Assembly (NCBI RefSeq): GCF_019753045.1
Contig: NZ_JAIELN010000009.1
Span: forward strand, 62,001-126,000
Reading direction: 5' to 3'
Source: Hyphomicrobium sp.
GTDB lineage: Bacteria; Pseudomonadota; Alphaproteobacteria; Rhizobiales; Hyphomicrobiaceae
DNA length: 64,000 nt
The position numbers and the translations under genes are program-made. The notes under the pieces are model-generated. The model saw only the letters and a list, made by a program, of their open reading frames with translations, was not told the origin of the DNA and searched no databases. Of the stretch, positions 1-64,000 are shown piece by piece; the stretch's first letter is position 1; each line of letters opens with the position of its first letter.

Positions 1-1
1 T

Positions 2-364
2 TCTCTATTTGCCGGCGGAGCGCTTGTGCTCGCGACGGCGGCCACCGGCGCGGCAGCTGCGTCGATCAACCCGGGCGGCTTGACGTTCCATTCAACGGGC
101 AGCCTGCAGATCCCGGTCCGCTCCGGCGGAGGCGGGATGCATGCGGGTTCTGGCGGCCACATGATGGGCGGGCCACACTTCGCGGGCCCTTTGGTCCATC
201 GACAGCTGGGCCGGACATACATGGCCGGCCACCACCACCATCACCATAACCGCTTCTTCTTTGCCGGTTACCCCTACTATTACTACGATGACGGCTATTA
301 CGACGATTACGATTCAAGCTGCTGGTGGAGCCGCTCGCATCGGCGCTGGATCTGCAGCGACTAA
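2..364 (+). CDS. Small secreted His/Tyr-rich protein, 5' end outside window
   Basis: The frame is open from the left edge, so the start codon lies upstream; the GTG at 26 falls inside what reads as the hydrophobic core of a signal peptide (Leu-Phe-Ala-Gly-Gly-Ala-Leu, then an Ala-rich stretch). The mature part is Gly/His-rich, contains six consecutive histidines and ends in a Tyr/Asp-rich tail with two adjacent Trp. No enzyme motif is visible. A strong hairpin follows directly. Similar short exported Tyr/His/Arg-rich proteins recur at 24.0, 24.6 and 28.5 kb. Metal binding through the His run is possible but is only inference. Confidence 0.6.
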   Translation, partial: SLFAGGALVLATAATGAAAASINPGGLTFHSTGSLQIPVRSGGGGMHAGSGGHMMGGPHFAGPLVHRQLGRTYMAGHHHHHHNRFFFAGYPYYYYDDGYYDDYDSSCWWSRSHRRWICSD

Positions 365-396
365 GGGCTGAAACACGTAATCAAGTCATCACGATA

Positions 397-430
397 GACC
401 CTCAGCACCGACGTTTGTTGAGGGTCTTTG
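397..430 (+). terminator. Rho-independent terminator
   Basis: An 8-bp perfect inverted repeat (GACCCTCA / TGAGGGTC) with a 14-nt loop is followed by a short T run. It lies 33 nt after the stop of the preceding secreted-protein gene. Confidence 0.6.
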
Positions 431-598
431 CATGTTTTTTATGCGCGAGCGCGGGCGTCCGAGCAATTCGGAGGGCTATTGAAACGAAACGTCCACGATG
501 ACATCAATCCTGGAGCATGCGCTAATCAATGCTCAACCATCTTCAGACTAGGCTGCCCCGTCTCATTTCCGCCCGCCAGCATACCCAAGGTCTGTAAA

Positions 599-2254
599 AT
601 GTACCGCCTGCTTCCCCAGCGACAGCGCCCCCTGACAGGCCTTGCCATGATGGCGCTGATTGCACTGGCAACGAGTTCGACGATCGATAGCGCCGAAGCC
701 GCAAGCCGCCGGTCGCGCAATCTCGACGACATTTCGCAGGATACTTTGACCGGCCAGCCCATGATGGCGATCGTGTCTCTCAAGGATCAGCGGGTCAGCA
801 TTTACGACGCGGCCGGCGGTGTCATGCGCGCGCCGGTTTCAAGTGGACGAACCGGTTACGAGACCCCAGTCGGCACCTACAGCGTTCTTCAAAAGGAAGA
901 GGAACACTATTCGAACGTCTACGATGATGCGTCGATGCACTTCATGCAACGCATCACATGGTCCGGCGTAGCGCTCCATGCGGGCGCCCTTCCGGGCTAC
1001 CCGGCATCGCATGGATGCGTCCGGATGCCCGACGGCTTCGCCCAGCGCCTGTTTCCGCTGACCAAGATCGGCATGCGCGTGATCGTCGCCTACGACGACG
1101 TCGCGCCCGTCGAGATTTCCCACCCGATGCTGCTGAAGCCGACGCCGCCGCCTGCAGTCGAGTCTGCTGTCGCGATCCCTATGTCGTACGACGGCCAGGA
1201 CAGCGACGATAGCGCGAGTCCGTTTGAACCCAACGTGAAGCGTTGGCCGGCGCGCAAGGCCCAACTCGAAGCCCTGAAAACCATTGCGGCCGGCAAGCGG
1301 ATTGAAGCCGATTCCGCAAATTCCCAGGCCGACGAGATGAAGCAGATCGTCGACGAAAAGAAAGAGCCTCGCGACAAGGCCGCCAAGATTGTCCGCAAAG
1401 CCGAGGCCGCAAAAAAGTCCGCCGACGATCGAGTTGCAAAGGCTGAGAAAGGACTGGCGGCCGCAAAGTCCCCCAAAGCCGCCAAGAATTGGGAAGACAC
1501 GAAGGCGAAAGCGACGAAAAGCGCTGAAGAAGCCGCAGCAAAATTGGCTGTCGCGACCGCAACTCTGAAAGCGGCCGAAGATGAATTTCAGGCTGCCGTG
1601 AAACAAGCGGCGCCCTCTGAAGCCGCAAGAGCCATCGCTGTCGCCGCGGCAGACGACGCCAAGCACAAGACGCAACCGGTTTCGATATTCATCAGCCTCA
1701 AGACGCAACGGCTCTATGTGCGCCAAGGCTACGAGCCCGTATTCGAAGCCCCTGTCACAATCAGCGAGCCCGATAGACCGATCGGCACGCACATCTATAC
1801 CGCCGTCGAATACACGAACGACGGCAAGGATCTGCGCTGGCACGCCGTAACCTTGGAACACAAGGAAGCCGATTACGCCTACAACGACGACGACCGCCTC
1901 CAGAAAACGAGCGATGCCGTCAACAACACGCCCCAGACCGACCTCGCCAAAGCCACTGCTGCGCTCGACCGGATCACAATTTCGCCGGAAGTCATCGCGC
2001 GCTTTTCCGAGGTCGCCTGGCCCGGCTCATCGCTGATTATTTCCGATGAACCGATGAGCAAAGAAACCAACAAGGCAACGGACTTCATCGTGCTTGTTAG
2101 TACCGAACCTCAAGGCGGCATCAAAAAGCGGCCGAAGCAGTTCTTCCCGTCCGATAACTTCTATCGCGATAGCTCCGACGATTTCTATTACGGCTACGAC
2201 CGTTACGGACGGCGGGGATACCCACGACAGAAGTCCTACTTCGGCTGGTGGTGA
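599..2254 (+). CDS. L,D-transpeptidase (YkuD) with second YkuD-like region
   Basis: Predicted periplasmic enzyme that forms 3-3 peptidoglycan cross-links or attaches proteins to peptidoglycan. The ATG at 599 is chosen because it starts directly at a signal peptide (residues 1 to about 33, ending near Ala-Glu-Ala-Ala); the frame runs further upstream but that part has no protein-like character. A YkuD domain follows, with the signature Ser-His-Gly-Cys-Val-Arg and catalytic Cys at residue 140, and an upstream active-site-type His in a His-Ala-Gly motif. Residues about 220-350 are a long Ala/Lys/Glu-rich coiled coil. Residues about 360-490 resemble a second YkuD fold (isoleucine-rich strand, Leu-Lys-Thr-Gln-Arg-Leu-Tyr) but lack a Ser-His-Gly-Cys motif, so this copy is probably not catalytic. 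The C-terminus is Tyr/Arg/Asp-rich. At 551 residues it is much longer than simple YkuD enzymes. Confidence 0.85.
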   Translation: MYRLLPQRQRPLTGLAMMALIALATSSTIDSAEAASRRSRNLDDISQDTLTGQPMMAIVSLKDQRVSIYDAAGGVMRAPVSSGRTGYETPVGTYSVLQKEEEHYSNVYDDASMHFMQRITWSGVALHAGALPGYPASHGCVRMPDGFAQRLFPLTKIGMRVIVAYDDVAPVEISHPMLLKPTPPPAVESAVAIPMSYDGQDSDDSASPFEPNVKRWPARKAQLEALKTIAAGKRIEADSANSQADEMKQIVDEKKEPRDKAAKIVRKAEAAKKSADDRVAKAEKGLAAAKSPKAAKNWEDTKAKATKSAEEAAAKLAVATATLKAAEDEFQAAVKQAAPSEAARAIAVAAADDAKHKTQPVSIFISLKTQRLYVRQGYEPVFEAPVTISEPDRPIGTHIYTAVEYTNDGKDLRWHAVTLEHKEADYAYNDDDRLQKTSDAVNNTPQTDLAKATAALDRITISPEVIARFSEVAWPGSSLIISDEPMSKETNKATDFIVLVSTEPQGGIKKRPKQFFPSDNFYRDSSDDFYYGYDRYGRRGYPRQKSYFGWW

Positions 2255-2376
2255 CGCGCGGACGGCCCCCTCCCTGCCGCCTTGTTGACACCAAAAATGC
2301 GCAGGAAGCCCCCGCTTCCTTGAAAATGCCGCGAGGACGTTATTGCCTCCGAACAATCGAATTCGGAGGATCCCTC

Positions 2377-2550
2377 ATGAATGCCCAACCACGCCTTGCA
2401 AGCGACATCTCCACACTCGGAGTGATCGAGCAACTGCGCGACGCGCTGAAATACGCCGACAGCGAACTTCAGCGCCGCTGCGTCATCTCGAGCAAAGTTC
2501 GCGAAGCCCTGACCGTCGCCGAGCGCTTTCTCGCCAAAGCCGGACCCTGA
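2377..2550 (+). CDS. Small conserved-looking hypothetical protein (57 aa)
   Basis: A short gene with a good GGAGG ribosome-binding site 7 nt before the ATG, which decides this start over the upstream GTG at 2248. The product is soluble and predicted mostly helical (Val-Ile-Glu-Gln-Leu-Arg-Asp-Ala-Leu), with a single Cys. I do not recognise a family. It follows the L,D-transpeptidase in the same direction by about 120 nt and is convergent with the next gene. Confidence 0.5.
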   Translation: MNAQPRLASDISTLGVIEQLRDALKYADSELQRRCVISSKVREALTVAERFLAKAGP

Positions 2551-2573
2551 AGCGCCGCGATCCGGCCCGAAGC

Positions 2574-3209
2574 TCAATCAAACTGCTGCCCACGAACCCA
2601 CTTGAATCGGGAAACAAGCGCATGGAAACAGGCGCGTGCCGTCTCCCTGAAGGTGCGCCTGGACGTGGCGCCGTCGAACAGCTCATCGAATTCGAAGCGT
2701 GGCGTGAGACCAAGCCGATGTCTGTGCGGATAATAAAACACCAGCACCGGCGAACGCCGCCACCAGACCTTGAACTCGGCGTCTGACATTTGCCGCGGCG
2801 ACACGGGCCACAGCAAGCCTCCGGCATGAACCATGTCCGCCGAAATCAAATCGTAAACAGCGGTCGCAATGCCCTTCCGCTGAAACGATCTCTGGACTTC
2901 CGCTTTTGTGATGAGCGCGATCCCGTTGACCATGTGGCCCACCTCGCAGGATCCAACGGCTTCCTCACCGATCACAGCCGACAGTTCCGTGCGGAAAATG
3001 CGATACAACATGCCGGCGTCCGTCAGAGCCCGCCGCAAGAAAAACACGCGTCCATTTTTGGTGGTTAGCGGAACGAGCGGCTTATCGAGCACCAAGGCCC
3101 GTAAACGCGTCTCCGCCTCCATCGGATCGAAGTCCGACTTGGCGTGCTGCGCCATCAGTCTCGAGTAAGAGGCTTCGGCTTTCTGCAATCGCTCAGACAC
3201 GACCACCAC
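2574..3209 (-). CDS. GNAT-like acetyltransferase domain protein
   Basis: A 211-residue protein whose middle part has the GNAT layout: a beta segment (Gly-Ile-Ala-Leu-Ile-Thr), then a diverged acetyl-CoA loop Gln-Arg-Lys-Gly-Ile-Ala-Thr-Ala-Val-Tyr-Asp at about residues 111-121, followed by a hydrophobic segment with Trp-Pro-Val-Ser-Pro. The ends match nothing I know. Several GTG codons lie together at the 5' end (3209 is the first), so the start is uncertain; ATG at Met19 is an alternative. The substrate cannot be deduced. It is convergent with the 57-aa gene upstream on the map. Confidence 0.55.
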   Translation of the reverse strand: MVVVSERLQKAEASYSRLMAQHAKSDFDPMEAETRLRALVLDKPLVPLTTKNGRVFFLRRALTDAGMLYRIFRTELSAVIGEEAVGSCEVGHMVNGIALITKAEVQRSFQRKGIATAVYDLISADMVHAGGLLWPVSPRQMSDAEFKVWWRRSPVLVFYYPHRHRLGLTPRFEFDELFDGATSRRTFRETARACFHALVSRFKWVRGQQFD

Positions 3210-3533
3210 CTAGGCTTTGCGTCAGCTGTCGGATACGTCCCGGTAAGAATTCGGCAGAAGGAGTTAACAAGCGGCCAATTCTGCCCCGTGCCAAACGGCC
3301 CAAATGTGGAGCACACCGCATTTATTAATCCGATAACGGAAAACCCGGGGTTTATGCTGCGCATGCGCCGCATTCCGGACCGGGAGTTCAACCGGTAAGC
3401 ATCCGGGAGAATTGCTATCGGGCCGAGGGTGTCATTGTGATATTTCGGTCGCCCGCGCGGCACGCTGCAAGTATAGAGCCTGCAGCCGTTCGTTCCATCC
3501 AGCCGTGATGGCAACTTTAAGGGGTCATGAAAG
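3210..3533. other. Intergenic region between divergent genes
   Basis: About 320 nt between the GNAT-like gene (minus) and the EmrA-type gene (plus). It should hold both promoters. I see no clear palindromic operator or RNA gene; an AAGGGG close to 3520 may be the ribosome-binding site of the EmrA-type gene. Confidence 0.4.
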
Positions 3534-4445
3534 TTGCAGCCTACGAATAAGCGGAAAAAATCCATGCAAGATCGATTGCAAGAGAAGAAGCCGTTGGCCA
3601 GTGCTGTCCCCAACAGCGCCCCGCCATCCGCGCGTCAGCCGCTTCTCTCCAAGCGCGCCCTTTCCGTTATCGGCACGCTCGCACTCATCGGTCTGATCGT
3701 TGCCGGATATTTTTATTGGCAACATTCGACACTTTTTCCCTCAACGGATAATGCGCAGGTCCAGGCCAACATTGTCCAGATAACTCCGTTCGTGAGCGGG
3801 CGCGTAACAGAGGTCAAAGTCCAACCCTTCGCATCCGTGAAGTCCGGCGACATCCTGGTGCAGCTCGACCCCGCACCCTACGAGTCGGCGCTGAAGCTGG
3901 CGCAGTCGCGCCTCACCGTCGCACAGCAGCAGCCGACAGGAACAGGGCCGCAGGCCGCCGCCGCGAAGGCGAACGTTGAGCAAGCGCAATTGGCCGTCGA
4001 TCAGGCCCAGCTCGATCTCGATCATGCCACCATCAAAGCGCCGGTCGACGGAACAGTCGGCAGGGTCCGCGTTCAGCCGGGAGAACTCGCCAAAGCCGGC
4101 ATGCCCCTCTTCCCGCTCGTCGATACGGCGCATTGGTGGGTCGACGCGAATTTCAAGGAAACTGATCTCGCCCGCATCAAGGCCGGCCAAACCGCCCACA
4201 TCACGGTCGATGCGTTCCCGTCGCTGGCCTTGACCGGCAAGGTCGAAGCCATCAGCCGGGCCAGCAGTGCCGCGTTTTCGCTGATGCCGGCAGAGAATGC
4301 CACGGGCAGCTGGGTAAAAGTCGTCCAGCGGTTCCCCGTGCGCATCGGACTGACGCTCGGCCCGGACGATCCCCCGATCGGCGTCGGTGCCTCCGCGACC
4401 GTGACGATCGACACCGCCGGAGAAGGCAACAGTGGCGGCAAGTGA
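3534..4445 (+). CDS. emrA: HlyD/EmrA family membrane fusion protein
   Basis: Periplasmic adaptor of a multidrug export pump. One N-terminal membrane anchor (residues about 43-63) is followed by the biotinyl-lipoyl half-motif Thr-Pro-Phe-Val-Ser-Gly-Arg-Val, a Gln/Ala-rich alpha-hairpin, the second lipoyl half (Ile-Lys-Ala-Pro-Val-Asp-Gly-Thr-Val-Gly) and a beta-barrel domain. The length (about 300 aa) is slightly short for EmrA, mainly because the hairpin is short. The start is uncertain: TTG 3534 has AAGGGG 9 nt upstream, while ATG 3564 gives a more usual codon. It overlaps the EmrB gene by 14 nt, so the two are one operon. Substrates are unknown. Confidence 0.85.
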   Translation: MQPTNKRKKSMQDRLQEKKPLASAVPNSAPPSARQPLLSKRALSVIGTLALIGLIVAGYFYWQHSTLFPSTDNAQVQANIVQITPFVSGRVTEVKVQPFASVKSGDILVQLDPAPYESALKLAQSRLTVAQQQPTGTGPQAAAAKANVEQAQLAVDQAQLDLDHATIKAPVDGTVGRVRVQPGELAKAGMPLFPLVDTAHWWVDANFKETDLARIKAGQTAHITVDAFPSLALTGKVEAISRASSAAFSLMPAENATGSWVKVVQRFPVRIGLTLGPDDPPIGVGASATVTIDTAGEGNSGGK

Positions 4446-5979
4446 TCGAGTAGCTGATCAAGCGAGCATGCCAACCGCCGATAGGCTGATGACCTCGCTC
4501 GCCGTTCTTCTAGCCGTGCTCATGGTCATTCTCGACATGACCGTGGTGAATGTCGCACTGCCCGACATGATGGGCGCGCTCGGTGCTACACCCGATCAGA
4601 TTACGTGGGTTTTGACGTCCTACATTGTCGCTGAGGCGATCGTCATTCCGATGAGCGGCTTTCTCGCCGAGCGGTTCGGAAGAAAGCGCGTTCTCGTCGC
4701 GAGCGTCGGGGGCTTCGTCGTCGCGTCGATGCTCTGCGGCCAGTCCCACACACTCTTTCAGATGGTGTTGTTTCGCCTCCTCCAGGGCGCCTTCGGTGCG
4801 AGCGTCATTCCGCTTTCCCAAGCAACGATGGTCGACAGCTACGATGCGGCGAGCCGCGGCAAAGCCATGGCCGTTTGGGGAATAGGCGTTCTTCTCGGGC
4901 CCATCATGGGTCCGACGGTCGGCGGCTTCATCACCGATCACCTTGGCTGGCAGTGGGTATTCTACATCAATCTGCCGATCGGGATCGTCAACCTCGCGCT
5001 ACTCATCGCTTACATCAGACCGACGAAACCGATCGCCGTACCGATCGATTGGCTGGGAGCCGCCCTTTTGGCAATCGGCGTCGGCAGCCTTCAGATGCTT
5101 CTCGATCGCGGCAACGTCGAAGACTGGCTGCAATCGAGCCTGATCATAAGTTTGGGCCTGATATCGATCGTCTGCATCGCGGCGTTCGTTTACAGAAGCT
5201 TCAATCGGCCGGATGCAATCCTCCAGCTCAGTCTGCTGAAGGATCGAAATCTCGCGACGGCCACGTTCCTCATCATGGCGTTCGGCGTCGGAATGCTGAG
5301 CACGATAGCGCTGCAGCCGCTCTTTCTGGAACATCTGCTCGGCTATCCCGCAAGCACGGCAGGGCTCGTCATGGCCCCGCGCGGCATCGCCGTCATGGCT
5401 GGCATGGTCATTGTCGCCGCGTTGATCTCGCATATCGATTCACGCTGGCTCGTGTTCTTCGGCCTCGTGTTGGCGGCCGCCGGCACATACGTGACGACGA
5501 GGACGTACAATCTCGAGATCGACAAATTCTGGATCATCGCGCCGACCATCTTTCAGGGCATCGGCATGGGCATGATATTCGTGCCCCTTTCGACGCTCGC
5601 CTACCAGACCTTGCCGAAGAGCGCCTCGGATCAGGCGGCGAGCATTTTCAACATCGCACGGACGATCGGCGGTTCCGTCGGGATTGCAATCGCTGCAACC
5701 ATTTTGACCCGCACGGCGCATCAGAACTGGCAAACGCTCGGCGCCGCAATGGACCCCTACAATCCCGCGATGCAGACGTGGCTCGAAGCGACCGGCGTGG
5801 GGCCGTCCAGTCCCGTTGCACAGCAGATGCTCGGCGCCGAACTCATGCGCCAGTCGATGATGATCGGCTTTGTTGAAGCCTTTGGCTTCATCACGCTGAG
5901 CTTCCTCATTCTGATCCCCTTCGTGCTCCTGCTGAAGGACACCGGCGCCGGCTCGCCCTACGCCGTCGGAGGGAAATAA
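4432..5979 (+). CDS. emrB: DHA2 family MFS exporter, EmrB/QacA type
   Basis: Inner-membrane proton-coupled drug exporter with about 14 predicted membrane segments (515 aa, usual for DHA2). Seen: the motif A region Gly-Phe-Leu-Ala-Glu-Arg-Phe-Gly-Arg-Lys-Arg between helices 2 and 3, and the motif C-like Gly-Ile-Gly-Val-Leu-Leu-Gly-Pro-Ile-Met-Gly-Pro in helix 5. The GTG start at 4432 lies inside the end of emrA and has GGAGAAGG 5 nt upstream, which favours it over ATG 4468. Together with EmrA it would need an outer-membrane TolC partner, which is not in the window. Confidence 0.9.
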   Translation: MAASDRVADQASMPTADRLMTSLAVLLAVLMVILDMTVVNVALPDMMGALGATPDQITWVLTSYIVAEAIVIPMSGFLAERFGRKRVLVASVGGFVVASMLCGQSHTLFQMVLFRLLQGAFGASVIPLSQATMVDSYDAASRGKAMAVWGIGVLLGPIMGPTVGGFITDHLGWQWVFYINLPIGIVNLALLIAYIRPTKPIAVPIDWLGAALLAIGVGSLQMLLDRGNVEDWLQSSLIISLGLISIVCIAAFVYRSFNRPDAILQLSLLKDRNLATATFLIMAFGVGMLSTIALQPLFLEHLLGYPASTAGLVMAPRGIAVMAGMVIVAALISHIDSRWLVFFGLVLAAAGTYVTTRTYNLEIDKFWIIAPTIFQGIGMGMIFVPLSTLAYQTLPKSASDQAASIFNIARTIGGSVGIAIAATILTRTAHQNWQTLGAAMDPYNPAMQTWLEATGVGPSSPVAQQMLGAELMRQSMMIGFVEAFGFITLSFLILIPFVLLLKDTGAGSPYAVGGK

Positions 5980-5989
5980 ACGCCGCTGA

Positions 5990-7246
5990 TTATCGGCTCA
6001 AAGCTGCCGCGCAGGATCGAAGTTCATCGACGGAGTGTTCCGACGAAATGAAAAATCTCAACCGGCCGGAGTTGATCCGCACGCCGGGATAGATGATTGG
6101 CGACGGGTTGAAGCCCTGCTCATACATGCGCTCCAGCAGCTTGCCTGTATTCTTCACTGAACCGACAATAATGGGAACCATTCCAAGTCCGATGCTCGTC
6201 CCCGTATCGAACCCACGCGCGCGGCAGTCTCTGAAAAACAGCTGGCAATTATCATGGAGGCGATGGACGCGCTCCGGCTCACTTTTGAGAATGCGCAGGC
6301 TTGCGAGCGCTGCGGCAGTCATCGCCGGGGCAAGGCCCACCGAGTAGACGAAACTCGGCGAAGAATATTTGAGAATTTCGATCAGATCCGCATTGCCGGC
6401 AATAAACCCGCCGCAGGATGCGAGCGACTTACTCAGAGTGCCCATGAAAACGTCGATTTTCCTTGGGTCAACTCCGGTGTATTCCGCGACGCCACGGCCG
6501 CTTTCGCCCAAAACCCCGACGCCGTGGGCATCATCCACCATCAACCAACAGCCGAATTTCTCTTTGATCTCGGTGAGGCTGGAAAGATCGACACAATCAC
6601 CCTCGGTCGAATAAAGCCCCTCAATGACAATCAATACGTTTCTGAAGCTGTCGCGATTTCGGAGAAGCAGCCGGACAAGGGATTCCAAATCGTTGTGTTT
6701 GAACGTCTTTATTTCAGCGCCGGATAGCCGTGCGCCGACGATGGCACTGTTGTGCACGAACTCATCGTGAACAACGAGGTCACCCTTGTTCACAAGTGTG
6801 GCTATCGTTGACACGTTGGCGGCATGCCCGCTCACAAACGTAAGCGAGTTTTCGAAGCCGAAAAACTCTGCAAGCTCCGTTTCAAGCTGCTGATGCAGGT
6901 CCAGGTTTCCCGAAATCATGCGGCTTGCCGATATACAGGAACCAAACGCGTCGATTGCGCTCCTCGCTGCCGCCAGAACTTCCGGATGATCGCTCAGGCC
7001 GAGATAATCGCACCACCCGAAGTTTACGCGTTGCTGCCCATCGATGATCACCGACCTCTTCGAACGGCTTTCCTGAATTTTGAAGAAAGGATTTTCTATC
7101 CCCCAGGACTGCGCCAACATTTGATATTGCCGGATCGACCGAAATCGCGACGTATCGGAAAATGCTGCGGCCTCTCGATGGCCGAACCTCTGAGCTTTTT
7201 GGAAACCAAAAGCGGGTCTCAAGGCGCGAGTGGTATTCGATGCCAT
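5990..7246 (-). CDS. Alpha-oxoamine synthase family PLP enzyme
   Basis: PLP-dependent condensation of an amino acid with an acyl thioester, as in 8-amino-7-oxononanoate synthase, 5-aminolevulinate synthase, 2-amino-3-ketobutyrate ligase and serine palmitoyltransferase. Seen: the glycine-rich substrate region with Ala-Ser-Arg-Met-Ile-Ser-Gly at about 107-113, the Asp-Asp-Ala-His cofactor motif at 238-241, and Gly-Thr-Leu-Ser-Lys with the PLP lysine at 273. The roughly 45-residue N-terminal extension before Asn-Pro-Phe-Phe resembles serine palmitoyltransferase or CqsA-like members more than BioF. It has an ATG with GAGAGG upstream. It is divergent from a MocR regulator across a 690-nt gap, which suggests that regulator controls it. 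No bio, hem or sphingolipid genes are adjacent, so the product is undecided. Confidence 0.8.
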   Translation of the reverse strand: MASNTTRALRPAFGFQKAQRFGHREAAAFSDTSRFRSIRQYQMLAQSWGIENPFFKIQESRSKRSVIIDGQQRVNFGWCDYLGLSDHPEVLAAARSAIDAFGSCISASRMISGNLDLHQQLETELAEFFGFENSLTFVSGHAANVSTIATLVNKGDLVVHDEFVHNSAIVGARLSGAEIKTFKHNDLESLVRLLLRNRDSFRNVLIVIEGLYSTEGDCVDLSSLTEIKEKFGCWLMVDDAHGVGVLGESGRGVAEYTGVDPRKIDVFMGTLSKSLASCGGFIAGNADLIEILKYSSPSFVYSVGLAPAMTAAALASLRILKSEPERVHRLHDNCQLFFRDCRARGFDTGTSIGLGMVPIIVGSVKNTGKLLERMYEQGFNPSPIIYPGVRINSGRLRFFISSEHSVDELRSCAAALSR

Positions 7247-7934
7247 GGGCTGGACCTCTCAATCCTGCGAGAAAGGATGCGTCCCTGCGATAATCCGTTA
7301 GAGGATCAATCCCGATGCAGGCCTCATTCCCCATTTGTGGGCGGAGGTCGTCGCTCGAGATCGCGCAGCTATCAAATATACAACGGCCCAGACGAGCGAT
7401 GATGTCCCTACTCGCGGGTCAATTCGGTGTCACCAGTTGAACTAGCTGAATGGCCTAGTCGCCTCGCTCGCAGCGGAGGAGTCTCCGCGAACACGGCAGA
7501 TCCTGTCCACGAACGATCGATCGTTGCTGATGAGTACCCTGAGTTTCTTTTGCGAAATGGAATTTCGCGCAGTCAGAATGCCGAGGACGGAAAACTGCGC
7601 GTTCAGCGCGTACGCGTGAAGCTCGGCTTGGGGGATGGGCTCCGCCTCGCCTCGCTTCGCTTCACTTCACAAACAGCTCGCTGACGTGGAGATCCTTCTC
7701 GAACAATTGGCGTGATCCATCCAGGTGCCGGCGCCGCTATCACCCCGACGAACCCTTTCTCAAATATTTTTGATGTCGGCGACAGCGGGATCACGACCCT
7801 CACGCACAGTCTGGCGGGTGTCCGCGCATCGGCCGACCCTCCGAATTCCGTTTCTTTCGCTGCGCTCCGACTGTAAAAGGCAAGTGGACTGCTGGAAGCC
7901 ACGATTTCGTCATCAGTATACAGGCCACTTAGAG
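7247..7934. other. Long intergenic region between oxoamine synthase and mocR-type gene
   Basis: Nearly 690 nt with no supported gene. Around 7640-7680 there is a low-complexity run of repeated CTCGC/CTTCGC-type units. Between about 7690 and 7878 one plus frame reads as ordinary protein-like sequence ending in TAA, possibly a decayed gene. The promoters of both flanking genes must lie here. Confidence 0.35.
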
Positions 7935-9410
7935 ATGCGAAGCAAGTTTGCAGGCACACTCATTGCCTTGCTGGAAGCTCAGGCAGCCTACGATCTTCCG
8001 ATCGGCAGGCGCATTCAAAACGCTATCCGCCGCCAGCTCGGCAATGGCAGCCTGAAGGCCTTCGATCGCCTTCCGTCGACACGCGCTTTAGCCAGCGAAC
8101 TGGGCGTGTCGCGCGAGACGGTCGAACTCGCCTACCAGCATCTTGAATCGGAGGGCTACCTCATCCGCGAGCGCGGGAGCGGGTCTTTCGTTTCGGAATC
8201 CGGGGCCCAATTGGCGCAATTTCAATCTCCTTCGGGCGGAAGATCGCGCAGCCTGCATCTTTCCGATCGCGGAAAAAAAATCACGAGATTCGGCGGTGTC
8301 CAAGATCCTGTGGCGCAAGCTTTTGCGGCTGCGTTTCCCGATGTTCGCTCGTTTCCGCTTGCGCTCTGGAACAAAACCGCGTCGCGCATTTCGCGGCGGC
8401 TGGAGACCAAGGCACTCACATACTGCGATCCGCAGGGCTTCCGCCCCTTACGAGAACAGATTAGCCGCTACATCGGCGCGCAACGCGGCGTAAAATGCGA
8501 AGCCGACAATATCATCGTGCTTACGAGTTCCCAGGAGGCCCTGCTCCTGATCGCTACGATGATGCTGGACGTCGGAGACACCCTCGCGGTCGAAGATCCC
8601 TGCTATCCCGGAATTCGGTCGGCACTCGCCGTTTCGGGCGCGCACCCACTCCCCATAGAGGTCGATCACAACGGCATGATGGTTGAAACGCTCGTGCGAA
8701 GGTCGCCAGCACCACGCGGAGTGTATGTGACGCCTTCGCACCAATATCCCACCACCGCCACCTTGAGCCTTGAGCGGCGCATGGCGCTCATCGACTGGGC
8801 CAAGGCTAATCGAAGTTTCATTATCGAGGACGACTACGACAGCGAGTATCGGTACGACGCGCAGCCAATTTCCTGCATCCAAGGATTGGATTCCTCCGGC
8901 AACGTCCTTTATGTCGGCACTTTCACCAAGACGCTTTTTCCTGGCGTTCGCCTCGCCTATCTCGCCGTGCCCAGCCACCTCGTGCAGGCGTTTGTTACCA
9001 TGCGCACGCTTGTTGACGGGCATTCAGCTATTCTCAATCAGGCCGTGCTCGCCGAGTTCATGGAAGCAGGCGAGTTCACAGCACACATCCGGCACATGCG
9101 CCATATTTTCAAAGCGCGCCGCGATGCCTTCGTTGAATCTATCGATCGTCATCTCTCACCGTATGGAACGCTTCGTATACCGGCAGGCGGATTCCAGGCG
9201 GCTTGGTATCTGCACGATCGGTATTCAGAGGCTGAGGTTCGGGCAAAAGCAGAGCGGCACGGCCTGCTCTTGCCTTCCCTCGGAGGCCTGTTCCTCGGAA
9301 AGAGAAGCACACCTGGTTTCGTCTTGGGCTATGCGGCCATCACGCCATCTGAATGCGAGATTGCTGTCCAGCGATTGGCGCGCATCCTGAAGAGTTTCCA
9401 GACACGGTAG
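7935..9410 (+). CDS. MocR/GabR-type GntR regulator with aminotransferase domain
   Basis: Transcription regulator that uses PLP as sensor. An N-terminal winged helix (about residues 1-75) has the typical Leu-Pro-Ser-Thr-Arg-Ala-Leu-Ala and Ser-Arg-Glu-Thr-Val elements and ends in Gly-Ser-Gly-Ser-Phe-Val. It is followed by a class I aminotransferase fold with Asp-Asp-Tyr-Asp-Ser-Glu-Tyr-Arg and the PLP lysine at residue 332 in Gly-Thr-Phe-Thr-Lys-Thr-Leu-Phe-Pro-Gly. ATG 7935 is preferred because the DNA-binding domain starts right after it, although the frame is open upstream. 491 residues is the normal size. Regulators of this class usually control a divergent gene for a PLP enzyme or B6/amine metabolism; here that is the oxoamine synthase. 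Confidence 0.85.
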   Translation: MRSKFAGTLIALLEAQAAYDLPIGRRIQNAIRRQLGNGSLKAFDRLPSTRALASELGVSRETVELAYQHLESEGYLIRERGSGSFVSESGAQLAQFQSPSGGRSRSLHLSDRGKKITRFGGVQDPVAQAFAAAFPDVRSFPLALWNKTASRISRRLETKALTYCDPQGFRPLREQISRYIGAQRGVKCEADNIIVLTSSQEALLLIATMMLDVGDTLAVEDPCYPGIRSALAVSGAHPLPIEVDHNGMMVETLVRRSPAPRGVYVTPSHQYPTTATLSLERRMALIDWAKANRSFIIEDDYDSEYRYDAQPISCIQGLDSSGNVLYVGTFTKTLFPGVRLAYLAVPSHLVQAFVTMRTLVDGHSAILNQAVLAEFMEAGEFTAHIRHMRHIFKARRDAFVESIDRHLSPYGTLRIPAGGFQAAWYLHDRYSEAEVRAKAERHGLLLPSLGGLFLGKRSTPGFVLGYAAITPSECEIAVQRLARILKSFQTR

Positions 9411-9460
9411 CGTCGCGTCTTAGATCAATGAGCCAGAAAGCCTTGCACAGCTCCGCAGGA

Positions 9461-10234
9461 CTATCTCTGCGCGAACGCTTTCTCGACCACGTAGGTGCCA
9501 GGAGTGCTTGTGTTACCCTCGAAGAACCCTCGCTCTTCCAAAAGTGCCGAGAGGTCCTCAAGCATCGGGGCGCTCCCGCAGATCATCACCCTATCGGTGG
9601 ACGGATCAAGCTGAGGCAGCTGCAGCGCCTCTTGCAGGGCACCGGTTTCGAGCGCAGTTGTAATGCGTCCCTCATGATGGAAGGCTTCGCGCGTCACTGT
9701 CGGATAATAAGCAAGCTGTCCCCTTACATACTCGCCGAGATACTCGTCATTCGGAAGCTCTTGGGTGATGTAATCGCGGTACGCAAGTTCGGCGATGTGG
9801 CGGACGCCGTGGACTAAAATGACCTTTTCGAAGTGTTCGTAAGTGAATGGATCTCGAATAATCGACATAAACGGAGCCAACCCAGTTCCCGTCGCCAAAA
9901 GATAGAGACGCTTTCCCGGCAAAACGTAATCGAGCAGGAGGGTTCCGGTCGGTTTGCGTCCGAGGACAATCCGCTCGCCGGGGACAATGGATTTAAGTCG
10001 CGACGTGAGCGGGCCGCCATCGACTTTGATGCTTAGAAACTCAAGGTGCTCCGCATGATTGGCGCTAGCGATGCTGTAGGCGCGTAGCAGAGGCCGCTCG
10101 TTGACCAAGAGCCCGAGCATTGTGAATTGCCCGTTGCTAAACCGAAAGCCCGCGTCGCGAGTGGTGGTGAAGCTGAAAAGTCGGTCGGTCCAATGGTGGA
10201 CACTGAGTACGATCTCTTGATGCGGCGCGTTCAA
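9461..10234 (-). CDS. fpr: Ferredoxin--NADP(+) reductase
   Basis: FAD flavoprotein that exchanges electrons between NADPH and ferredoxin or flavodoxin. Seen: the FAD-binding motif Arg-Ala-Tyr-Ser-Ile-Ala at about residues 50-55, the NADP site Thr-Gly-Thr-Gly-Leu-Ala-Pro-Phe, Val-His-Gly-Val-Arg, the Cys-Gly-Ser-Ala-Pro motif, and the C-terminal Tyr-Val-Val-Glu-Lys-Ala-Phe typical of subclass I bacterial enzymes. 257 aa is the family length. It starts 3 nt after the stop of the FMN-split-barrel gene, so the two are co-transcribed and possibly work as a redox pair. Confidence 0.9.
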   Translation of the reverse strand: MNAPHQEIVLSVHHWTDRLFSFTTTRDAGFRFSNGQFTMLGLLVNERPLLRAYSIASANHAEHLEFLSIKVDGGPLTSRLKSIVPGERIVLGRKPTGTLLLDYVLPGKRLYLLATGTGLAPFMSIIRDPFTYEHFEKVILVHGVRHIAELAYRDYITQELPNDEYLGEYVRGQLAYYPTVTREAFHHEGRITTALETGALQEALQLPQLDPSTDRVMICGSAPMLEDLSALLEERGFFEGNTSTPGTYVVEKAFAQR

Positions 10235-10237
10235 GGC

Positions 10238-10951
10238 TTACTTCTCATCCTCAGCTAGATTCTCTACCCACATCGACCTATTACCGGGCTGGCCTGCGTA
10301 ACGGAATTTTTTTACGAACTCTGGCATCGGTATGTCGGCCGTCAGGCGCGGATCGGCAACAGGAGGCTTCTGAGCAAGTTCCAACGACACCATCCCAGCC
10401 CAACGGTCGGTCGCAAGATCGATATCCTCATCGCCTGGAAGCGCGTCATTCACTTTGGCAGCCACTTCATCCAGTTTGAGCTTGATGACCTTCGTCGCTT
10501 TCCATTCCTGCTCGCTTGGCGGTCTCGCGTAATCCCAAAGCCCTGGAGCCAGTCGGTCTGTGAAAACCGACAGCACATGTCGTTTTTCCTCTTCGCTCGT
10601 TGTTGACGCTTCGCCAAACGCCATCACCGAGCGATAGAGAACATTGTGGTTCATGGCCGCGCGGGCGAAGACGATCCCGTCCAAGTGAGTGACGCTGAAA
10701 CACACTGGGATTCGTTTCTCTTGGGCTTTGAGCATACGGCTCGCCGACGAACCATGCCAATATACGTGGTCGCCAATGCGCCAGTGACTTGTCGGAGTCA
10801 CATAAGGCGCCCCATCAAAGACATAAGCGACCTGACAGATAATCCCGGCATCGATGATCGCATTTATGGCGTCACGATCGTACTTCGCGAGCCAATGGTA
10901 GCGGCGCAATCGGGTGCGGTCTGAATCGGGCGCGTGGGTCGCTGTATCCAT
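10238..10951 (-). CDS. Pyridoxamine-5'-phosphate-oxidase-like FMN-binding protein
   Basis: A split-barrel flavoprotein of the flavin/nucleotide-binding PNPOx-like group. Seen: Tyr-Val-Thr-Pro-Thr-Ser near residue 45, Tyr-Trp-His-Gly-Ser-Ser-Ala-Ser-Arg, the Cys-Phe-Ser-Val-Thr-His-Leu-Asp-Gly strand, and Asn-His-Asn-Val-Leu-Tyr-Arg-Ser-Val. These match the group that binds FMN, F420 or heme rather than true PdxH. ATG 10951 is preferred; the frame extends to 11044, but that extension is rich in Trp/Met and looks like untranslated sequence. The coupled fpr gene downstream could supply reducing equivalents. Substrate unknown. Confidence 0.75.
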   Translation of the reverse strand: MDTATHAPDSDRTRLRRYHWLAKYDRDAINAIIDAGIICQVAYVFDGAPYVTPTSHWRIGDHVYWHGSSASRMLKAQEKRIPVCFSVTHLDGIVFARAAMNHNVLYRSVMAFGEASTTSEEEKRHVLSVFTDRLAPGLWDYARPPSEQEWKATKVIKLKLDEVAAKVNDALPGDEDIDLATDRWAGMVSLELAQKPPVADPRLTADIPMPEFVKKFRYAGQPGNRSMWVENLAEDEK

Positions 10952-11081
10952 GGTAGGGTATCCGTCCATAATCTCAATGGACGGGATTGATAGCCCGGCA
11001 ATGGCGTGTTTTTCCATCCACTTTTGCCGTAACCACCAGACCACTTGGATGGCCCCCAGAACTCACGTCGCGGTTCAGGAG

Positions 11082-13775
11082 CTACTCGAAGGCCTTGGTC
11101 GAAGTCGGGGGAAGATTGTTTAATCGCGGCGCCTTTTGCGCGTCGATGATGGTTCGGATTTCGGAGCGGCAAGAGCCGCAGTTCGTGCCGGCCTGCAATG
11201 TCTCCCCGACCGCCGCGACGGTGCTGCAGCCGCGCTGTGCGGCAGCCACGATCTCATTGACGCCGACGCCAAAGCACGAGCAGACGGTCGCGCCCTTGTC
11301 GTCGGCACCCGCGTCGGGACGCCCGGCAATCAATCTGAAGCGCGCGGCCGCTCGGGGATGCGGAACCGCAAGTTGCCCCACAGCCCAATCTCGTGAAACG
11401 GCCACGGGCTCCGGCGCGAGAAAGAGCGCGCCCAGTAACGCTTCATCGCGATAGCAGGCGAAGCGATAGCGACCACTCTGGCGATCGTAGAAGGCGATGA
11501 TCTCGGCATTCGGCAGCGCACCAAACAGATCGGCGGCGAGTGCGGCCCAATTTTCGCGGGACGTGGCAAAGCCAAGCTCGACGCGCCAGCCTCCGTTACA
11601 CTTCGCAATTGCCCAATACTCGGCGTCGATGTGCTTGGGCTTACGAGCAAGAACCGCAAAACCGTGCGCCTCAACGACGAACCGTTCGATGCGGACGGCG
11701 ATATTTTTGGAAGCCGGTTGACCCGACACAGGATCCACGACGGGGGGTACGAGGGTATCGACGCGAGCTTTCGACGCGAACTGATCGCTCCAGTGCATCG
11801 GAACAAAAATCGAGCCAGGTTGCTGGCGCGTCGAGATGAGAGCGCGCACGAGGATGAATGCGGTCCCGGTCGACACCCGAACGAGATCGGCGTCCTCGAT
11901 GTTGTGGCGCGCACCATCCTCCGGGTGAATTTCCACAAACGGCTCACCGTAATGCTGAGAGAGCCGCTGGCTTTTTCCAGTCCGCGTCAACGTATGCCAG
12001 TGATCGCGGATGCGCCCCGAATTGAGCGTTATCGGGAAGGCATCGCTTGTCCGCGGGGAGTCCTGCACGCCGATTGCGACGAAGCGGGCCATTTTGTCAG
12101 ATGAGAAGAACCTGCCGTCGCCGAACATCCGCGGAAATGAAACTGAGCCCGCACGGCGGGGCCATTGAAATGGCTCGAGACGATCGAAACCATCTTCCGA
12201 GATATTTTGGAATTCGCCGATATCGAAATCGCGGGTTCCATCATTCTCGAAAGCGGAAAGCGCTGCGTGCTCTGCAAAGATCTCCGCAGGCGATTGAAAA
12301 TCGAATGCGGCACCGAAGCCCATGCGCTTGGCCACGTTGCAAATGATCCGCCAGTCCGGCTGCGCTTCACCAGGAAGAGGAAGGAAGCTCCGCTGCCGGG
12401 AGATTCTCCGCTCCGAGTTGGTTACCGTACCGGTCTTCTCGCCCCATGCAGCCGCCGGCAATCGAACATGCGCGTGACGTATGGTGTCGGTGTTCGCGCT
12501 GACGTCAGACACAACGACGAACGGACAATTGCGAAGAGCCTCCTCGACATTGCCCGCGTCCGGCATCGAGACCACCGGATTTGTCGCGACAATCCAAAGC
12601 GCCTTGATGCGGCCGTCGGCGACGGCACGAAACATATCGACCGCCTTGAGGCCGGGCCTCGTCGCCACCGTGGGCGATTGCCAGAAACGTTGGACACGCT
12701 CGCGATCCGCCGGCTGTCCGATGTCCATGTGCGCCGCAAGCATGTTTGCGAGGCCGCCGACTTCTCGGCCACCCATAGCGTTCGGTTGACCGGTGACGGA
12801 GAACGGCGAAGCTCCAGGCTTGCCGATCCGACCTGTCGCGAGATGGCAATTGATGATGGCGTTGACCTTGTCGCTCCCGCATGAGGACTGGTTGACGCCT
12901 TGGCTGAAGACCGTGACCGTCTTCTCGGTCTGCGCGAAAAGATCGAAAAAGCTTTGAACCATCGCGTGGCTCAGGCCTGTTCGTTCGACAGTCGTCAGAG
13001 CGTCCAGCGCTTGCGCGGCGCTTATGGCTTCTGCGCATCCCAAAGTGTGAGACGCGACAAAGTCCCGATCGAATGAACCCGTTTCGAACAGATGCTTGAG
13101 GAGCCCGACGAAAAGCGCGACGTCGCCATCAGGTTTGATCGGCAGGTGCAGGTCGGCGATATCGGCTGTCACCGTACGGCGCGGATCGATCAGCACAATC
13201 TTCATGTGCGGCCGTCGCTCTTTCGCGGCGACGATACGCTGATAAAGGACCGGATGGCACCAGGCTAGATTGGAGCCGACAAGCACGATGAGGTCTGCAA
13301 TTTCCAGATCCTCGTAGCACCCCGGCACCGTATCTGAGCCGAACGCACGTCTGTGTCCCGCAACCGACGATGCCATGCAGAGCCGCGAATTGGTGTCGAT
13401 AGTCGCGGAGCCGATGAAGCCCTTCATCAGTTTGTTGGCGACGTAATAGTCTTCGGTCAGGAGCTGGCCCGAAACATATAGCGCGACTGAATCCGGGCCA
13501 TATTCCGCGATCGTCTTCGAAAAACGCGACGCGACGAGATCGAGCGCCGCGTCCCAAGTCGCACGTTGTCCGTCGACCTCCGGGTAGAGCAACCGGTCTT
13601 CTAGGTCGACCGTCTCGCCAAGCGCCGATCCTTTTGAGCAGAGCCGGCCGAGGTTCGCCGGATGATCGATGTCGCCGCGCACCGTGACCCTACCACCGCC
13701 AGCGACCTCCGCCACGATGCCACAACCGACCCCGCAGTATGGGCATGTCGTTTTTGTGGGCTGCGGCGCGGTCAT
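11082..13775 (-). CDS. nasA: Assimilatory nitrate reductase catalytic subunit
   Basis: Cytoplasmic molybdenum enzyme reducing nitrate to nitrite for assimilation. It has an N-terminal [4Fe-4S] site with Cys11, Cys14, Cys18 and Cys46, then the bis-MGD molybdopterin oxidoreductase domains with Asn-Gln-Ser-Ser-Cys-Gly-Ser-Asp and Gly-Gln-Pro-Asn-Ala-Met-Gly-Gly-Arg-Glu-Val-Gly, a dinucleotide-binding C-terminal domain (Leu-Asn-Ser-Gly-Arg-Ile-Arg-Asp-His-Trp), and finally a Bfd-like [2Fe-2S] domain (Cys-x-Cys plus Cys-x-x-Cys). 897 aa fits NasA forms with the fused Bfd domain. ATG 13775 directly precedes the iron-sulfur motif; a longer upstream frame overlaps nirD and is rejected. It is last in the operon, 13 nt after nirD. 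Confidence 0.95.
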   Translation of the reverse strand: MTAPQPTKTTCPYCGVGCGIVAEVAGGGRVTVRGDIDHPANLGRLCSKGSALGETVDLEDRLLYPEVDGQRATWDAALDLVASRFSKTIAEYGPDSVALYVSGQLLTEDYYVANKLMKGFIGSATIDTNSRLCMASSVAGHRRAFGSDTVPGCYEDLEIADLIVLVGSNLAWCHPVLYQRIVAAKERRPHMKIVLIDPRRTVTADIADLHLPIKPDGDVALFVGLLKHLFETGSFDRDFVASHTLGCAEAISAAQALDALTTVERTGLSHAMVQSFFDLFAQTEKTVTVFSQGVNQSSCGSDKVNAIINCHLATGRIGKPGASPFSVTGQPNAMGGREVGGLANMLAAHMDIGQPADRERVQRFWQSPTVATRPGLKAVDMFRAVADGRIKALWIVATNPVVSMPDAGNVEEALRNCPFVVVSDVSANTDTIRHAHVRLPAAAWGEKTGTVTNSERRISRQRSFLPLPGEAQPDWRIICNVAKRMGFGAAFDFQSPAEIFAEHAALSAFENDGTRDFDIGEFQNISEDGFDRLEPFQWPRRAGSVSFPRMFGDGRFFSSDKMARFVAIGVQDSPRTSDAFPITLNSGRIRDHWHTLTRTGKSQRLSQHYGEPFVEIHPEDGARHNIEDADLVRVSTGTAFILVRALISTRQQPGSIFVPMHWSDQFASKARVDTLVPPVVDPVSGQPASKNIAVRIERFVVEAHGFAVLARKPKHIDAEYWAIAKCNGGWRVELGFATSRENWAALAADLFGALPNAEIIAFYDRQSGRYRFACYRDEALLGALFLAPEPVAVSRDWAVGQLAVPHPRAAARFRLIAGRPDAGADDKGATVCSCFGVGVNEIVAAAQRGCSTVAAVGETLQAGTNCGSCRSEIRTIIDAQKAPRLNNLPPTSTKAFE

Positions 13776-13788
13776 TACTCTTTCTGCC

Positions 13789-14118
13789 TCAGGCTGCCCG
13801 ATCGGCCTTGAGGGCCAAACCGATGAAGAGCATTTCGCCTTCGACTTTGATTGGGATCGTTCGCACGCTGCCTTCGTCAGCGCCGAGGGCCTTTCCGGTT
13901 TCGAACGAGATGACCCAATTGTGCAGAGGGCACGTGACGGCGGTGCCATGGACGATGCCCTGGCTCAGCGGGCCGCCTTTGTGTGGACAGTGGTCCTCGA
14001 TCGCGAAGACGCGATCCTCCGCCGTGCGGAACACCGCGATTTTGCCTAGTGGTGTTTCGACACAACGCGCGCCGCGCCGCGGAATGTCGGTCATGCTGCC
14101 GATCGATACCCAGCTCAT
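13789..14118 (-). CDS. nirD: Nitrite reductase small subunit
   Basis: Rieske-fold partner of the NADH-dependent assimilatory nitrite reductase. The protein (109 aa) keeps the Rieske ligands: Cys-Pro-His-Lys-Gly-Gly-Pro-Leu and Cys-Pro-Leu-His-Asn-Trp. Some NirD proteins have lost these ligands, so here a [2Fe-2S] cluster is likely. The start at ATG 14118 (Met-Ser-Trp-Val) lies 4 nt after the nirB stop, so translation is coupled. nasA follows 13 nt later. Confidence 0.93.
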   Translation of the reverse strand: MSWVSIGSMTDIPRRGARCVETPLGKIAVFRTAEDRVFAIEDHCPHKGGPLSQGIVHGTAVTCPLHNWVISFETGKALGADEGSVRTIPIKVEGEMLFIGLALKADRAA

Positions 14119-14122
14119 GTCG

Positions 14123-16570
14123 TCACTCCGCAGCATCTGCCACGCCGATCGTCGCCATCGGCTTGAATTCATGCTTGTGAAGGCCGGAAACGCGCTCGGA
14201 CCAGGGATCGACTTGCGCGAATTTCTGCGAATGGACGAAGCGCTCGTAGTAACCGTGGCGCCTGTCGAGATCGTCGAGAATCTGGCGGCGGACTTCTTCG
14301 ATGGTCACGCGCTTCGCCCATTTGTAGATGCGTTCGAGATAGCGCGCTTGCTCGCGATACATCTGGACGAGAGCGACGATGACTTCGAGCGCTTCATCCT
14401 CTGTCTTGACGAGGCCGAGCACCTCGGTGCCCTTGATGTCGAGACCGGCGGCGCCCGCAAAATGTATCTCATAGCCGGAATCGACGCAGATGACGCCGAC
14501 GTCTTTGCATGTTGCTTCGGCACAGTTTCGTGGACATCCTGAGACCGCCATCTTGACCTTGGCGGGTGTCCACGAGCCCCACATGAATTGCTCGATGCGG
14601 ATTCCGAGGCCGGTCGAGTCCTGCGTGCCGAAGCGGCACCAGTCGGTCCCGACGCATGTTTTCACGGTGCGAAGCCCCTTGGCGTAAGCATGACCGGAGA
14701 CGAATCCGGCGTTGCCGAGGTCGGCCCAGACGGCAGGCAGGTCTTCCTTTTTGACGCCGAGCATGTCGATGCGCTGGCCACCCGTCACCTTCACGGTCGG
14801 AATGTTGAACTTGTCGACGACATCGGCGATGGCGCGCAGTTCTTTGGCACTCGTCACGCCTCCCCACATGCGCGGCACGACGGAATATGTGCCGTTCTTC
14901 TGGATGTTGGCGTGAACACGTTCGTTGATGAAGCGCGATTGATAATCGTCGGCGTATTCGCCGGGCCAATCACAGATGAGATAGTAATTCAATGCCGGAC
15001 GGCATTTGGCGCACCCGCACGAGGTGGTCCATTCAAGCTCCTGCATGACGGCGTAGATGTTCTTGAGGCCTTTGGCTTTGATCAAGCGACGCACGTCATC
15101 ATGACCGAGCGTTGAGCATCCACACATCGGCTGTACGGCCGCCGGGTTGTAGGCATCTCCGAGCGTTACAGACATCAGCTGCTCGACGAGGCCCGTGCAC
15201 GATCCGCAAGACGCGGAGGCCTTGGTGTGGGCACGAACATCATCGAGTGACGTCAGGTTTTTCTCTTGGATCGCACCGACGATCTTCCCCTTGCAAACGC
15301 CGTTGCAGCCGCAGATCTCTGCGTCATCGGGCAAGGCTGCAACGGCCGCCATAGGGTCGAGGGGAGCACCTCCTTGATAGGCTTGGCCGAAGATCAAGGT
15401 GTCGCGCATGTCGGTGATATCGACCTGCTTCTTCTTCAGGTCGTTGAACCACGCTCCATCGGCCGTCTCCCCGTAGAGGACCGTACCGATGATGCGGTTA
15501 TCCTTCAGAACAACGCGCTTGTAGATGCCCGCCGAAGCGTCGCGAAGAACGATCTCGTGGCGATCCACGCCGTCGGCAAAGTCGCCGAGCGAGAAGAGCT
15601 CGATGCCGGTGACCTTCAGCTTCGTCGGCGTATCGTAGTGCACGAACGCTGCCGTGCTCGCCTCGTCGACTAGGTGCGCCGCCGCGACGCGCGCCATTTC
15701 GTAAAGCGGCGCGACGAGGCCGTAGACATGCCCTCCGACTTCCGCGCACTCGCCAAGTGCGTAAATATCCGGATCCGAGGTATGCATCCCGTTGTCCACG
15801 ACGATGCCCCTGCTCGTCACGAGGCCCGCTTCTTTGGCGAGGCCTGCATTCGGCTTTATGCCGGCCGCCATAACGACGAGCGTCGCCGGAATGATGCGGC
15901 CATCGGCGAGCTCAACGCCTTCGACTTTCTTGTCGCCAATAATGGCTTTCGTATTGGCCTTGCAAATGACTTTGATGCCGCGGTCTTCGATGGCCCGTTG
16001 CAGCAGGTATCCGGCCGCAGGATCGAGCTGTCGCTCCATTAGCGTGGGCATGAGGTGAAGGACGGTGACGTCCATGCCCTGGGCTTCGAGACCGGCAGCC
16101 GCTTCGAGACCGAGCAGGCCACCACCGATCACAACGGCTTTGGCGCGTGATTGCGCCGCAAGCAGCATCGCATTGACGTCGTCGAGATCACGGTAGCTCA
16201 AGACACCCGCGAGCGTGTTGCCCGGCACCGGCAGGATGAACGGCATCGAACCCGTGGCAATAACGAGCTTGTCGTAGGGCTCGACGACGCCGTGATCGGA
16301 CGTCACGGTCTTCGCGTTGCGATCGATCGCTACGATTTTATGGCCCTTGTAGAGCGTGATGCCGTTCTTGATGTACCAGCCGTCGCCGTGAATGATGATT
16401 TGTTCGTAGTTTTTCTCTCCGGAGAGAACGGGAGAGAGCATGATGCGATCGTAATTGACGCGCGGCTCGGCGTTGAAGATCGTGACGTCGTAGCGGCCAG
16501 GCGCGCTCTCGAATAAATGCTCGAGCATGCGCCCCGGCGCCATGCCATTGCCGATGATGACGAGTTTCAT
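14123..16570 (-). CDS. nirB: NAD(P)H-dependent nitrite reductase large subunit
   Basis: Reduces nitrite to ammonium in six electrons. Domains in order: FAD/NAD(P)H reductase (Gly-Asn-Gly-Met-Ala at the N-terminus; second nucleotide site Val-Ile-Gly-Gly-Gly-Leu-Leu-Gly near residue 150), two Bfd-like [2Fe-2S] regions (Cys-Gly-Cys-Asn-Gly-Val-Cys with Ser-Cys-Gly-Ser-Cys; then Cys-Gly-Cys with Cys-Gly-Cys-Ala-Lys-Cys), and a siroheme/[4Fe-4S] domain with Thr-Asp-Trp-Cys-Arg-Phe-Gly and Ser-Gly-Cys-Pro-Arg-Asn-Cys-Ala-Glu-Ala. 815 aa is normal. The ATG overlaps the repaired narK stop as ATGA. It is the central gene of the nas operon. Confidence 0.96.
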   Translation of the reverse strand: MKLVIIGNGMAPGRMLEHLFESAPGRYDVTIFNAEPRVNYDRIMLSPVLSGEKNYEQIIIHGDGWYIKNGITLYKGHKIVAIDRNAKTVTSDHGVVEPYDKLVIATGSMPFILPVPGNTLAGVLSYRDLDDVNAMLLAAQSRAKAVVIGGGLLGLEAAAGLEAQGMDVTVLHLMPTLMERQLDPAAGYLLQRAIEDRGIKVICKANTKAIIGDKKVEGVELADGRIIPATLVVMAAGIKPNAGLAKEAGLVTSRGIVVDNGMHTSDPDIYALGECAEVGGHVYGLVAPLYEMARVAAAHLVDEASTAAFVHYDTPTKLKVTGIELFSLGDFADGVDRHEIVLRDASAGIYKRVVLKDNRIIGTVLYGETADGAWFNDLKKKQVDITDMRDTLIFGQAYQGGAPLDPMAAVAALPDDAEICGCNGVCKGKIVGAIQEKNLTSLDDVRAHTKASASCGSCTGLVEQLMSVTLGDAYNPAAVQPMCGCSTLGHDDVRRLIKAKGLKNIYAVMQELEWTTSCGCAKCRPALNYYLICDWPGEYADDYQSRFINERVHANIQKNGTYSVVPRMWGGVTSAKELRAIADVVDKFNIPTVKVTGGQRIDMLGVKKEDLPAVWADLGNAGFVSGHAYAKGLRTVKTCVGTDWCRFGTQDSTGLGIRIEQFMWGSWTPAKVKMAVSGCPRNCAEATCKDVGVICVDSGYEIHFAGAAGLDIKGTEVLGLVKTEDEALEVIVALVQMYREQARYLERIYKWAKRVTIEEVRRQILDDLDRRHGYYERFVHSQKFAQVDPWSERVSGLHKHEFKPMATIGVADAAE

Positions 16571-17882
16571 GCCTGACCTCCCATCGGGATGAGAGATTTG
16601 CGAGCGCCGGACGACTTCGCATTGCTTTTCTCCATGCGCCGGATGGAAACGTGCATCCAGACGAAGAGAGAGAGGCGACGATTACGAACAGCAGCATGAA
16701 GCAGCTCGTCCAGAGTCCAGTCACCTGATTGAGGAAGCCGAACGCGATCGGCAGAACAAAGCCCCCCAAACCGCCGATCATGCCGACGAGACCACCGACG
16801 GAACCGACGTTGTCCGGGTAGTACGTCGCGACGTGCTTATAGACGGCGGCTTTGCCGATGCTCATGAAGAAGCCGAGCACAAATGCAACGCCGACGAACA
16901 CCAGTGGGCTGATTTCGAAATGCCGGGCGATCGGGCCGTTCGTTCCGTGCATTACGTAATCGGTTGGCGGCAACGACAGGGCGAGCGTCGCGATGGCGGA
17001 GACACCGAAACACCAATACATGACGGTGCGTGCGCCGATACGATCCGACAGGACGCCTCCATAGGCGCGAAAGATACTTGCCGGAATTGAATAGGCGGCA
17101 GCGATCATGCCGGCCGTTTCGATGTCGAAACCGTAGACGCCGATCAGATACCGCGGCAGCCACAGCGCAAGCGCAACGAAGGCGCCGAACGTGAAAAAAT
17201 AGTAGAGAGAAAAGCGCCAGACGCGAATGTCCTTCAGCGGCGCGAGTTCCAGTGCATAAGCCTTGGGCGCGTCGCCAGTGCGGCGGCGCTCGACGATGAC
17301 CGGATCATCGGTCGTCGTGAACCAAAAGATGATCGCCATGACCGCCAACACGGCGGCCCAGATCAGCGCGACGGCGTGCCATCCCCATGCGACGAGCGCG
17401 AACGGCGCGACAAATTTCGTGACGGCAGCACCAACGTTCCCTGCTCCGAAAATGCCGAGGACGGTGCCTTGCTGTGCTTTCTGATAGAACCGCGAAACAT
17501 AGGCGATGCCGACGGCAAACGAGCCGCCCGCCAATCCGACGCCGAGCGCCGCTAGCAGCATCTCAGGATAGGTCTGAGCAAAGACGAGAAGCGCCGTGGC
17601 AACGCTCGCTGCCAGCATGTTGAGCGTAAAGACCATCCGGCCGCCGTAGCGATCCGTCCAGATTCCGAGGAAAACGCGAGCGAGGGAGCCTGTTAAAATC
17701 GGCGTTCCCGCAAGCAGACCGAACTCGGTTTCGCTCAAGCCAAGCTGCGCCTTGATGCGAATGCCGATGATCGCAAAGATCGTCCAGACCGCGAAACAGA
17801 CTGTGAAGGCAACGGTCGACACCCAAAGGGCGCGCCCCTCGGCTGTGGACACCGTCAAGACGGAATTTTTCTGTGTGCGCAT
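16567..17882 (-). CDS. narK: NarK/NasA-type MFS nitrate transporter with apparent frameshift
   Basis: Inner-membrane nitrate (or nitrate/nitrite) transporter. About 12 hydrophobic segments are visible, with NarK signatures such as Gly-Ile-Trp-Thr-Asp-Arg-Tyr-Gly-Gly-Arg and two Gly-rich stretches (Gly-Ile-Phe-Gly-Ala-Gly-Asn-Val-Gly; Val-Gly-Gly-Leu-Val-Gly-Met-Ile-Gly-Gly). ATG 17882 has GGGAG 7 nt upstream. Near the C-terminus the literal frame leaves the family sequence at an alternating AG tract (five units on the plus strand, 16665-16674) and runs on into nirB to 16338. Removing one dinucleotide restores Leu-Phe-Val-Trp-Met-His-Val-Ser-Ile-Arg-Arg-Met-Glu, and the gene then ends at 16567 with TGA overlapping the nirB ATG. 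The coordinates given are for this repaired 437-aa gene. Whether the shift is real or a sequencing error cannot be told here. Confidence 0.85.
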
Positions 17883-17911
17883 GAATTGCTCCCGGTCGTA
17901 GTTCGGAAAAC

Positions 17912-17977
17912 AAAAAAGCTGCCGGCCAAGCGCTCGCACCCGTCGAAACTGGGAGAGAATGCTTGATCGGCAGCTTT
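17912..17977 (-). terminator. Leader attenuator terminator of the nas operon
   Basis: Read on the minus strand, a 10-bp GC-rich arm (AAAGCTGCCG / CGGCAGCTTT) extended by a 4-bp outer-loop helix (AAGC / GCTT) is followed by six Ts. It lies 30 nt before the narK start, inside the leader, so it must be bypassed for the operon to be expressed. Its 5' arm overlaps the second hexaloop hairpin upstream, so the two structures exclude each other. Confidence 0.8.
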
Positions 17978-18003
17978 GCCTGGAGCGCCCGCCATTGGAC
18001 GCT
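17969..18003 (-). promoter_or_regulatory. ANTAR-type two-hairpin antiterminator in nas leader
   Basis: On the minus strand, hairpin P1 (17984-18003) has a 7-bp stem (AGCGTCC / GGGCGCT, one G-U pair) closing the hexaloop AATGGC. After a 3-nt linker, hairpin P2 (17969-17980) has a short GGC/GCC stem closing AAAGCT. Both loops have A at position 1 and G at position 4, the hallmark of RNA targets of ANTAR proteins. P2 uses the bases of the terminator's 5' arm. NasT, encoded upstream, has an ANTAR domain, so NasT binding should block termination. The P2 stem is short, so that part is less certain. Confidence 0.75.
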
Positions 18004-18011
18004 GATGAATT

Positions 18012-18039
18012 CCTAAGAGCGGGAATTCCGCAGCTTAGG
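18012..18039 (-). other. Additional leader hairpin upstream of the ANTAR motif
   Basis: CCTAAG / CTTAGG arms enclose an inner GCGG / CCGC stem with a small AATTC loop. There is no T run, so it is not a terminator. It sits directly upstream of the P1 hairpin and may be the 3' end structure of the nasS transcript or part of the nas leader. Confidence 0.4.
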
Positions 18040-18137
18040 CGAGTTGCAAACCTTCAACTCGGTTCATGAAACTAGGCATACTGGCGTCGGGAGATGCTTC
18101 GCAAGTCCAAACATTCAGCAGTTTAGCGCAGCGTCAG

Positions 18138-18152
18138 TGCAAATTTTGTGCA
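18138..18152. promoter_or_regulatory. TGCA-N7-TGCA palindrome upstream of nas leader
   Basis: The TGCA elements recur at 11-nt spacing (TGCAAATTTTGTGCA). This resembles an NtrC site, but the spacing is two bases shorter than the classical TGCACC-N5-GGTGCA pattern. It lies about 255 nt upstream of narK. Confidence 0.3.
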
Positions 18153-18180
18153 GCGCACGGTTTGACGCAGATCGCGATGC

Positions 18181-19410
18181 TCACTGCTTCTGGCTCGCGA
18201 TATAGGCGTCGAGCTTGTCGGGATCGAACAGGCCACCATCGAAGAATCCGTCGGGTCCAAGAACGAGGCTTGCGCCGGATGAGCCAACTGGAGTTGCAGC
18301 CGTCAACGCACCTTCGACCTTTGCATTTGCAACGGGAAGCGCGATGCCCAAGGGCTTCAACGCAGCACGATAAATGTCAGGCCGATATGTTTCGCGCGCG
18401 ATTTGCGCATTTTCGGCCGTATGCTGAACCTGCCCCCAACGGACCATCTGCGAATAGAACCAGAGCGCGTGGCTCTTCCACGGAAAGGTCGCGGCCTTCG
18501 CGAACGGCACGAAGAAATCAGAAACGGCGACGGTGCGCTCCCCGCCGATTGGCAACTGGCCGCGAAGCGCCGGCAACATCCATCCCTCCGGCTGACCAAC
18601 ATACAGTTTCTCGGCTAGGATCCGCGTAAGGTCGTCATGATTCCGCGCATCTCCGCACCATTTGGCGGCATTGCTAAGCGCTCGCAACAATGCGGATAGT
18701 GCTTCTGGATTTTCCTGTGCCCAGAGCGCACCCACACCGAGAACCTTCTCGGGACTCGATCGCCATATCGCGGCTTTTATGGTCGCGATGTGCCCGCGGC
18801 CAAGAAGAGCGGCGGCGGTGTTCCAAGGCTCACCAACGCAATAGCCATCGATGGTTCCACTCGCCAATGCGTCGACCATCAGCGGCGGCGGAACGATGAC
18901 GATCTCGATATCGCGCGAGGGATCAATACCGCAGGCGGCCAGCCAATAGCGAAGCTCATAGTTGTGACCCGAGTACGGATGGACAACGGCGAAGCGCAAC
19001 ACTGCCTTGCGTTCCGCTACGCGTTCGGAAACGACCTTTTTCAAGGCGTGTCCCGCCATCGAGGGGTCGAAGTTCGCTTCTGCTCCATACGCCGACATCG
19101 CGGCCCAAACCGTGTTCGAAACTGTGACAGCGTTTCCGCCTAGGCCAAGCGCCATCGGAACGATCGTCGGAACGGCAAGTGGCGTCAGGCCAAGATTGCA
19201 GGCAATCGGCATTGGCGCTAGCATGTGCGCGACCTGGAAGTGTCCAACGGCCAAGCGATCACGGATATTGGCCCATGACATCTCGCGTACGAGCGTAAGG
19301 TCGATGCCCTCGGCCTCGGCGAACCCCATCTCCTTCGCCGTGACGAGTACCGCACTGTCCATGAGCGGCATGAAACCCGCGGTGATCTGGTGTGTCTTAG
19401 CCAACTTCAC
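18181..19410 (-). CDS. nasS: NasS nitrate/nitrite sensor (NrtA/CmpA-like)
   Basis: A cytoplasmic relative of the periplasmic nitrate-binding protein NrtA. It starts directly with the ligand-binding fold (Gly-Phe-Met-Pro-Leu-Met-Asp-Ser-Ala) and has no signal peptide or Tat motif. Known role in this family: without nitrate, NasS binds and holds NasT; nitrate or nitrite binding frees NasT. It overlaps nasT by 4 nt (ATGA), and no ABC permease or ATPase genes follow, which supports sensor rather than transporter function. Seen also: Val-Ile-Val-Pro-Pro-Pro-Leu-Met-Val-Asp-Ala-Leu and Gly-Tyr-Cys-Val-Gly-Glu-Pro-Trp-Asn, typical of the family. 409 aa. Confidence 0.9.
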   Translation of the reverse strand: MKLAKTHQITAGFMPLMDSAVLVTAKEMGFAEAEGIDLTLVREMSWANIRDRLAVGHFQVAHMLAPMPIACNLGLTPLAVPTIVPMALGLGGNAVTVSNTVWAAMSAYGAEANFDPSMAGHALKKVVSERVAERKAVLRFAVVHPYSGHNYELRYWLAACGIDPSRDIEIVIVPPPLMVDALASGTIDGYCVGEPWNTAAALLGRGHIATIKAAIWRSSPEKVLGVGALWAQENPEALSALLRALSNAAKWCGDARNHDDLTRILAEKLYVGQPEGWMLPALRGQLPIGGERTVAVSDFFVPFAKAATFPWKSHALWFYSQMVRWGQVQHTAENAQIARETYRPDIYRAALKPLGIALPVANAKVEGALTAATPVGSSGASLVLGPDGFFDGGLFDPDKLDAYIASQKQ

Positions 19411-20030
19411 TTCTCCTCGTCTGGTGGTGCGAGGAGCCCCGCCGCTGTGATCAGGCTTTCGGCAATTTCCGAAATCTTTCGGTTCTGGCTCATGGCGGTC
19501 TTACGCAACAGCACGTAAGCCTGCTGCTCCGACAACCCACGCGTCGACATCAGGATGCCTTTGGCGCGCTCTACGAGCTTGCGCTTTTCGAGTTCGGACC
19601 GCGCCTCATCGAGCTCTCGCGACATGCGCGAAAAAGCATTGAAACGGCTGATCGCCATGTCGAGAACTGGCTTCACACGCTCTCGCTTGAGGCCGTCGAC
19701 GACATAGGCCGAGACGCCGGCTTCCACGGCCGCCTCGATCGAAGCGCTGTCCGAACGGTCGACGAACATTGCGATCGGGCGCTTCACGGCACGCGAAAGC
19801 TGGAACATGTTCTCGAGCATGTCGCGGTTCGGATTTTCGAGATTGATCATGATGACGTCCGGCTGAACATCCTCAATGCGCCGGGCAATACCGACGACAT
19901 CGTGGACGATCGTCAGGTCATCGTAGCCAGCTTCGCGCAGCCCCGCTTCAATCACGGAAGCACGGAGATGGTTCTCGTCGATGACCAGAATGGAAAGTGG
20001 CTTCTGCACCGCCGGCATATCTTTATCCAT
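19407..20030 (-). CDS. nasT: NasT antiterminator (receiver-like plus ANTAR domain)
   Basis: An RNA-binding antiterminator for nitrate assimilation genes. The N-terminal pseudo-receiver domain (Ile-Leu-Val-Ile-Asp-Glu-Asn then Asp-Val-Ile-Met-Ile-Asn) has Asn instead of the phosphorylatable Asp in its third strand, consistent with control by NasS rather than by phosphorylation. The C-terminal ANTAR domain shows Val-Glu-Arg-Ala-Lys-Gly-Ile-Leu-Met and Ser-Glu-Gln-Gln-Ala-Tyr-Val-Leu-Leu-Arg-Lys. ATG 20030 is chosen; a second Met lies 4 codons later. It is co-transcribed with nasS, upstream of the nas operon that carries the matching RNA target. Confidence 0.9.
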   Translation of the reverse strand: MDKDMPAVQKPLSILVIDENHLRASVIEAGLREAGYDDLTIVHDVVGIARRIEDVQPDVIMINLENPNRDMLENMFQLSRAVKRPIAMFVDRSDSASIEAAVEAGVSAYVVDGLKRERVKPVLDMAISRFNAFSRMSRELDEARSELEKRKLVERAKGILMSTRGLSEQQAYVLLRKTAMSQNRKISEIAESLITAAGLLAPPDEEK

Positions 20031-20111
20031 GTGCGAAACCAATCCGCCTACATTATTTCTGCGGCCGGTCAACTACGCAAAGAAACATGGTTCGGGGTGG
20101 CGCCCGAATTG

Positions 20112-20582
20112 CTATGACCCGTACTCGCGTTCGAACTGCGCGAGCAATTTGCGGAGAGTCGGACGTATGCTTTTCAATTCTTCGAGGTGATTGACGGAAA
20201 GCGCCGCCAGCGTTTTTTCGCCCTTTTCCGTCACGTGAACCTGTATCCGGCGACCGTCGGCCGGATCGGTTTTCCTGAGCACGAGCCCGAGGCTCACCAA
20301 CCGGTCGACGAGCCCGACAGCCGTATGATGCCGAACGAGCAAGCGCTCCGCGATTTGGCGGATGCTGAGCCAATCCGTCTCGGGTGCGCCTTTGATCGCA
20401 AGGAGCGCTTGATGCTGTTGCGGCGTGAGACCCGATTGAGCCGCCGCATCCTCGCTGAAAGCTTGAAACTTGCGAAGCGCATAGCGAAATTCCGCGAGCG
20501 CCTCGTAGTTCGCTTTGGTGACAGCCCTCTGCTTCGCTCTACGCGTCGGAGAAGCACCGGTCTTCGGACGGTGTATATTCAC
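20112..20582 (-). CDS. MarR family transcriptional regulator
   Basis: A winged-helix regulator with the MarR layout: a helical dimerisation N-terminus, the recognition part Leu-Ser-Ile-Arg-Gln-Ile-Ala-Glu-Arg-Leu then His-His-Thr-Ala-Val-Gly-Leu-Val-Asp-Arg-Leu, and the wing Asp-Pro-Ala-Asp-Gly-Arg-Arg. GTG 20582 is preferred because AAGGGG lies 7 nt upstream; the frame is open to ATG 20636, which lacks a good ribosome-binding site. It is divergent from the ClC channel gene, with a palindrome between them that should be its operator. Confidence 0.85.
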   Translation of the reverse strand: MNIHRPKTGASPTRRAKQRAVTKANYEALAEFRYALRKFQAFSEDAAAQSGLTPQQHQALLAIKGAPETDWLSIRQIAERLLVRHHTAVGLVDRLVSLGLVLRKTDPADGRRIQVHVTEKGEKTLAALSVNHLEELKSIRPTLRKLLAQFEREYGS

Positions 20583-20708
20583 TGCCACACCCCTTCTTAT
20601 TTTCCCGCTCGCCCCAACATAGATCGCACATCTCATTGACGACGCGAAGGAGAAGCCTTGCGCGCGGCGCCGCGTCGCTTGTCACAGCCAGAGGCCATAC
20701 TTGCAATT

Positions 20709-20725
20709 ATATCGTTATACGATAT
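20709..20725. promoter_or_regulatory. Palindromic MarR-type operator
   Basis: A 17-bp palindrome, ATATCGT-TAT-ACGATAT, with perfect 7-bp arms, between the divergent MarR and ClC genes. Its size and symmetry fit a MarR dimer. A -35-like TTGCAA starts 8 nt upstream, so binding would cover a rightward promoter. Confidence 0.65.
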
Positions 20726-20779
20726 TTACATCCGCCATTCAGCTTCCTGAGTTGCGGCACCCATCAAGACAAAGATGAA

Positions 20780-22585
20780 ATGAAGCACGTAGAAGTCGAT
20801 CGCACCCTCGGCGATTTTACCACTAGCCCGCGCGTGCTTTTCATCGCTGTCATCGCCGTCTTCATCGCATCGCTCAGCGTTGCCGCTGGCGTCGCTTTGC
20901 TCGCCCTCATTCGCCTATGCACAAATGTCGCTTATTTCGGCGAGTTTTCCTTCGCGCCTCACACGATTGGGCAGAACCCGCTCGGTTGGAGCTCGATCTT
21001 GATCCCTATGACTGGCGCGCTGATCATCGGCTTCATGGCGCGCTACGGCAGCGATAAAATTCGCGGTCACGGAATTCCTGAGGCGCTGGAGGCCATTCTT
21101 TTGGGCCGCTCACGCCTCAGTCCGAAGGTTGCTGTTCTGAAGCCCATTTCGTCGGCGATCTCGATTGGCACCGGCGGCCCGTTCGGCGCCGAAGGACCAA
21201 TCATCATGACCGGCGGCGCGCTTGGCTCGCTCATCGCCCAGATGCTTCCAGTCAGCGACAACGAGCGAAAGACGCTTCTCGTCGCGGGCGCGGCTGCTGG
21301 GATGACAACGGTCTTCGGCACGCCTATTGCGGCCGTAACGCTTGCGGTCGAGCTTCTTCTTTTCGAGTGGGCGCCGCGCAGTTTCATTCCTGTCGTCGTG
21401 GCTGCGGCGGTGGCCGCGGTCGAGCGCACGTATCTCCACATGCCGCCGACTTTGTTTCCCTTCTCCGCTGACGTGCAGGTGTCGATCACGGGATTGTTGG
21501 GCTGGACAGCTGCGGGTGTAATCGCGGGCCTGCTCTCAGGATGCCTTACGAAGCTCGTCTACACGACAGAAGATTTATTCTCCAAACTGCCAATCCACTG
21601 GATGTGGTGGCCGATGATCGGTGGGCTATTTGTCGGCCTCGGCGGCATTATCGACCCGCGCGCCCTGAGTGTCGGCTACGATAACATCGAACATCTTCTC
21701 AAAGGCGATCTCACCGCCATCAGCGCCCTGTCGCTGATGCTCGTCAAAATGGCCATTTGGGGTATTGCGCTCGGCTCCGGCACGTCCGGTGGAGTCCTTG
21801 CGCCGCTGCTCATTATTGGTGGCGCCACAGGTATGGTTCTGACAGCCGTCATGCCCACGGCGAGCGCGGGCTTTTGGCCATTTCTGGTCATGGCGGCGAC
21901 AATGAGCGGAACGATGCGCGTTCCGCTCACTGCAACGTTCTTTGCAGTCGAACTGACTGGCGCAATGAACTGCTTCCTGCCTGCCATGGCTGCCTGCGTT
22001 GCAGCCTACTGCGTCGCGATCCTCACGACGCGCCGCTCCATCTTGACGGAACGGCTGGCACGGCGGGGACACCATATTGTTTGCGAATATCACGTTAGCC
22101 CGTTTGCCATGACTCGCGTCGCGGACGTGATGACCCAAAGCGTTCAGATGGTGCCGGGCTCAATGACATTGCGCGAGGCCGCGGCACTCCTGGTCGATCC
22201 GTCAACGACACATCCCACATTTCCGGTTGTCGACAGACAAATGTGCGTACTCGGAACAATCGATCCCCCAGCGATCATCCGTTGGCGCCGTCAAGGACGT
22301 TCGCGCACGGTCACACTTGCTCAGCTTCTCGATGGAACCAAGCCAACGATCGCGCATCCCGACGAGCATCTAAGCGTTGTCGTCGAGCGAATGAACTCCG
22401 CGAACGTCGCCCATCTGTCGGTTGTCGACAAACAAGATGGCCGACTTGTCGGGTACGTTTCCTGGAAGGACTTGATCGGCTCTCAAGCAAGTACACACGG
22501 CGAACGCCGAACGGCTTTCTTTGGGCTGGGCAAACTTGAAACGCGCGAAGAAAAATTAAGCGCTGGCGTCCGCAAGCCCTTTTGA
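20780..22585 (+). CDS. ClC-type chloride channel/antiporter with CBS pair
   Basis: A membrane Cl- channel or Cl-/H+ antiporter. Signatures: Gly-His-Gly-Ile-Pro-Glu (helix D, usually GSGIP), Gly-Ala-Glu-Gly-Pro with the gating glutamate (helix F), and Gly-Thr-Ser-Gly-Gly-Val-Leu-Ala-Pro (helix N filter region). About residues 440-570 form two CBS domains, beginning at Val-Ala-Asp-Val-Met-Thr-Gln, which in ClC proteins bind adenine nucleotides. ATG 20780 fits the family start; the frame is open upstream but reads through the operator. Total 601 aa. Divergent from a MarR regulator that probably represses it. Confidence 0.9.
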   Translation: MKHVEVDRTLGDFTTSPRVLFIAVIAVFIASLSVAAGVALLALIRLCTNVAYFGEFSFAPHTIGQNPLGWSSILIPMTGALIIGFMARYGSDKIRGHGIPEALEAILLGRSRLSPKVAVLKPISSAISIGTGGPFGAEGPIIMTGGALGSLIAQMLPVSDNERKTLLVAGAAAGMTTVFGTPIAAVTLAVELLLFEWAPRSFIPVVVAAAVAAVERTYLHMPPTLFPFSADVQVSITGLLGWTAAGVIAGLLSGCLTKLVYTTEDLFSKLPIHWMWWPMIGGLFVGLGGIIDPRALSVGYDNIEHLLKGDLTAISALSLMLVKMAIWGIALGSGTSGGVLAPLLIIGGATGMVLTAVMPTASAGFWPFLVMAATMSGTMRVPLTATFFAVELTGAMNCFLPAMAACVAAYCVAILTTRRSILTERLARRGHHIVCEYHVSPFAMTRVADVMTQSVQMVPGSMTLREAAALLVDPSTTHPTFPVVDRQMCVLGTIDPPAIIRWRRQGRSRTVTLAQLLDGTKPTIAHPDEHLSVVVERMNSANVAHLSVVDKQDGRLVGYVSWKDLIGSQASTHGERRTAFFGLGKLETREEKLSAGVRKPF

Positions 22586-22799
22586 TACGACGCGCCTATT
22601 CGAGCGTCCTTGGCGTCCGCTTTCTCCGGCGTGCTGGTCAATGTCGGACGCAAACTCGGCCTCTATCAGGCGACGGCCGACCTCGGCACTCCGCCTCGAC
22701 AGCGCTTGCCGAGGCCACAGGCATTCGCGAGCGAAGCAAACCTACGCGCTACACCGGCGATGGTGCTGGCGTTCGAGCGGACACTGATCGAAGGCGGGT

Positions 22800-22884
22800 T
22801 GGTGGAGAGAGCTGGATTCGAACCAGCGTAGGCGAAGCCAACGGATTTACAGTCCGTCCCCTTTAGCCACTCGGGCATCTCTCC
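22800..22884 (-). tRNA. tRNA-Tyr (GUA)
   Basis: The minus strand folds as a class II tRNA: acceptor GGAGAGA / TCTCTCC, anticodon stem ACGGA / TCCGT with loop CTGTAAA (anticodon GTA), a long variable arm, the T-loop GGTTCGAATCC, discriminator A and an encoded CCA. Confidence 0.97.
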
Positions 22885-22911
22885 CCAGGCCGTTATTTCG
22901 CGGCCGTAGAA

Positions 22912-23928
22912 ATGAAAGTGCCCTGCCAACCGGGCAGGGCCTCCGCCCGCGTTATCTTCACGGGGGCCTTTCATGTCAATCGGAAAAGCGGCAATGTGCG
23001 CTTCGGCCCCCATCCCGTTGCCGAACAGGGTATCCTGAGCGGGCTGATAGCGATTAATTTTTCGAGGCAAGCCCTGCAGAAACCACGATTCAACAAGCCG
23101 TGGCGCGATAAGAAGCGCTCGAGCGACTTTTCATCTCGCCCCGGCGGACGCCCCGGAAACGACCGGAGAAACGACCGAGGGCCCACTCGCGGCCACTCTG
23201 AGAGCGAGGACGGCCCGATTCGGCTGTTCGGGCTCCACGCGGTCGAAGCCGCGCTGAAGAACCCGGCCCGCAAGGTCCTGCGCGCGCTTTTGACCGAAAA
23301 CGCCGAACGCCGCCTCCTAGAGGCCGTCGGCACGATCAAACTGCCGATTGAGCGTGTCTCGCCCCGTGACCTCGATAAGCTTCTGGGCGCCGATACGGTC
23401 CACCAGGGGGCCGCCATCGACGTCGAGCCCCTGCCCGAACCCGACTGGCACGATCTCGCCGAAGCCGCGGGCGGACGCCCCCTCATCGTTCTCGATCAGG
23501 TGACGGACCCGCACAACGTCGGCGCAATCTTGAGATCGTCGGCTGTCTTCGGTGCCAGCGGCCTCGTCATGACCCGCCGGCACAGCCCTCCCCTCAATGG
23601 CGTGCTCGCCAAGTCCGCGTCCGGCGCCCTCGAACTCGTTCCCGTCGCCCTCGTCGCCAATCTCTCGCAGGCTCTCGCCGAGCTGAAGGAGGCCGGCTTC
23701 GCGGTCATCGGCCTGGACAGCGGCGGCGAGCAAAGCATCGAGACCCTCGACTGGTCACAGCCGACAGCGCTGGTAATGGGGTCTGAAGGCAAGGGGCTGC
23801 GCGAGTTGACCCGCAAGACCTGCGACAGCCTTGCCCACATCACGACCGACGACACGCTCGCAAGCCTCAACGTCTCGAACGCGGCCGCGATCGCACTTCA
23901 CACCGCACTGCTCGCCCGGAAAAAGTGA
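22912..23928 (+). CDS. rlmB: TrmH/SpoU family 23S rRNA 2'-O-methyltransferase, RlmB type
   Basis: SAM-dependent RNA 2'-O-ribose methyltransferase with the SPOUT knot. An N-terminal substrate-binding domain (Leu-Phe-Gly-Leu-His-Ala-Val-Glu-Ala-Ala-Leu) is followed by the catalytic domain with Leu-Asp-Gln-Val-Thr-Asp-Pro-His-Asn-Val-Gly-Ala (motif 1), Met-Gly-Ser-Glu-Gly-Lys-Gly (motif 2) and Leu-Asn-Val-Ser-Asn-Ala-Ala (motif 3). The first 54 codons after ATG 22912 look non-conserved and run from near the tRNA gene. Homologues usually begin near the Arg-Phe-Asn-Lys-Pro-Trp segment, just after a CTG at 23074 that has GAGG 6 nt upstream, so a non-ATG start is possible. A strong terminator follows. 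Confidence 0.9.
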   Translation: MKVPCQPGRASARVIFTGAFHVNRKSGNVRFGPHPVAEQGILSGLIAINFSRQALQKPRFNKPWRDKKRSSDFSSRPGGRPGNDRRNDRGPTRGHSESEDGPIRLFGLHAVEAALKNPARKVLRALLTENAERRLLEAVGTIKLPIERVSPRDLDKLLGADTVHQGAAIDVEPLPEPDWHDLAEAAGGRPLIVLDQVTDPHNVGAILRSSAVFGASGLVMTRRHSPPLNGVLAKSASGALELVPVALVANLSQALAELKEAGFAVIGLDSGGEQSIETLDWSQPTALVMGSEGKGLRELTRKTCDSLAHITTDDTLASLNVSNAAAIALHTALLARKK

Positions 23929-23945
23929 AGGCTCAAAAACGAAAA

Positions 23946-23977
23946 CGGCCGGCGCGTTCCCGCGCCAGCCGGATTTT
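23946..23977 (+). terminator. Rho-independent terminator after rlmB
   Basis: A GC-rich hairpin (GGCGCG / CGCGCC core, extended outward with two bulges) is followed by ATTTT; A-rich sequence on the other side would let it also serve the convergent minus-strand gene. Confidence 0.75.
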
Positions 23978-23996
23978 CCGTATCGGGCGATATCAA

Positions 23997-24329
23997 TTAA
24001 TCGCAGATAAGCGGACGCTCGCAGAAGTACCGTCCGCCGCGGCAGACCGTATCGCCGAATTCGTTTTCAAAGCACCGGCGACCGGACCAGCGGCACTCCC
24101 GGGGGCCGCGGTAGCAGCCGCCATCGTCATAGCGGGAATAGTAGCGCGGGCGGTCGTAGTCATGGGCAGCAGCCGCACCCAGGATGCCAAGACCAATGAT
24201 GCCCGCCGCAACACCGACACCAACGCCGACACCGCGGCCGTGCCGAGCCTGCGCCTCTGGAGCGACGGCCAACATCATTGAAAACGCAACCGCGAGCGCC
24301 ATCATCGCGTTGCCAAATCGCTTCATCAT
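23997..24329 (-). CDS. Small secreted Cys/Arg-rich protein
   Basis: A 110-aa protein with a clear signal peptide (Met-rich hydrophobic core, cleavage likely after Ala-Gln-Ala), then an alternating Gly-Val segment that may be a short membrane-like hydrophobic stretch, then a Tyr/Arg-rich tail with five Cys in the last 40 residues. ATG 24329 is decided by GAGGGGG 9 nt upstream. No known enzyme motif. Convergent with rlmB, sharing its terminator. Confidence 0.65.
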   Translation of the reverse strand: MMKRFGNAMMALAVAFSMMLAVAPEAQARHGRGVGVGVGVAAGIIGLGILGAAAAHDYDRPRYYSRYDDGGCYRGPRECRWSGRRCFENEFGDTVCRGGRYFCERPLICD

Positions 24330-24515
24330 GGGTTGTATCCCCCTCACCAAATTACTCGTACGCCTGCATGTCCCGCTAGCGAGGGGATATTCTCAACAAA
24401 CCTATGAACATGTCCTGAACGACCAAAACAGATGCTCGACACGAGCATGGCTCCTGGCGTTCGCGGTAAATCAAAGAGCGCGTTACGTCACAAAATAAGA
24501 ATCCGGACACGCGCC

Positions 24516-24550
24516 CAAACAAGAACGCCCGGTCCGAGGCCGGACCGGGC
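24516..24550 (-). terminator. Rho-independent terminator
   Basis: A perfect 10-bp stem (GCCCGGTCCG / CGGACCGGGC) with a 4-nt loop, followed on the minus strand by GTTCTTGTTT. It ends the next minus-strand gene. Confidence 0.8.
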
Positions 24551-24581
24551 GCTGCAAGATAAAAAGACTATGCGAGCCGAA

Positions 24582-24914
24582 TCACCAGTCGCCGCGACGA
24601 TGGCCGCCGTAGTGCCGCCGATGCCATTCGACATGATAATATCGCCGGTTCGGCGCGCCCCAAGACGCGTAGTAGGGCGGCAGCGGCCCCTTGTAGCGGC
24701 TGATGATGGGACGTCCCCACTCGCCGGAATTGTAATAGGGATAATAGCCGCGCGGATCGTAGTAATACGAGTAATAGTTCTCGAGCGCCGGATCGGGACG
24801 GTAGACGCGCGGCCGAAGATCAGGGCGGTCGAGACCCCAGGCCGCCACCTCGCCGCTCGGCACTGCAGAAGCCGCGACCAGCGCGGCGAGCGCCGTCAAG
24901 GATTTAACGCGCAT
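24582..24914 (-). CDS. Small secreted Tyr-rich protein
   Basis: A 110-aa protein with a short Ala-rich signal peptide (start Met-Arg-Val-Lys-Ser-Leu) and a mature part dominated by Tyr, Pro, Arg and Gly, including a run of four to five near-consecutive Tyr and an Arg/His-rich C-terminus. ATG 24914 has a GGGGGGAG element upstream; an upstream in-frame ATG (24965) would disrupt the signal peptide. No known domain. Its own strong terminator follows. Confidence 0.65.
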   Translation of the reverse strand: MRVKSLTALAALVAASAVPSGEVAAWGLDRPDLRPRVYRPDPALENYYSYYYDPRGYYPYYNSGEWGRPIISRYKGPLPPYYASWGAPNRRYYHVEWHRRHYGGHRRGDW

Positions 24915-25095
24915 TGGGTGAACTCCCCCCTGTTGGTTCCAGCTGCCTTCGCGGAACATACGCAAAACGTCCGAGAATCGTTGCCCAGAGTACCTTAAGA
25001 TCGTTTGAAGACCATCCGTCGAAGTCTCCGCCGGTGCGGAATCCGCCGGCCCCGTTACATCTCTGCAAGAGCCCCCAATCTACCGCGCGTTGAAA

Positions 25096-26694
25096 CTACC
25101 GCGCGTTGCGTTTGGCCTTGGGTGAAATCAACGTGAGCAGGAGAATATAGAGATCGAAACCGACCGAGCAATTGTCGATGTAATAGAGGTCGTGGTCGAC
25201 GCGCTGCCGCATCGCCTCGTCAGTGCGGGTCTCGCCCCGGAAGCCATTGACCTGCGCCCATCCCGTGATGCCGGGCTTCACGTTCAACCGTCTGGGGTAG
25301 CGCTCGATATGCCTCTCGAAATAGCGGTCATGCGCGACGGCATGCGGGCGCGGACCGACGAGCGACATTTCGCCCTTGAGAACATTGATGAGCTGAGGAA
25401 GCTCGTCGAGTGACGTCCGCCGCAGGATATTCCCGAAAGCCGTTACGCGACCATCGTTCTCCGTCGCCTGGACGATTACGTCCCCGTCGTCGAGAGACGT
25501 CATCGTGCGAAACTTCCAGATCTGAAATTCCGCGGTGTTGTATCCACGCCGCCGTTGTTTGAAGAACACCGGTCCGCGACTATCTAGCTTTATCAGGACT
25601 GCGATCACCGCGAACAGCGGGCTGAGAAGAGTGAGAGCGACACCCGCAGCCACCATATCGAACCAGCGCTTCACCGCAGCTTCCAGCGGTCCGAGCGGTG
25701 GCCTTGTCAAAGAGATGGTCGTGGTTTCGCCGAAGCGCGCGATACGTGCGTCCTTGAACCCGCGCACAAAGCCGCTCGTGCTCAAGTGGAGAGCGACGGG
25801 TAGAACACTGAAAGCATTGACGGCCCGCTCCAGGAACTGGCTGCGCACGAGCGCGTGCGAAATGATGACGTCTTCGACGCCGAGCATCCGCGCCTTTGCG
25901 ATAGCCGCATCCAGAACGGCGTCGATCTCATTGGGCTCTTGCGCAAGATTGGGGACTGTCGTTCGAGCGATGACCCAGAATCCCGCCGCAGCGCCGTTGA
26001 TCTCTCTTTCGAGCGCGGAAACATCTCCGTCCGTCGCCACGATCATCACCTTCCGCCAGCGAATCCAGCCGCGCGACATGATGTGAACCGCCGCGCGGCT
26101 GAGCGCGGAATTGAACAACAGAACACTCGCAAGCCCCAATACGAAAAAGACGGCCAGCCAGCCGTGCGAAAACTCATTTGTGCTGTTCGTCAGCAAACCG
26201 ATGACCGCGAGACCAATGAACACGAGGCTCCACGTCAGAAAAACGCGGCCAGGGCTGCGTCGTCCCGCCAGCAGCACCTCGATGGCGTATTCGTCGCGAA
26301 TGAGAAACGCCAGACTATAACCGAGCCCCGCGAGGATCCCGACAGCCGCGTAGGTTTGGTTGAAGCCGGCTTCGCCGTTGACCACCCAGTCGTAGGACAT
26401 GCCGGTCGCGATGGCGATCAGCACAATGCCGGCCAGCTCGGTTAAGAAAGCTGCCGCACGGAAACTCGATTGGGTCAGAGCAAATCGCGAGAACCTCACA
26501 AGGTTCGGCGAAGCAAGTTGTCGAACAGTTCCAAGCACCGATAAGCGTCCTGTCACACCGGCGGGCAAAGCCCAACGTCCCGCCGCACGACGACAATGCA
26601 TTTGCCGGGCCGTTGCGGCGCGGCATGCCATATCCCTTCGGACAATGCCGGACGGAACCCGCATCACGACAAAGGTTGCAGCAACGTCATGCAC
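25096..26694 (-). CDS. Exopolysaccharide sugar-phosphate transferase (WbaP/ExoY superfamily)
   Basis: Starts polysaccharide synthesis by moving a sugar-1-phosphate onto undecaprenyl phosphate in the inner membrane. About four N-terminal membrane helices and a nucleotide-binding-like central domain (Ile-Val-Ala-Thr-Asp-Gly-Asp) precede the bacterial sugar transferase domain: a reentrant helix, then Lys-Phe-Arg-Thr-Met, Arg-Arg-Thr-Ser-Leu-Asp-Glu-Leu-Pro-Gln, Gly-Pro-Arg-Pro and Lys-Pro-Gly-Ile-Thr-Gly-Trp-Ala-Gln-Val. The first 50 residues are Arg-rich, so the true start may be one of the later Met codons. A WecG-type glycosyltransferase gene lies divergently, consistent with a shared pathway. 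Confidence 0.87.
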   Translation of the reverse strand: MHDVAATFVVMRVPSGIVRRDMACRAATARQMHCRRAAGRWALPAGVTGRLSVLGTVRQLASPNLVRFSRFALTQSSFRAAAFLTELAGIVLIAIATGMSYDWVVNGEAGFNQTYAAVGILAGLGYSLAFLIRDEYAIEVLLAGRRSPGRVFLTWSLVFIGLAVIGLLTNSTNEFSHGWLAVFFVLGLASVLLFNSALSRAAVHIMSRGWIRWRKVMIVATDGDVSALEREINGAAAGFWVIARTTVPNLAQEPNEIDAVLDAAIAKARMLGVEDVIISHALVRSQFLERAVNAFSVLPVALHLSTSGFVRGFKDARIARFGETTTISLTRPPLGPLEAAVKRWFDMVAAGVALTLLSPLFAVIAVLIKLDSRGPVFFKQRRRGYNTAEFQIWKFRTMTSLDDGDVIVQATENDGRVTAFGNILRRTSLDELPQLINVLKGEMSLVGPRPHAVAHDRYFERHIERYPRRLNVKPGITGWAQVNGFRGETRTDEAMRQRVDHDLYYIDNCSVGFDLYILLLTLISPKAKRNAR

Positions 26695-26981
26695 CGATAA
26701 AACCCCGCAAAATCCGCGTGTTACGAGAGAATTCAGCGGCCCTTAACCGGTTTGCTCAGGCGTTCCAAAAAGTATCGCGGCGCGCTGCCCTCTGACCGAT
26801 CGATCCTTGGGCGGAACGTTTCGAAGCGCACCGCGCGTGCCGTGCAATATCGGGACGACCGGCCACAAAATGGAACAGATCGGCTGCGCGATCCCCGCCG
26901 CCCGCGCCCCGTTATCGCGAGGCACGGGACTTGCTCCGGCACTGTCCCTCAAGGACATGGCAGCCGGATCAGAGATACAAA

Positions 26982-27827
26982 GTGCAACAGAAGAATACCG
27001 CCGCACGCGCATTGGTGGATCTGCAATCAGAGAGTATCGCAGAACCGCCAAGCCCGCCCCTCGCACACGTGGGCGGCTGGCCGATCAACACGCCGGACAT
27101 GGACACGGCGATCGCCGCGGTCATCAAGCGAGCGCGAGCGAGAGAAGCCTTTACCGTCTTCACTTTGAATCTCGATCACCTCGTAAAGCTTCGCGGTGAC
27201 GAACGATTTCGCCTGGCCTATCGCGAGGCCGACATTGTCACGGCGGACGGAGCGCCGGTCGCTTGGCTCGCGCGCTTGCAAGACCGCAGCATCGTTCGCG
27301 CCACCGGATCCGACATGCTTATGCCGTTGCTCGATGCGGCTGCAGACGCACATCTTCCCGTATTTCTTTTCGGCTCCACTGAGGACGTCCTCGAAAAGGC
27401 CGCGCATGAAATCGCCAACCACACCGACGGTCTTCTGAAAATCGCGGGAATGCTCTCTCCCTCTCGCACATTCGATCCGGAGGGCGCAGAGGCCGACCGT
27501 GCCATCGAAACCATCAGAAGGTCAGGCGCGCGCATCTGCATTGTCGCCCTCGGCGCGCCGAAGCAGGAAATCTTTGCCCAGCGCGCCCGCGCCAAAGGAT
27601 TGGCGTGCGGCATGGTCTGCGCGGGAGCATCCCTCGATTTCATTGCCGGCGCTCAAGTACGGGCGCCAAAACTTTTCCGCAAACTCGGCTTCGAATGGAT
27701 GTGGAGGCTGGCGACGAACCCCCGCCGGCTTGCAAAGCGATACGTTGAATGCGCAGTCGTGCTCGGCGGCCTCGTCATCGCCGAATTGGCGGGACGGCGC
27801 ATAGAGCAGCCGAGATCCCGCGTGTGA
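26982..27827 (+). CDS. WecG/TagA/CpsF family glycosyltransferase
   Basis: GT26-family enzyme adding the second sugar to a polyprenyl-linked intermediate. Seen: Asn-Leu-Asp-His-Leu-Val-Lys-Leu, Asp-Ile-Val-Thr-Ala-Asp-Gly-Ala-Pro-Val-Ala-Trp, Arg-Ala-Thr-Gly-Ser-Asp, Val-Phe-Leu-Phe-Gly-Ser, and Leu-Gly-Ala-Pro-Lys-Gln-Glu, all in family order. The GTG at 26982 is chosen as start; TTG 26931 is the most upstream option. It partners functionally with the divergent sugar-phosphate transferase. Likely membrane-associated through its C-terminal hydrophobic helix. Confidence 0.87.
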   Translation: MQQKNTAARALVDLQSESIAEPPSPPLAHVGGWPINTPDMDTAIAAVIKRARAREAFTVFTLNLDHLVKLRGDERFRLAYREADIVTADGAPVAWLARLQDRSIVRATGSDMLMPLLDAAADAHLPVFLFGSTEDVLEKAAHEIANHTDGLLKIAGMLSPSRTFDPEGAEADRAIETIRRSGARICIVALGAPKQEIFAQRARAKGLACGMVCAGASLDFIAGAQVRAPKLFRKLGFEWMWRLATNPRRLAKRYVECAVVLGGLVIAELAGRRIEQPRSRV

Positions 27828-27853
27828 TTTGCCCGGGCGTGATCTGATCTAAA

Positions 27854-28042
27854 TCAGTTCGGCGAAAGAGCCGGCAACGGCGGATGACGATTATCCCCAC
27901 GACGGTTTCGCGGCCGAACATACATGATGGTCGCCGCTGGACACTTGGCCTTCAGTTTGAGCGCGGCCACGAGGGCATCGTCACCGTCGATGAGAACATG
28001 CCCCAGCTTTCCGTCTGACTTGAAACCCACGGTGAACTGCAT
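27854..28042 (-). CDS. Small hypothetical protein (62 aa)
   Basis: ATG 28042 with a perfect GGAGG 7 nt upstream decides the start. The product begins Met-Gln-Phe-Thr-Val-Gly-Phe and has a compact alpha/beta-looking body with one Cys, then an Arg/Pro-rich tail. Not recognised. It converges on the glycosyltransferase gene with about 26 nt between stops. Confidence 0.55.
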   Translation of the reverse strand: MQFTVGFKSDGKLGHVLIDGDDALVAALKLKAKCPAATIMYVRPRNRRGDNRHPPLPALSPN

Positions 28043-28537
28043 GCCCTGACCTCCTGTCATCGACGTCACTGTACCACGTCCCGAGGAGGCTTCGCACTGT
28101 CGGTCTGCACAAGAAGCGAAGCATCAAGCAACAGCTTGATTTTCTTCGGCAAGCCGGCCGTCCGCAATCGCTATGCGCCTCCTTGGCGCACTCAAAGCGC
28201 GGCTTTGCCGATTTCGCCGAACGGATCGAACTCGGTATCGCGACGAAGTTCTTCCTCGGTGGCGAACCCGTTCCGCGCAGGACTTCAGCGAAGCAGCCCG
28301 ATCGCCCGGCACCGTTCGAAGCTTGAACGTCGACACCTCGCCCTGACGACGTCGCGACATACACCCCACGCCCACAAAGCATGTTTCTCCGCGAGGCCGC
28401 GCGAGCGATCGCGATTCTCGAATGAGTTGATGTTCCGCGCACGTATCCCGTATGGCGTCAGTCAGGTTCATAACGGAACCAAACAGAATCTAGCGCGTTG
28501 ACGCAGGTTCGCAATTTCGAAATTGGGAGAAACAACT
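28043..28537. other. Intergenic region without supported gene
   Basis: About 500 nt. Frames on both strands are open for 100-150 codons, but they are Arg/Ser-rich, lack good ribosome-binding sites and look like composition artefacts. The promoter of the next secreted-protein gene should be near the right end. Confidence 0.3.
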
Positions 28538-28819
28538 TTGGGTATCAAAAGCATCGCGTTGTGCGCTGTGGCTGCGTCGATCCTTTCGGCGACATCCGCA
28601 TCGGCAATCACACTAGGCGCGCCCGCACCTGTCGCAGCGTCAACAGCGATCCAGCAAGTCGACTACAGGAACGATCACAGAAACAGTTACAGGAAGAAGT
28701 ACTACCATAAGCGGCACGACAGGCACCCGCCCAAGGGCTGGCACCGCTACCACAAGCGGCCTGGCGACTGGAGCCGTCGTGGTTGCATGGCAATCGGACC
28801 GGTCTGGTGGTGCCCGTGA
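28538..28819 (+). CDS. Small secreted basic protein (His/Arg/Tyr/Lys-rich)
   Basis: A TTG start at 28538 with GGGAGA 7 nt upstream; an in-frame TTG at 28523 is the alternative. The signal peptide is clear (Cys-Ala-Val-Ala-Ala-Ser-Ile-Leu, cleavage near Ser-Ala-Ser-Ala). The mature part, about 70 residues, is strongly basic and ends Gly-Pro-Val-Trp-Trp-Cys-Pro. It has its own strong terminator. Function unknown; it belongs to the same type of small exported proteins as those at 24.0 and 24.6 kb. Confidence 0.6.
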   Translation: MGIKSIALCAVAASILSATSASAITLGAPAPVAASTAIQQVDYRNDHRNSYRKKYYHKRHDRHPPKGWHRYHKRPGDWSRRGCMAIGPVWWCP

Positions 28820-28844
28820 CGACTCGCTTCTAACGGGAAGCACA

Positions 28845-28875
28845 AGAAGCAGAGAGCAATCTCTGCTTCTTTTTC
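28845..28875 (+). terminator. Rho-independent terminator
   Basis: A perfect 11-bp stem (AGAAGCAGAGA / TCTCTGCTTCT) with a GCAA tetraloop, followed by TTTT. Confidence 0.9.
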
Positions 28876-29017
28876 TATCCGCGTCACCGGAGACGCGCAG
28901 GGCGCTTGCACACCACCCGCCCCGTCGAGTATCAAGCGCCTGCACGACGTCAGGCCTCTCCTGACAGGTCGCAGCCAAAATGACGCGCCCGCCTGGGCGA
29001 CGCCGTAACATCGGCAA

Positions 29018-29092
29018 GCCGGCTTAGCACAGTGGTAGTGCACCTGATTTGTAATCAGGGGGTCGTAGGTTCAAATCCTACAGCCGGCACCA
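29018..29092 (+). tRNA. tRNA-Thr (UGU)
   Basis: Acceptor GCCGGCT / AGCCGGC, anticodon stem CCTGA / TCAGG with loop TTTGTAA (anticodon TGT), T-arm with GGTTCAAATCC, discriminator A and encoded CCA. An integrase scrap starts 30 nt downstream, so this gene is a likely integration site. Confidence 0.97.
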
Positions 29093-29123
29093 ATTAATCC
29101 AGCGCCTTAGCGCGCTCTCATTT

Positions 29124-29318
29124 TCATTCTGACTTTGCCGCAGCGACGCCGTTCTGACTTTCGTCGCTGACCTGTTCCCGGTTCTGCCTGGAGAGCGGAC
29201 CGTCTTCGTCACTCAGCGAGAGCCAAACCAGCTCGCCGGTTTTGTGATGAACGATGCGCACTGCGTCGGGGCGTTCAGCCGGGCGATAATCGGTCCAACT
29301 GATATGTCCACCGAGCAC
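29124..29318 (-). pseudogene. Tyrosine-recombinase (integrase) fragment
   Basis: A 64-codon frame whose text matches the mid region of phage-type tyrosine recombinases: Trp-x-Asp-Tyr-Arg-Pro, then Asp-Ala-Val-Arg-Ile-Val-His-His-Lys-Thr-Gly-Glu-Leu-Val-Trp, which in these proteins lies just before the catalytic His-x-x-Arg part. The catalytic C-terminus is missing. Its place next to tRNA-Thr is typical for integrases of genomic islands. The family assignment is from pattern memory, not from a search. Confidence 0.55.
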
Positions 29319-29500
29319 GTTCTCTGGACGCTGGTGCCATTCAAAGCAAATTAGGCACCAACGGGCGAATGCTCAGCGGGTGCGCTGGACATGGGTCTCT
29401 TACTTCGATTTGAGATGTTTGAGATTGGCTGGTCGCCCGGACTCGAAAGTCCGTTACTCACGCTACCGAACTAGATCTCTGCAGCCCCAGCGCGGACATT

Positions 29501-29538
29501 CGGACACGGACACCCCTTTAGGGGGGTGTCCGTGTCCG
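29501..29538. repeat. Long perfect palindrome (16-bp arms)
   Basis: Arms CGGACACGGACACCCC and its exact complement flank a 6-nt TTTAGG loop. Further GTCCG/GGACA units continue on both sides up to about 29570. No T run and no flanking intact gene, so it is not an ordinary terminator. Confidence 0.8.
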
Positions 29539-29617
29539 AGGCGATGTCCGGGCACGTCCGGATATGTCTGGGGAAATGCAAGTAGGTGACAGCGAACGGA
29601 TTTAATGCCTCCTCGCG

Positions 29618-30040
29618 ATGTCCGTGATTATGTTGGTGCTTCGACTATAACTTTTCTGCTCCAGTATTCCGGTCGGCATTACTTTGATCATCGCTCACCG
29701 GCTCGCGATGGGCCGTTCGGTCAGGCCGCTTCAATTGGGTTGGTTCGCAATTTTTTACGTGCTTCTGCTTTCAATCGCTGTGACTTTCTTGGCCTTGATT
29801 TCCAAGGAGCAGCCCACCCCTCTCCTGTTCGCCTATAAATAAAAGATTTTTTGGCTGCCCCTCGTAACAGCATGGGTCGCGTATGCCCACGGAATGTGGA
29901 AGATCAGCGTCGCCAAGCCAGTCTTCGTGCACTCCCCGTACGTTGCTGTTGCGATTTTCACGCGGGGATTCGAAGAAGGATCGAGAAAGGCAGTCGGACC
30001 GCTCCGGAAAAGGTCGAACGGCCCGACAGAGTTGAGCTGA
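29618..30040 (+). pseudogene. Decayed membrane-protein gene with two in-frame stops
   Basis: One frame reads as a coherent membrane protein but is broken by TAA at 29648 and 29840. Between the stops: Pro-Val-Gly-Ile-Thr-Leu-Ile-Ile-Ala-His-Arg and a strong helix Trp-Phe-Ala-Ile-Phe-Tyr-Val-Leu-Leu-Leu-Ser-Ile-Ala-Val. After the second stop the same frame goes on as Trp-Leu-Pro-Leu-Val-Thr-Ala-Trp-Val-Ala-Tyr and ends at TGA 30038. I cannot name the family. Decay beside an integrase scrap fits an island edge. Confidence 0.4.
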
Positions 30041-30088
30041 GAGGGATACTAGGGGGGGAAGGAACCGAGAACCCAAATCCCTGCCCCG

Positions 30089-30628
30089 TCAGTAGTCGAT
30101 CACGCCGTCAAGGGCGTAGTGCTTGATGGTCTTTCGGTTCTTGATCAATTCGTCGATCGACGGCTCGTTCTTGAGTGCGCGCTCAATCGCCAGCTTCATC
30201 GCCTTGTAGTTCGTATTGTACAGGTCCTTCTTGTCGAGCTCGGCGTGATCGGCGCAACGTGGGTCCAACCAGATGGTCACAATAATGCAGATCTCATCGA
30301 CGATGGCCTTCGGGATGATGCCTTCCGAAACGGAATCAACGACGGCGTCGGCGATCGCGGCCTGCACGACACCGCCCAAAAGCTCGACATACTCGCCCGA
30401 GGCAATTGTCACTTTGGTGGTCATCATCGTGACGGGGCGTGCAAGCTGGTTGAGATCACGAATGGCGAAGAAACGGGTGTGACCAACCGATTGCCCCATC
30501 ATATTCGCGAAGGCTTGGCCGACGGGTCCTTTGACCGAGCCTATCAACACCTCGGGCATGGCATCGGTGTACTGACCAGGTGCGGCGAGGACCGTAGCTT
30601 CGCCCGCCTTGAATATGATGTCCGTCAT
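30089..30628 (-). CDS. Formaldehyde-activating-enzyme (Fae) homologue lacking the catalytic His
   Basis: The Fae fold is clear: Gly-Pro-Val-Gly-Gln-Ala-Phe-Ala-Asn, Gly-His-Thr, a Pro-x-Thr-Met-Met-Thr-Thr-Lys-Val-Thr strand, Glu-Gly-Ile-Ile-Pro-Lys, and Tyr-Asn-Thr-Asn-Tyr-Lys-Ala-Met-Lys-Leu-Ala-Ile. True Fae joins formaldehyde to tetrahydromethanopterin using His17 in a Glu-Val-Ala-His-Ile-Asp context; here the aligned segment is Tyr-Thr-Asp-Ala-Met-Pro-Glu, with Met at that place. It therefore probably does not catalyse the Fae reaction and may be a pterin-binding or regulatory paralogue. GGAGA precedes the ATG. 179 aa, slightly longer than Fae. It stands alone, next to decayed DNA. Confidence 0.8.
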   Translation of the reverse strand: MTDIIFKAGEATVLAAPGQYTDAMPEVLIGSVKGPVGQAFANMMGQSVGHTRFFAIRDLNQLARPVTMMTTKVTIASGEYVELLGGVVQAAIADAVVDSVSEGIIPKAIVDEICIIVTIWLDPRCADHAELDKKDLYNTNYKAMKLAIERALKNEPSIDELIKNRKTIKHYALDGVIDY

Positions 30629-31338
30629 CTCGTGTCTCCAGATGTACTAGCGCTGTGTGCAAAGTCACTTGCTCTGAAAGCTTAAACCACCGGTCGACGA
30701 AATTTGCACCACTTGATGTTGCCGAGAATCTCCCTGGCCGCGTAGCCGCCCGCATGCCCGTGAAGGTCTTCACCGCCAGGCGCTAATCAAGCGCTTGGTG
30801 CACGAAGAGCCCAGCGTTGCTCTCTTCATCAATTGCTCGATGGATTAGTCCGCGAGACTGACGAGCAGAAACATTTGAGCGCAAGTGCTTTGGCATTGAG
30901 CCATTTGCATTTCTGGCTCGCGAATTCTGCGACAAGAACGGCTACGTTCGCTGTTGGGCCGGACTTGGACGTTCTAGCTTCGACCGGCGCGATATCTTTC
31001 GACAATCCGTCTGGCTTTCGAGAGTGGGTATTTACGCTCTCGCGCCTGGATCTCGTTCTCCAATCTTTCCAAGATTGGCAAAGTGCTCGTCGGCATGTCG
31101 GACAATCTCATGCGCACAAAGAAACATCGCATATTCCAACTCATAAACCGAACACTCGCGGGCCGGACCCGAGGCATCCTCAGCAACAGGTTATAGCTCA
31201 GCGCGTTGCTGATATCCGCCCCGTCGTAACGTTGAACTATCGGCCACCGACAGATCCGGCGCGAGGTTCCGACCATCCCCTGCTTCCAGTGTAGAACGAA
31301 TTGCGAAGAACGAGCTCAGCCGCGACCTGCCACGTCTC
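30629..31338. other. Intergenic region without supported gene
   Basis: About 710 nt between the Fae-like gene and the end of the membrane glycosyltransferase gene. Open frames exist on both strands (for example 30833-31294 plus, 30974-31276 minus), but none has a ribosome-binding site or a recognisable family; probably degraded island DNA. Confidence 0.3.
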
Positions 31339-32640
31339 TTAGGTCTCTGTCTTCCCCAATCGTATCGTCCGCGCCAGTGGCACGACCCAAACCGCGCCCA
31401 AATATAAAGCGGAAGCAGTGAAAACTTCGAGAGGCCGAACCCATACGGGATGATCATAGAAACCGCGATCAGCAATACCGATGATGCCGGCAGTAAGATA
31501 GGCGAGCGAAACTGCTGGAAAGATGGACCAAGATATCGGATTAGGACGCAAGCTCGCCCAAGTAACCGCCCAGAGAAGGTACCATGGATTGATGACGGGC
31601 GCGAATAGCAGAAGTACAATCAGCCAGATGTCCGCAGGTGGGAAAGTATCCCGTTCCCGAAGCAGCCAACGAAGCATCAGAGCGCCGCTTAACGCGCATC
31701 CTAACGCGAGGCCGAGTATCCGGGCAGTAGCGTCCCCTGCCAATTCCTTCAGCACAGCAAAACCCAGAGAATTGAATTCAAACCATTGTGCGAAATGTTG
31801 CAGCCCTGCCTGCTCGGTCGCGCCGGTCAGTATAAACGGCGCATAGAGAGCAACGAGTGCGGCTCCAGCGCCGAGAGAAACCAAGCACCAGCGGCTGCGC
31901 ACGAAGCTTGGAGCAATGATGATCGCGAATGGTTTGCAGGCCAACGCCAGACCAAACGCCAAGCCGCCTTCTATAGAACGTCCCTTCCTAAGCAGCGCAA
32001 AGCTCGCCACCGTTAGAAAAGCACCAACCACATCCGCATGCGCATTGAAGGATATCTCGAAGATGACGAGCGGGCAGAGCGCGTATCGCAGTCCGGCGCG
32101 ATATCCACCCAGCCGTGCGACGAGCGCCCAGAGGCCCAAATCAAAAATGACGAATAGCAACTTGAGGGCGGTTAAGCTCGTCGGGGCGATCCAGGCCGAC
32201 GCCGCGAAGACGTATTGAAGGGACGGCGCATAAATGGTCGGAATTTCAGGATTGTTGATCTGGGCTAGGACCACACGCCAGGTGGGGGCAATGCTTGCGT
32301 CGTCGAAATACGAGAGTGGAGGTGCTCCGTAGGGAGTACCATCAGTCAAGAACCTGAACCCGTCCCAAAGATACCGCGCCCAGTCATCCTCGTAGATAGG
32401 GTGGCTCCAAATCCCCACAACGCGGACCGCGATGGCGCACACAGTTGCCCATCTCAGAGCAAACAGCGAGAACTCCTGACTGGTGAAGAAGAGAGCATAG
32501 GCAAGCCACGCTACCCCCATCGACATGACGAACGATAACGCGTGCACGGGAGGCGATTGCGCTAGCCACGCGAGCGTCACAAATGCGGTCAAGATAAGTG
32601 TTGAACCGGCCGCACTGCGCCAGATGGCAAAGAGCTTCAT
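31339..32640 (-). CDS. GT87-like integral membrane glycosyltransferase
   Basis: A 433-residue protein with about 10-11 membrane helices. The first large loop after helix 2 or 3 carries Glu-Asp-Asp-Trp-Ala-Arg-Tyr-Leu-Trp-Asp-Gly, the acidic catalytic motif expected in GT-C polyprenol-phosphate-sugar-dependent glycosyltransferases. Such enzymes use mannosyl- or other sugar-phosphoprenols on the outer face of the inner membrane. It starts 12 nt after the DUF547 gene, which itself follows the radical SAM gene, so the three form one operon. The GT2 gene at 36.45 kb resembles the synthase of the polyprenol-linked donor such an enzyme would need. Confidence 0.8.
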   Translation of the reverse strand: MKLFAIWRSAAGSTLILTAFVTLAWLAQSPPVHALSFVMSMGVAWLAYALFFTSQEFSLFALRWATVCAIAVRVVGIWSHPIYEDDWARYLWDGFRFLTDGTPYGAPPLSYFDDASIAPTWRVVLAQINNPEIPTIYAPSLQYVFAASAWIAPTSLTALKLLFVIFDLGLWALVARLGGYRAGLRYALCPLVIFEISFNAHADVVGAFLTVASFALLRKGRSIEGGLAFGLALACKPFAIIIAPSFVRSRWCLVSLGAGAALVALYAPFILTGATEQAGLQHFAQWFEFNSLGFAVLKELAGDATARILGLALGCALSGALMLRWLLRERDTFPPADIWLIVLLLFAPVINPWYLLWAVTWASLRPNPISWSIFPAVSLAYLTAGIIGIADRGFYDHPVWVRPLEVFTASALYLGAVWVVPLARTIRLGKTET

Positions 32641-32652
32641 ACTTCGAGTGGA

Positions 32653-33522
32653 TCAATGATCCGCATCATTGAGCCTCCAATTGTAGAAGAAGCCATCAAT
32701 GCTCTCGAAGTGGCTGAGCTGCTTTGAAAGCGGATCAGACGCATAGGAGCGGAGATGCGTTATGACGGCCTTGTCGGCACCTCCAAAATCCTCTTTGAAC
32801 CACCTGTAGATCTCCGAAACTCGCAGTGCCTTCTCTGATGCATCGACGCCGTTCGGGTCATTGATGAAGTCGCGCGCGGCACCATCAAGCTGTTTCTCGA
32901 GCTTGGCACCGGTGAATGCTTCCGTCTGAAGATTCGGGCAGCCTATGGAGGCACAGTTCAGCGCGTAGTGGACGCGCGGATCGTGGAAAACCGGCCGTAG
33001 AATGCCGTGCTCAATGTCATCGAGGCTTAGTTCAACCCCCCGAAGCTTCGTAACCTTTTTTTTCCACGGGCCGCCGGTGAAGGTCGCCACCAATCCGCCG
33101 CCGAGCGAAATATCTTTGATGGATGCGACCGGATAATGATCAAGAATGATGTCGATCGTTTTGGCATTATAAAGATTGGCGAGAAGGGCAAACTGCTCCG
33201 GCCGGTCAAGTGTTGCGGGATCCACGCTCTCCAGCTGAGAGATGTAATGTTTCAAGCGCTGGCGATCTTCTGGTAGGACAGACTTGTAGTCGAAGCTGGT
33301 CGTGCCTCCGTGTCGCTTGACGTATTTGCCGAGAATGCCATCCCAAGTAGAGTGGTCGATCACTACCTGCGAACCGTTCGCTGCGCTGGCAAAGAGGTCG
33401 GCAGGGACGTCAGCCCGAGCCTGATGGCTCGCAAAAAGAAACGCGATACAAAGCAAGCTTCGGCGCAGGAGCGGCGCGAAAAAAGCGCCGATCCGACGCA
33501 TGGTCTGGCTTGTTGTAAACAT
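32653..33522 (-). CDS. DUF547 secreted protein
   Basis: A 289-aa exported protein with a signal peptide (hydrophobic core Leu-Leu-Cys-Ile-Ala-Phe-Leu-Phe-Ala, cleavage near Ala-Arg-Ala). The DUF547 core is clear: Ala-Leu-Leu-Ala-Asn-Leu-Tyr-Asn-Ala, Ser-Leu-Asp-Asp-Ile-Glu-His-Gly-Ile-Leu-Arg, Asp-Pro-Arg-Val-His-Tyr-Ala-Leu-Asn-Cys-Ala-Ser-Ile-Gly-Cys-Pro. The Cys, His and Glu in these motifs suggest a thiol-hydrolase-like or metal site, but no activity is established to my knowledge. GGGGAG precedes the start. Operon with the radical SAM gene upstream and the GT87-like gene downstream. Confidence 0.85.
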   Translation of the reverse strand: MFTTSQTMRRIGAFFAPLLRRSLLCIAFLFASHQARADVPADLFASAANGSQVVIDHSTWDGILGKYVKRHGGTTSFDYKSVLPEDRQRLKHYISQLESVDPATLDRPEQFALLANLYNAKTIDIILDHYPVASIKDISLGGGLVATFTGGPWKKKVTKLRGVELSLDDIEHGILRPVFHDPRVHYALNCASIGCPNLQTEAFTGAKLEKQLDGAARDFINDPNGVDASEKALRVSEIYRWFKEDFGGADKAVITHLRSYASDPLSKQLSHFESIDGFFYNWRLNDADH

Positions 33523-33607
33523 GAGCCCCCGCTCCCCAATGTTTGGGTCTTTGCTAATTGTTATGAGGCGAACGGTGCCTCGGATCGGTTGCCCGGTGTT
33601 GTGAACG

Positions 33608-34579
33608 TCATCCGTCGACCCGGCACGACGCCTTTCCGAGGACGCAGAAACGAGAGCAATGGCGATGATTGAGGCTCACTGTCGACCGGGCCTCCTCGAG
33701 CGTGCCGCCCAGTTCGAAGTCCTTCGCATAGGGAATCAATGTACACGCGACGACAGCCGCGCTTACTTCGCCCTTGCGTTTGAGGACCATTCGCGATGAG
33801 GCACACATCACTTGGCGGGGACTAAGGTTCAGCTTCTTCCAACATCCCTCGCTGACCTCGGGCGTATTGTCGTCATCCAGCATCTCGGGGAAGAGGATGA
33901 GACGCGCACTGTCGGTTGCATCGATGTCGAGGCCAACGTTGGAGAAAAGCTGCTGATAGCCACGGCGCATCTCCCCCTCGTCGATATTCCAGAGAAGCCT
34001 GCCCGCTATCGATACGTCAAAGCCGTGCTTTGCGAGCCAGGCCAAACCCTCCAAGGCAGCCCCCCAAGTCCGAGCGCCACGAATTTCCTCATGACCTTCC
34101 TGCTCGTAATGGTCGAGCGAAACACGCAACGATAATCGACCGGGAAAGCGGGTTTGCAAATCCTGCAATGGCCCGCGATGCCTCTGCATCGGGCGCATTG
34201 CGTTTGTCAGCACGAGTACTGAAAAACCTTGGGACAGGCTATCATCGAGCATGCCGATGATGTCGGGGTTCATGAAGGGCTCGCCTCCCGTGAAGCCGAT
34301 CATGCTTGGCTTTTTTGGGATCTGACACGCTTCATCAAGAAACCGGCCGACCTCCGTTCGCGTGAGATAAGCGAGCTGGTCGTTCTTGGGAGAAGAGTCG
34401 ATATAGCAGTTTTGGCACGCGATGTTGCAGAGCGTGCCAGTGTTGAACCACACCGTTTGGTAGCCCTGAAACGGAACCTGCGCCCTAGGTTCTCCGGAGA
34501 TGGTGACGTGGGGATCTGAGAACTTGCGCGGAGCCGCAGTCGGCGCAGTCTCAGTCGATTCAAATACAGCGATCGTCAT
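33608..34579 (-). CDS. Radical SAM protein with C-terminal Cys cluster
   Basis: A [4Fe-4S]/SAM enzyme with the motif Cys-Asn-Ile-Ala-Cys-Gln-Asn-Cys (CX3CX2C) near residue 50 and the SAM-binding Phe-Thr-Gly-Gly-Glu-Pro-Phe. The C-terminus has Cys-Ser-Arg-Phe-Cys plus further Cys, as in SPASM/twitch-type auxiliary cluster domains. It lacks the Cys-x-His-Cys-His-Val text I associate with the arsenosugar enzyme ArsS, yet sits in a locus with ArsM and the two arsenosugar-associated transferases. The start at ATG 34579 (Met-Thr-Ile-Ala-Val) is preferred; the frame is open to 34651. First gene of the minus-strand operon, divergent from the plus-strand genes. Confidence 0.85.
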   Translation of the reverse strand: MTIAVFESTETAPTAAPRKFSDPHVTISGEPRAQVPFQGYQTVWFNTGTLCNIACQNCYIDSSPKNDQLAYLTRTEVGRFLDEACQIPKKPSMIGFTGGEPFMNPDIIGMLDDSLSQGFSVLVLTNAMRPMQRHRGPLQDLQTRFPGRLSLRVSLDHYEQEGHEEIRGARTWGAALEGLAWLAKHGFDVSIAGRLLWNIDEGEMRRGYQQLFSNVGLDIDATDSARLILFPEMLDDDNTPEVSEGCWKKLNLSPRQVMCASSRMVLKRKGEVSAAVVACTLIPYAKDFELGGTLEEARSTVSLNHRHCSRFCVLGKASCRVDG

Positions 34580-34982
34580 CACATCTCGCAGCGGGAGGTG
34601 ACGGATGTTTGGAACCCCAGCCAGTCGCTGTGAGTCCCGTCGCCGCTCCATGCGAACTCCGCCCCGGGCTCATCGTTTAAAGAGCGAGCTTCAGCAATCC
34701 AACGAAGAAAACAAAATATGCTTAGGCCTAGAGGTGATATCGCGGAGTTCTGGGCGGCTGATGCGGCATTCCGCTTTAGTCAGCAAAATGGATGACTTTG
34801 TAGTCGAAGGTTTGCGCGGCTCAATTTCTCGGTCGTATTCCGGCGCGCCGCTCCCATATTTCCGCCGCATTATTCCAAATTGAACAATACTCAGCAGATA
34901 AGATTATTTCCCCTGTTGGCGCTGTCCATATAGCGAACTGATGTCGAGTTGTGGCGACGCCATGACCAAAATGGGGAAATAA
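34580..34982. other. Divergent promoter region of the putative arsenosugar locus
   Basis: About 400 nt between the radical SAM gene and the plus-strand operon, more AT-rich than its neighbours. I see no copy of the ArsR operator found at 45.0 kb and no clear palindrome. Both operon promoters must lie here. Confidence 0.4.
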
Positions 34983-35219
34983 ATGCGAATTGGTATTGTA
35001 GGGATAGCAGTGTGCGTTCTCGCCGGGCTTGTGGCGACGAATGCCGCAAACGCGTCCGGCAGCTATGGCGGCGCCAGCGGATTCACTCCGCCGAAGATAA
35101 AAAAAGAATCAAAACCCGCGGAAGCTTCCGAACCGAAGAAAGGTTCGGAGCCGAAGAAAGAGAAGAAGAAGAAGTCCAGCGGGCTCAGCGCGCCCGGGGA
35201 CTATAGCCGGAATTCGTAG
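34983..35219 (+). CDS. Small exported Lys-rich protein
   Basis: A 78-aa protein: signal peptide (Ile-Gly-Ile-Val-Gly-Ile-Ala-Val-Cys-Val-Leu-Ala, cleavage near Ala-Asn-Ala), a Gly/Ser stretch, then a Lys/Glu/Pro-rich low-complexity tail with repeated Glu-Pro-Lys-Lys units and a Ser/Gly end. GGGGAAA lies 7 nt before the ATG. Not recognised. It opens the plus-strand side of the locus, 65 nt before the outer-membrane protein gene. Confidence 0.6.
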   Translation: MRIGIVGIAVCVLAGLVATNAANASGSYGGASGFTPPKIKKESKPAEASEPKKGSEPKKEKKKKSSGLSAPGDYSRNS

Positions 35220-35284
35220 AGAACTCGGAATGCCCGTCCGTGGGGGAGGGCGTCTACAAAGTCGAGTATTGGGGGTTGCATAAA

Positions 35285-36334
35285 ATGAAGACTATAGTTC
35301 GAGCCGCACGCCATTCAAGGCTGCGGCTAGCGCGAGCTGTGGCGTGCTCTACAGCTGTGATGGCGATCATCGGAACATCCCAGGCCATGGCGCAGCAGTC
35401 TGCCTATGTGCCCAACAAAGGGGAACTCCAAACGTCGTTTGGAACGGTCTACCAAGACTATAATAGCGCATGGCAAGGGAAGACCTTCGGGGAGTATCCG
35501 CGGACGACTACGATCCAGGAATACCTGGTGTCCATCTCCTACGGCATTACCGATGACCTATCGCTGGATGCCAGCACTGGCTACGGAACACTCACCGGTG
35601 GTCTTTCGAGAGCCTCCCGTCCTAATCCGAACGGCTGCTGGAACCAACCGCTCAACACATTTGCTGGACGGCAGTGCCAGGATCCTATCCCGCAAGGAAG
35701 CCGGGACGGTCGCCTCGATTCAACCGTAGGCCTCCGCTACCGCGCGATCAGAGAGGACTCTGAGCGGTGGAATAGCTTGCCCTCAATTGCGATTTACGGC
35801 GCTGCGATCATAAAAGGCGACTACGAGCCGACGCCACAGGCGCTCGGTAACGGTGCAAACGGATTCAAAACCGGGGTGGCCCTCGGGCGGTACTGGCAGG
35901 AGATCAGTTTCGGCGTCAACGCCGGCCTTGAGTACCAGTATCTGAAAGGCCCACAAGATGTTGTGCCTAACAATTTGAATGGAAGTGTCGGCATTTACAA
36001 ATTCTTGGGACAATACTTCGTTTCGAGTGGCTATCAGTTTCAGCACAGCCAGAGCGGCTGGGATACGGGCAAAGGACCGTTTCCCGCCAACCCAGACAAC
36101 CTGCCAGCTGACTTGGTCGGGCCGCCGGACAGCCGCGACTACAATCGCATGCTGAACGCGGTGGGCCGGAAGGAAAATTGGCAGAGCTGGCAGTTAGGCG
36201 CAGGCTATGTGACGGAAGGCGGCACAGTGATTTTTGCCTCCTACACCGACGTGTTCGATGGCCGGAATACGGCCGATCGCTCGACATGGCAGCTTAATGT
36301 GACGGTTCCGAACCAACTTTTCCATCGGAACTGA
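35285..36334 (+). CDS. Outer-membrane beta-barrel protein (transporter-like)
   Basis: A 349-aa exported protein with a signal peptide ending at Ala-Met-Ala and a mature body of alternating hydrophobic/polar strands rich in Tyr, Gly and aromatic strand ends (Leu-Val-Ser-Ile-Ser-Tyr-Gly-Ile-Thr-Asp-Asp-Leu-Ser-Leu). This is the pattern of the meta-pathway/transporter-type outer-membrane channels. The last strand ends in Leu-Phe-His-Arg-Asn rather than a terminal Phe. ATG 35285 is preferred because the signal peptide starts there; the frame is open to 35240. It could let a glycosylated or methylated product leave the cell, but that is inference from position only. Confidence 0.65.
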   Translation: MKTIVRAARHSRLRLARAVACSTAVMAIIGTSQAMAQQSAYVPNKGELQTSFGTVYQDYNSAWQGKTFGEYPRTTTIQEYLVSISYGITDDLSLDASTGYGTLTGGLSRASRPNPNGCWNQPLNTFAGRQCQDPIPQGSRDGRLDSTVGLRYRAIREDSERWNSLPSIAIYGAAIIKGDYEPTPQALGNGANGFKTGVALGRYWQEISFGVNAGLEYQYLKGPQDVVPNNLNGSVGIYKFLGQYFVSSGYQFQHSQSGWDTGKGPFPANPDNLPADLVGPPDSRDYNRMLNAVGRKENWQSWQLGAGYVTEGGTVIFASYTDVFDGRNTADRSTWQLNVTVPNQLFHRN

Positions 36335-36360
36335 CAGCTGGACCCGACAGCGGATGGTAT

Positions 36361-36411
36361 CCGGCTTCGTTGAAGCAGTGACTTTCTGATCTCTGCACTC
36401 GACGAAGCCGG
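36361..36411. other. Inverted repeat between OMP and GT2 genes
   Basis: CCGGCTTCGT and its exact complement (10 bp) lie 31 nt apart, with an inner GCAG/CTGC helix. No T run follows. It could be a processing or partial termination hairpin inside the operon. Confidence 0.5.
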
Positions 36412-36450
36412 GCACTAAATCAGCTGATCAAAAAATTAGGATCATTCCCG

Positions 36451-37200
36451 ATGAACCCGCAAGGATTGAGCGTCGAGGATATCTTCGTATTGATCCCCGC
36501 GCTCAATGAAGCCGAGTCGATTGCCTCCGTGATAGGTCGTCTGCGGGCTTTGGGATGCTACCATATCCGAGTGGTCAACAACGGTTCGACGGATGATACG
36601 GCTGCAATCGCGCGTGGTGCAGGCGCTGTCGTCATCGATGAGCCGGTTGCCGGCTATGGCATGGCGTGTTGGCGTGGATTGCAAGATCTCCCGGAGCACG
36701 CCCGGTGGGTTCTGTTCTGCGATGCCGATGGCTGCGATGAGCTCGAGGCTCTCCCACGCTTCATCGCGGCCGCGAGAGAGGGTGCGGACCTCGTCCTCGC
36801 AGATCGTCTGAGCTTGTCCAATTCAGCGGAGAAACTGACGTTACCACAACGTTTCGGAAATCGCTTGGCTGTGGTTCTTATCCGGCTGGTCTGGGGAGCA
36901 AGGTTTAATGATCTTGGTCCGATGCGCCTCGTCAATCGGCTATTGCTTGATGAGATTGACATGAAGGATCGCGGGTTCGGCTGGACTGTCGAAATGCAAA
37001 TTCGAGCGGCTCAGCTCTTTGCCCGCTTTACGGAAATACCCGTCACCTATCAATCGCGGCGGCACGGACGTTCCAAAATATCCGGAACTGTACGAGGCGT
37101 GATCATGGCTGGGACGACAATTCTCTCAACGATCGCGTACCACGCGCTTTGGCCGCGCGGTGCGGATCTTAAAATCGCTTCTCTCAGGAGAACTCTGTAG
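36451..37200 (+). CDS. GT2 glycosyltransferase, polyprenyl-phosphate sugar synthase-like
   Basis: A 249-aa GT-A enzyme with Leu-Ile-Pro-Ala-Leu-Asn-Glu-Ala-Glu, Val-Val-Asn-Asn-Gly-Ser-Thr-Asp-Asp-Thr and the metal-binding Phe-Cys-Asp-Ala-Asp-Gly, like dolichol- or undecaprenyl-phosphate mannosyl/glucosyl transferases. Later text (Arg-Phe-Gly-Asn-Arg-Leu, Asp-Leu-Gly-Pro-Met-Arg) also fits that group. It has one weak C-terminal hydrophobic stretch and no multi-helix anchor. AGGA precedes the ATG. Its stop overlaps the rhodanese start by 1 nt (TAGTG), so they are coupled. It could make the lipid-linked donor for the GT87-like protein in the divergent operon. Confidence 0.8.
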   Translation: MNPQGLSVEDIFVLIPALNEAESIASVIGRLRALGCYHIRVVNNGSTDDTAAIARGAGAVVIDEPVAGYGMACWRGLQDLPEHARWVLFCDADGCDELEALPRFIAAAREGADLVLADRLSLSNSAEKLTLPQRFGNRLAVVLIRLVWGARFNDLGPMRLVNRLLLDEIDMKDRGFGWTVEMQIRAAQLFARFTEIPVTYQSRRHGRSKISGTVRGVIMAGTTILSTIAYHALWPRGADLKIASLRRTL

Positions 37201-37733
37201 TGGCTCGGACACCTATCATTATCGCCGCTCTTGCGATCGCCGCTGCTGCGTCGGCGTACGTCTTCGGATTTGGGTCGCATGCGAACGAAATGCTCGACCT
37301 GAACGAGATGATCGAAACTGTTCATCGCAAATTCCCCGACATCAAACACGTGGACACGGGGGCTGTAGAGCAGCTTCTGAAGAGTAACGATGCCGTTCAG
37401 GTCATCGACGTCCGCGAACCAGAGGAGTTCAAGGTGAGTCATCTTCCAGGTGCCATCAATGTTCCTCCAGGATCATCGGACGATGACATCCTCGCGAAAA
37501 TCAAGCCGGACCATCCCACGGTAGTCTATTGCTCGGTGGGATGGCGCTCGTCCGAAATGGCCGAGCGCCTGCAGGCGGCAGGACGCACGAACGTCGTCAA
37601 CTACGCCGGATCGATTTTTGCCTGGGCGAATGCAGACCAACCCTTGGAGTCGAGCGGGGGCGCCACCAAAGCCGTTCACCCCTACGACAAATATTGGGGC
37701 CGCTATCTAAAACCCGAGCACCGGGCCTTCTAA
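37200..37733 (+). CDS. Membrane-anchored or secreted rhodanese-like protein
   Basis: A 177-aa single-domain rhodanese preceded by an N-terminal hydrophobic segment (about residues 6-24, Ala/Ile-rich), so it is exported or anchored in the membrane. Rhodanese signatures: Val-Ile-Asp-Val-Arg-Glu-Pro-Glu-Glu-Phe, His-Leu-Pro-Gly-Ala-Ile-Asn-Val-Pro, and the active loop Tyr-Cys-Ser-Val-Gly-Trp-Arg-Ser with the persulfide Cys. The GTG start overlaps the GT2 stop. The arsM gene follows 50 nt later. A sulfurtransferase beside ArsM could supply sulfur for thioarsenical formation or handle thiols; this is inference. Confidence 0.85.
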   Translation: MARTPIIIAALAIAAAASAYVFGFGSHANEMLDLNEMIETVHRKFPDIKHVDTGAVEQLLKSNDAVQVIDVREPEEFKVSHLPGAINVPPGSSDDDILAKIKPDHPTVVYCSVGWRSSEMAERLQAAGRTNVVNYAGSIFAWANADQPLESSGGATKAVHPYDKYWGRYLKPEHRAF

Positions 37734-37783
37734 GCACTGGGTCGCAGCCCGAAACCTCACCCATCTTATTCTGGAGACACCAA

Positions 37784-38836
37784 ATGCACATCGACCTCGT
37801 GAAGGAGTATTACGGGAAGATCCTGAAAACTTCGGGCGATCTGAAGACGAAGGCTTGCTGTACACCGGACTCGATGCCGGAGCGCGTCAAGGAGCTCTTG
37901 AAGAACGTCCACGAAGAGGTCATTGCGAAATACTACGGCTGTGGTTTGGTCGTGCCCGAACTTCTCGAAGGAAAACGCGTGCTCGATCTCGGCTGCGGGT
38001 CGGGCCGAGACGTCTATGCATTGGCACAGCTCGTCGGCCCGAAGGGCGAAGTCGTTGGCGTCGATATGACACCCGAACAGCTGTTCACGGCACGCCAGCA
38101 TATCGATTGGCACATGCAAAAGTTCGGGCATGAAAAGACCAACGTCCGATTCCTGCAAGGATTCATCGAGGCGCTTCCCAGTCTGGGGCTGGAGCCTGAG
38201 AGCTTTGACGTCATCGTCTCCAACTGCGTTGTGAATCTTTCCATCGACAAGCCGGCAGTTCTCAAAGGCGTATTCGATCTCTTGAAGCCGGGTGGTGAAT
38301 TCTATTTTGCCGACGTCTACGCCGATCGCCGGTTGCCGTCAGAGGTGCGGGATGATCCCGTCGTCTATGGAGAATGCCTCGGCGGCGCTTTGTATTGGGG
38401 TGATTTCCAGGCGCTCGCGAAGGGAGCTGGTTTCGGCGATCCCCGCCTCGCGACGAGTCGCAAAATCGAAATTGACGATCCTTACGTCCAGAAGAAGGTC
38501 GGCTCCGCGCAATTTTTCTCGGCGACCTATCGTCTTTTCAAAATCGCCGGCCTGGAGCCGGTCTGCGAGGATTACGGTCAAGTCGTCGTCTACAACGGCG
38601 GGGTGCCCGACGCAGAACATGCCCTCACGCTGGACGGACACCATGTGATCGAGAAAGGCCGGTTCTTCCCGGTCTGCGGCAACACTTGGAACATTCTACA
38701 GCAAAGCAGGTTCGAGCCTTACTTCTCGTTCCATGGAAATTTCTCGACGCACTTCGGCGTGTTTGCTGGGTGCGGCACGACAATTCCGTTTGAGAGCGCG
38801 GGTGCATCAGGCGCAAGCGCCGGCGGTTGCTGTTGA
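37784..38836 (+). CDS. arsM: Arsenite S-adenosylmethionine methyltransferase ArsM
   Basis: Methylates trivalent arsenic stepwise with SAM. The SAM site Val-Leu-Asp-Leu-Gly-Cys-Gly-Ser-Gly is at residues 66-74. The four Cys positions conserved in ArsM are present: Cys25/26, Cys53, Cys148 and Cys198; the spacings 25-53 (28) and 148-198 (50) equal those of the well-studied algal enzyme (44-72, 174-224). After the catalytic part comes an extra domain (about residues 260-330), and the C-terminus is Ser/Gly-rich and ends Gly-Cys-Cys. ATG 37784 has TGGAGA upstream and beats the open frame before it. It is in the middle of the plus-strand operon. Confidence 0.93.
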   Translation: MHIDLVKEYYGKILKTSGDLKTKACCTPDSMPERVKELLKNVHEEVIAKYYGCGLVVPELLEGKRVLDLGCGSGRDVYALAQLVGPKGEVVGVDMTPEQLFTARQHIDWHMQKFGHEKTNVRFLQGFIEALPSLGLEPESFDVIVSNCVVNLSIDKPAVLKGVFDLLKPGGEFYFADVYADRRLPSEVRDDPVVYGECLGGALYWGDFQALAKGAGFGDPRLATSRKIEIDDPYVQKKVGSAQFFSATYRLFKIAGLEPVCEDYGQVVVYNGGVPDAEHALTLDGHHVIEKGRFFPVCGNTWNILQQSRFEPYFSFHGNFSTHFGVFAGCGTTIPFESAGASGASAGGCC

Positions 38837-38933
38837 GCACGATCGAACAAAGACCCACGGTTGTGATCTCTCAGGTCCGGCAGGAGTTTCATCTCCGCCG
38901 GGCGTCGAACGCCCTACCCTCGAAGAACCAGAC

Positions 38934-40115
38934 ATGAAGAAGCTTTTGCTCATCGGCGCAGGGCACACCAATGCCCAGGTGTTGCGCGCCTGGATCGACG
39001 AACCGCTGCCTGATGTCGAGGTTGTCGTCGTCGCGCCTTCGACGCAGGCACCATATTCCGGAATGGTGCCGGGATGGCTCAGCGGCGTCTACGCGTTCGA
39101 GGAAATCTGCATCGATTTTTTTGCCCTGGCACGGGCGGCCGGCGCCAAGTTCATCGTCGATGAATTGGCTTCGCTCGATCCCGATCGTCGCATTGTCCGC
39201 TTGGCCAGCGGCAAAGAGCTCGGCTACGATATCCTCTGCCTCAACGTCGGATCGACTCTTAATCCACCGGCCGTTTCTGATACCCTCCTGTTGCCTCTGC
39301 GGCCACTTGGGCGACTTCGATCGGCGTGGGAAACTTTGCTGTCCACCATCGAGCGTGACGCGGGAACGGCGCCATTCGTGGTGACAGCAGTGGGAGGCGG
39401 CGCGGCGGGCGTTGAGGCCCTGCTGGCTTGTCTTGCGCGCCTGCGCGCCAAGCAACCGGGACGCGTCATTCGAGGTCAGCTTGTGACCCGTGGCGCATCC
39501 CTTCTGCCTGACCTCGCGGCTGGGGCGGTTGAGGGCGCGCGGCGCGTTCTCGAGCGGGCCGGTGTCACGATCCATCTTGCGACGCAAATCAACGACGAGA
39601 TTGCAGGGTCCAGCGATCTAATACTGTGGGCCACTGGCGCGGAAGCGCATGCTTGGCAGCGCGATTGCGGCCTTGCTGTAAGCGAAAGGGGATTTATCCG
39701 GGTCGATGCGCATTTGCGTTCCATCTCTCATCCCCAAGTGTTTGCCGTCGGTGACTGCGCCGAATGGGCCGAGCCGCTCCCAAAGGCCGGCGTGTATGCC
39801 GTCCGGATGGGACCAGCATTGGTCCAGAACGTAAGAGCTGCGCTAAGTGGTCTAGCCGATGGTCTGGGGCACTTTAGGCCCCAAAGGAATTTTCTTGTCC
39901 TATTGGCCACCGGCGATGGTAACGCGATTGCATCGCGCGGGCGGTGGTCTGCGCACGGCGCCCTCCTCGGTCGGTTGCTTTGGCTTTGGAAGGACCGCAT
40001 CGATCGAAAGTTTCTTGCTCTCTTCAAGATAGCCGTCGCCGGGGATGAAGAGCACCCCATCGATGTCTTCACTAAGATCGAGCCGTCGAGGAGCGTCGAT
40101 GGCAGAGCTCCTTAA
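38934..40115 (+). CDS. FAD-dependent pyridine-nucleotide oxidoreductase (NDH-2/SelD-N-like)
   Basis: A 393-aa flavoprotein beginning with the FAD fingerprint Leu-Leu-Leu-Ile-Gly-Ala-Gly-His-Thr-Asn-Ala. It carries the family element Tyr-Ser-Gly-Met-Val-Pro-Gly, a second nucleotide motif (Val-Gly-Gly-Gly-Ala-Ala-Gly-Val-Glu) and the C-terminal FAD motif Phe-Ala-Val-Gly-Asp-Cys-Ala. This matches the NDH-like module that is fused in front of SelD in many bacteria; here it stands alone. No CXXC redox disulfide is visible, so quinone or another acceptor is likely. It overlaps the next gene by 17 nt. In rSAM/selenodomain-associated clusters such proteins recur; the substrate is unknown. Confidence 0.82.
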   Translation: MKKLLLIGAGHTNAQVLRAWIDEPLPDVEVVVVAPSTQAPYSGMVPGWLSGVYAFEEICIDFFALARAAGAKFIVDELASLDPDRRIVRLASGKELGYDILCLNVGSTLNPPAVSDTLLLPLRPLGRLRSAWETLLSTIERDAGTAPFVVTAVGGGAAGVEALLACLARLRAKQPGRVIRGQLVTRGASLLPDLAAGAVEGARRVLERAGVTIHLATQINDEIAGSSDLILWATGAEAHAWQRDCGLAVSERGFIRVDAHLRSISHPQVFAVGDCAEWAEPLPKAGVYAVRMGPALVQNVRAALSGLADGLGHFRPQRNFLVLLATGDGNAIASRGRWSAHGALLGRLLWLWKDRIDRKFLALFKIAVAGDEEHPIDVFTKIEPSRSVDGRAP

Positions 40116-41526
40116 AGCCGATTTGTGCATCATCGGCGCCGGCTCCGCCGGGTTGTCAATCGCGGCCGGTTCCGCGCAAATGGGCGCCCGGACGGTCCTG
40201 ATTGAAGCTCACCGGATGGGCGGTGATTGCCTCAACTCAGGCTGCGTTCCCTCGAAGTCGCTACTCGCCGCGGCCAAAGTTGCTCACGTTGTTCGCAGTA
40301 GCGCCAAGACCGGAATAGCTTTCCAGGAGCCGCGCATCGAATTCGCGCAAACACGACGTTACGTTCATGACGTCATTCAAGCGATAGCACCCCACGACTC
40401 GGTCGATCGATTCAAAGGTCTCGGCTGCCAAGTGATCGAGGCGTCAGCTCGTTTCGTCGATCGCAAAACTGTGGCGGCCGGAGATTTCCAGGTTCGCGCC
40501 CGCCGCTTTGTCATCGCGTCGGGAAGCCGACCTTACGTCCCCCCCATCGAAGGTCTCGAGAACACGCCTTACTTCACCAATGAAACGATCTTCGAAAACA
40601 CGGTGCTGCCGGAGCACATCATCATCATCGGCGCGGGCCCAATGGGGGCCGAGATGGCGCAGGCGCACCGGAGGCTCGGTGCGCGCGTGACCTTGCTGGA
40701 CGCTGCACGGTTGCTGCCGAGAGATGATCCGGAAGCGGTCGAGGTTCTCCGCCAGAGACTTTCATCTGAAGGCGTGGAAATTATCGAATCTGTCGAAATC
40801 GTTCGTGTCGCCTTGTCCGGTTCGGAAATCGACATCACGATCAACGACAACAGCCGCGAACGAACGCTTCGCGGATCTCACTTGCTCGTTGCGGCAGGAA
40901 GACGCCCGAACGTCGCGGACCTCGGTCTGGAAGCGGCAGGGGTAAAATACGACGAGAAGCGCATCAATGTTGACGCGCGACTTCGTACGGCGAACAAGCG
41001 GATCTTCGCGGCGGGCGACGTCATTGGCGGCCAACTGCTCACGCACGCCGCTGGTTATCACGCGTCAATCGTACTCAAGAACGCGTTGTTTCGCATCCCG
41101 GCCAAGAAATCGGCGAGCGATCTTCCCTGGGTGACGTATACGGACCCCGAGCTGGCGCAGGTTGGCCTTACGGAAAGTTCGGCCAAGCAGCTTCATGGCG
41201 ATTCCGTTCGTGTCCTACGCGCAGATTTTGCGCAAAACGATCGCGCTCGGGCCGAGGGAATCTCCGATGGGTTTCTGAAGGCTGTTGTTTCGAAGAGAGG
41301 AAGTATTCTCGGCGCAACTATCGTTGGTCCGCACGCTGGAGAGCTGCTTCTGCCGTGGACCCTCGCCATTGCGCAAGGAAATAAAATCGGCGCGTTGGCT
41401 GGTCTGACGGTGCCCTACCCAACCTTGAGCGAGATCACCAAACGTGCGGCTGGCAGCTACTTCACGCCAGCACTTTTTTCACCTCGGATCCGGCGATTGG
41501 TCCGTTTCCTCGGAGTATTCGGATGA
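40099..41526 (+). CDS. Mercuric-reductase-like disulfide flavoprotein
   Basis: A class I pyridine nucleotide-disulfide oxidoreductase (475 aa): the FAD motif Ile-Ile-Gly-Ala-Gly-Ser-Ala-Gly, the redox pair Gly-Gly-Asp-Cys-Leu-Asn-Ser-Gly-Cys-Val-Pro-Ser-Lys, the NAD motif Ile-Ile-Gly-Ala-Gly-Pro-Met-Gly-Ala-Glu and Phe-Ala-Ala-Gly-Asp-Val. It lacks the N-terminal heavy-metal domain and the C-terminal Cys pair of true MerA, and the usual catalytic His before Pro-Thr-x-x-Glu appears as Tyr-Pro-Thr-Leu-Ser-Glu. So it is unlikely to reduce Hg(II). ATG 40099 has GAGGAG upstream. It overlaps the TVP38 gene by 4 nt. Confidence 0.87.
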   Translation: MAELLKADLCIIGAGSAGLSIAAGSAQMGARTVLIEAHRMGGDCLNSGCVPSKSLLAAAKVAHVVRSSAKTGIAFQEPRIEFAQTRRYVHDVIQAIAPHDSVDRFKGLGCQVIEASARFVDRKTVAAGDFQVRARRFVIASGSRPYVPPIEGLENTPYFTNETIFENTVLPEHIIIIGAGPMGAEMAQAHRRLGARVTLLDAARLLPRDDPEAVEVLRQRLSSEGVEIIESVEIVRVALSGSEIDITINDNSRERTLRGSHLLVAAGRRPNVADLGLEAAGVKYDEKRINVDARLRTANKRIFAAGDVIGGQLLTHAAGYHASIVLKNALFRIPAKKSASDLPWVTYTDPELAQVGLTESSAKQLHGDSVRVLRADFAQNDRARAEGISDGFLKAVVSKRGSILGATIVGPHAGELLLPWTLAIAQGNKIGALAGLTVPYPTLSEITKRAAGSYFTPALFSPRIRRLVRFLGVFG

Positions 41527-42218
41527 CCCTGAAGCGCCTTTTGCCGCTCCTCGTGCTTGTTGCGCTTTTGATCGGCGCCTTCGCGCTCCGGCTCGATCGC
41601 TATGTCACCCTCGATGCATTGCGCGACAACAGAGCGGCACTCTCAGATCTGGTCCAGAACCACTCGATATTGTCGGGGCTCATCTACATTCTGGTCTACA
41701 TCGTCGCGGTGGCTCTGTCGTTTCCCGGCGCAACCATTCTCACTCTCGCTGGCGGTCTCCTCTTCGGCGCAGCTGTGGGAGCATCCTTGACCGTGATCGG
41801 CGCCACGGCGGGCGCAACGATCTTATTCTTGATTGCCAGGTCTGCTGCCGGTGACATTTTGCGCCGCCAGGCCGGCCCTTTCCTCGCGCGCTTGTCAGAA
41901 GGATTCAGCCGAAACGCGTTCAACTACTTGCTTTTCCTTCGCTTGGTTCCGGCGTTTCCCTTTTGGGTCGTCAATCTTGCGCCAGCCATCCTTGGCATGC
42001 GGCTTTTGCCGTATATCGTCGCCACAGGCATCGGCATCATTCCCGGAACGTTTGTCTTCTCGGCTTTTGGAGCAAGTCTCGGAACGGTGTTTGACGCGGG
42101 GCGCGAGGTGCATCTGAAGGACGTGCTGAGCCCGACGCTGATAGCCGGCCTAGTCGTCCTTGGCTTCTTGTCGTTGCTTCCCATCCTGCTGAAATCGAGG
42201 GCGAGACAAGAACATTGA
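41523..42218 (+). CDS. TVP38/TMEM64 (DedA-like) membrane protein
   Basis: A 231-aa protein with about five to six membrane helices and the SNARE-associated/VTT domain: Phe-Pro-Gly-Ala-Thr-Ile-Leu-Thr-Leu-Ala-Gly-Gly, Gly-Ala-Thr-Ala-Gly-Ala-Thr, Arg-Leu-Val-Pro-Ala-Phe-Pro-Phe-Trp and Ile-Pro-Gly-Thr-Phe-Val. VTT proteins act in lipid scrambling or membrane transport. Pairing with a MerA-like flavoprotein is common, and fusions of the two exist. The start codon overlaps the previous stop (ATGA), and its own stop overlaps the next start (TTGA): tight coupling. Confidence 0.88.
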   Translation: MTLKRLLPLLVLVALLIGAFALRLDRYVTLDALRDNRAALSDLVQNHSILSGLIYILVYIVAVALSFPGATILTLAGGLLFGAAVGASLTVIGATAGATILFLIARSAAGDILRRQAGPFLARLSEGFSRNAFNYLLFLRLVPAFPFWVVNLAPAILGMRLLPYIVATGIGIIPGTFVFSAFGASLGTVFDAGREVHLKDVLSPTLIAGLVVLGFLSLLPILLKSRARQEH

Positions 42219-42880
42219 CGTTGTCGATCGTAATACCAACGCTCGATGCTGGAGCGACCCTGGCGCAGACGTTGGTGTCGCTGGGGGACGTTCGCGAAGT
42301 TCTGGTTGTCGATGGCGGCTCACATGATGACACCGTTCTGATAGCGGAGCGTGCTAGAGTTCGTGTACTTCACGCGCAAAAGGGGCGCGGATGCCAGCTC
42401 GCGGAGGGGGCAGCGAACGCTCGCGGAGACTGGCTTCTCTTTCTGCATGCGGATACCTGCCTAGAACGTGACTGGCAAGCTGCGGTCACGTCATTTATCG
42501 AAGATCCCACCAACACGGCGAGAGCTGCAGTATTTCGCTTCCAGTTGGATCATGGGTCCGCTGAAGCGCGACGATTGGAGGCAATGGTCGACTGGCGTGT
42601 GCGTCGGCTCGGGTTACCGTACGGAGATCAAGGTTTGCTGATCCATCGGGATTTCTATCACAGCATCGGCGGCTTTCGCCCCATTCCAATAATGGAGGAC
42701 GTCGATCTTGTTCTTCGAATTGGCCGGAGTCGTTTGGAAATTCTTCCAATCGCGGCGCGGACCTCGGCAAAGCGCTGGATGGAACAGGGATGGACGCTGC
42801 GAAGTGCACAGAACATCTTCTGTCTGGTCCTCTATTTCGTCGGCGTGCCGGCGCGGCTCATCTCTCGCGTTTATCATTGA
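42215..42880 (+). CDS. TIGR04283-type arsenosugar/rSAM-associated GT2 glycosyltransferase
   Basis: A 221-aa GT-A glycosyltransferase: Ile-Val-Ile-Pro-Thr-Leu-Asp-Ala, Val-Val-Asp-Gly-Gly-Ser-His-Asp-Asp-Thr, Gly-Arg-Gly-Cys-Gln-Leu and the metal site Phe-Leu-His-Ala-Asp-Thr, then Gly-Asp-Gln-Gly-Leu-Leu and Met-Glu-Asp-Val-Asp-Leu. These are hallmarks of the family first named transferase 2, rSAM/selenodomain-associated, later arsenosugar biosynthesis glycosyltransferase. The TTG start overlaps the TVP38 stop. The C-terminus has a hydrophobic helix, so it is likely membrane-bound. The TIGR04282-type gene follows within 3 nt. Confidence 0.87.
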   Translation: MTLSIVIPTLDAGATLAQTLVSLGDVREVLVVDGGSHDDTVLIAERARVRVLHAQKGRGCQLAEGAANARGDWLLFLHADTCLERDWQAAVTSFIEDPTNTARAAVFRFQLDHGSAEARRLEAMVDWRVRRLGLPYGDQGLLIHRDFYHSIGGFRPIPIMEDVDLVLRIGRSRLEILPIAARTSAKRWMEQGWTLRSAQNIFCLVLYFVGVPARLISRVYH

Positions 42881-42883
42881 GCA

Positions 42884-43501
42884 ATGTCCTTGGACCGCCA
42901 TCTTGTTCTGTTTACGCGTTACCCGAGCTTCGGCACGGGGAAGCGCCGTCTCGCTGCTGGCGTCGGGAATACGACAGCACTACGCTTTCAGCGTGTCAGT
43001 CTTTCCCACACACTGCGACGACTGGGCGGCGACCCAAGATGGAGAACATGGCTCGCGATCACTCCGGACCGTTCCGGACCTTGGCCGGGTCAGTTTGATG
43101 TCGTGCCGCAGGGAAGGGGCGATTTGGGGCAACGCCTGGCTCGAGTCTCCTCCCGGCTCCCACGCGGGCCGGTGCTCATTATCGGCAGTGATGTCCCGGG
43201 TATCACCAAAGAGCTGGTGGCCGAGGCGTTTCATCTGCTCGGTGCGCACGACGCCGTTGTTGGTCCGTCCGCAGATGGAGGCTATTGGGCCGTCGGGCTT
43301 CGTCGCCGTCCCCATCTAATAAATCCCTTTCGAGCTGTCAGATGGTCTTCGCCAAATGCCCTCGACGACACCTTGGCAAATCTGCGGGGGCACTCGGTCG
43401 GCAGGCTTTCGCCTCTGGACGACATCGATGATGCCGATGCCATGGGACGATTTTCAAATTGGGCCATCCTACACGCATCGCGCCATCGAGAAGGCCCGTG
43501 A
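42884..43501 (+). CDS. TIGR04282-type arsenosugar/rSAM-associated transferase (DUF2064)
   Basis: A 205-aa nucleotidyltransferase-like (CofC-like) protein: Leu-Phe-Thr-Arg-Tyr-Pro near the N-terminus where the family has a Lys/Arg-Thr/Arg substrate loop, then Gln-Gly-Arg-Gly-Asp-Leu-Gly-Gln-Arg-Leu, Ile-Gly-Ser-Asp-Val-Pro-Gly-Ile and Gly-Pro-Ser-Ala-Asp-Gly-Gly-Tyr-Trp. The Ser-Asp-x-Pro and Ala-Asp-Gly-Gly-Tyr motifs define this family. With its TIGR04283-type neighbour it is the standard pair of arsenosugar-type loci. Exact chemistry is not established. A hairpin follows. Confidence 0.88.
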   Translation: MSLDRHLVLFTRYPSFGTGKRRLAAGVGNTTALRFQRVSLSHTLRRLGGDPRWRTWLAITPDRSGPWPGQFDVVPQGRGDLGQRLARVSSRLPRGPVLIIGSDVPGITKELVAEAFHLLGAHDAVVGPSADGGYWAVGLRRRPHLINPFRAVRWSSPNALDDTLANLRGHSVGRLSPLDDIDDADAMGRFSNWAILHASRHREGP

Positions 43502-43531
43502 ATACGATCTCATTTCAACGATCAACTATTC

Positions 43532-43555
43532 CAGGAATGCTGCTTTGCATTCCTG
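43532..43555 (+). terminator. Hairpin at end of the plus-strand operon
   Basis: A perfect 9-bp stem (CAGGAATGC / GCATTCCTG) with a 6-nt loop, 30 nt after the TIGR04282-type gene. No T run, so it may be a weak terminator or an mRNA 3'-end stabiliser. Confidence 0.45.
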
Positions 43556-43625
43556 ATAAACGCAGTTCGCAGGATCGCAGATGTGAGCTAGGCAGAGGCC
43601 GAATGAAAGTTGGGGGATAGGCGCG

Positions 43626-44336
43626 ATGGCACAATATTCGGATTATAGGCGCGCGGGGTCCGAGTTCCTCGGGAGCGCCTTTTTGCTTGCTACGGTGATA
43701 GGATCCGGCGTCATGGGCGCGCAGTTGGCTGGCGGAAATGATGCACTGGCGTTGCTCGGGAATACGATCCCTACCGGCGCGATACTTGTGGTGCTCATCA
43801 CCATGCTCGGACCGATCTCCGGCGCGCACTTCAATCCTGCGGTTACGGGAGTATTTTGGCTTCGCGGCGAAATCACTGTACGCCTCAGCGTACTCTACGT
43901 TGTTGCCCAGATAGCAGGAGCCGTCGCCGGTGTTTTCGCTGCCCACCTAATGTTCGATCTTCCGGTTCTACAGTTGTCCGAGAAGGTCAGAAGCGGAAGT
44001 AGCCAATGGTTCGCGGAGTGGGTGGCGACCTTTGGCCTCGTTTTGACGATCCTTGCGACCTTGAAGGCAAGGCCCGCCGCAATTCCCGTGTCCGTGGGCC
44101 TCTACATTACAGCCGCCTACTGGTTTACTGCGTCGACCTCCTTTGCGAACCCTGCCGTGACTTTCGCGCGGGCCTTCTCCAATACATTCGCGGGGATCAG
44201 ACTTGCGGACGTTCCGCCGTTCATTGCCGCACAGCTTCTCGGTGCCGTCGCTGCCCTTGCTGCTGCTCGCTGGCTTCTCGCGGAAAGAGCAGATATTGCA
44301 GAGCCCGGGTTGGCTGCACCAGCGCCTGCGGAATAG
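43626..44336 (+). CDS. Aquaporin/aquaglyceroporin family protein (AqpS-like, copy 1)
   Basis: A MIP channel of 236 aa with six membrane helices and two pore loops: His-Phe-Asn-Pro-Ala-Val-Thr and Phe-Ala-Asn-Pro-Ala-Val-Thr-Phe-Ala-Arg (both NPA intact, filter Arg present). It is a close paralogue of the channel in the ars operon at 45.9 kb; most helices agree residue by residue. In Sinorhizobium meliloti AqpS lets As(III) leave the cell down its gradient. This copy may serve As(OH)3 or methylated arsenicals. It has its own ribosome-binding region (GGGGGATAGG), 125 nt after the arsenosugar-type operon. Confidence 0.88.
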   Translation: MAQYSDYRRAGSEFLGSAFLLATVIGSGVMGAQLAGGNDALALLGNTIPTGAILVVLITMLGPISGAHFNPAVTGVFWLRGEITVRLSVLYVVAQIAGAVAGVFAAHLMFDLPVLQLSEKVRSGSSQWFAEWVATFGLVLTILATLKARPAAIPVSVGLYITAAYWFTASTSFANPAVTFARAFSNTFAGIRLADVPPFIAAQLLGAVAALAAARWLLAERADIAEPGLAAPAPAE

Positions 44337-44530
44337 GTGCGCACTAAAGCCGTCGCCATCAAATCGTAAATTGGTTTTGGTGTTCTTATGCGGTTGTCTT
44401 GGAGGCTCTCACGAAAGCAGGCGATTGGCCACGATCACAGCCACAGAGACGACGAAGGGCACAGACATACAGGTGGTGTTCTAATCAGCCACGGAGGCGT
44501 GCGACCCTTGCGCAAATCGAGCTGCACAAG

Positions 44531-44996
44531 ATGGACCACACCATTTACCTGGCGAACCAACGGCCGATCCTGTCCCTCATTGCCTCGCTAAGGAAGCGCG
44601 AGGCCGTACCCGCCCATCGCCTCCGCTACTGGGCCGATCCAGACTATCATTCCGGTCGGCGGAAGATCTCCCATAGAGGCATCTTCGAGCGAGATGGCAG
44701 GCACGGTGATGAGATCTACACTAGCCCGAGTTTCATCCCGTACTTGCAGTATTTCCCTTTTTGGACCCTACCTCCCCGACAGAGTTATTGAGGCCTTCGT
44801 CGATCAGGTCGGCAATCCCGATTGGGTTTCGTCCGGCGACGTCACGCCCATGTGCAAGTGTGCGCGGAAATTGGTTCGCGACCATGGCCTTGATAAGCAC
44901 CGCGCATCCGATGAGTTCTTCAAGCTGGCTCTCGAGATTTGCCTCTATCTCTCCTATGCCGAGGCCGTGCGCGATGAAGTGAAGGGAATGCGGTAA
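44531..44996 (+). pseudogene. Frameshifted gene of unknown family
   Basis: Two overlapping frames join into one coherent protein of about 155 aa if one C is removed from the CCC run near 44755: Tyr-Leu-Gln-Tyr-Phe then Leu-Phe-Gly-Pro-Tyr-Leu-Pro-Asp-Arg-Val-Ile-Glu-Ala. The first half has Leu-Arg-Tyr-Trp-Ala-Asp-Pro-Asp-Tyr; the second has Cys-Lys-Cys-Ala-Arg-Lys-Leu. ATG 44531 is a likely start. I do not recognise the family. The reconstruction argues for a recently broken or mis-sequenced gene, not random sequence. Confidence 0.5.
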
Positions 44997-45004
44997 CGGG
45001 GTTA

Positions 45005-45034
45005 TTGCATACTTCAAGAATCCTTGTAGTATGC
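45005..45034 (+). promoter_or_regulatory. ars operon promoter and ArsR operator
   Basis: A 28-bp palindrome (45007-45034) has perfect outer arms GCATACT / AGTATGC and inner arms CAAG / CTTG. A promoter is embedded: -35 TTGCAT (45005-45010), 16-nt spacer, -10 TAGTAT (45027-45032). ArsR bound here would cover both elements. Transcription should start around 45039, the A of the arsR ATG. Confidence 0.75.
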
Positions 45035-45038
45035 ACCT

Positions 45039-45386
45039 ATGATCGACAAAAACGCCGTCACCTGCCTCGCCGCGCTGGCGCATGACCAGCGGCTGGCGAT
45101 CTTCCGCCTCCTGGTGAGGGAAGGCCCCTCCGGCCTCCCCGCAGGTGAGATTGCCGACGCCGTCGGCGCAACGCCAACGGGCGCGTCCTTTCATTTGAAG
45201 GAGCTGGACCGCGCAGGCCTGATCCACGCCACGCGGGTCGGCCGCTACATCCGCTACGCGGTGCATTTCGACAAGGTTCGCCAGCTGCTGACGTTCCTGA
45301 CCGAAGACTGCTGCCAGGGGCAGCCGGAGCTTTGTGGCTCAACAATCAAAAAAGCGCGCAAGTTGTGTAAGGGAGAAGCGAAATGA
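45039..45386 (+). CDS. arsR: ArsR family arsenic-responsive repressor
   Basis: A winged-helix metalloregulator of 115 aa. The DNA-binding helix has Thr-Pro-Thr-Gly-Ala-Ser-Phe-His-Leu-Lys-Glu-Leu. It lacks the classical ELCVCD box; instead the C-terminal part has Cys91, Cys92 and Cys99 (Asp-Cys-Cys-Gln-Gly-Gln-Pro-Glu-Leu-Cys), like the As(III) site of Acidithiobacillus-type ArsR. There is no ribosome-binding site: the operator ends 4 nt before ATG, so the mRNA may be leaderless. It overlaps arsC by 4 nt. It represses its own operon until As(III) binds. Confidence 0.93.
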   Translation: MIDKNAVTCLAALAHDQRLAIFRLLVREGPSGLPAGEIADAVGATPTGASFHLKELDRAGLIHATRVGRYIRYAVHFDKVRQLLTFLTEDCCQGQPELCGSTIKKARKLCKGEAK

Positions 45387-45907
45387 CTGAAGACCGACCC
45401 CTCAACGTCCTCTTTCTCTGCACGGGTAACTCCGCCCGCTCGATCATCGCCGAGGCAATCATCAACCGCGTCGGTGCTGGCAAGTTCAAGGGCTACAGCG
45501 CCGGTAGCATGCCCAAGGGGCAAGTGAATCCGCTGGCCATCAATCTGCTGAACAAACTCAACTACGACACTAGCGCGCTGCGTTCCAAGTCATGGGAGGA
45601 GTTCGCGGCTCCTGGCGCTCCGGTCATGGATTTCGTCTTCACGGTTTGCGACAACGCCGCCAACGAAGTCTGCCCAATTTGGCCTGGACAGCCGATGAGC
45701 GCGCATTGGGGCGTGCCCGATCCGGCTGAGGCCGAAGGCGACGCTGCTCAAAAGGCGTTGGCCTTCGCCGACACCTATCGGATGCTCAACAACCGCATCG
45801 GCATCTTCACTAGCCTGCCATTGAAATCCCTCGACGGCCTCTCGCTGCAAAAGCGGCTTGATGACATCGGCCGCACCAAAGCCGACGTCACGCCTGAGAG
45901 GGCCTGA
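45383..45907 (+). CDS. arsC: Arsenate reductase, low-molecular-weight phosphatase type
   Basis: Reduces As(V) to As(III). The phosphatase-like loop Cys-Thr-Gly-Asn-Ser-Ala-Arg-Ser has Cys13 as nucleophile and Arg19. Cys89 and Cys97 (Val-Cys-Asp-Asn-Ala-Ala-Asn-Glu-Val-Cys-Pro) lie where the relay cysteines of thioredoxin-coupled ArsC are found. His-Trp-Gly-Val-Pro-Asp-Pro-Ala is the arsenate-type variant of the general-acid region. 174 aa, longer than the S. aureus enzyme because of a C-terminal helix. Translationally coupled to arsR (ATGA overlap) and 3 nt before the channel gene. Confidence 0.93.
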   Translation: MTEDRPLNVLFLCTGNSARSIIAEAIINRVGAGKFKGYSAGSMPKGQVNPLAINLLNKLNYDTSALRSKSWEEFAAPGAPVMDFVFTVCDNAANEVCPIWPGQPMSAHWGVPDPAEAEGDAAQKALAFADTYRMLNNRIGIFTSLPLKSLDGLSLQKRLDDIGRTKADVTPERA

Positions 45908-45910
45908 GGT

Positions 45911-46618
45911 GTGGGACCGTATACGCTTGGCCAGCGTCTTGGCGCGGAGTTCCTTGGTACCGCGATACTCCTCACCACCGTGATCGGCTCCGGCATCATG
46001 GGCGCCAAGCTCTCGGCCGGGAACGACGCTCTCGCGCTGTTGGGCAATACGCTTCCGACCGGCGCCATTCTCGTCGTGTTGATCACCGTCTTCGGGCCTG
46101 TTTCCGGTGCACATTTCAATCCCGCCGTTTCAGGCGTGTTTTGCCTGCGCGGCGGGATCAGCTTCCGCCTCGCGCTCCTTTACATTCTGGCGCAGGTCTG
46201 CGGAGGTCTTGTTGGCGTGGCGGCGGCGCACGCGATGTTCGACCTTCCGTTGGTGCAGCTGGCGACTAAGGCGAGAACCGGAACCGGTCAGTGGTTCGCG
46301 GAAGGCGTCGCCACGTTCGGCTTGCTGCTGACCATTCTCGGTACGCTGCAGGCAAGACGCAAGGCCGTGGCGGTCAACGTCGGCCTTTACATTACTGCCG
46401 CGTATTGGTTCACCGCCTCGACTTCGTTTGCTAATCCGGCGGTGACGATCGCCCGCGCCTTCTCCGACACCTTCGCGGGCATCCGCTTAGCGGATGTGCC
46501 ACCCTTCATCGTCGCACAGTTCGTGGGCGCGCTGCTCGCCATGCTCGTAGCTGGCTGGCTCTTCCAGCCGATGTCTCGAACACAGACCAACACCACACCT
46601 GTAAGGAAGATAGCGTAA
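45911..46618 (+). CDS. aqpS: Aquaglyceroporin of the ars operon (AqpS-like, copy 2)
   Basis: A six-helix MIP channel (235 aa) with His-Phe-Asn-Pro-Ala-Val-Ser and [10 protein letters not shown]. Its position between arsC and arsH matches the S. meliloti-type ars operon, where AqpS replaces an active As(III) pump: ArsC makes As(III) inside, and the channel lets it out. No arsB or acr3 lies in the window. GTG start 3 nt after arsC; its stop overlaps the arsH start (TAATG). Paralogue of the channel at 43.6 kb. Confidence 0.9.
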
Positions 46619-47355
46619 TGCCCAAGAACGGACCGGGCGACCTGCACAACGTCGTCCATGATCATCTGCACATTCCGGCCGCCGAGAAGCTCGCCGCCAC
46701 AGCAATTCACAAGCCGCGCATCCTTCTTCTTTACGGTTCCCTACGCGCGCGGTCGTACAGCCGCTTCCTCACGATGGAAGCGGCGCGCCTGCTGGAGCAC
46801 TACGGTGCCGAGACAAAAATTTACGATCCGCACGAGCTTCCGCTGCCGGACGATGCACCGGAATCGCACCCCAAAGTGCAGGAGCTTCGCGAACTCGCCG
46901 CTTGGTCCGAGGGGCAGGTGTGGTGCTCGCCGGAGCGTCACGGCGCAATGAGCGGGGTGATGAAATCGCAGATCGACTGGATACCCTTGTCCTCCGGCGC
47001 CATCCGGCCGACACAAGGCAAGACGCTGGCGGTAATGCAGGTCAGCGGCGGCTCGCAGTCGTTCAACGCGGTGAACCAGATGCGCGTTCTTGGCCGATGG
47101 ATGAGGATGATCACCATTCCAAACCAGTCCTCGGTGGCCAAGGCCTTCAACGAATTCGACGAGGATGGCCGCATGAAGCCGTCGGCCTACTACGACCGTG
47201 TCGTGGACGTGATGGAGGAGCTGGTGAAGTTCACGCTGCTTACCCGCGACCGCGCGGCATATCTCGTAGACCGCTATAGCGAGCGGAAGGAAAGCGCAGA
47301 AGAGCTGTCACGACGGGTCAATCTTCCGAAAGCGACGGACGGCCGGTCGTCTTAG
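46618..47355 (+). CDS. arsH: ArsH organoarsenical oxidase (FMN)
   Basis: An NADPH-dependent flavodoxin-fold protein of 245 aa. Seen: [14 protein letters not shown] (FMN phosphate site), [13 protein letters not shown], and Gly-Gly-Ser-Gln-Ser-Phe-Asn. Known activity in the family: oxidation of trivalent methylated and aromatic arsenicals to the less toxic pentavalent forms. This pairs logically with ArsM 8 kb upstream, whose trivalent methyl products are highly toxic. Last gene of the ars operon. Confidence 0.95.
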
Positions 47356-47569
47356 CTGATTGCGCCGAGCCCGCTTAGGGGCATCGACCACTGTTTGCGC
47401 CAGCTGGTGAAAGGCAGCAGTTCACCTGGGAGCGGACACGACGATCCTTCTTCGGGCAACTCACGCCGATAGCGGCTTCGAAGTCCGTTTTTGGGATTTC
47501 CCTACAATTCAGCGGCGATCTTCCGGAGCACACTTATTTCCACGTTCACTCCGAGCAGGAGAAATAGCT

Positions 47570-47773
47570 CTACATTAAGGGAACAAATAGCTCTTCAAAT
47601 TTCAAAGGCCGGCATTCGCGGATCTCTTGGAAAATCCTTTTAATGTGACCGATATGGCTATTGGCCCGGGTAGCAGTTGCTCGCCCTTGTTCGATCTGAC
47701 GTTGCCAATAAGCTCGGCAAGCAACGATATCGCGCCTCATCAAATTCGAAAGTGGCCGATCGCCTCCAATCAC
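47570..47773 (-). pseudogene. Integrase (SAM-like core-binding domain) fragment
   Basis: A 67-codon frame resembling the N-terminal core-binding domain of tyrosine recombinases: Arg-Arg-Asp-Ile-Val-Ala-Cys-Arg-Ala-Tyr-Trp-Gln-Arg, then Ala-Asn-Ser-His-Ile-Gly-His-Ile-Lys-Arg-Ile-Phe. The catalytic domain is absent. It lies 215 nt after arsH and may mark the right end of the arsenic island that begins at tRNA-Thr. A further minus frame (47770-47985) continues upstream but is not recognisable. Assignment by pattern memory. Confidence 0.45.
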
Positions 47774-48006
47774 ACTGAAAAGACCTTAAAGGCTCGCACC
47801 ATTCCCCGCTGCTCCCCTGCGGAAATTCGAGCCGAGAAATTGTATTCGTGCAGAAGCTTCGAAATCATAAGTGTCGGACGGGGCGCGACACCTACGAGGG
47901 CGGAGCGAACCGAGCGATCCTCGGCGTGGTTTGCCGTCGCCAAAACGAGCAAACGCTTTACAATTTGCTCGATTGGCAAGTCCACGAGTTCATCTGCGGG
48001 CAGTGT

Positions 48007-48345
48007 TCACGCATACTGGAAGACCTCATCGACAAGGTGGTCCCAAATCCATTCGGAACCTCGATGAACGAGAACCCATTCGAAGGATCGCTCGACGCGT
48101 CTATACTTGAACCGCTGAACCATTCCTGCATTGAAAAGGAATGCACTGCGACGCGAGGGTAGCTTAAGGGCCAATTGCCCCTCGTGCAGATAGGCAAACA
48201 ATCTGCCGTTGTGTCCCATTCCGACGATTTCCCTCCGACCCGAGACCGTGATGGGTTCGGCACCAAATTCCATCATACGCGCCAGCAAACGGGCATACTG
48301 CTTAGAGATGCTGACGGGCTGCCAGATTGAACGCTCGCCGTCCAT
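48007..48345 (-). CDS. TfoX N-terminal-like small protein
   Basis: A 112-aa protein with Gly-Arg-Leu-Phe-Ala-Tyr-Leu, Leu-Ala-Leu-Lys-Leu-Pro-Ser-Arg-Arg and Ser-Phe-Glu-Trp-Val-Leu-Val, the order seen in short TfoX/Sxy N-domain-like proteins (metal or nucleotide binding not established). It ends Val-Phe-Gln-Tyr-Ala. The ATG at 48345 lacks a strong ribosome-binding site. It is alone in this direction; an FNR-like box lies about 150 nt upstream. Confidence 0.5.
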   Translation of the reverse strand: MDGERSIWQPVSISKQYARLLARMMEFGAEPITVSGRREIVGMGHNGRLFAYLHEGQLALKLPSRRSAFLFNAGMVQRFKYRRVERSFEWVLVHRGSEWIWDHLVDEVFQYA

Positions 48346-48885
48346 TGGTGATTACTCCAGAGATACATTCGACTTTTTTCAGGGGCCGCACGTGAACGAT
48401 CAGATCGGCGTCCGTTGAAAGGAATTTTGCAAAAACATTGCCGTCGACCGACCGTTCACTGTCCGGAATTTAAATCGTCCGGCCATGCACCATTTGATCT
48501 CGATCAAGCCGTGACATATGTCGCACACAGATGATTTATGCAGTCTTGCAACCTAAGGACGCCGCGTGTTTTCGGATCGCGAGCGTTCTCGCTCGCCCTT
48601 TCGAACATCGTGGCTCCTTCCGCTTTTTGCTGTCGCGCAGGCGACGTCGCGAAGACGAACAAAGGCCTGTTTCCGGGGTAATCTTAATGGATCTTTCGAT
48701 CCGCCGCCTTGAGCCTCGGCTTCACTGGCGAAGCGCCGAGTAAGGCCACCATCGATCACCTCGGTCCGTTGACATGCGTCAAGGCAAAAATGCGTCAGTG
48801 ACGTTGAACTTCCGCGCAAGGTGTCCATTTCTTTTACTCGAGATGGTTGGGCGCCAGTGTCATTCCCCAGGATGACGTATCCAAA
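48346..48885. other. Intergenic region with FNR-like box
   Basis: About 540 nt. It holds a perfect FNR/FixK-type box at 48494-48507, a GACATATGTC palindrome just after it, and otherwise no supported gene; a 70-codon frame at 48531 has no family signal. Confidence 0.4.
48494..48507. promoter_or_regulatory. FNR/FixK-type binding site
   Basis: TTGAT-CTCG-ATCAA matches the FNR consensus in all ten conserved positions. If used at -41.5 for the rightward genes, transcription would start near 48542, some 340 nt before the next plus-strand gene; it could instead serve the minus gene at 48345. Confidence 0.55.
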
Positions 48886-50883
48886 ATGGATGGATCGAGC
48901 GAAAAACGGCACAGGTTCGTTGAAACGCAAATCGAAGGCCGCGGGGTTCGTGACCCTCTCGTCCTCGATGCGATGCGAACAGTGCCGCGCGAAATCTTCG
49001 TTCCACATGAACTCGCAGCAGAGGCCTATGATGATACGCCCCTGCCGATCGGTTCCAGACAAACGATCTCCCAGCCTTATATCGTCGCCTTCATGATCGA
49101 AGCGCTATGTCTGCGCGGTGGCGAAAAGGTCTTGGAGATCGGTGCCGGATCTGGTTATGCCGCGGCCGTGTTGGCGCAAATTGCGGGCGAGGTTTACACG
49201 ATCGAACGCATCGGCGAACTGGCGGCACGGGCCAACGAGAATCTGGCAAACGCTGGCTACGACGATGTGCACGTGCGGCACGCCGATGGCACGCAAGGCT
49301 GGCAGCAGGAAGCGCCATTCGATGCCATTCTGGTCTCGGCTGGCGCGCCCGATGTACCGACCACGCTGCTTCATCAACTAAAGGTCGGCGGTCGGATGAT
49401 CGTACCCATCGGGGACAATTTCCGCTCCCAAGAATTAGTGCGCATTACGAGAACCGGCGATGAAGATTTCGAGCAGGAAGACATAGCCGACGTACGCTTC
49501 GTGCCGTTGATCGGAAAGGAGGGATGGGAAACTGCGGAGGACGAATGGGAGGTGAAGCCACCGCGACTCGTTCGTGCGCGACCCGCCGTGAGCATCTCGG
49601 TGCCATCCCTGATCGCCAAGAACGCGGAGATCTTCACGCAGATACGAGACGCGAAATTCGAACCGCTTCTCGATCGCATCGGTAATTCACGGATCGTCCT
49701 GATCGGCGAAGCAAGTCATGGCACTTCCGAGTTCTACCGAATGCGAGCGCGCATTACGCAGCGCTTGATCGAAGAGAAGGGATTCAACTTTGTCGCCGCC
49801 GAGGCGGACTGGCCCGATGCGGCGCGCATCGATCACTATGCGCGACATCGAGACGTGCCGCCGTCAGAATGGACGGCGTTTGCAAGATTCCCGACGTGGA
49901 TGTGGCGGAACGCAGAAACCCGCAACTTCGTCGACTGGCTCCATAAGCACAACGCGACGCGCGCATATGATCTGCGAGCGGCTTTCTACGGGCTGGATCT
50001 CTACAGTTTATATAACTCGGTGCGGGTGGTCCTTACTTATCTCGATACTGTCGATCCAGACCTCGCAGCGATTGCTCGGGAACGTTATGGGTGCCTTAGC
50101 CCTTGGGAGGCCGACCCATCTGCTTACGGTCGCGCCGCGCTGACCGGGGCTTATCGAAAGTGCGAGGAAGATGTCTCGCACGTCTTGGTGGACTTACTCG
50201 AGAAACAACAAGCCTATACGATGACTGACGGCGAACGCTTCTTCGACGCTGCTCAAAATGCGCGTTTGATTTCGAATGCCGAGCGCTACTATCGCACGAT
50301 GTATTATGGCTCGCGCGCATCGTGGAACTTGCGCGATAGCCACATGTTCGAAACCCTGAACCAGCTGCTCACTCATCATGGCGCAAATTCGAAGGCGATC
50401 ATTTGGGCCCATAACTCTCATATAGGCGATGCATCGGCGACGGAGATGAGCCGGCGTGGCGAATACAATATCGGACAACTCTGCAGACGAAACTTCGGGA
50501 CCGATTGCTTCAGCATAGGCTTCGGCACGAACGACGGCACGGTTGCAGCCGCTTCGAACTGGGACGGGGCCATGGAGGTCATGAATGTCCGGCCGGCGCA
50601 CGCCCAAAGCTATGAGCGGCTCTTCCATCTGACGAACGCTCCGGGATTGATGCTTTCGCTTCAGGAAGAGACCGAGCTTCGCGCAAAGTTGATGCGACCA
50701 CTCCTCGAACGCGCGATCGGCGTCATCTATCGTCCCGATAGCGAACTCGCGAGCCACTACTTCGAGGCAACCCTGCCCCTCCAATTTGACGAATACATAT
50801 GGATCGACCGAACAAGCGCCGTTAAGCCTCTCGCTAGTATCGAACTAGAGGGAATGCCCGAAACTTATCCGTTTGGCGTCTAG
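48886..50883 (+). CDS. Protein-L-isoaspartate methyltransferase / erythromycin-esterase-like fusion
   Basis: A two-domain protein of 665 aa. Residues about 1-210 are a PCMT: Thr-Ile-Ser-Gln-Pro-Tyr-Ile-Val-Ala, SAM motif Val-Leu-Glu-Ile-Gly-Ala-Gly-Ser-Gly-Tyr, Val-Pro-Ile-Gly. This repairs isoaspartyl residues with SAM. The rest is an EreA/EreB-like esterase domain: Leu-Ile-Gly-Glu-Ala-Ser-His-Gly-Thr, Glu-Ala-Asp-Trp-Pro-Asp-Ala, Phe-Tyr-Gly-Leu-Asp, and Trp-Ala-His-Asn-Ser-His-Ile-Gly-Asp, keeping the catalytic-type Glu and His. In such fusions the natural substrate of the esterase half is not known; macrolide resistance should not be assumed. ATG 48886 is preferred over TTG 48847; the ribosome-binding site is weak. 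Confidence 0.85.
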   Translation: MDGSSEKRHRFVETQIEGRGVRDPLVLDAMRTVPREIFVPHELAAEAYDDTPLPIGSRQTISQPYIVAFMIEALCLRGGEKVLEIGAGSGYAAAVLAQIAGEVYTIERIGELAARANENLANAGYDDVHVRHADGTQGWQQEAPFDAILVSAGAPDVPTTLLHQLKVGGRMIVPIGDNFRSQELVRITRTGDEDFEQEDIADVRFVPLIGKEGWETAEDEWEVKPPRLVRARPAVSISVPSLIAKNAEIFTQIRDAKFEPLLDRIGNSRIVLIGEASHGTSEFYRMRARITQRLIEEKGFNFVAAEADWPDAARIDHYARHRDVPPSEWTAFARFPTWMWRNAETRNFVDWLHKHNATRAYDLRAAFYGLDLYSLYNSVRVVLTYLDTVDPDLAAIARERYGCLSPWEADPSAYGRAALTGAYRKCEEDVSHVLVDLLEKQQAYTMTDGERFFDAAQNARLISNAERYYRTMYYGSRASWNLRDSHMFETLNQLLTHHGANSKAIIWAHNSHIGDASATEMSRRGEYNIGQLCRRNFGTDCFSIGFGTNDGTVAAASNWDGAMEVMNVRPAHAQSYERLFHLTNAPGLMLSLQEETELRAKLMRPLLERAIGVIYRPDSELASHYFEATLPLQFDEYIWIDRTSAVKPLASIELEGMPETYPFGV

Positions 50884-50932
50884 AAGGCGGGCGAGAGGAC
50901 ACTGCACGATCAACCCAGGTGAGTGATGCGCG

Positions 50933-51970
50933 ATGAAGGCACTTGTCTATAAAGGCCCCGGTCAGAAGATCGTTGAAGATCGGCCCATCCCTGAAGTTAA
51001 AGAACCGAACGATGCCATCGTCAAAATTTCTAAGACGACGATTTGCGGAACGGATCTTCATATCCTGAAGGGTGATGTTCCAACTTGCAGCCCCGGCCGG
51101 ATACTTGGTCACGAGGGAACGGGAACTGTCGAAAAGATCGGCGCAGGCGTCACTGCCTTTCGACCCGGCGACCGCGTGCTCATCTCGTGCATCTCAGCCT
51201 GTGGCCGTTGCGAATATTGCCGGCGGGGCATGTATTCACATTGCACGACGGGCGGTTGGATTCTCGGCAACGAGATTGACGGAACGCAGGCGGAGTACGT
51301 GCGGATTCCGCATGCTGACACAAGCCTCTATCGGATCCCGGAAGGAGCTGACGAGGAAGCGCTCGTGATGCTCAGCGATATCCTGCCAACAGGATTCGAG
51401 TGCGGCGTCCTCAACGGCAAGGTTGCGCCAGGCAGCACAGTCGCAATCGTCGGCGCGGGTCCGATTGGACTGGCCGCCCTGCTAACGGCGCAGTTCTATT
51501 CGCCAGCCGAAATCATCATGATCGATCCCGACAAAAATCGCCTCGAAGTGACCAAACGTTTTGGGGCAACGGCAACTGTCAACGCGACAGGCGTCGAAGC
51601 GGCAAAGACCGTCATGAAAATGACCGGCGGGCGCGGCGTCGATACGGCGATCGAGGCTGTTGGTGTACCCGCTTCATTTCTAACCTGCGAGGACATCGTT
51701 GCCCCAGGCGGAACGATCGCCAATGTCGGTGTGCATGGCGTCAAAGTCGATCTGCACCTTGAGCGACTCTGGAGCCAGAACATCAGCATTACGACACGGC
51801 TTGTCGATACTGTCACCACACCGATGCTGCTTAAAGTAGTTCAGGCCCATAAAATAGATCCGACCAAGCTGATCACGCATCGTTTCAAGTTCGACAAAAT
51901 CCTCGATGCCTACGACACTTTCAGCCGCGCAGCGGAGACGCGCGCACTCAAGGTCGTGATCGAAGCCTGA
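50933..51970 (+). CDS. Zinc-dependent alcohol dehydrogenase (MDR family)
   Basis: A medium-chain dehydrogenase of 345 aa. Catalytic zinc ligands: Ile-Cys-Gly-Thr-Asp (Cys38) and Gly-His-Glu (about residue 60). Structural zinc: Cys-Gly-Arg-Cys-Glu-Tyr-Cys then Cys (four Cys). The NAD(P) site is Val-Gly-Ala-Gly-Pro-Ile-Gly, followed by Ile-Asp-Pro-Asp, where the acidic residue suggests NAD rather than NADP. Closest in style to the group often annotated as isopropanol or glutathione-independent aldehyde dehydrogenases. It follows the PCMT fusion by 49 nt, possibly in one transcript, and ends at a shared terminator. Confidence 0.88.
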   Translation: MKALVYKGPGQKIVEDRPIPEVKEPNDAIVKISKTTICGTDLHILKGDVPTCSPGRILGHEGTGTVEKIGAGVTAFRPGDRVLISCISACGRCEYCRRGMYSHCTTGGWILGNEIDGTQAEYVRIPHADTSLYRIPEGADEEALVMLSDILPTGFECGVLNGKVAPGSTVAIVGAGPIGLAALLTAQFYSPAEIIMIDPDKNRLEVTKRFGATATVNATGVEAAKTVMKMTGGRGVDTAIEAVGVPASFLTCEDIVAPGGTIANVGVHGVKVDLHLERLWSQNISITTRLVDTVTTPMLLKVVQAHKIDPTKLITHRFKFDKILDAYDTFSRAAETRALKVVIEA

Positions 51971-51988
51971 AACAGCGCATTACGCACA

Positions 51989-52016
51989 GTCGGCCGATGA
52001 TTGTCGGCCGACCTTT
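51989..52016. terminator. Bidirectional terminator
   Basis: A 9-bp stem (GTCGGCCGA / TCGGCCGAC) with a 6-nt loop and trailing TTT, between the convergent alcohol dehydrogenase and MlaD-type genes. Confidence 0.75.
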
Positions 52017-52030
52017 CCTGGGAATGGGCC

Positions 52031-53158
52031 TTAAGCGGTTTTGCATGTCCAAACGACGAGATCGGTGACGACCTTTTCGAACACTTGATTAAGAGCCGCC
52101 ACGGCGCTCGCCTCGTCCACGACGCTCGAAGAAGGGATACGAGCCTCAAACAACTTCGCACCGAGGATGTTACCATTTTCGCCGATGATCTTTGCCGAAA
52201 AAGCAATTTCCGCAGTGGGCGTTTCTGACATAACGACTTGGAAGCTGCGCAAATCTATCAAGAGCTGGTAATCGATTTTGAGCCCGTCGGGCTGGCGGCC
52301 AAGCGTCTTCAGATAGCCGGCGTTCTCGAAACTTTGAACCACACGTGATTGCACGAGCCGGCTTAATGTATCCGGCCATTTTGCTTGGAACGCTGTCGCC
52401 CGGTCGCCGGACGGCGTTACGACGGCAACCTGATCGTTGAAGACGCTGCCGACCACGTCCGGTTCAGGAACGACGAGCTGTCCTTGGGGAATTTTCGCCA
52501 GAGATGGAAACGCGTCCGCGGCTTTTAGGTCAAATACATGGGCTGATGCTTTCTGAGTTCCTCCACCTGTCATTCGCTCGAGCCCCGAAAGTATTCCGTC
52601 AACGCGATCCGAGTTGCGGGCAAGCGCGCCAGAGAAGGTATTGATATTTGCAATCAGCGAACGCAACGGCTCGGCATTATCAGTTACGACAGCGTCGATG
52701 TGGCGAAGAACGCTTCGCGCTGACTCCGTCATGTTTTGACCTGCATCAGGATCCGCGGAAAGAAGCGGCGGCTGATTGTCGGTCGATGTCACCGGCGAAG
52801 CGTTCGCCGCTCCACCGTCTAATGAGAGAACCGGTGAACCCGTGAGTCCCTGAAATGCAATTGCGACCTTCGTGTCGGCGCGAACCGGCGTATCGTGGTC
52901 AATGGAGATGAGCGCCGTCACCTGTTTCGGATTTTCTGGGTTCAAGTGCAGCGCAACGACTTCTCCGACGCGGATGCCGTTGAACTGCACACCAGAACCC
53001 TTCAGAAGCCCGGAAACCGTATTTTCAAATCGTACGCGGTAGAGCGCTTGCTTTGTCAGGCCACCGGCATGGTTCAGCCAGTAGACAAACGCAAAAGCTG
53101 CTGCGACAGCGAAAAGCGTAAAAATGCCTATCAACGTATAGCGCGCGCGGATTTCCAT
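52031..53158 (-). CDS. MlaD/MCE protein fused to ABC auxiliary (PqiC-like) domain
   Basis: The periplasmic substrate-binding part of a lipid ABC transporter. One N-terminal membrane anchor is followed by an MCE domain (Tyr-Arg-Val-Arg-Phe-Glu-Asn, Val-Gln-Phe-Asn-Gly-Ile-Arg-Val-Gly-Glu-Val), then a helical region, then a C-terminal domain from about residue 215 like the ABC-type transport auxiliary lipoproteins (Arg-Ala-Thr-Ala-Phe-Gln-Ala-Lys-Trp-Pro-Asp-Thr-Leu; Ile-Asp-Tyr-Gln-Leu-Leu-Ile-Asp-Leu-Arg-Ser-Phe). In most operons this last part is a separate lipoprotein. ATG 53158 is preferred over the longer frame. Downstream of the ATPase gene by 10 nt. Confidence 0.82.
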   Translation of the reverse strand: MEIRARYTLIGIFTLFAVAAAFAFVYWLNHAGGLTKQALYRVRFENTVSGLLKGSGVQFNGIRVGEVVALHLNPENPKQVTALISIDHDTPVRADTKVAIAFQGLTGSPVLSLDGGAANASPVTSTDNQPPLLSADPDAGQNMTESARSVLRHIDAVVTDNAEPLRSLIANINTFSGALARNSDRVDGILSGLERMTGGGTQKASAHVFDLKAADAFPSLAKIPQGQLVVPEPDVVGSVFNDQVAVVTPSGDRATAFQAKWPDTLSRLVQSRVVQSFENAGYLKTLGRQPDGLKIDYQLLIDLRSFQVVMSETPTAEIAFSAKIIGENGNILGAKLFEARIPSSSVVDEASAVAALNQVFEKVVTDLVVWTCKTA

Positions 53159-53168
53159 CCAGGCCCCC

Positions 53169-53960
53169 TCAAACAGACAATCGTGCGGATTCGTGTTCGA
53201 GCAGCCGCCCTCGCTGCCCACGAAAATAGGACATGACCCAGGGGTGCTCACTGGAAAGCATTGCGGACATCGGACCATCCGCCACGATTTTACCGTCTGC
53301 CAGTACGGCGATGCGATCGCAGACCGCGTGCAGGGTGTTTAAATCGTGGGTGATCATGAAGACTGTCAGACCGAGCGTCTTTTGGAGCGTTCGAATCAAA
53401 GCATCAAATTCGCCGGCCGATATGGGATCGAGGCCGGAGGTCGGTTCGTCGAGAAACACCAGTTCCGGATCGAGTGCCAGCGCGCGGGCCAGCGCCACGC
53501 GCTTCGTCATGCCACCGGAGAGCTCGGAAGGGAACTTATTCTCGTCCTTCCTGGATATCCCGACCATGGCGAGCTTCGTCGCCGCCAGCTCTTCGAGCAT
53601 GTCTTCCGGGAGACGCAAGAATTCACGCATCGGAAATTGTACATTCTGAATGACCGTCAACGACGAGAACAACGCGCCATTCTGAAATAGGACACCCCAG
53701 CGCCGCTGGAACGCACGACGAGCATCGTCGTCGAGAGCATTCAAATCCTGCCCCAGCACCTCGATCGTACCGGAGCGCTTCGGCAGCAGTCCGATGATTG
53801 TGCGCAGGAGAACGGATTTGCCGCTGCCCGAACCGCCTACGAGCCCAAGAATCTCGCCGCGCCGAACGTCCAAGGAAATATGATCAAGCACGATCCGATC
53901 ATGGAAGCCGACGACCAAATCGCGGACACGGATTACAGGCTGGACTGCGGCAGCTTGCAT
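53169..53960 (-). CDS. Lipid ABC transporter ATP-binding protein (MlaF-like)
   Basis: The cytoplasmic ATPase of the Mla-type transporter, 263 aa. Walker A Gly-Gly-Ser-Gly-Ser-Gly-Lys-Ser, Q-loop Leu-Phe-Gln-Asn-Gly-Ala-Leu-Phe, signature Leu-Ser-Gly-Gly-Met, Walker B Leu-Val-Phe-Leu-Asp-Glu-Pro-Thr-Ser-Gly-Leu-Asp-Pro and switch His (Ile-Thr-His-Asp). The Gly-Met ending of the signature and the Gln-Asn-Gly-Ala-Leu-Phe-Ser motif are typical of MCE-associated ATPases. It starts 3 nt after the permease stop, in an operon. Confidence 0.9.
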   Translation of the reverse strand: MQAAAVQPVIRVRDLVVGFHDRIVLDHISLDVRRGEILGLVGGSGSGKSVLLRTIIGLLPKRSGTIEVLGQDLNALDDDARRAFQRRWGVLFQNGALFSSLTVIQNVQFPMREFLRLPEDMLEELAATKLAMVGISRKDENKFPSELSGGMTKRVALARALALDPELVFLDEPTSGLDPISAGEFDALIRTLQKTLGLTVFMITHDLNTLHAVCDRIAVLADGKIVADGPMSAMLSSEHPWVMSYFRGQRGRLLEHESARLSV

Positions 53961-53963
53961 GTC

Positions 53964-55106
53964 TCACATACCAATCGACGCAAAAAAGATTGCGAATAGT
54001 CCGTCGAGAACAATGACGAGAAAGATGGATGTCACCACGGAAGCCGTCGTCTGAAGTCCGAGAGATTCTGCGCTGCCTTTGACTTTGAGACCCTCTGTGC
54101 ATGCTACGATGCCTATGACGAGCGCCATGAAGGGTGCCTTGATCATTCCCACTTTGAACTGCGTGATCGAGATTGCCTCCTTCAGCCGGGCGACGAAAAT
54201 TTCAGGACTCATCCCCCCGTACAACCAAGCGACCAATTCGGCTCCGTAAAGCGCCGACATCGACCCGAGGAACGTCAGGATCGGTAACGCGATCACCAGG
54301 GCAATCACGCGAGGCAGAATGAGAACGTCTACGGGATTGAAGCCCATAGTCCTCAGAGCGTCGATTTCTTCCCGCATTTTCATCGAGCCGAGCTCGGCCG
54401 TGTAGGAGCTTCCCGAACGCCCCGCCACCATGATGGCCACGATGAGCACGCCGATTTCGCGGAGGACGAGAATACCGACCATATCGACCACGTAGTCGTC
54501 CGCGCCGAATTTCCGGAAATGGAAAAATCCCTGCTGGGCAATGATCGCGCCTATCAAAAACGTTATCAGCAGGATGATCGGTACGGCCTGCCAAGCGACC
54601 CGATCGAGATGATGTACCGTGGATGTGAGCCGAAATTCCGAGGGCCTGAGCAGCGCTCGCAGCGTCGCGACGGAGACCGCGCCAAGCATATTGAGGAGCA
54701 ACAAGAAATTTTGCCAAGCGCTCGTTAACGCCTCGCCGACTGCTGCAAGCCCTGAATATTCCAAACGCGCTTTTGGATGCACACGATCGGCTTCTTCGCT
54801 CGACTTTTGCACGGCATCGAACAAGGCGGCGAATTGGCTTTGAAGCCCGATGATCTTCACTTCGCGTCCTCGCGATTTCAACTCGCGAGCTAGACGCGCA
54901 AGCTGCCACGCTCCGAACGTATCGAAGGCACGGACACCGCTCATATCTATAGACGTAGCATTCTGGTGATCGGCTTCCGCCAACAACGAGCTGACAATTT
55001 GATCGAGCGTCTTTGCACGCTCCGCGGTCCATTCGTTCGCCGCGGTAATCAGCGACGAATTCGCATCCCTAACGGACGTCAGCAGAGACGTGGATTCTCC
55101 GCTCAA
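53964..55106 (-). CDS. Lipid ABC transporter permease with STAS domain (MlaE-like)
   Basis: A 380-aa protein. The N-terminal ~110 residues form a STAS-like domain (Ile-Asp-Met-Ser-Gly-Val-Arg-Ala-Phe-Asp-Thr-Phe-Gly-Ala-Trp), which in separate form is MlaB. It is followed by the MlaE permease with five to six helices and the motifs Arg-Glu-Ile-Gly-Val-Leu, Gly-Arg-Ser-Gly-Ser-Ser and Glu-Ile-Asp-Ala-Leu-Arg-Thr-Met-Gly. STAS-MlaE fusions are common in alphaproteobacteria. Its start overlaps the CBS-BON stop by 4 nt, so translation is coupled. With MlaF and MlaD it forms an inner-membrane lipid transporter. Confidence 0.9.
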   Translation of the reverse strand: MSGESTSLLTSVRDANSSLITAANEWTAERAKTLDQIVSSLLAEADHQNATSIDMSGVRAFDTFGAWQLARLARELKSRGREVKIIGLQSQFAALFDAVQKSSEEADRVHPKARLEYSGLAAVGEALTSAWQNFLLLLNMLGAVSVATLRALLRPSEFRLTSTVHHLDRVAWQAVPIILLITFLIGAIIAQQGFFHFRKFGADDYVVDMVGILVLREIGVLIVAIMVAGRSGSSYTAELGSMKMREEIDALRTMGFNPVDVLILPRVIALVIALPILTFLGSMSALYGAELVAWLYGGMSPEIFVARLKEAISITQFKVGMIKAPFMALVIGIVACTEGLKVKGSAESLGLQTTASVVTSIFLVIVLDGLFAIFFASIGM

Positions 55107-55846
55107 GACACAGGTTCTGCCGGCTGAGATTGCTCCTTGTCGTCAGGCGAATACACGACCAGTCCAGAGACCGGATCGACCCACGCGAGATGGTTTCGAA
55201 CCTCTTTGACGCCCGGAACATTTTCCGCGGCTACCACGGCCGCCCGGTCTTGCTCATAGGCCGTAAACGAGCCCCAAAGGTCGACGATCCCATCCTTCAC
55301 TGTGGGGGTGATGAACTCAATGGCCATCCACGGTAGTTTGCGTAGCTCCGCGCGCACCTGTTCTCGGATGGCGGCATCGTCCTCGCGAACAGGACTACTG
55401 CCGCGAGCCAAGCCTGCCAGCGCCTGCACGATATTGGCGCGGCTTACAATCCCGACGACTTCGCCCGCCGTCACGACAGGCAGGCGCTTGATCTGATGCT
55501 TCTCCATGAGATGAACAATCTCTTCGACATCCGTGTCTTCGCCGATAGTGATCGGATCTCGCGTCATTACGTCGGCGACCTTGCGACCATGAGAACGAAT
55601 GTACTCTTCAGCAAGCGTTGCCGGCGCTGCCAGAAACGAACGCCAGCCCGATCTCTTGGCCGCCGTGCCTGTCTCAGCGCGGCGCAGGCAATCTCCTTCA
55701 GTGACGAGGCCAACAAGCGCCCCGCCGGCGTTGATCACGGGCAAGCCGCTGACGCGGAACTTCTGCATCGTCGCCGCCATGTCCACAATCGAACACTCTG
55801 GTGTGACCGACACCACATTCTTGGTCATGATGTCACGCGCTTTCAT
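55103..55846 (-). CDS. CBS-domain pair with C-terminal BON domain
   Basis: A 247-aa cytoplasmic-looking protein. CBS 1 begins Ala-Arg-Asp-Ile-Met-Thr-Lys-Asn-Val-Val; CBS 2 begins Val-Ala-Asp-Val-Met-Thr-Arg-Asp-Pro-Ile-Thr; residues about 175-235 are a BON domain (Val-Arg-Ala-Glu-Leu, Val-Lys-Asp-Gly-Ile-Val-Asp-Leu-Trp-Gly, Val-Pro-Gly-Val-Lys-Glu-Val-Arg-Asn). CBS pairs bind adenosyl nucleotides; BON domains bind lipids. The start at ATG 55846 has AAGGAG 6 nt upstream, and this 12-bp unit is duplicated in tandem. Overlap with the MlaE-type gene suggests energy-linked control of lipid transport, which is inference. Confidence 0.88.
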   Translation of the reverse strand: MKARDIMTKNVVSVTPECSIVDMAATMQKFRVSGLPVINAGGALVGLVTEGDCLRRAETGTAAKRSGWRSFLAAPATLAEEYIRSHGRKVADVMTRDPITIGEDTDVEEIVHLMEKHQIKRLPVVTAGEVVGIVSRANIVQALAGLARGSSPVREDDAAIREQVRAELRKLPWMAIEFITPTVKDGIVDLWGSFTAYEQDRAAVVAAENVPGVKEVRNHLAWVDPVSGLVVYSPDDKEQSQPAEPVS

Positions 55847-55902
55847 GATCAACTCCTTGATCAACTCCTTGCAGTGACTTGGTGTGCAGTACACCTTCCT
55901 CA

Positions 55903-56277
55903 CTATTGGTCCTTGCCTCGGCCGAACGGCGCCAGTGGCCCGCGCGCCGCTTGCCAGACTGTATCGGCGATGGCGGTGAAGCCCTTGCCATAGTCGTTGG
56001 TCGCCTGCTGCCAGAATTGCGCATAGACTTGATAGACGTCGCCGGCTGTCCTGCAGCTTGCGAGCTGCCCCGGGAAAGCGGCGTCCTTTGCAATGCGGTC
56101 GCCGACGAACCGGAGCCAGCTGTGCGCGATTTCTTCGCTAGCGTGCTGGGCGTCTGAATTCCAGTCTCCGACTCTCCCAGCCATTGGGTTCCACACTGGC
56201 AGCAGCGGAAAAATGCCAACCCCAAAGGCCGCATCCGGCGTCGCCCCGGGTTCTGAATATTGTTGACGATCAGACAT
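55903..56277 (-). CDS. Phasin-like PHA granule protein
   Basis: A 124-aa helical protein. The core Ala-Phe-Pro-Gly-Gln-Leu-Ala-Ser-Cys-Arg-Thr-Ala-Gly-Asp-Val-Tyr-Gln-Val-Tyr then Phe-Trp-Gln-Gln-Ala-Thr-Asn-Asp-Tyr is the phasin pattern. The N-terminus is low complexity. ATG 56277 has GGAGA upstream. It lies 100 nt after the PHA synthase gene in the same direction, so a role on PHA granules is likely. Confidence 0.75.
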   Translation of the reverse strand: MSDRQQYSEPGATPDAAFGVGIFPLLPVWNPMAGRVGDWNSDAQHASEEIAHSWLRFVGDRIAKDAAFPGQLASCRTAGDVYQVYAQFWQQATNDYGKGFTAIADTVWQAARGPLAPFGRGKDQ

Positions 56278-56379
56278 ATCAATATCTCCTACGCAAAAAA
56301 TGAACCCTCTCAAATCATTAGCTTCGCCCCGCCTGTCGTTTCCGCTCGATCGAAATCACGCACGATCAACCCGAAGATA

Positions 56380-58212
56380 TTAGCGCTGATAAACGTACGT
56401 TCCGGGAGCATTTTCGAGCGGTTCAAGTCCGTCGCCCGATGCGCCCATTGATGGGGGCTTGGTCATTCTAGACGAACGCTCGCTGAGCCAACCCGTCCAC
56501 GCCGACCACCAAGAACCTTCGAATTTAGGCGCATTCGCGTGCCACGCGTCGGGACTTTCGAAGCTATCGGTTTCAAACTTCGTCGCCATCCGATAGCTGC
56601 GGCCTGGCGATCCCGGAGGCGACACGACGCCAGCATTGTGCCCTCCGCTGGTCAGCACAAATGTAACATCCGTGTCGCAAAGGATGTTGAACTTGTAGAC
56701 TGATCTCCATGGCGCCACGTGGTCGGTCTCGGTTCCGAGCGCGAATACCGGCATGCGCAGATCAGTGAGCGCTATCGCCCGTCCATTGACCGTGTAGCGC
56801 CCTTCAGCGAGATCATTGTTGAGAAAAAGGGAACGCAGATAATCTGAATGCATGCGGTAGGGCATGCGTGTCGCGTCCGCGTTCCAAGCCAATAGATCGA
56901 ATGCGGGCTTACGTTCGCCCAGGAGATAACGATTGATGACATGAGACCAGATGAGATCATTCGAGCGTAGAAGCTGGAATGCTCCTGCCATCTGCGTGCT
57001 ATCGAGGAACCCCTGCTCCTGCATCATGTCTTCGAGGAATGAGATCTGGCTCTCGTCGATGAACAACGTCAATTCGCCGGCTTCCCGGAAATCCGCTTGG
57101 GCAGCAAGGAACGTCACCGTTTTCAAACGATCATCATTGTCGAGCGCCATGGCCGCCGCGGCCGTTGCCAGCAGCGTCCCGCCGAGGCAGTAGCCGGCGG
57201 CATGAATTTTCTGTCCTCCCACAACTTTGCTGACCGCATCGATCGCGGCCATCACGCCAAGACGGCGATAATCTTCGAAGTTCGTATCGCGATCCTCCTC
57301 TCCTGGGTTGTGCCAGGAAACCATGAACACGGTGAAGCCTTGGCCCGTGAGATACTTGACCAGCGAGTTTTCCGGACGGAGATCCAGAATGTAAAATTTC
57401 ATGATCCAGGCGGGAATGATGAGAATGGGCTCTGGATGCACTTCAGACGTTGTCGGCGAGTATTGGATGAGTTCGATTAGGTGATTTCGAAAGATCACTT
57501 TTCCGGGCGTCACAGCGACGGCTTCACCGACCCTGTAATTTTCTGAGCCATCGGGCCCCTCTCGGTCACGAAGTCGCTTCAGATCTTCGAGATAATTCCA
57601 TAGACCACGAACGAGATTGAACCCCGCTTCTGCCTGGGTACGGAGCAGGACATCCGGATTGGTGAGTAGAGAATTCGTCGGTGCAAAGACGTCGAGCACC
57701 TGCCTCAAAATAAAATCGAGACGCTCGGCGTTCTGCCTTTCCACGCCGCGCACTCCGGTAACCGCGGAATGCCACCACTCCTCCCAGAGTAGAAACGACT
57801 GGCCATAGACGTTGAAGGGAAATTCCTTCCAGTGCTCGGAGCGAAAGCGCTTGTCATTTGGCCGCGGCAGAATGCATGGAGTTGCATCGGCGCCCGCCGA
57901 CGCCGCAGCTTTTGTGAAGTCCGCGAGCCGGGTCCACTGATGAATTGCCTCGCCGAGAAGCTCGAGTTGACGTCCCGGCGACGATGCCAAATGAATGGCC
58001 CAATCGAAGTAAGCATTGGCGCATGCTGCAGGCGACACACCCGCCGTGGTCCGCGCAAGAAGGTAGTGCAAGTGGCGGTCAAGGTTATGATAAAATGCAT
58101 CCTGATTATGCGTGCGCAATGGCTCCACGGCGCCGCTCTCGGATTCGGTCGTGCACGCGCGTGCGGGAGCACTCTTCAGCTCGGGCTTGCCATCCTCAAC
58201 CTTGGTCAACAC
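56380..58212 (-). CDS. phaC: Class I poly(3-hydroxyalkanoate) synthase
   Basis: Polymerises hydroxyacyl-CoA into PHA. An N-terminal PhaC domain (about residues 60-270) includes Trp-Lys-Glu-Phe-Pro-Phe-Asn-Val-Tyr; the alpha/beta-hydrolase part has the lipase-like box Gly-Tyr-Cys-Leu-Gly-Gly-Thr with Cys342 as nucleophile, Asp in Gly-Thr-Glu-Thr-Asp-His-Val-Ala-Pro-Trp, and His in Gly-Gly-His-Asn-Ala-Gly. 610 aa fits class I. GTG 58212 has GGAGAAGAGG upstream and is preferred over TTG 58269. The C-terminal Ala-Pro-Gly-Thr-Tyr-Val is usual. No phaA or phaB nearby. Divergent from the Pat-type gene, with two FNR-like boxes between them. Confidence 0.92.
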   Translation of the reverse strand: MLTKVEDGKPELKSAPARACTTESESGAVEPLRTHNQDAFYHNLDRHLHYLLARTTAGVSPAACANAYFDWAIHLASSPGRQLELLGEAIHQWTRLADFTKAAASAGADATPCILPRPNDKRFRSEHWKEFPFNVYGQSFLLWEEWWHSAVTGVRGVERQNAERLDFILRQVLDVFAPTNSLLTNPDVLLRTQAEAGFNLVRGLWNYLEDLKRLRDREGPDGSENYRVGEAVAVTPGKVIFRNHLIELIQYSPTTSEVHPEPILIIPAWIMKFYILDLRPENSLVKYLTGQGFTVFMVSWHNPGEEDRDTNFEDYRRLGVMAAIDAVSKVVGGQKIHAAGYCLGGTLLATAAAAMALDNDDRLKTVTFLAAQADFREAGELTLFIDESQISFLEDMMQEQGFLDSTQMAGAFQLLRSNDLIWSHVINRYLLGERKPAFDLLAWNADATRMPYRMHSDYLRSLFLNNDLAEGRYTVNGRAIALTDLRMPVFALGTETDHVAPWRSVYKFNILCDTDVTFVLTSGGHNAGVVSPPGSPGRSYRMATKFETDSFESPDAWHANAPKFEGSWWSAWTGWLSERSSRMTKPPSMGASGDGLEPLENAPGTYVYQR

Positions 58213-58274
58213 GGCCTCTTCTCCAGACTGACCATTACCAGAATATAAAATATGAAAGCCCAGCGCCAACAGAA

Positions 58275-58288
58275 TTGACCCAGGTCAA
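58275..58288. promoter_or_regulatory. CRP/FNR-family binding site
   Basis: TTGAC-CCAG-GTCAA, a perfect dyad of the FNR/DNR type (C/G in the inner position instead of T/A). It lies between the divergent phaC and Pat-type genes, about 60 nt upstream of the phaC start. Confidence 0.55.
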
Positions 58289-58311
58289 AAAACCCAAACG
58301 AGGCGGCAGGA

Positions 58312-58325
58312 TTGATCCAAATCAG
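58312..58325. promoter_or_regulatory. FNR-like binding site (one mismatch)
   Basis: TTGAT-CCAA-ATCAG, one base from the FNR dyad. It is centred about 70 nt upstream of the ATG of the Pat-type gene and 37 nt from the other box. Confidence 0.5.
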
Positions 58326-58387
58326 CTGCTGACCGATCATATCGGTTAAAGCGTCGTCGGCAAACGCGCAATGAGCAAAGAAACAGG

Positions 58388-61090
58388 ATGACGATACGCA
58401 ATCTCACTCACATGATGGCTCCAAAATCGGTCGTATTGATCGGCGCCAGTCCGAAGCCAGGCTCCGTGGGGCTCACGGTGTTGCACAATCTCTCGGCAGC
58501 AGGCTTTGCCGGCGGCATCAGCCTGGTTAACCCAAATCACTCCGAGGTCGCGGGGCGCCAATGCTACGGCTCGGTGAATGATCTCCCCGCTCCCGCAGAT
58601 CTGGCGGTGATCGCTGCACCACCCGCAGCAGTGCCGGGCATAATTGCCGACCTCGGCCGGAAAGGAACACGAGCTGCTATCGTTTTGACCGCAGGTGTCG
58701 GTCCAAGATCGAAAGAGATGCTTGAAGCTGCCCGTCCCTATTGTCTGCGCATCCTCGGACCGAACTGCATTGGCCTTATGGTTCCACAGATCGGCCTCAA
58801 TGCGAGCTTCGCACATCGCGCTCCGCTAGCGGGAGATCTGGCTTTCGTATCGCAATCTGGTGCGCTGGTAACGGCGATTATCGACTGGGCGGCAGCTCGT
58901 AACATCGGCTTCTCGCACGTGGTGTCACTTGGAGAAATGGCGGATATCGACCTTGGCGACATGCTCGATTATCTCGCCACCGACCGGTCTAGCCGCGCCA
59001 TTCTCCTCTACATCGAGGCCGTTACGCACGCCCCAAAGTTTCTCTCTGCCGCACGTCATGCTGCAAGGTTGAAGCCCGTTGTCGTCGTAAAGAGCGGACG
59101 CCACGCTGGAGGAGCCCGCGCCGCGCTTTCGCACACGGGCGCGTTGGCTGGCTCCGATGCTGCCTATGATGCGGCGTTCCGCCGTTCGGGCTTGCTCCGG
59201 GTCAAGACGCTCGATGAACTCTTCGCGGCCGCCGAAATCCTCGCCCACGCACCAAAACTCGGCGGCGAAAGACTGGCAATCCTGACGAACGGCGGTGGCG
59301 CCGGCGTCCTCGCAGCAGACGAATTGCAGGATGCCAAGGGCGTTCTGGCGAAGCTCGATATGAAAACGACGGCGGCGCTCGACAAGGTGCTTCCGGTAAC
59401 CTGGTCGCACGGCAATCCTGTCGATATCATCGGCGACGCCACTGCGAAGCGATACACCGATGCGCTTCACGAGCTCCTCCAGGATCCGCAGTCCGATGCC
59501 GTCCTTGTCCTGAACTGTCCAACCGCGATCACACCCGCGCGAGATGCAGCGGCTGCCGTGATCAACGAAACCAATCTCGATCGGCGCGACAGAAGCCCGT
59601 CAAAGCCCGTCATCACGTGCTGGCTTGGAGAGGCGGTAGCGAAGGAAGCGCGCGAGCTATTCAGAGCAAATAATATCCCGACATTCGCGACGACGTCGGA
59701 AGCAGTTACCGGTTTCATGCAGTTGGTCGACTATGCACGAGCACAAACCGAGCTGATGCAGACGCCCCCCGTCGCCGCGGGCGAGCGGACGTACCACGCG
59801 GAAGACGCGGCTGGGGAAATTCAACGTATCCTCAGAGCCGGCCGCACGGTGGCCTCAGCACTCGAGACGAAGACCATACTGGCAGCCTATGGGATCCCAA
59901 CCAACAGGGCCGTGCTCGCCAAGACGCCAATGGACGTTCGAATCATTGCTTCTGACGTGCTGAAGCAGGCGCAGGCATGTGTGATCAAGATCGCCTCGCC
60001 CGATATCTCTCATAAATCCGACGTGGGAGGAGTACGCCTCGGACTGGAAAGCGCGGCATCGTCGGAACAGGCGGCAGTGGAAATGCTGACGCGCATAAGG
60101 ACCAAGCTACCGGATGCGCGCATCGATGGATTTACCGTTGAACCCATGATCAGCAGGCCAAACGCGCTCGAAATCATCGTCGGGATGAACGTCGACGAGA
60201 CATTCGGCCCTATGATGCTGTTCGGCGCCGGCGGCGTCGCTGTTGAAGTCATCGGCGATAGTGCCCTCGCCTTGCCACCGCTCGATATGCTTCTCGCCCG
60301 CCAGATGATCGCGAAGACCCGCATCTCTCGCCTGCTGGCCGGATACCGGGACCGGCCCGCAGCCGACGTCAACGCCGTCGCTGATGTGCTGGTACGCGTG
60401 AGTGATCTCATTATCCGTCACCCCGAAATCCGCGAACTGGATATCAATCCGCTGTTGGTCGACGAGAACGGCGTGATCGCGATCGACGCGCGTCTGAAGC
60501 TCGCTGATGAGCAGGTCAACCCAAGACGGGAACTCGCTATCCGGCCCTATCCTTCAGGGTTGCAGAGGACGATCACCGTCGACCGTATTGGCGAGATTAC
60601 GCTCCGGCCGGTCCGGCCAGATGACGAACCGCGCTACGGACCATTCTTCGCGCGCATATCGCCAGAGGATATCCGGCTGCGTTTCTTTACGGGCCGGCGC
60701 GAGTTGCCCCATGCGTTCTTAGCCAAACTGACACAGGTCGACTATGCGAGAGAAATGGCATTTGTCGCGATAAAGAAAGATTCCGGCGAACTGCTTGGTG
60801 TGTCACGCCTCATTCTTGAACCCGACCGGACCCGAGGTGAGTTCGGTGTGATCGTAAGATCCGACCTGCATAGCCACGGCCTTGGCCGGCAGCTCATGAA
60901 CGCGCTGATGAGCTACGCGCGGTCCGAAGGGGTGACGGAGGTGTTCGGGCTTGTGCACGTCGAGAACCGGCAGATGCTTGCGATGGCGGACGAACTTGGG
61001 TTCAAGTTGCGCATAGTCCCGGACGATCCGACTGTTCGCGAAGTCGTCTGGCATCCCCAAGACGTCACGGCTCACGCAAGCCTGTCTTAG
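58388..61090 (+). CDS. Pat-type protein: ADP-forming acyl-CoA synthetase-like plus GNAT domain
   Basis: A 900-aa protein of the protein-lysine acetyltransferase (Pat/YfiQ) type. Residues about 1-700 are NDP-forming acyl-CoA synthetase-like: a CoA-binding start (Val-Val-Leu-Ile-Gly-Ala-Ser-Pro-Lys-Pro-Gly-Ser-Val-Gly), succinyl-CoA-synthetase-like middle (Ser-Gln-Ser-Gly-Ala-Leu; Ser-His-Thr-Gly-Ala-Leu-Ala-Gly) and an ATP-grasp part. The C-terminal ~160 residues are a GNAT domain (Ile-Thr-Leu-Arg-Pro-Val-Arg-Pro-Asp-Asp; Ser-His-Gly-Leu-Gly-Arg-Gln-Leu-Met). The synthetase-site His is present in the Ser-His-Thr-Gly motif, but activity cannot be judged. Known relatives acetylate and control acetyl-CoA synthetase. 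Divergent from phaC. Confidence 0.88.
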   Translation: MTIRNLTHMMAPKSVVLIGASPKPGSVGLTVLHNLSAAGFAGGISLVNPNHSEVAGRQCYGSVNDLPAPADLAVIAAPPAAVPGIIADLGRKGTRAAIVLTAGVGPRSKEMLEAARPYCLRILGPNCIGLMVPQIGLNASFAHRAPLAGDLAFVSQSGALVTAIIDWAAARNIGFSHVVSLGEMADIDLGDMLDYLATDRSSRAILLYIEAVTHAPKFLSAARHAARLKPVVVVKSGRHAGGARAALSHTGALAGSDAAYDAAFRRSGLLRVKTLDELFAAAEILAHAPKLGGERLAILTNGGGAGVLAADELQDAKGVLAKLDMKTTAALDKVLPVTWSHGNPVDIIGDATAKRYTDALHELLQDPQSDAVLVLNCPTAITPARDAAAAVINETNLDRRDRSPSKPVITCWLGEAVAKEARELFRANNIPTFATTSEAVTGFMQLVDYARAQTELMQTPPVAAGERTYHAEDAAGEIQRILRAGRTVASALETKTILAAYGIPTNRAVLAKTPMDVRIIASDVLKQAQACVIKIASPDISHKSDVGGVRLGLESAASSEQAAVEMLTRIRTKLPDARIDGFTVEPMISRPNALEIIVGMNVDETFGPMMLFGAGGVAVEVIGDSALALPPLDMLLARQMIAKTRISRLLAGYRDRPAADVNAVADVLVRVSDLIIRHPEIRELDINPLLVDENGVIAIDARLKLADEQVNPRRELAIRPYPSGLQRTITVDRIGEITLRPVRPDDEPRYGPFFARISPEDIRLRFFTGRRELPHAFLAKLTQVDYAREMAFVAIKKDSGELLGVSRLILEPDRTRGEFGVIVRSDLHSHGLGRQLMNALMSYARSEGVTEVFGLVHVENRQMLAMADELGFKLRIVPDDPTVREVVWHPQDVTAHASLS

Positions 61091-61109
61091 GCGGTCGAGA
61101 AATCGATAT

Positions 61110-61595
61110 TCATTTCTCCGTTTCGGCTAATTCAGTCTTCGCAGGCTGTGCACCCTTGAAATTTCGAAGCAGCGTCGCCAGTAGCGGAAAGACGACCGCC
61201 GATACTAACGCCTCGCCCATTGTAAATGCCGCGGCATCAGCTCTGCCGGCCATCGGCGAAACGTCCTGCTCCAGTGCCTGTATTGCCGATTTTCGCACGG
61301 TGAGCGCGAATGAAAGTTCGTGGCCAGGTTTGAGCAATACCGCAGCCGCAAAAACCAAAAGTGCCACGAACACGTTGACGGCGCCGAGAACGGCCACGGC
61401 TCCAGCCGGACCCAAAGACGGCTCAAGAAGCCAAAACGATGCGAGCTCTAACAATCCGAGGCCGCAAATCGCGATAAAAGCGGAGATCGCGCAGAGCGCA
61501 GACTTTTTCAAAATATAACGCGCATAACTGTTTACAATGACAGCGTCAGCAGCCGACAGTTTATCGATATCCTGAGTGATACTTTGCAGGTTCAC
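61110..61595 (-). CDS. Small membrane protein, holin-X-like
   Basis: A 161-aa protein with two long membrane helices (Ala-Ile-Ser-Ala-Phe-Ile-Ala-Ile-Cys-Gly-Leu; Ala-Val-Asn-Val-Phe-Val-Ala-Leu-Leu-Val-Phe) flanked by helical soluble ends, similar in layout to the holin-X/DUF1469-type proteins of many proteobacteria. The C-terminal Lys/Glu tail is cytoplasmic. It lies 118 nt downstream of the MgtA-type ATPase gene in the same direction. There is no phage context, so lysis function is unlikely. Confidence 0.6.
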   Translation of the reverse strand: MNLQSITQDIDKLSAADAVIVNSYARYILKKSALCAISAFIAICGLGLLELASFWLLEPSLGPAGAVAVLGAVNVFVALLVFAAAVLLKPGHELSFALTVRKSAIQALEQDVSPMAGRADAAAFTMGEALVSAVVFPLLATLLRNFKGAQPAKTELAETEK

Positions 61596-61619
61596 GGGTC
61601 AAAGACCTTCGATTTTGGA

Positions 61620-61694
61620 AATAAACACCGCACGCGCTCCCATCTCTTTAAAAGATGGGCCACTGGGACACTAGAGCCTTGATCCGTGTTTATT
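61620..61694. other. Structured spacer with nested inverted repeats
   Basis: AATAAACAC (61620-61628) and GTGTTTATT (61686-61694) pair over 9 bp, and inside them CCCATCT / AGATGGG (61639-61659) forms a 7-bp hairpin. It lies between the stop of the ATPase gene and the start of the small membrane protein gene, and may reduce read-through. Confidence 0.5.
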
Positions 61695-61713
61695 GGCTCG
61701 GTCCCCGATAACC

Positions 61714-64000
61714 TTAAGCTTTCTTCTGGCGTGGCGGCGTGACGGCCACGTGCTTCAGCGCTTCGGCGCTCGCAAGATAGAGCAGGGTCACGCCGGTAAC
61801 CGCGGCAAGAATTGAAGCCGGGAGGGGCACGAAGCCGACGATCCCCCCGAGCGGCGTCAACGCCACGATGAGCGCAACGGCCAGCGCCCCAAGCGACGTG
61901 CTGACGAGGACTGGATGAGGTCGACTCGCCCAAAACGGGTGCGCCGTACGGATGATGAAGATGACAAGGATCTGCGTCGCGATGGACTCGACAAACCATG
62001 CCGTCCGAAATTCGCTGACGTCCACGTTAAAGCCAATTCGCAACAGCGCAAAAGTCGCCGCATCGAACACGGATGATAGAAGGCCCATGATCAGAGTGAA
62101 GCGGAGCACAGCATTCATATCCCAGGTCTTCGGCCGAGCGAGATCCTCTGCATCAGCGGAATCGAAGGGGATACCAATTTCGGAAAAGTCATAGATGAGA
62201 TTGTTGAGAAGAATCTGCACTGACGTCAGCGGGAGGAATGGCAAGAACAGCGAAGCGAATGCCATCGACAGCATGTTGCCAAAGTTCGAACTCGTTCCCA
62301 TCCGGACGTATTTCATGATGTTGGCGTATGTGCGCCGGCCCTCGGCGACCCCGTCCGCAAGCACGCCAAGGTCGGGCGCAAGCAGGATGATATCGGCAGC
62401 TTCGCGCGCTACTTCCGTTCCGCCTTCGACTGACAGACCGACGTCGGCTGCATGAATGGCGGGCGCATCATTTATTCCATCGCCGAGGAAACCAACCGTA
62501 TGGCCGCTGGAACGTAAGGCCTGAACGATACGGCTCTTCTGATCCGGCGAAACCCGAACGAATAAGTCGACTTCATTCACCTTGGAAATCAGCGCAGCTT
62601 GGCTCAGGCTCGTTATCTCCTCGCCCGCGATCATGCCGCGAGCCGGAAGCTTCAGCGTTTCGACGAGATGCTGGACGACCGGTGCAGCATCGCCCGAGAC
62701 GACCTTTACGCGTACGCCCGCCTCTGCGAGACGGGCAACAGTGTTCGTCGCCGACAACTTAGGCGGATCGAGGAAAGTGGCGCATCCGACGAATATAAGA
62801 TCGGCCTCATCAGTGAGTTCAATATGATGGCGATCCGCCACTATCGGCTGCCGCGCCACGCCAAGCAGACGGACACCCTCCCTGCCCTTGGCCTCCATGA
62901 GGTCGATGAGTTTCGCCCTCAACGCGGCATCGAGCGGAACGATGGCGCCTTCTGCAGTCTCCGCCTGGGTGCAGAGCGAGAGGAGAGATTCCGGGGCGCC
63001 CTTTGTGATCATCTCCTGTTCGTTTCCGCGCACGATCAATACCGAGCATCGGCGCCGATTGAAGTCGAACGGTAGATCGTCGACGTGGCGCCAGTCCTGG
63101 GCGGATGCGCACGCGCCAGCCATGAGAGCATCGTCCAAAGCGCTGCGCATTCCACTCGCGAAGTGACTGTTAAGCCGTGCCAGCTCGGTGACACGATTGC
63201 TTTCCGCACCGTTGATGCCAAAGCTGCCGGCGTGCGCGATTTTCGCCTCAGTCAGCGTGCCGGTCTTGTCGGTACAGAGAATATCCATCGCGCCGAGATC
63301 GTGAATAGCCGACAGCCGCTTGACGACGACCTTACGATCGGCCATCCGCATCGCTCCGCGCGAGAGCGTGACAGTGATAACCATAGGAAGAAGTTCGGGC
63401 GTCAGACCAACGGCCAGCGCCACCGCGAACAAAAAGCTTTCGAGAGAGAGACCGTGCTTGACCAGCTGGGTCAGCAGCACAAAGAGGACAAGAAAGCCCG
63501 TCAGACGCAAGATCAGCATGCCGAGCGAATGAACGCCCTGCTCGAAGGCCGTCGGCGGTGCCATTTCTTGGATCGAAGCCGCAATAGCGCCGAAGCGCGT
63601 AGCTCCGCCCGTCGCCACCACGAGCATCACGGCTTCGCCACCGACGAGGCTGGTTCCTCCAAACAGCGCATTGAAGGCGTCCGCGGGCGAAAGGCCCTCA
63701 CATGGTCCAAGCCGCTTTTCGACTGGATAAGGTTCCCCTGTCAGAATTGCCTCGTTGGCGAGCGCTGCCCGGGTTCCGATAATGATACCATCGGCAGGCA
63801 CGAGATCGCCGGCATGAAGCTCGACCACGTCGCCAGGGACGATATCAGCGACGGGTAGTTCAACCGTTTGTCCGTCGCGACGGACGGAGGCCCGGACGGC
63901 AACCGAGCGTTTCAATGCATCGACGGCGGATTCCGCCTTCTGCTCTTGTACCATGTCCAGAGCAACGGAAAATAAGACGATGACGACGATGATGACGAAG
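61714..64000 (-). CDS. mgtA: P-type Mg2+ transporting ATPase, 5' end outside window
   Basis: Class III B P-type ATPase importing Mg2+. The frame is open through the right edge (Val-Ile-Ile-Val-Val-Ile-Val-Leu membrane segment before Met at 63954), so roughly the first 100-150 residues are missing. Seen: Ile-Val-Pro-Gly-Asp-Val-Val-Glu-Leu (actuator), Leu-Thr-Gly-Glu-Pro-Tyr-Pro-Val-Glu-Lys, phosphorylation site Cys-Thr-Asp-Lys-Thr-Gly-Thr-Leu-Thr, Thr-Lys-Gly-Ala-Pro-Glu, Gly-Asp-Gly-Ile-Asn-Asp-Ala-Pro-Ala, and Ser-Ser-Asn-Phe-Gly-Asn-Met in the membrane, a mark of MgtA/MgtB. The C-terminus is complete (Lys-Lys-Ala). Any Mg2+-sensing leader would lie outside. Confidence 0.92.
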   Translation of the reverse strand, partial: FVIIVVIVLFSVALDMVQEQKAESAVDALKRSVAVRASVRRDGQTVELPVADIVPGDVVELHAGDLVPADGIIIGTRAALANEAILTGEPYPVEKRLGPCEGLSPADAFNALFGGTSLVGGEAVMLVVATGGATRFGAIAASIQEMAPPTAFEQGVHSLGMLILRLTGFLVLFVLLTQLVKHGLSLESFLFAVALAVGLTPELLPMVITVTLSRGAMRMADRKVVVKRLSAIHDLGAMDILCTDKTGTLTEAKIAHAGSFGINGAESNRVTELARLNSHFASGMRSALDDALMAGACASAQDWRHVDDLPFDFNRRRCSVLIVRGNEQEMITKGAPESLLSLCTQAETAEGAIVPLDAALRAKLIDLMEAKGREGVRLLGVARQPIVADRHHIELTDEADLIFVGCATFLDPPKLSATNTVARLAEAGVRVKVVSGDAAPVVQHLVETLKLPARGMIAGEEITSLSQAALISKVNEVDLFVRVSPDQKSRIVQALRSSGHTVGFLGDGINDAPAIHAADVGLSVEGGTEVAREAADIILLAPDLGVLADGVAEGRRTYANIMKYVRMGTSSNFGNMLSMAFASLFLPFLPLTSVQILLNNLIYDFSEIGIPFDSADAEDLARPKTWDMNAVLRFTLIMGLLSSVFDAATFALLRIGFNVDVSEFRTAWFVESIATQILVIFIIRTAHPFWASRPHPVLVSTSLGALAVALIVALTPLGGIVGFVPLPASILAAVTGVTLLYLASAEALKHVAVTPPRQKKA

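Follow-up and report, generated by a model that had tools for sequence, protein, structure and literature searches.

Gene content of the locus

The window is the whole stretch of 64,000 nucleotides of Hyphomicrobium sp. DNA that was analysed. The features of the locus are shown in Table 1. All genes named in the sequence-only reading were recovered as intact open reading frames, in the right place and of the stated families, with corrections to some labels. The DUF547 (PF04784), VTT (PF09335) and rhodanese (PF00581) proteins match their families with 84.8 bits (cut-off 27), 69.4 bits (cut-off 33.9) and 74.4 bits (cut-off 22.2), respectively.

The gene spacing on both strands defines two compact, divergent blocks. 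The minus-strand gaps are 12 (GT87-like to DUF547) and 85 (DUF547 to radical SAM). The plus-strand gaps are -1 (GT2 to rhodanese), 50 (rhodanese to ArsM-like) and 94 (ArsM-like to flavoprotein), followed by -17, -4, -4 and +3 up to TIGR04282. A search for shared operators across four upstream regions recovered only one common word of 9-12 bases, a 9-mer in the arsR and GT2 regions. The first aquaporin gene starts 124 bp after the TIGR04282 gene, and a second MIP gene lies within the arsR-arsC-MIP-arsH cluster, outside the limits of the earlier reading. The aquaporin had been counted with the sugar pathway; it more likely serves arsenic transport together with the ars genes.

Table 1. Features of the locus, with positions in the window (L and a number denotes a compared locus).
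Feature	Position	Strand	Basis
GT87-like (GT-C class) membrane glycosyltransferase, 433 aa, 10 hydrophobic segments	31339..32640	-	relatives beside GT2 and ArsM in L131, L138, L139, L177
DUF547 protein, N-terminal hydrophobic signal-like segment	32653..33522	-	PF04784
Radical SAM enzyme, apparently in place of ArsS, CX3CX2C at 75/79/82	33608..34651	-	PF04055, locus comparison
Putative outer-membrane barrel protein, signal-like N terminus (by eye), start uncertain (35240 or 35285)	35285..36334	+	ORF; 29% relative in L131
GT2 glycosyltransferase, polyprenyl-phosphate-sugar synthase type	36451..37200	+	40-49% identical relatives in L131, L138, L139
Rhodanese-domain protein, N-terminal hydrophobic segment	37200..37733	+	PF00581; NF045521 116.8 of 145
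ArsM-like arsenite methyltransferase, 350 aa, C-terminal extension	37784..38836	+	sequence, cysteines, context
TIGR03169 FAD/NAD oxidoreductase	38931..40115	+	330 of 310 bits
MerA/lipoamide-dehydrogenase-like flavoprotein	40099..41526	+	family match; VTT-fused in L131, L138, L139, L183
VTT-domain (DedA superfamily) membrane protein	41523..42218	+	PF09335
TIGR04283 glycosyltransferase	42215..42880	+	211 bits, cut-off 182
TIGR04282 / DUF2064, nucleotidyltransferase-like	42884..43501	+	132.6 bits, cut-off 134
MIP channel (aquaporin), probably arsenic transport	43626..44336	+	MIP 94 bits (cut-off 25)
Inverted repeat directly before arsR, operator-like	45006..45035	.	no second good copy in window
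Neighbouring ars genes: ArsR-type regulator, LMW-phosphatase-type ArsC, second MIP channel, ArsH (412 of 292 bits)	45039..47355	+	

Identity of the proteins

The methyltransferase scores too low to be classed under the curated ArsM models (PRK11873 175.6 against 263, AsSugarArsM 77.3 against 400), falling below the cut-off of every ArsM model among the best 25 of 50 families. Its cysteines 25, 53, 148 and 198 are invariant across eight aligned sequences, and we take them to be the four ArsM cysteines. The protein is called ArsM-like because of its sequence, these cysteines and its context. The TIGR04282 match lies just under its cut-off and spans profile positions 1-187 of 189; the protein also matches a nucleotide-sugar transferase (5e-16).

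The best solved relatives of GT2 are ArnC and dolichol-phosphate-mannose synthase, DPMS (9hwj 1.2e-14 over profile positions 8-215 of 237; 5mlz 6.9e-14), which fits its earlier assignment as a polyprenyl-phosphate-sugar synthase. The GT87-like label agrees with the hydrophobic segments and with a profile match to GPI mannosyltransferase 1 (0.0085), but it is weak, as PF09594 does not match the window protein and matches one of four aligned members at 0.0018. The putative barrel protein has no family match and its sole relative found is that of L131. A search for solved relatives of the DUF547 and barrel proteins returned nothing credible.

Comparison of ArsM loci

An ArsM locus was defined by an ArsM score of at least 300 bits in the profile search, which 114 loci passed besides the window. 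They comprise 9 loci from the class search, 69 named loci, 32 loci and two others (L177 and L182) from the phylum searches, and two plasmid records. Twelve fetched loci below 300 bits were dropped (L079, L142, L156, L157, L159, L162 and L164-L169), two of which, L157 and L169, carry ArsS. L221 is a duplicate of L098, and all counts therefore refer to 113 loci; L182 and L236 come from one genome. Locus lengths are unequal, with 85 of 115 at 15 kb or more. L131 supplied seed sequences for the GT2, GT87, DUF547 and barrel profiles, as did L139 for GT2 and GT87; these members had initially been recovered by plain BLAST, with the window proteins as sole queries. Score thresholds were set by eye at score gaps. 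Kinship among the genomes inflates all P values.

TIGR04282/TIGR04283 occur in 30 of the 41 ArsM loci that carry either ArsS or its alternative radical SAM gene, against 5 of the 72 loci that have neither. This count bears out the arsenosugar-type core that had been read from the sequence.

The radical SAM protein was rejected as ArsS, with 51.6 bits against TIGR04167 (cut-off 300). Among NCBIfam models, the Rv1681 family comes nearest (82.6 bits, cut-off 380), and the protein's CX3CX2C motif (C75, C79 and C82) and PF04055 match (46.2 bits, cut-off 29.5) identify it as a radical SAM protein. TIGR04167 is absent above cut-off from the whole assembly of the window. ArsS occurs in 22 of the 113 other ArsM loci, the alternative radical SAM gene in 19 and both in none (chance 0.011 if independent, inflated by kinship). 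The 35 loci with TIGR04282/TIGR04283 divide into 13 with ArsS, 17 with the alternative, none with both and five with neither (chance 6e-6, likewise inflated). None of 14 genomes carrying the alternative has TIGR04167 above cut-off, and the sole matches there at 1e-8 are the alternatives themselves. The alternative is absent from all three ArsS genomes tested, in a search that took 20 of 38 ArsM genomes. In the genus of the window, the alternative immediately follows an AsSugarArsM above cut-off (536 of 400). In L040, from a genome of the window's family, the alternative, MerA and VTT are neighbours on a single strand.

The C-terminal pattern MC...C[TD] occurs in 24 of 24 ArsS and 50 of 50 alternatives, but the last three cysteines are spaced C-x2/3-C-x6-C in all 50 alternatives and in none of the 24 ArsS; the 12 ArsS tails inspected have C-x2-C-x7-C. 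The alternative and ArsS give a profile match of 98.2% over 152 core columns, a value obtained without a control; radical SAM proteins in general may match as well. For the relatives in L091 and L101, other models outscore ArsS. The alternative family seems to fill the ArsS slot, a swap that the genomic comparisons support well.

Proposed pathway

By its families, the core (ArsM-like methyltransferase, TIGR04282, TIGR04283, MerA-like flavoprotein, VTT protein and radical SAM enzyme) is an arsenosugar-type locus, and the genes of the locus probably turn arsenic into a sugar-bound form. By analogy, part of the gene set suggests that the arsenic sugar is put on a membrane lipid and then attached outside the cell membrane. 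The preferred reading is an arsenosugar locus to which a lipid-carrier arm has been added, at a probability of about 0.55.

In step 1, ArsM would methylate arsenite to dimethylarsenite. In step 2, the radical SAM enzyme, replacing ArsS, would link dimethylarsenite to the 5'-deoxyadenosyl group of SAM. In step 3, an MTA-type phosphorylase would take off adenine from dimethylarsinoyl-adenosine and yield 5-dimethylarsinoyl-ribose-1-phosphate, which TIGR04282 would activate with a nucleotide in step 4. We infer these four steps from the protein families. In step 5, TIGR04283 may pass the activated arsenic sugar on in the cytoplasm, or the ArnC/DPMS-like GT2 may load it on polyprenyl phosphate. After flipping, the GT87-like GT-C enzyme would transfer it outside the membrane to an envelope acceptor. 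This lipid relay is modelled on mycobacterial methylthioxylose. The DUF547 and rhodanese proteins would act outside the membrane, and the flavoproteins would maintain arsenic or thiols in the reduced state.

MTA-type phosphorylase genes occur in 11 of the 41 ArsM loci with ArsS or the alternative and in 2 of the 72 without. The genome of the window has one homologue, on another contig; a profile search at 26-50 kb of the window found neither MTA phosphorylase nor PstS. A flippase candidate is absent from the proposed gene set, which counts against the lipid arm. The VTT protein is presumably of COG0398 type, from its TVP38/TMEM64 label. Its candidacy as flippase is not supported by PMC10127716, where flipping of undecaprenyl phosphate by COG0398-type DedA proteins is considered improbable.

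The papers listed by a literature search, largely outside subscription journals, included no description of this gene set. The literature examined, in its accessible parts, assigns no enzyme to the steps after ArsM and ArsS in arsenosugar or arsenolipid formation. The locus and its relatives provide a handful of genes with which those steps can be tested. They also point to another radical SAM family that would carry out the arsenic-adenosyl step, and hint at a possible destination of the arsenic sugar; this bears on how arsenic is cycled and on where the arsenosugars of food webs come from.

Recurrence of the glycosyltransferase genes

The GT2, GT87-like, rhodanese, barrel and DUF547 genes might instead form an independent envelope-glycan module that uses an ordinary sugar and came to lie beside a plain arsenosugar locus through island accretion. 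This explanation is possible but not probable. These genes are rare among ArsM loci, with GT2 in 6, GT87 in 5 and DUF547 in 10 of the 113 others, and a GT87-GT2-rhodanese block stands without ArsM within 20 kb in L180. GT2, GT87, TIGR04282-like and TIGR04283-like genes also occur together without ArsM on a Pseudoalteromonas plasmid (L185). Three genomes that lack the window's ArsM type at 1e-100 carry GT2 (G025, G171 and G194; P for GT2 only 0.012), and one of them, G025, also carries GT87.

Against such a module, L131, a gammaproteobacterium, has GT2, a small protein, barrel, GT87, ArsS, VTT-MerA, DUF547, ArsM, ArsC and PstS on one strand, where GT2, GT87 and DUF547 are interleaved with ArsS, ArsM and VTT-MerA. 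GT2, GT87 and DUF547 also accompany ArsM, in differing gene orders, in L138, L139 and L177 (two cyanobacteria and one genome of the window's class). In L230, the GT2, DUF547, TIGR04282, ArsM and radical SAM genes adjoin or overlap, followed by MTA phosphorylase. GT87 occurs in 6 of 398 genomes, and five of these six carry the window's ArsM type, which is present in 37 of the other 397 genomes (P 3e-4 without the window's own genome, inflated by kinship). The distance between GT87 and ArsM is at most 10 kb in G000, G900 and one G001 copy and about 24 kb in G655; in G584 they lie on separate contigs. Within ArsM loci, the link to the radical SAM gene is not significant for DUF547 (P 0.17), GT87 (0.06) or TIGR03169 (0.06), the last of which occurs in 5 of the 113 other loci.

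The minus-strand and GT2 genes do recur with ArsM, as the earlier reading required. The same holds for the barrel in L131, where a barrel-like gene lies between GT2 and GT87, but in no other locus found, and the idea of release through the barrel is left unsupported. Rhodanese outside the window was found only beside GT2-GT87 (L180 and L182), and its earlier place in the pathway was not upheld.

Radical SAM genes outside ArsM loci

In the preferred arsenosugar locus with a lipid-carrier arm, the radical SAM enzyme would form the arsenic-adenosyl bond. It might otherwise make another SAM-derived product for the same TIGR04282 step, for example a 3-amino-3-carboxypropyl arsenical like that of ArsL, or a non-arsenic adenosyl compound. 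We consider this unlikely. The alternative gene is common across the order (76 of 199 genomes) and tracks TIGR04282, which is present in 35 of 40 genomes with the gene and 3 of 40 without (sampled from 75 and 123 other genomes). Three genomes with the alternative and TIGR04282 have no ArsM match at 1e-20. In a quick tree with a long-branch warning, 28 of 49 rows have no ArsM nearby, though most of the rows came from searching with the alternative gene. The arsinothricin cluster arsQML also has ArsM beside a radical SAM enzyme, as in the window. As reported in the accessible part of PMC8552651, ArsL (428 aa) transfers an aminocarboxypropyl group, a different radical SAM reaction on arsenic, and three steps suffice for arsinothricin. 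Against another product, the alternative and ArsS strictly alternate within ArsM loci, a pattern that favours a shared step, and MTA-type phosphorylase genes lie beside both kinds (5 of 22 ArsS and 6 of 19 alternative loci). Chance presence of the radical SAM gene, from a family wide without ArsM, is countered by this alternation and by the TIGR04282 link. Since the alternative is common without ArsM and GT2/GT87 sets occur without ArsM, both modules could serve other pathways.

A mere arsenic resistance island, in which ArsM methylates, ArsH, ArsC and the channels detoxify and the rest is unrelated, is very improbable: the ars genes do lie directly downstream and in 56 of the 113 ArsM loci all eleven other window families are missing, but the spacing from ArsM to TIGR04282 is tight and the gene set recurs in distant lineages.

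Comparison with known systems

Among the closest counterparts of the proposed arsenosugar locus with a lipid-carrier arm are the ArsM/ArsS arsenosugar loci (TIGR04167, TIGR04282 and TIGR04283). The Acinetobacter portensis plasmid NZ_CP096121 (L183) shares ArsM-like, TIGR04282/TIGR04283, VTT, MerA-like flavoprotein and DUF547 genes with the window. Its annotated DUF547 gene lies between the VTT/FAD fusion and TIGR04283. Compared with such loci, the window has another radical SAM family for ArsS, separate instead of fused VTT and flavoprotein genes, added GT2, GT87, rhodanese and barrel genes, and neither MTA phosphorylase nor PstS at 26-50 kb by the profile search.

The mycobacterial capping with methylthioxylose (MtxS Rv0539, MtxT Rv0541c) would work alike as far as proposed. 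In the accessible parts of PMC11127046 and PMC8780516, its route has a 5'-modified adenosine start, a polyprenyl-phosphate-linked pentose and GT-C transfer outside the membrane. Methylthioxylose carries sulfur whereas the window proposal has arsenic, and the likeness drawn here is one of pathway logic. Rv0540, between MtxS and MtxT, is presumably a DUF2064 protein. Bacteria of at least two phyla may make polyprenyl-phosphate-linked dimethylarsinoyl-ribose for envelope decoration, copying methylthioxylose capping with arsenic for sulfur, and the bond between arsenic and the adenosyl group may be made by a further family of radical SAM enzymes distinct from ArsS. We offer this wider proposal tentatively and think it rather doubtful. 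If it is true, and the wider radical SAM family works with TIGR04282 as a rule, adenosyl-derived modified-ribose donors would be much more frequent than has been assumed.

Three-component pentofuranose addition (PPPRS, MATE flippase and GT136) uses a lipid-linked ribofuranose donor and a GT-C enzyme, like the window proposal, according to the accessible part of PMC11127046. Its donor comes from PRPP, whereas no such synthase or MATE is among the window genes identified. The Streptomyces sp. CC228A locus (L146) has TIGR04283, MerA, VTT and ArsM within about 9 kb, as in the window. Its radical SAM protein differs as an actinobacterial fusion with a metallophosphoesterase, left out of the alternative count, whose radical SAM part scores best against the Rv1681 family (268 of 380 bits).

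Organisation of the arsenosugar-type locus

The locus in the window is of the arsenosugar type, which is well supported. It is new in two respects compared with known arsenosugar loci: an apparent substitute for ArsS, well supported by genomics, and a plausible lipid-carrier arm. The locus consists of two compact divergent gene blocks in an assembly of 4.5 Mb. The genes of both blocks and other features are listed in the table below. The intergenic gaps from the GT2 gene to the TIGR04282 gene range from -17 to +94 bases. ORF and family checks agree with the gene content and placement claimed by the sequence-only reading (31339..44336). The family labels also stand in general, except that those of GT87 and ArsM are softer than had been held. 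The GT87-like protein of the window has no Pfam match (one relative matches at 0.0018), and the ArsM-like protein scores below the curated ArsM cut-offs.

Two similar MIP channels flank arsR-arsC. A second TIGR04283 gene, above the cut-off, is located elsewhere in the same genome, and none of the other profiled genes was found in the 20-kb stretch that contains it.

Features of the window and of the loci fetched for comparison (L-handles)
Feature	Location	Strand
Window: two divergent gene blocks	31339-44336	
Minus-strand block: radical SAM gene, DUF547, GT87-like gene	within 31339-44336	-
Plus-strand block: barrel-like, GT2, rhodanese, ArsM-like methyltransferase, TIGR03169 flavoprotein, MerA-like flavoprotein, VTT, TIGR04283, TIGR04282		+
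3' of plus-strand block: MIP channel, then ars genes ArsR, ArsC, MIP, ArsH	to 47355	
Similar MIP channels	43626-44336 and 45911-46618	
Formaldehyde-activating enzyme gene adjoining the locus	30089-30628	-
Second TIGR04283 gene, own genome	C5:222963-223631 (L039)	
Metallophosphoesterase-like/radical SAM fusion	L042 8526-10460	
Same fusion	L043 and L044, near 9.5 kb	
Same fusion, Streptomyces sp. CC228A	L146 1927-3603	
Gene row of Pseudoalteromonas plasmid pPBSW1	L185 2702-10464	
Small exported-looking protein	L131 3456-3758; L177 8976-9323; L178 1673-2062	

Distribution of the arsenosugar core among ArsM loci

The collection of ArsM-relative loci draws on the class (11 of 385 genomes), the phylum (38 of 398 genomes), 80 named loci, and two plasmid records. 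The profile table holds 114 ArsM loci besides the window, of which 113 were counted because one pair is repeated. A radical SAM gene (ArsS or the alternative family of the window) is present in 41 of the 113 loci and absent from 72. TIGR04282 or TIGR04283 was identified in 30 of the 41 loci with a radical SAM gene, compared with 5 of the other 72. This supports the arsenosugar-type core that had been proposed. MerA (24/41 versus 11/72) and the MTA-type phosphorylase (11/41 versus 2/72) were counted in the same loci. The annotated locus of an Acinetobacter portensis plasmid (L183) has the classical form, with arsS, a VTT/FAD fusion, DUF547, TIGR04283, TIGR04282, a methyltransferase, a phosphate transporter, and mtnP.

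The radical SAM enzyme as a probable substitute for ArsS

Judged from its family and genomic placement, the radical SAM enzyme of the window looks like a replacement for ArsS, a reading well supported by genomics. The alternative family exhibits CX3CX2C and further invariant Cys. Its members from 14 genomes score 42-73 bits against the ArsS model (cut-off 300), and the profile alignment of both families covers 152 core columns at 98.2%, a match that may hold for radical SAM proteins at large. The 113 ArsM loci include 22 with ArsS, 19 with the alternative, and none with both (P 0.011 if independent). The 35 ArsM loci with TIGR04282 or TIGR04283 include 13 with ArsS and 17 with the alternative (P 6e-6). 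ArsS over the cut-off is absent from all 14 genomes with the alternative. Among the 20 ArsM genomes searched, the alternative is present in 13 and absent from all three with ArsS; it lies away from the ArsM locus in six of the 13 (G380, G756, G681, G841, G873, and G903). Neither gene is found at the ArsM locus in four of the 20.

ArsS and the alternative are fully split in the tree. The alternative part exhibits one clade of 10 rows, mainly from gamma- and betaproteobacteria, all with ArsM. The window enzyme belongs to a set of 21 rows, of which 10 have ArsM; the set also includes loci with TIGR04282/4283, MerA, VTT, or TIGR03169 genes. Its nearest relative (L040) lies next to MerA and VTT, all on the same strand. 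In the genus of the window, the alternative also occurs directly 3' of a true AsSugarArsM.

The alternative family away from ArsM

Within the order, 76 of the 199 genomes searched carry the alternative gene. Loci without ArsM contribute 28 of its 49 tree rows, most of which entered the tree through this order-wide search with the radical SAM gene, and three genomes with the alternative (G129, G142, and G170) have no ArsM match at 1e-20. TIGR04282 (1e-25) is present in 35 of 40 genomes with the alternative versus 3 of 40 without (P 1e-13, kinship ignored). This co-occurrence makes it probable that the two genes serve a common pathway also where they lie apart, one that may not always handle arsenic. 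In these draft assemblies, just 4 of the 35 pairs are at most 6 kb apart.

In four loci, a metallophosphoesterase-like domain, recognised by eye, is fused to a radical SAM domain of the alternative or Rv1681 type. Three of these fusions (L042-L044, order of the window) adjoin phosphonate-type ABC transporter genes, also recognised by eye, and TIGR04282, with TIGR04283 in L043 and L044 too. Their genomes have no ArsM match. Could these loci serve a related pathway with another substrate?

GT2, GT87, and a possible lipid-carrier arm

The co-occurrence analysis that the sequence-only reading had suggested shows that GT2, GT87, and DUF547 recur with ArsM. BLAST with the window proteins alone recovered all three around ArsM in a gammaproteobacterial locus (L131), together with the barrel, and in two cyanobacteria (L138 and L139). 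L131 carries, on one strand, GT2, a small protein, the barrel, GT87, ArsS, VTT-MerA, DUF547, ArsM, ArsC, and PstS. Neither TIGR04282 nor TIGR04283 was found within the stretches covered of L131 and L138, which have GT2 and GT87. In a genome of the class (L177), about 8 kb hold the phosphorylase, alternative radical SAM, ArsM, TIGR04283, TIGR04282, a GT87-GT2 fusion, and DUF547. In L230, GT2, DUF547, TIGR04282, ArsM, and radical SAM genes abut or overlap when the longest-ORF starts are taken, and the phosphorylase gene comes next.

The GT87-seeded search matched 6 of 398 genomes, five of them with ArsM, against a background of 37 of 397 genomes other than that of the window (P 3e-4 without the own genome). 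Three of these five genomes have GT87 and ArsM at most 10 kb apart; the distance is about 24 kb in G655, and in G584 the two genes are on separate contigs. GT2 was found in 7 of 398 genomes, four with ArsM (P 0.012 without the own genome).

The extended genes are a minority among the 113 ArsM loci (GT2 6, GT87 5, DUF547 10, TIGR03169 5, barrel 1, and rhodanese 1). Within ArsM loci they are weakly associated with a radical SAM gene (GT2 P 0.02, GT87 0.06, DUF547 0.17), and they also occur without ArsM (L180 and L185). The barrel had been proposed as an exit route, for which its presence in L131 was the only support found.

GT2 is similar to ArnC and dolichol-phosphate-mannose synthase across most of its length. 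GPI mannosyltransferase, to which GT87 relatives are weakly similar, uses dolichol phosphate. TIGR04282 is similar to a nucleotide-sugar transferase. According to PMC12159101, arsenic is adenosylated by radical SAM enzymes during arsenosugar formation. In mycobacteria, methylthioadenosine is converted to decaprenyl-phosphate-linked methylthioxylose, the donor for transfer by a GT-C enzyme outside the membrane (PMC11127046 and PMC8780516). The radical SAM product would be a 5'-modified adenosine, the arsenic counterpart of methylthioadenosine. By analogy, a plausible lipid-carrier arm at the window locus would convert it to a lipid-linked sugar that is transferred outside the membrane. The proposed route would share with the mycobacterial one the modified-adenosine start, the lipid-phosphate carrier, and GT-C transfer. 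Such a route would also account for the clustering of phosphorylase, TIGR04282, GT2, and GT87 genes at loci with ArsM and a radical SAM gene.

The plasmid stretch of L185 carries in a row a glycosyltransferase, GT87, a thioredoxin-reductase/NapH-like fusion, GT2, and TIGR04282-like and TIGR04283-like genes, with neither ArsM nor a radical SAM gene. A small exported-looking protein lies beside GT87/GT2 in three loci (L131, L177, and L178); a profile search did not find it in the window, and the two copies compared with NCBIfam have no match there.

Host

The host is probably a hyphomicrobial alphaproteobacterium, perhaps a methylotrophic one, because the best named relative of the ArsM-like protein is from Methylosinus and a formaldehyde-activating enzyme gene adjoins the locus.
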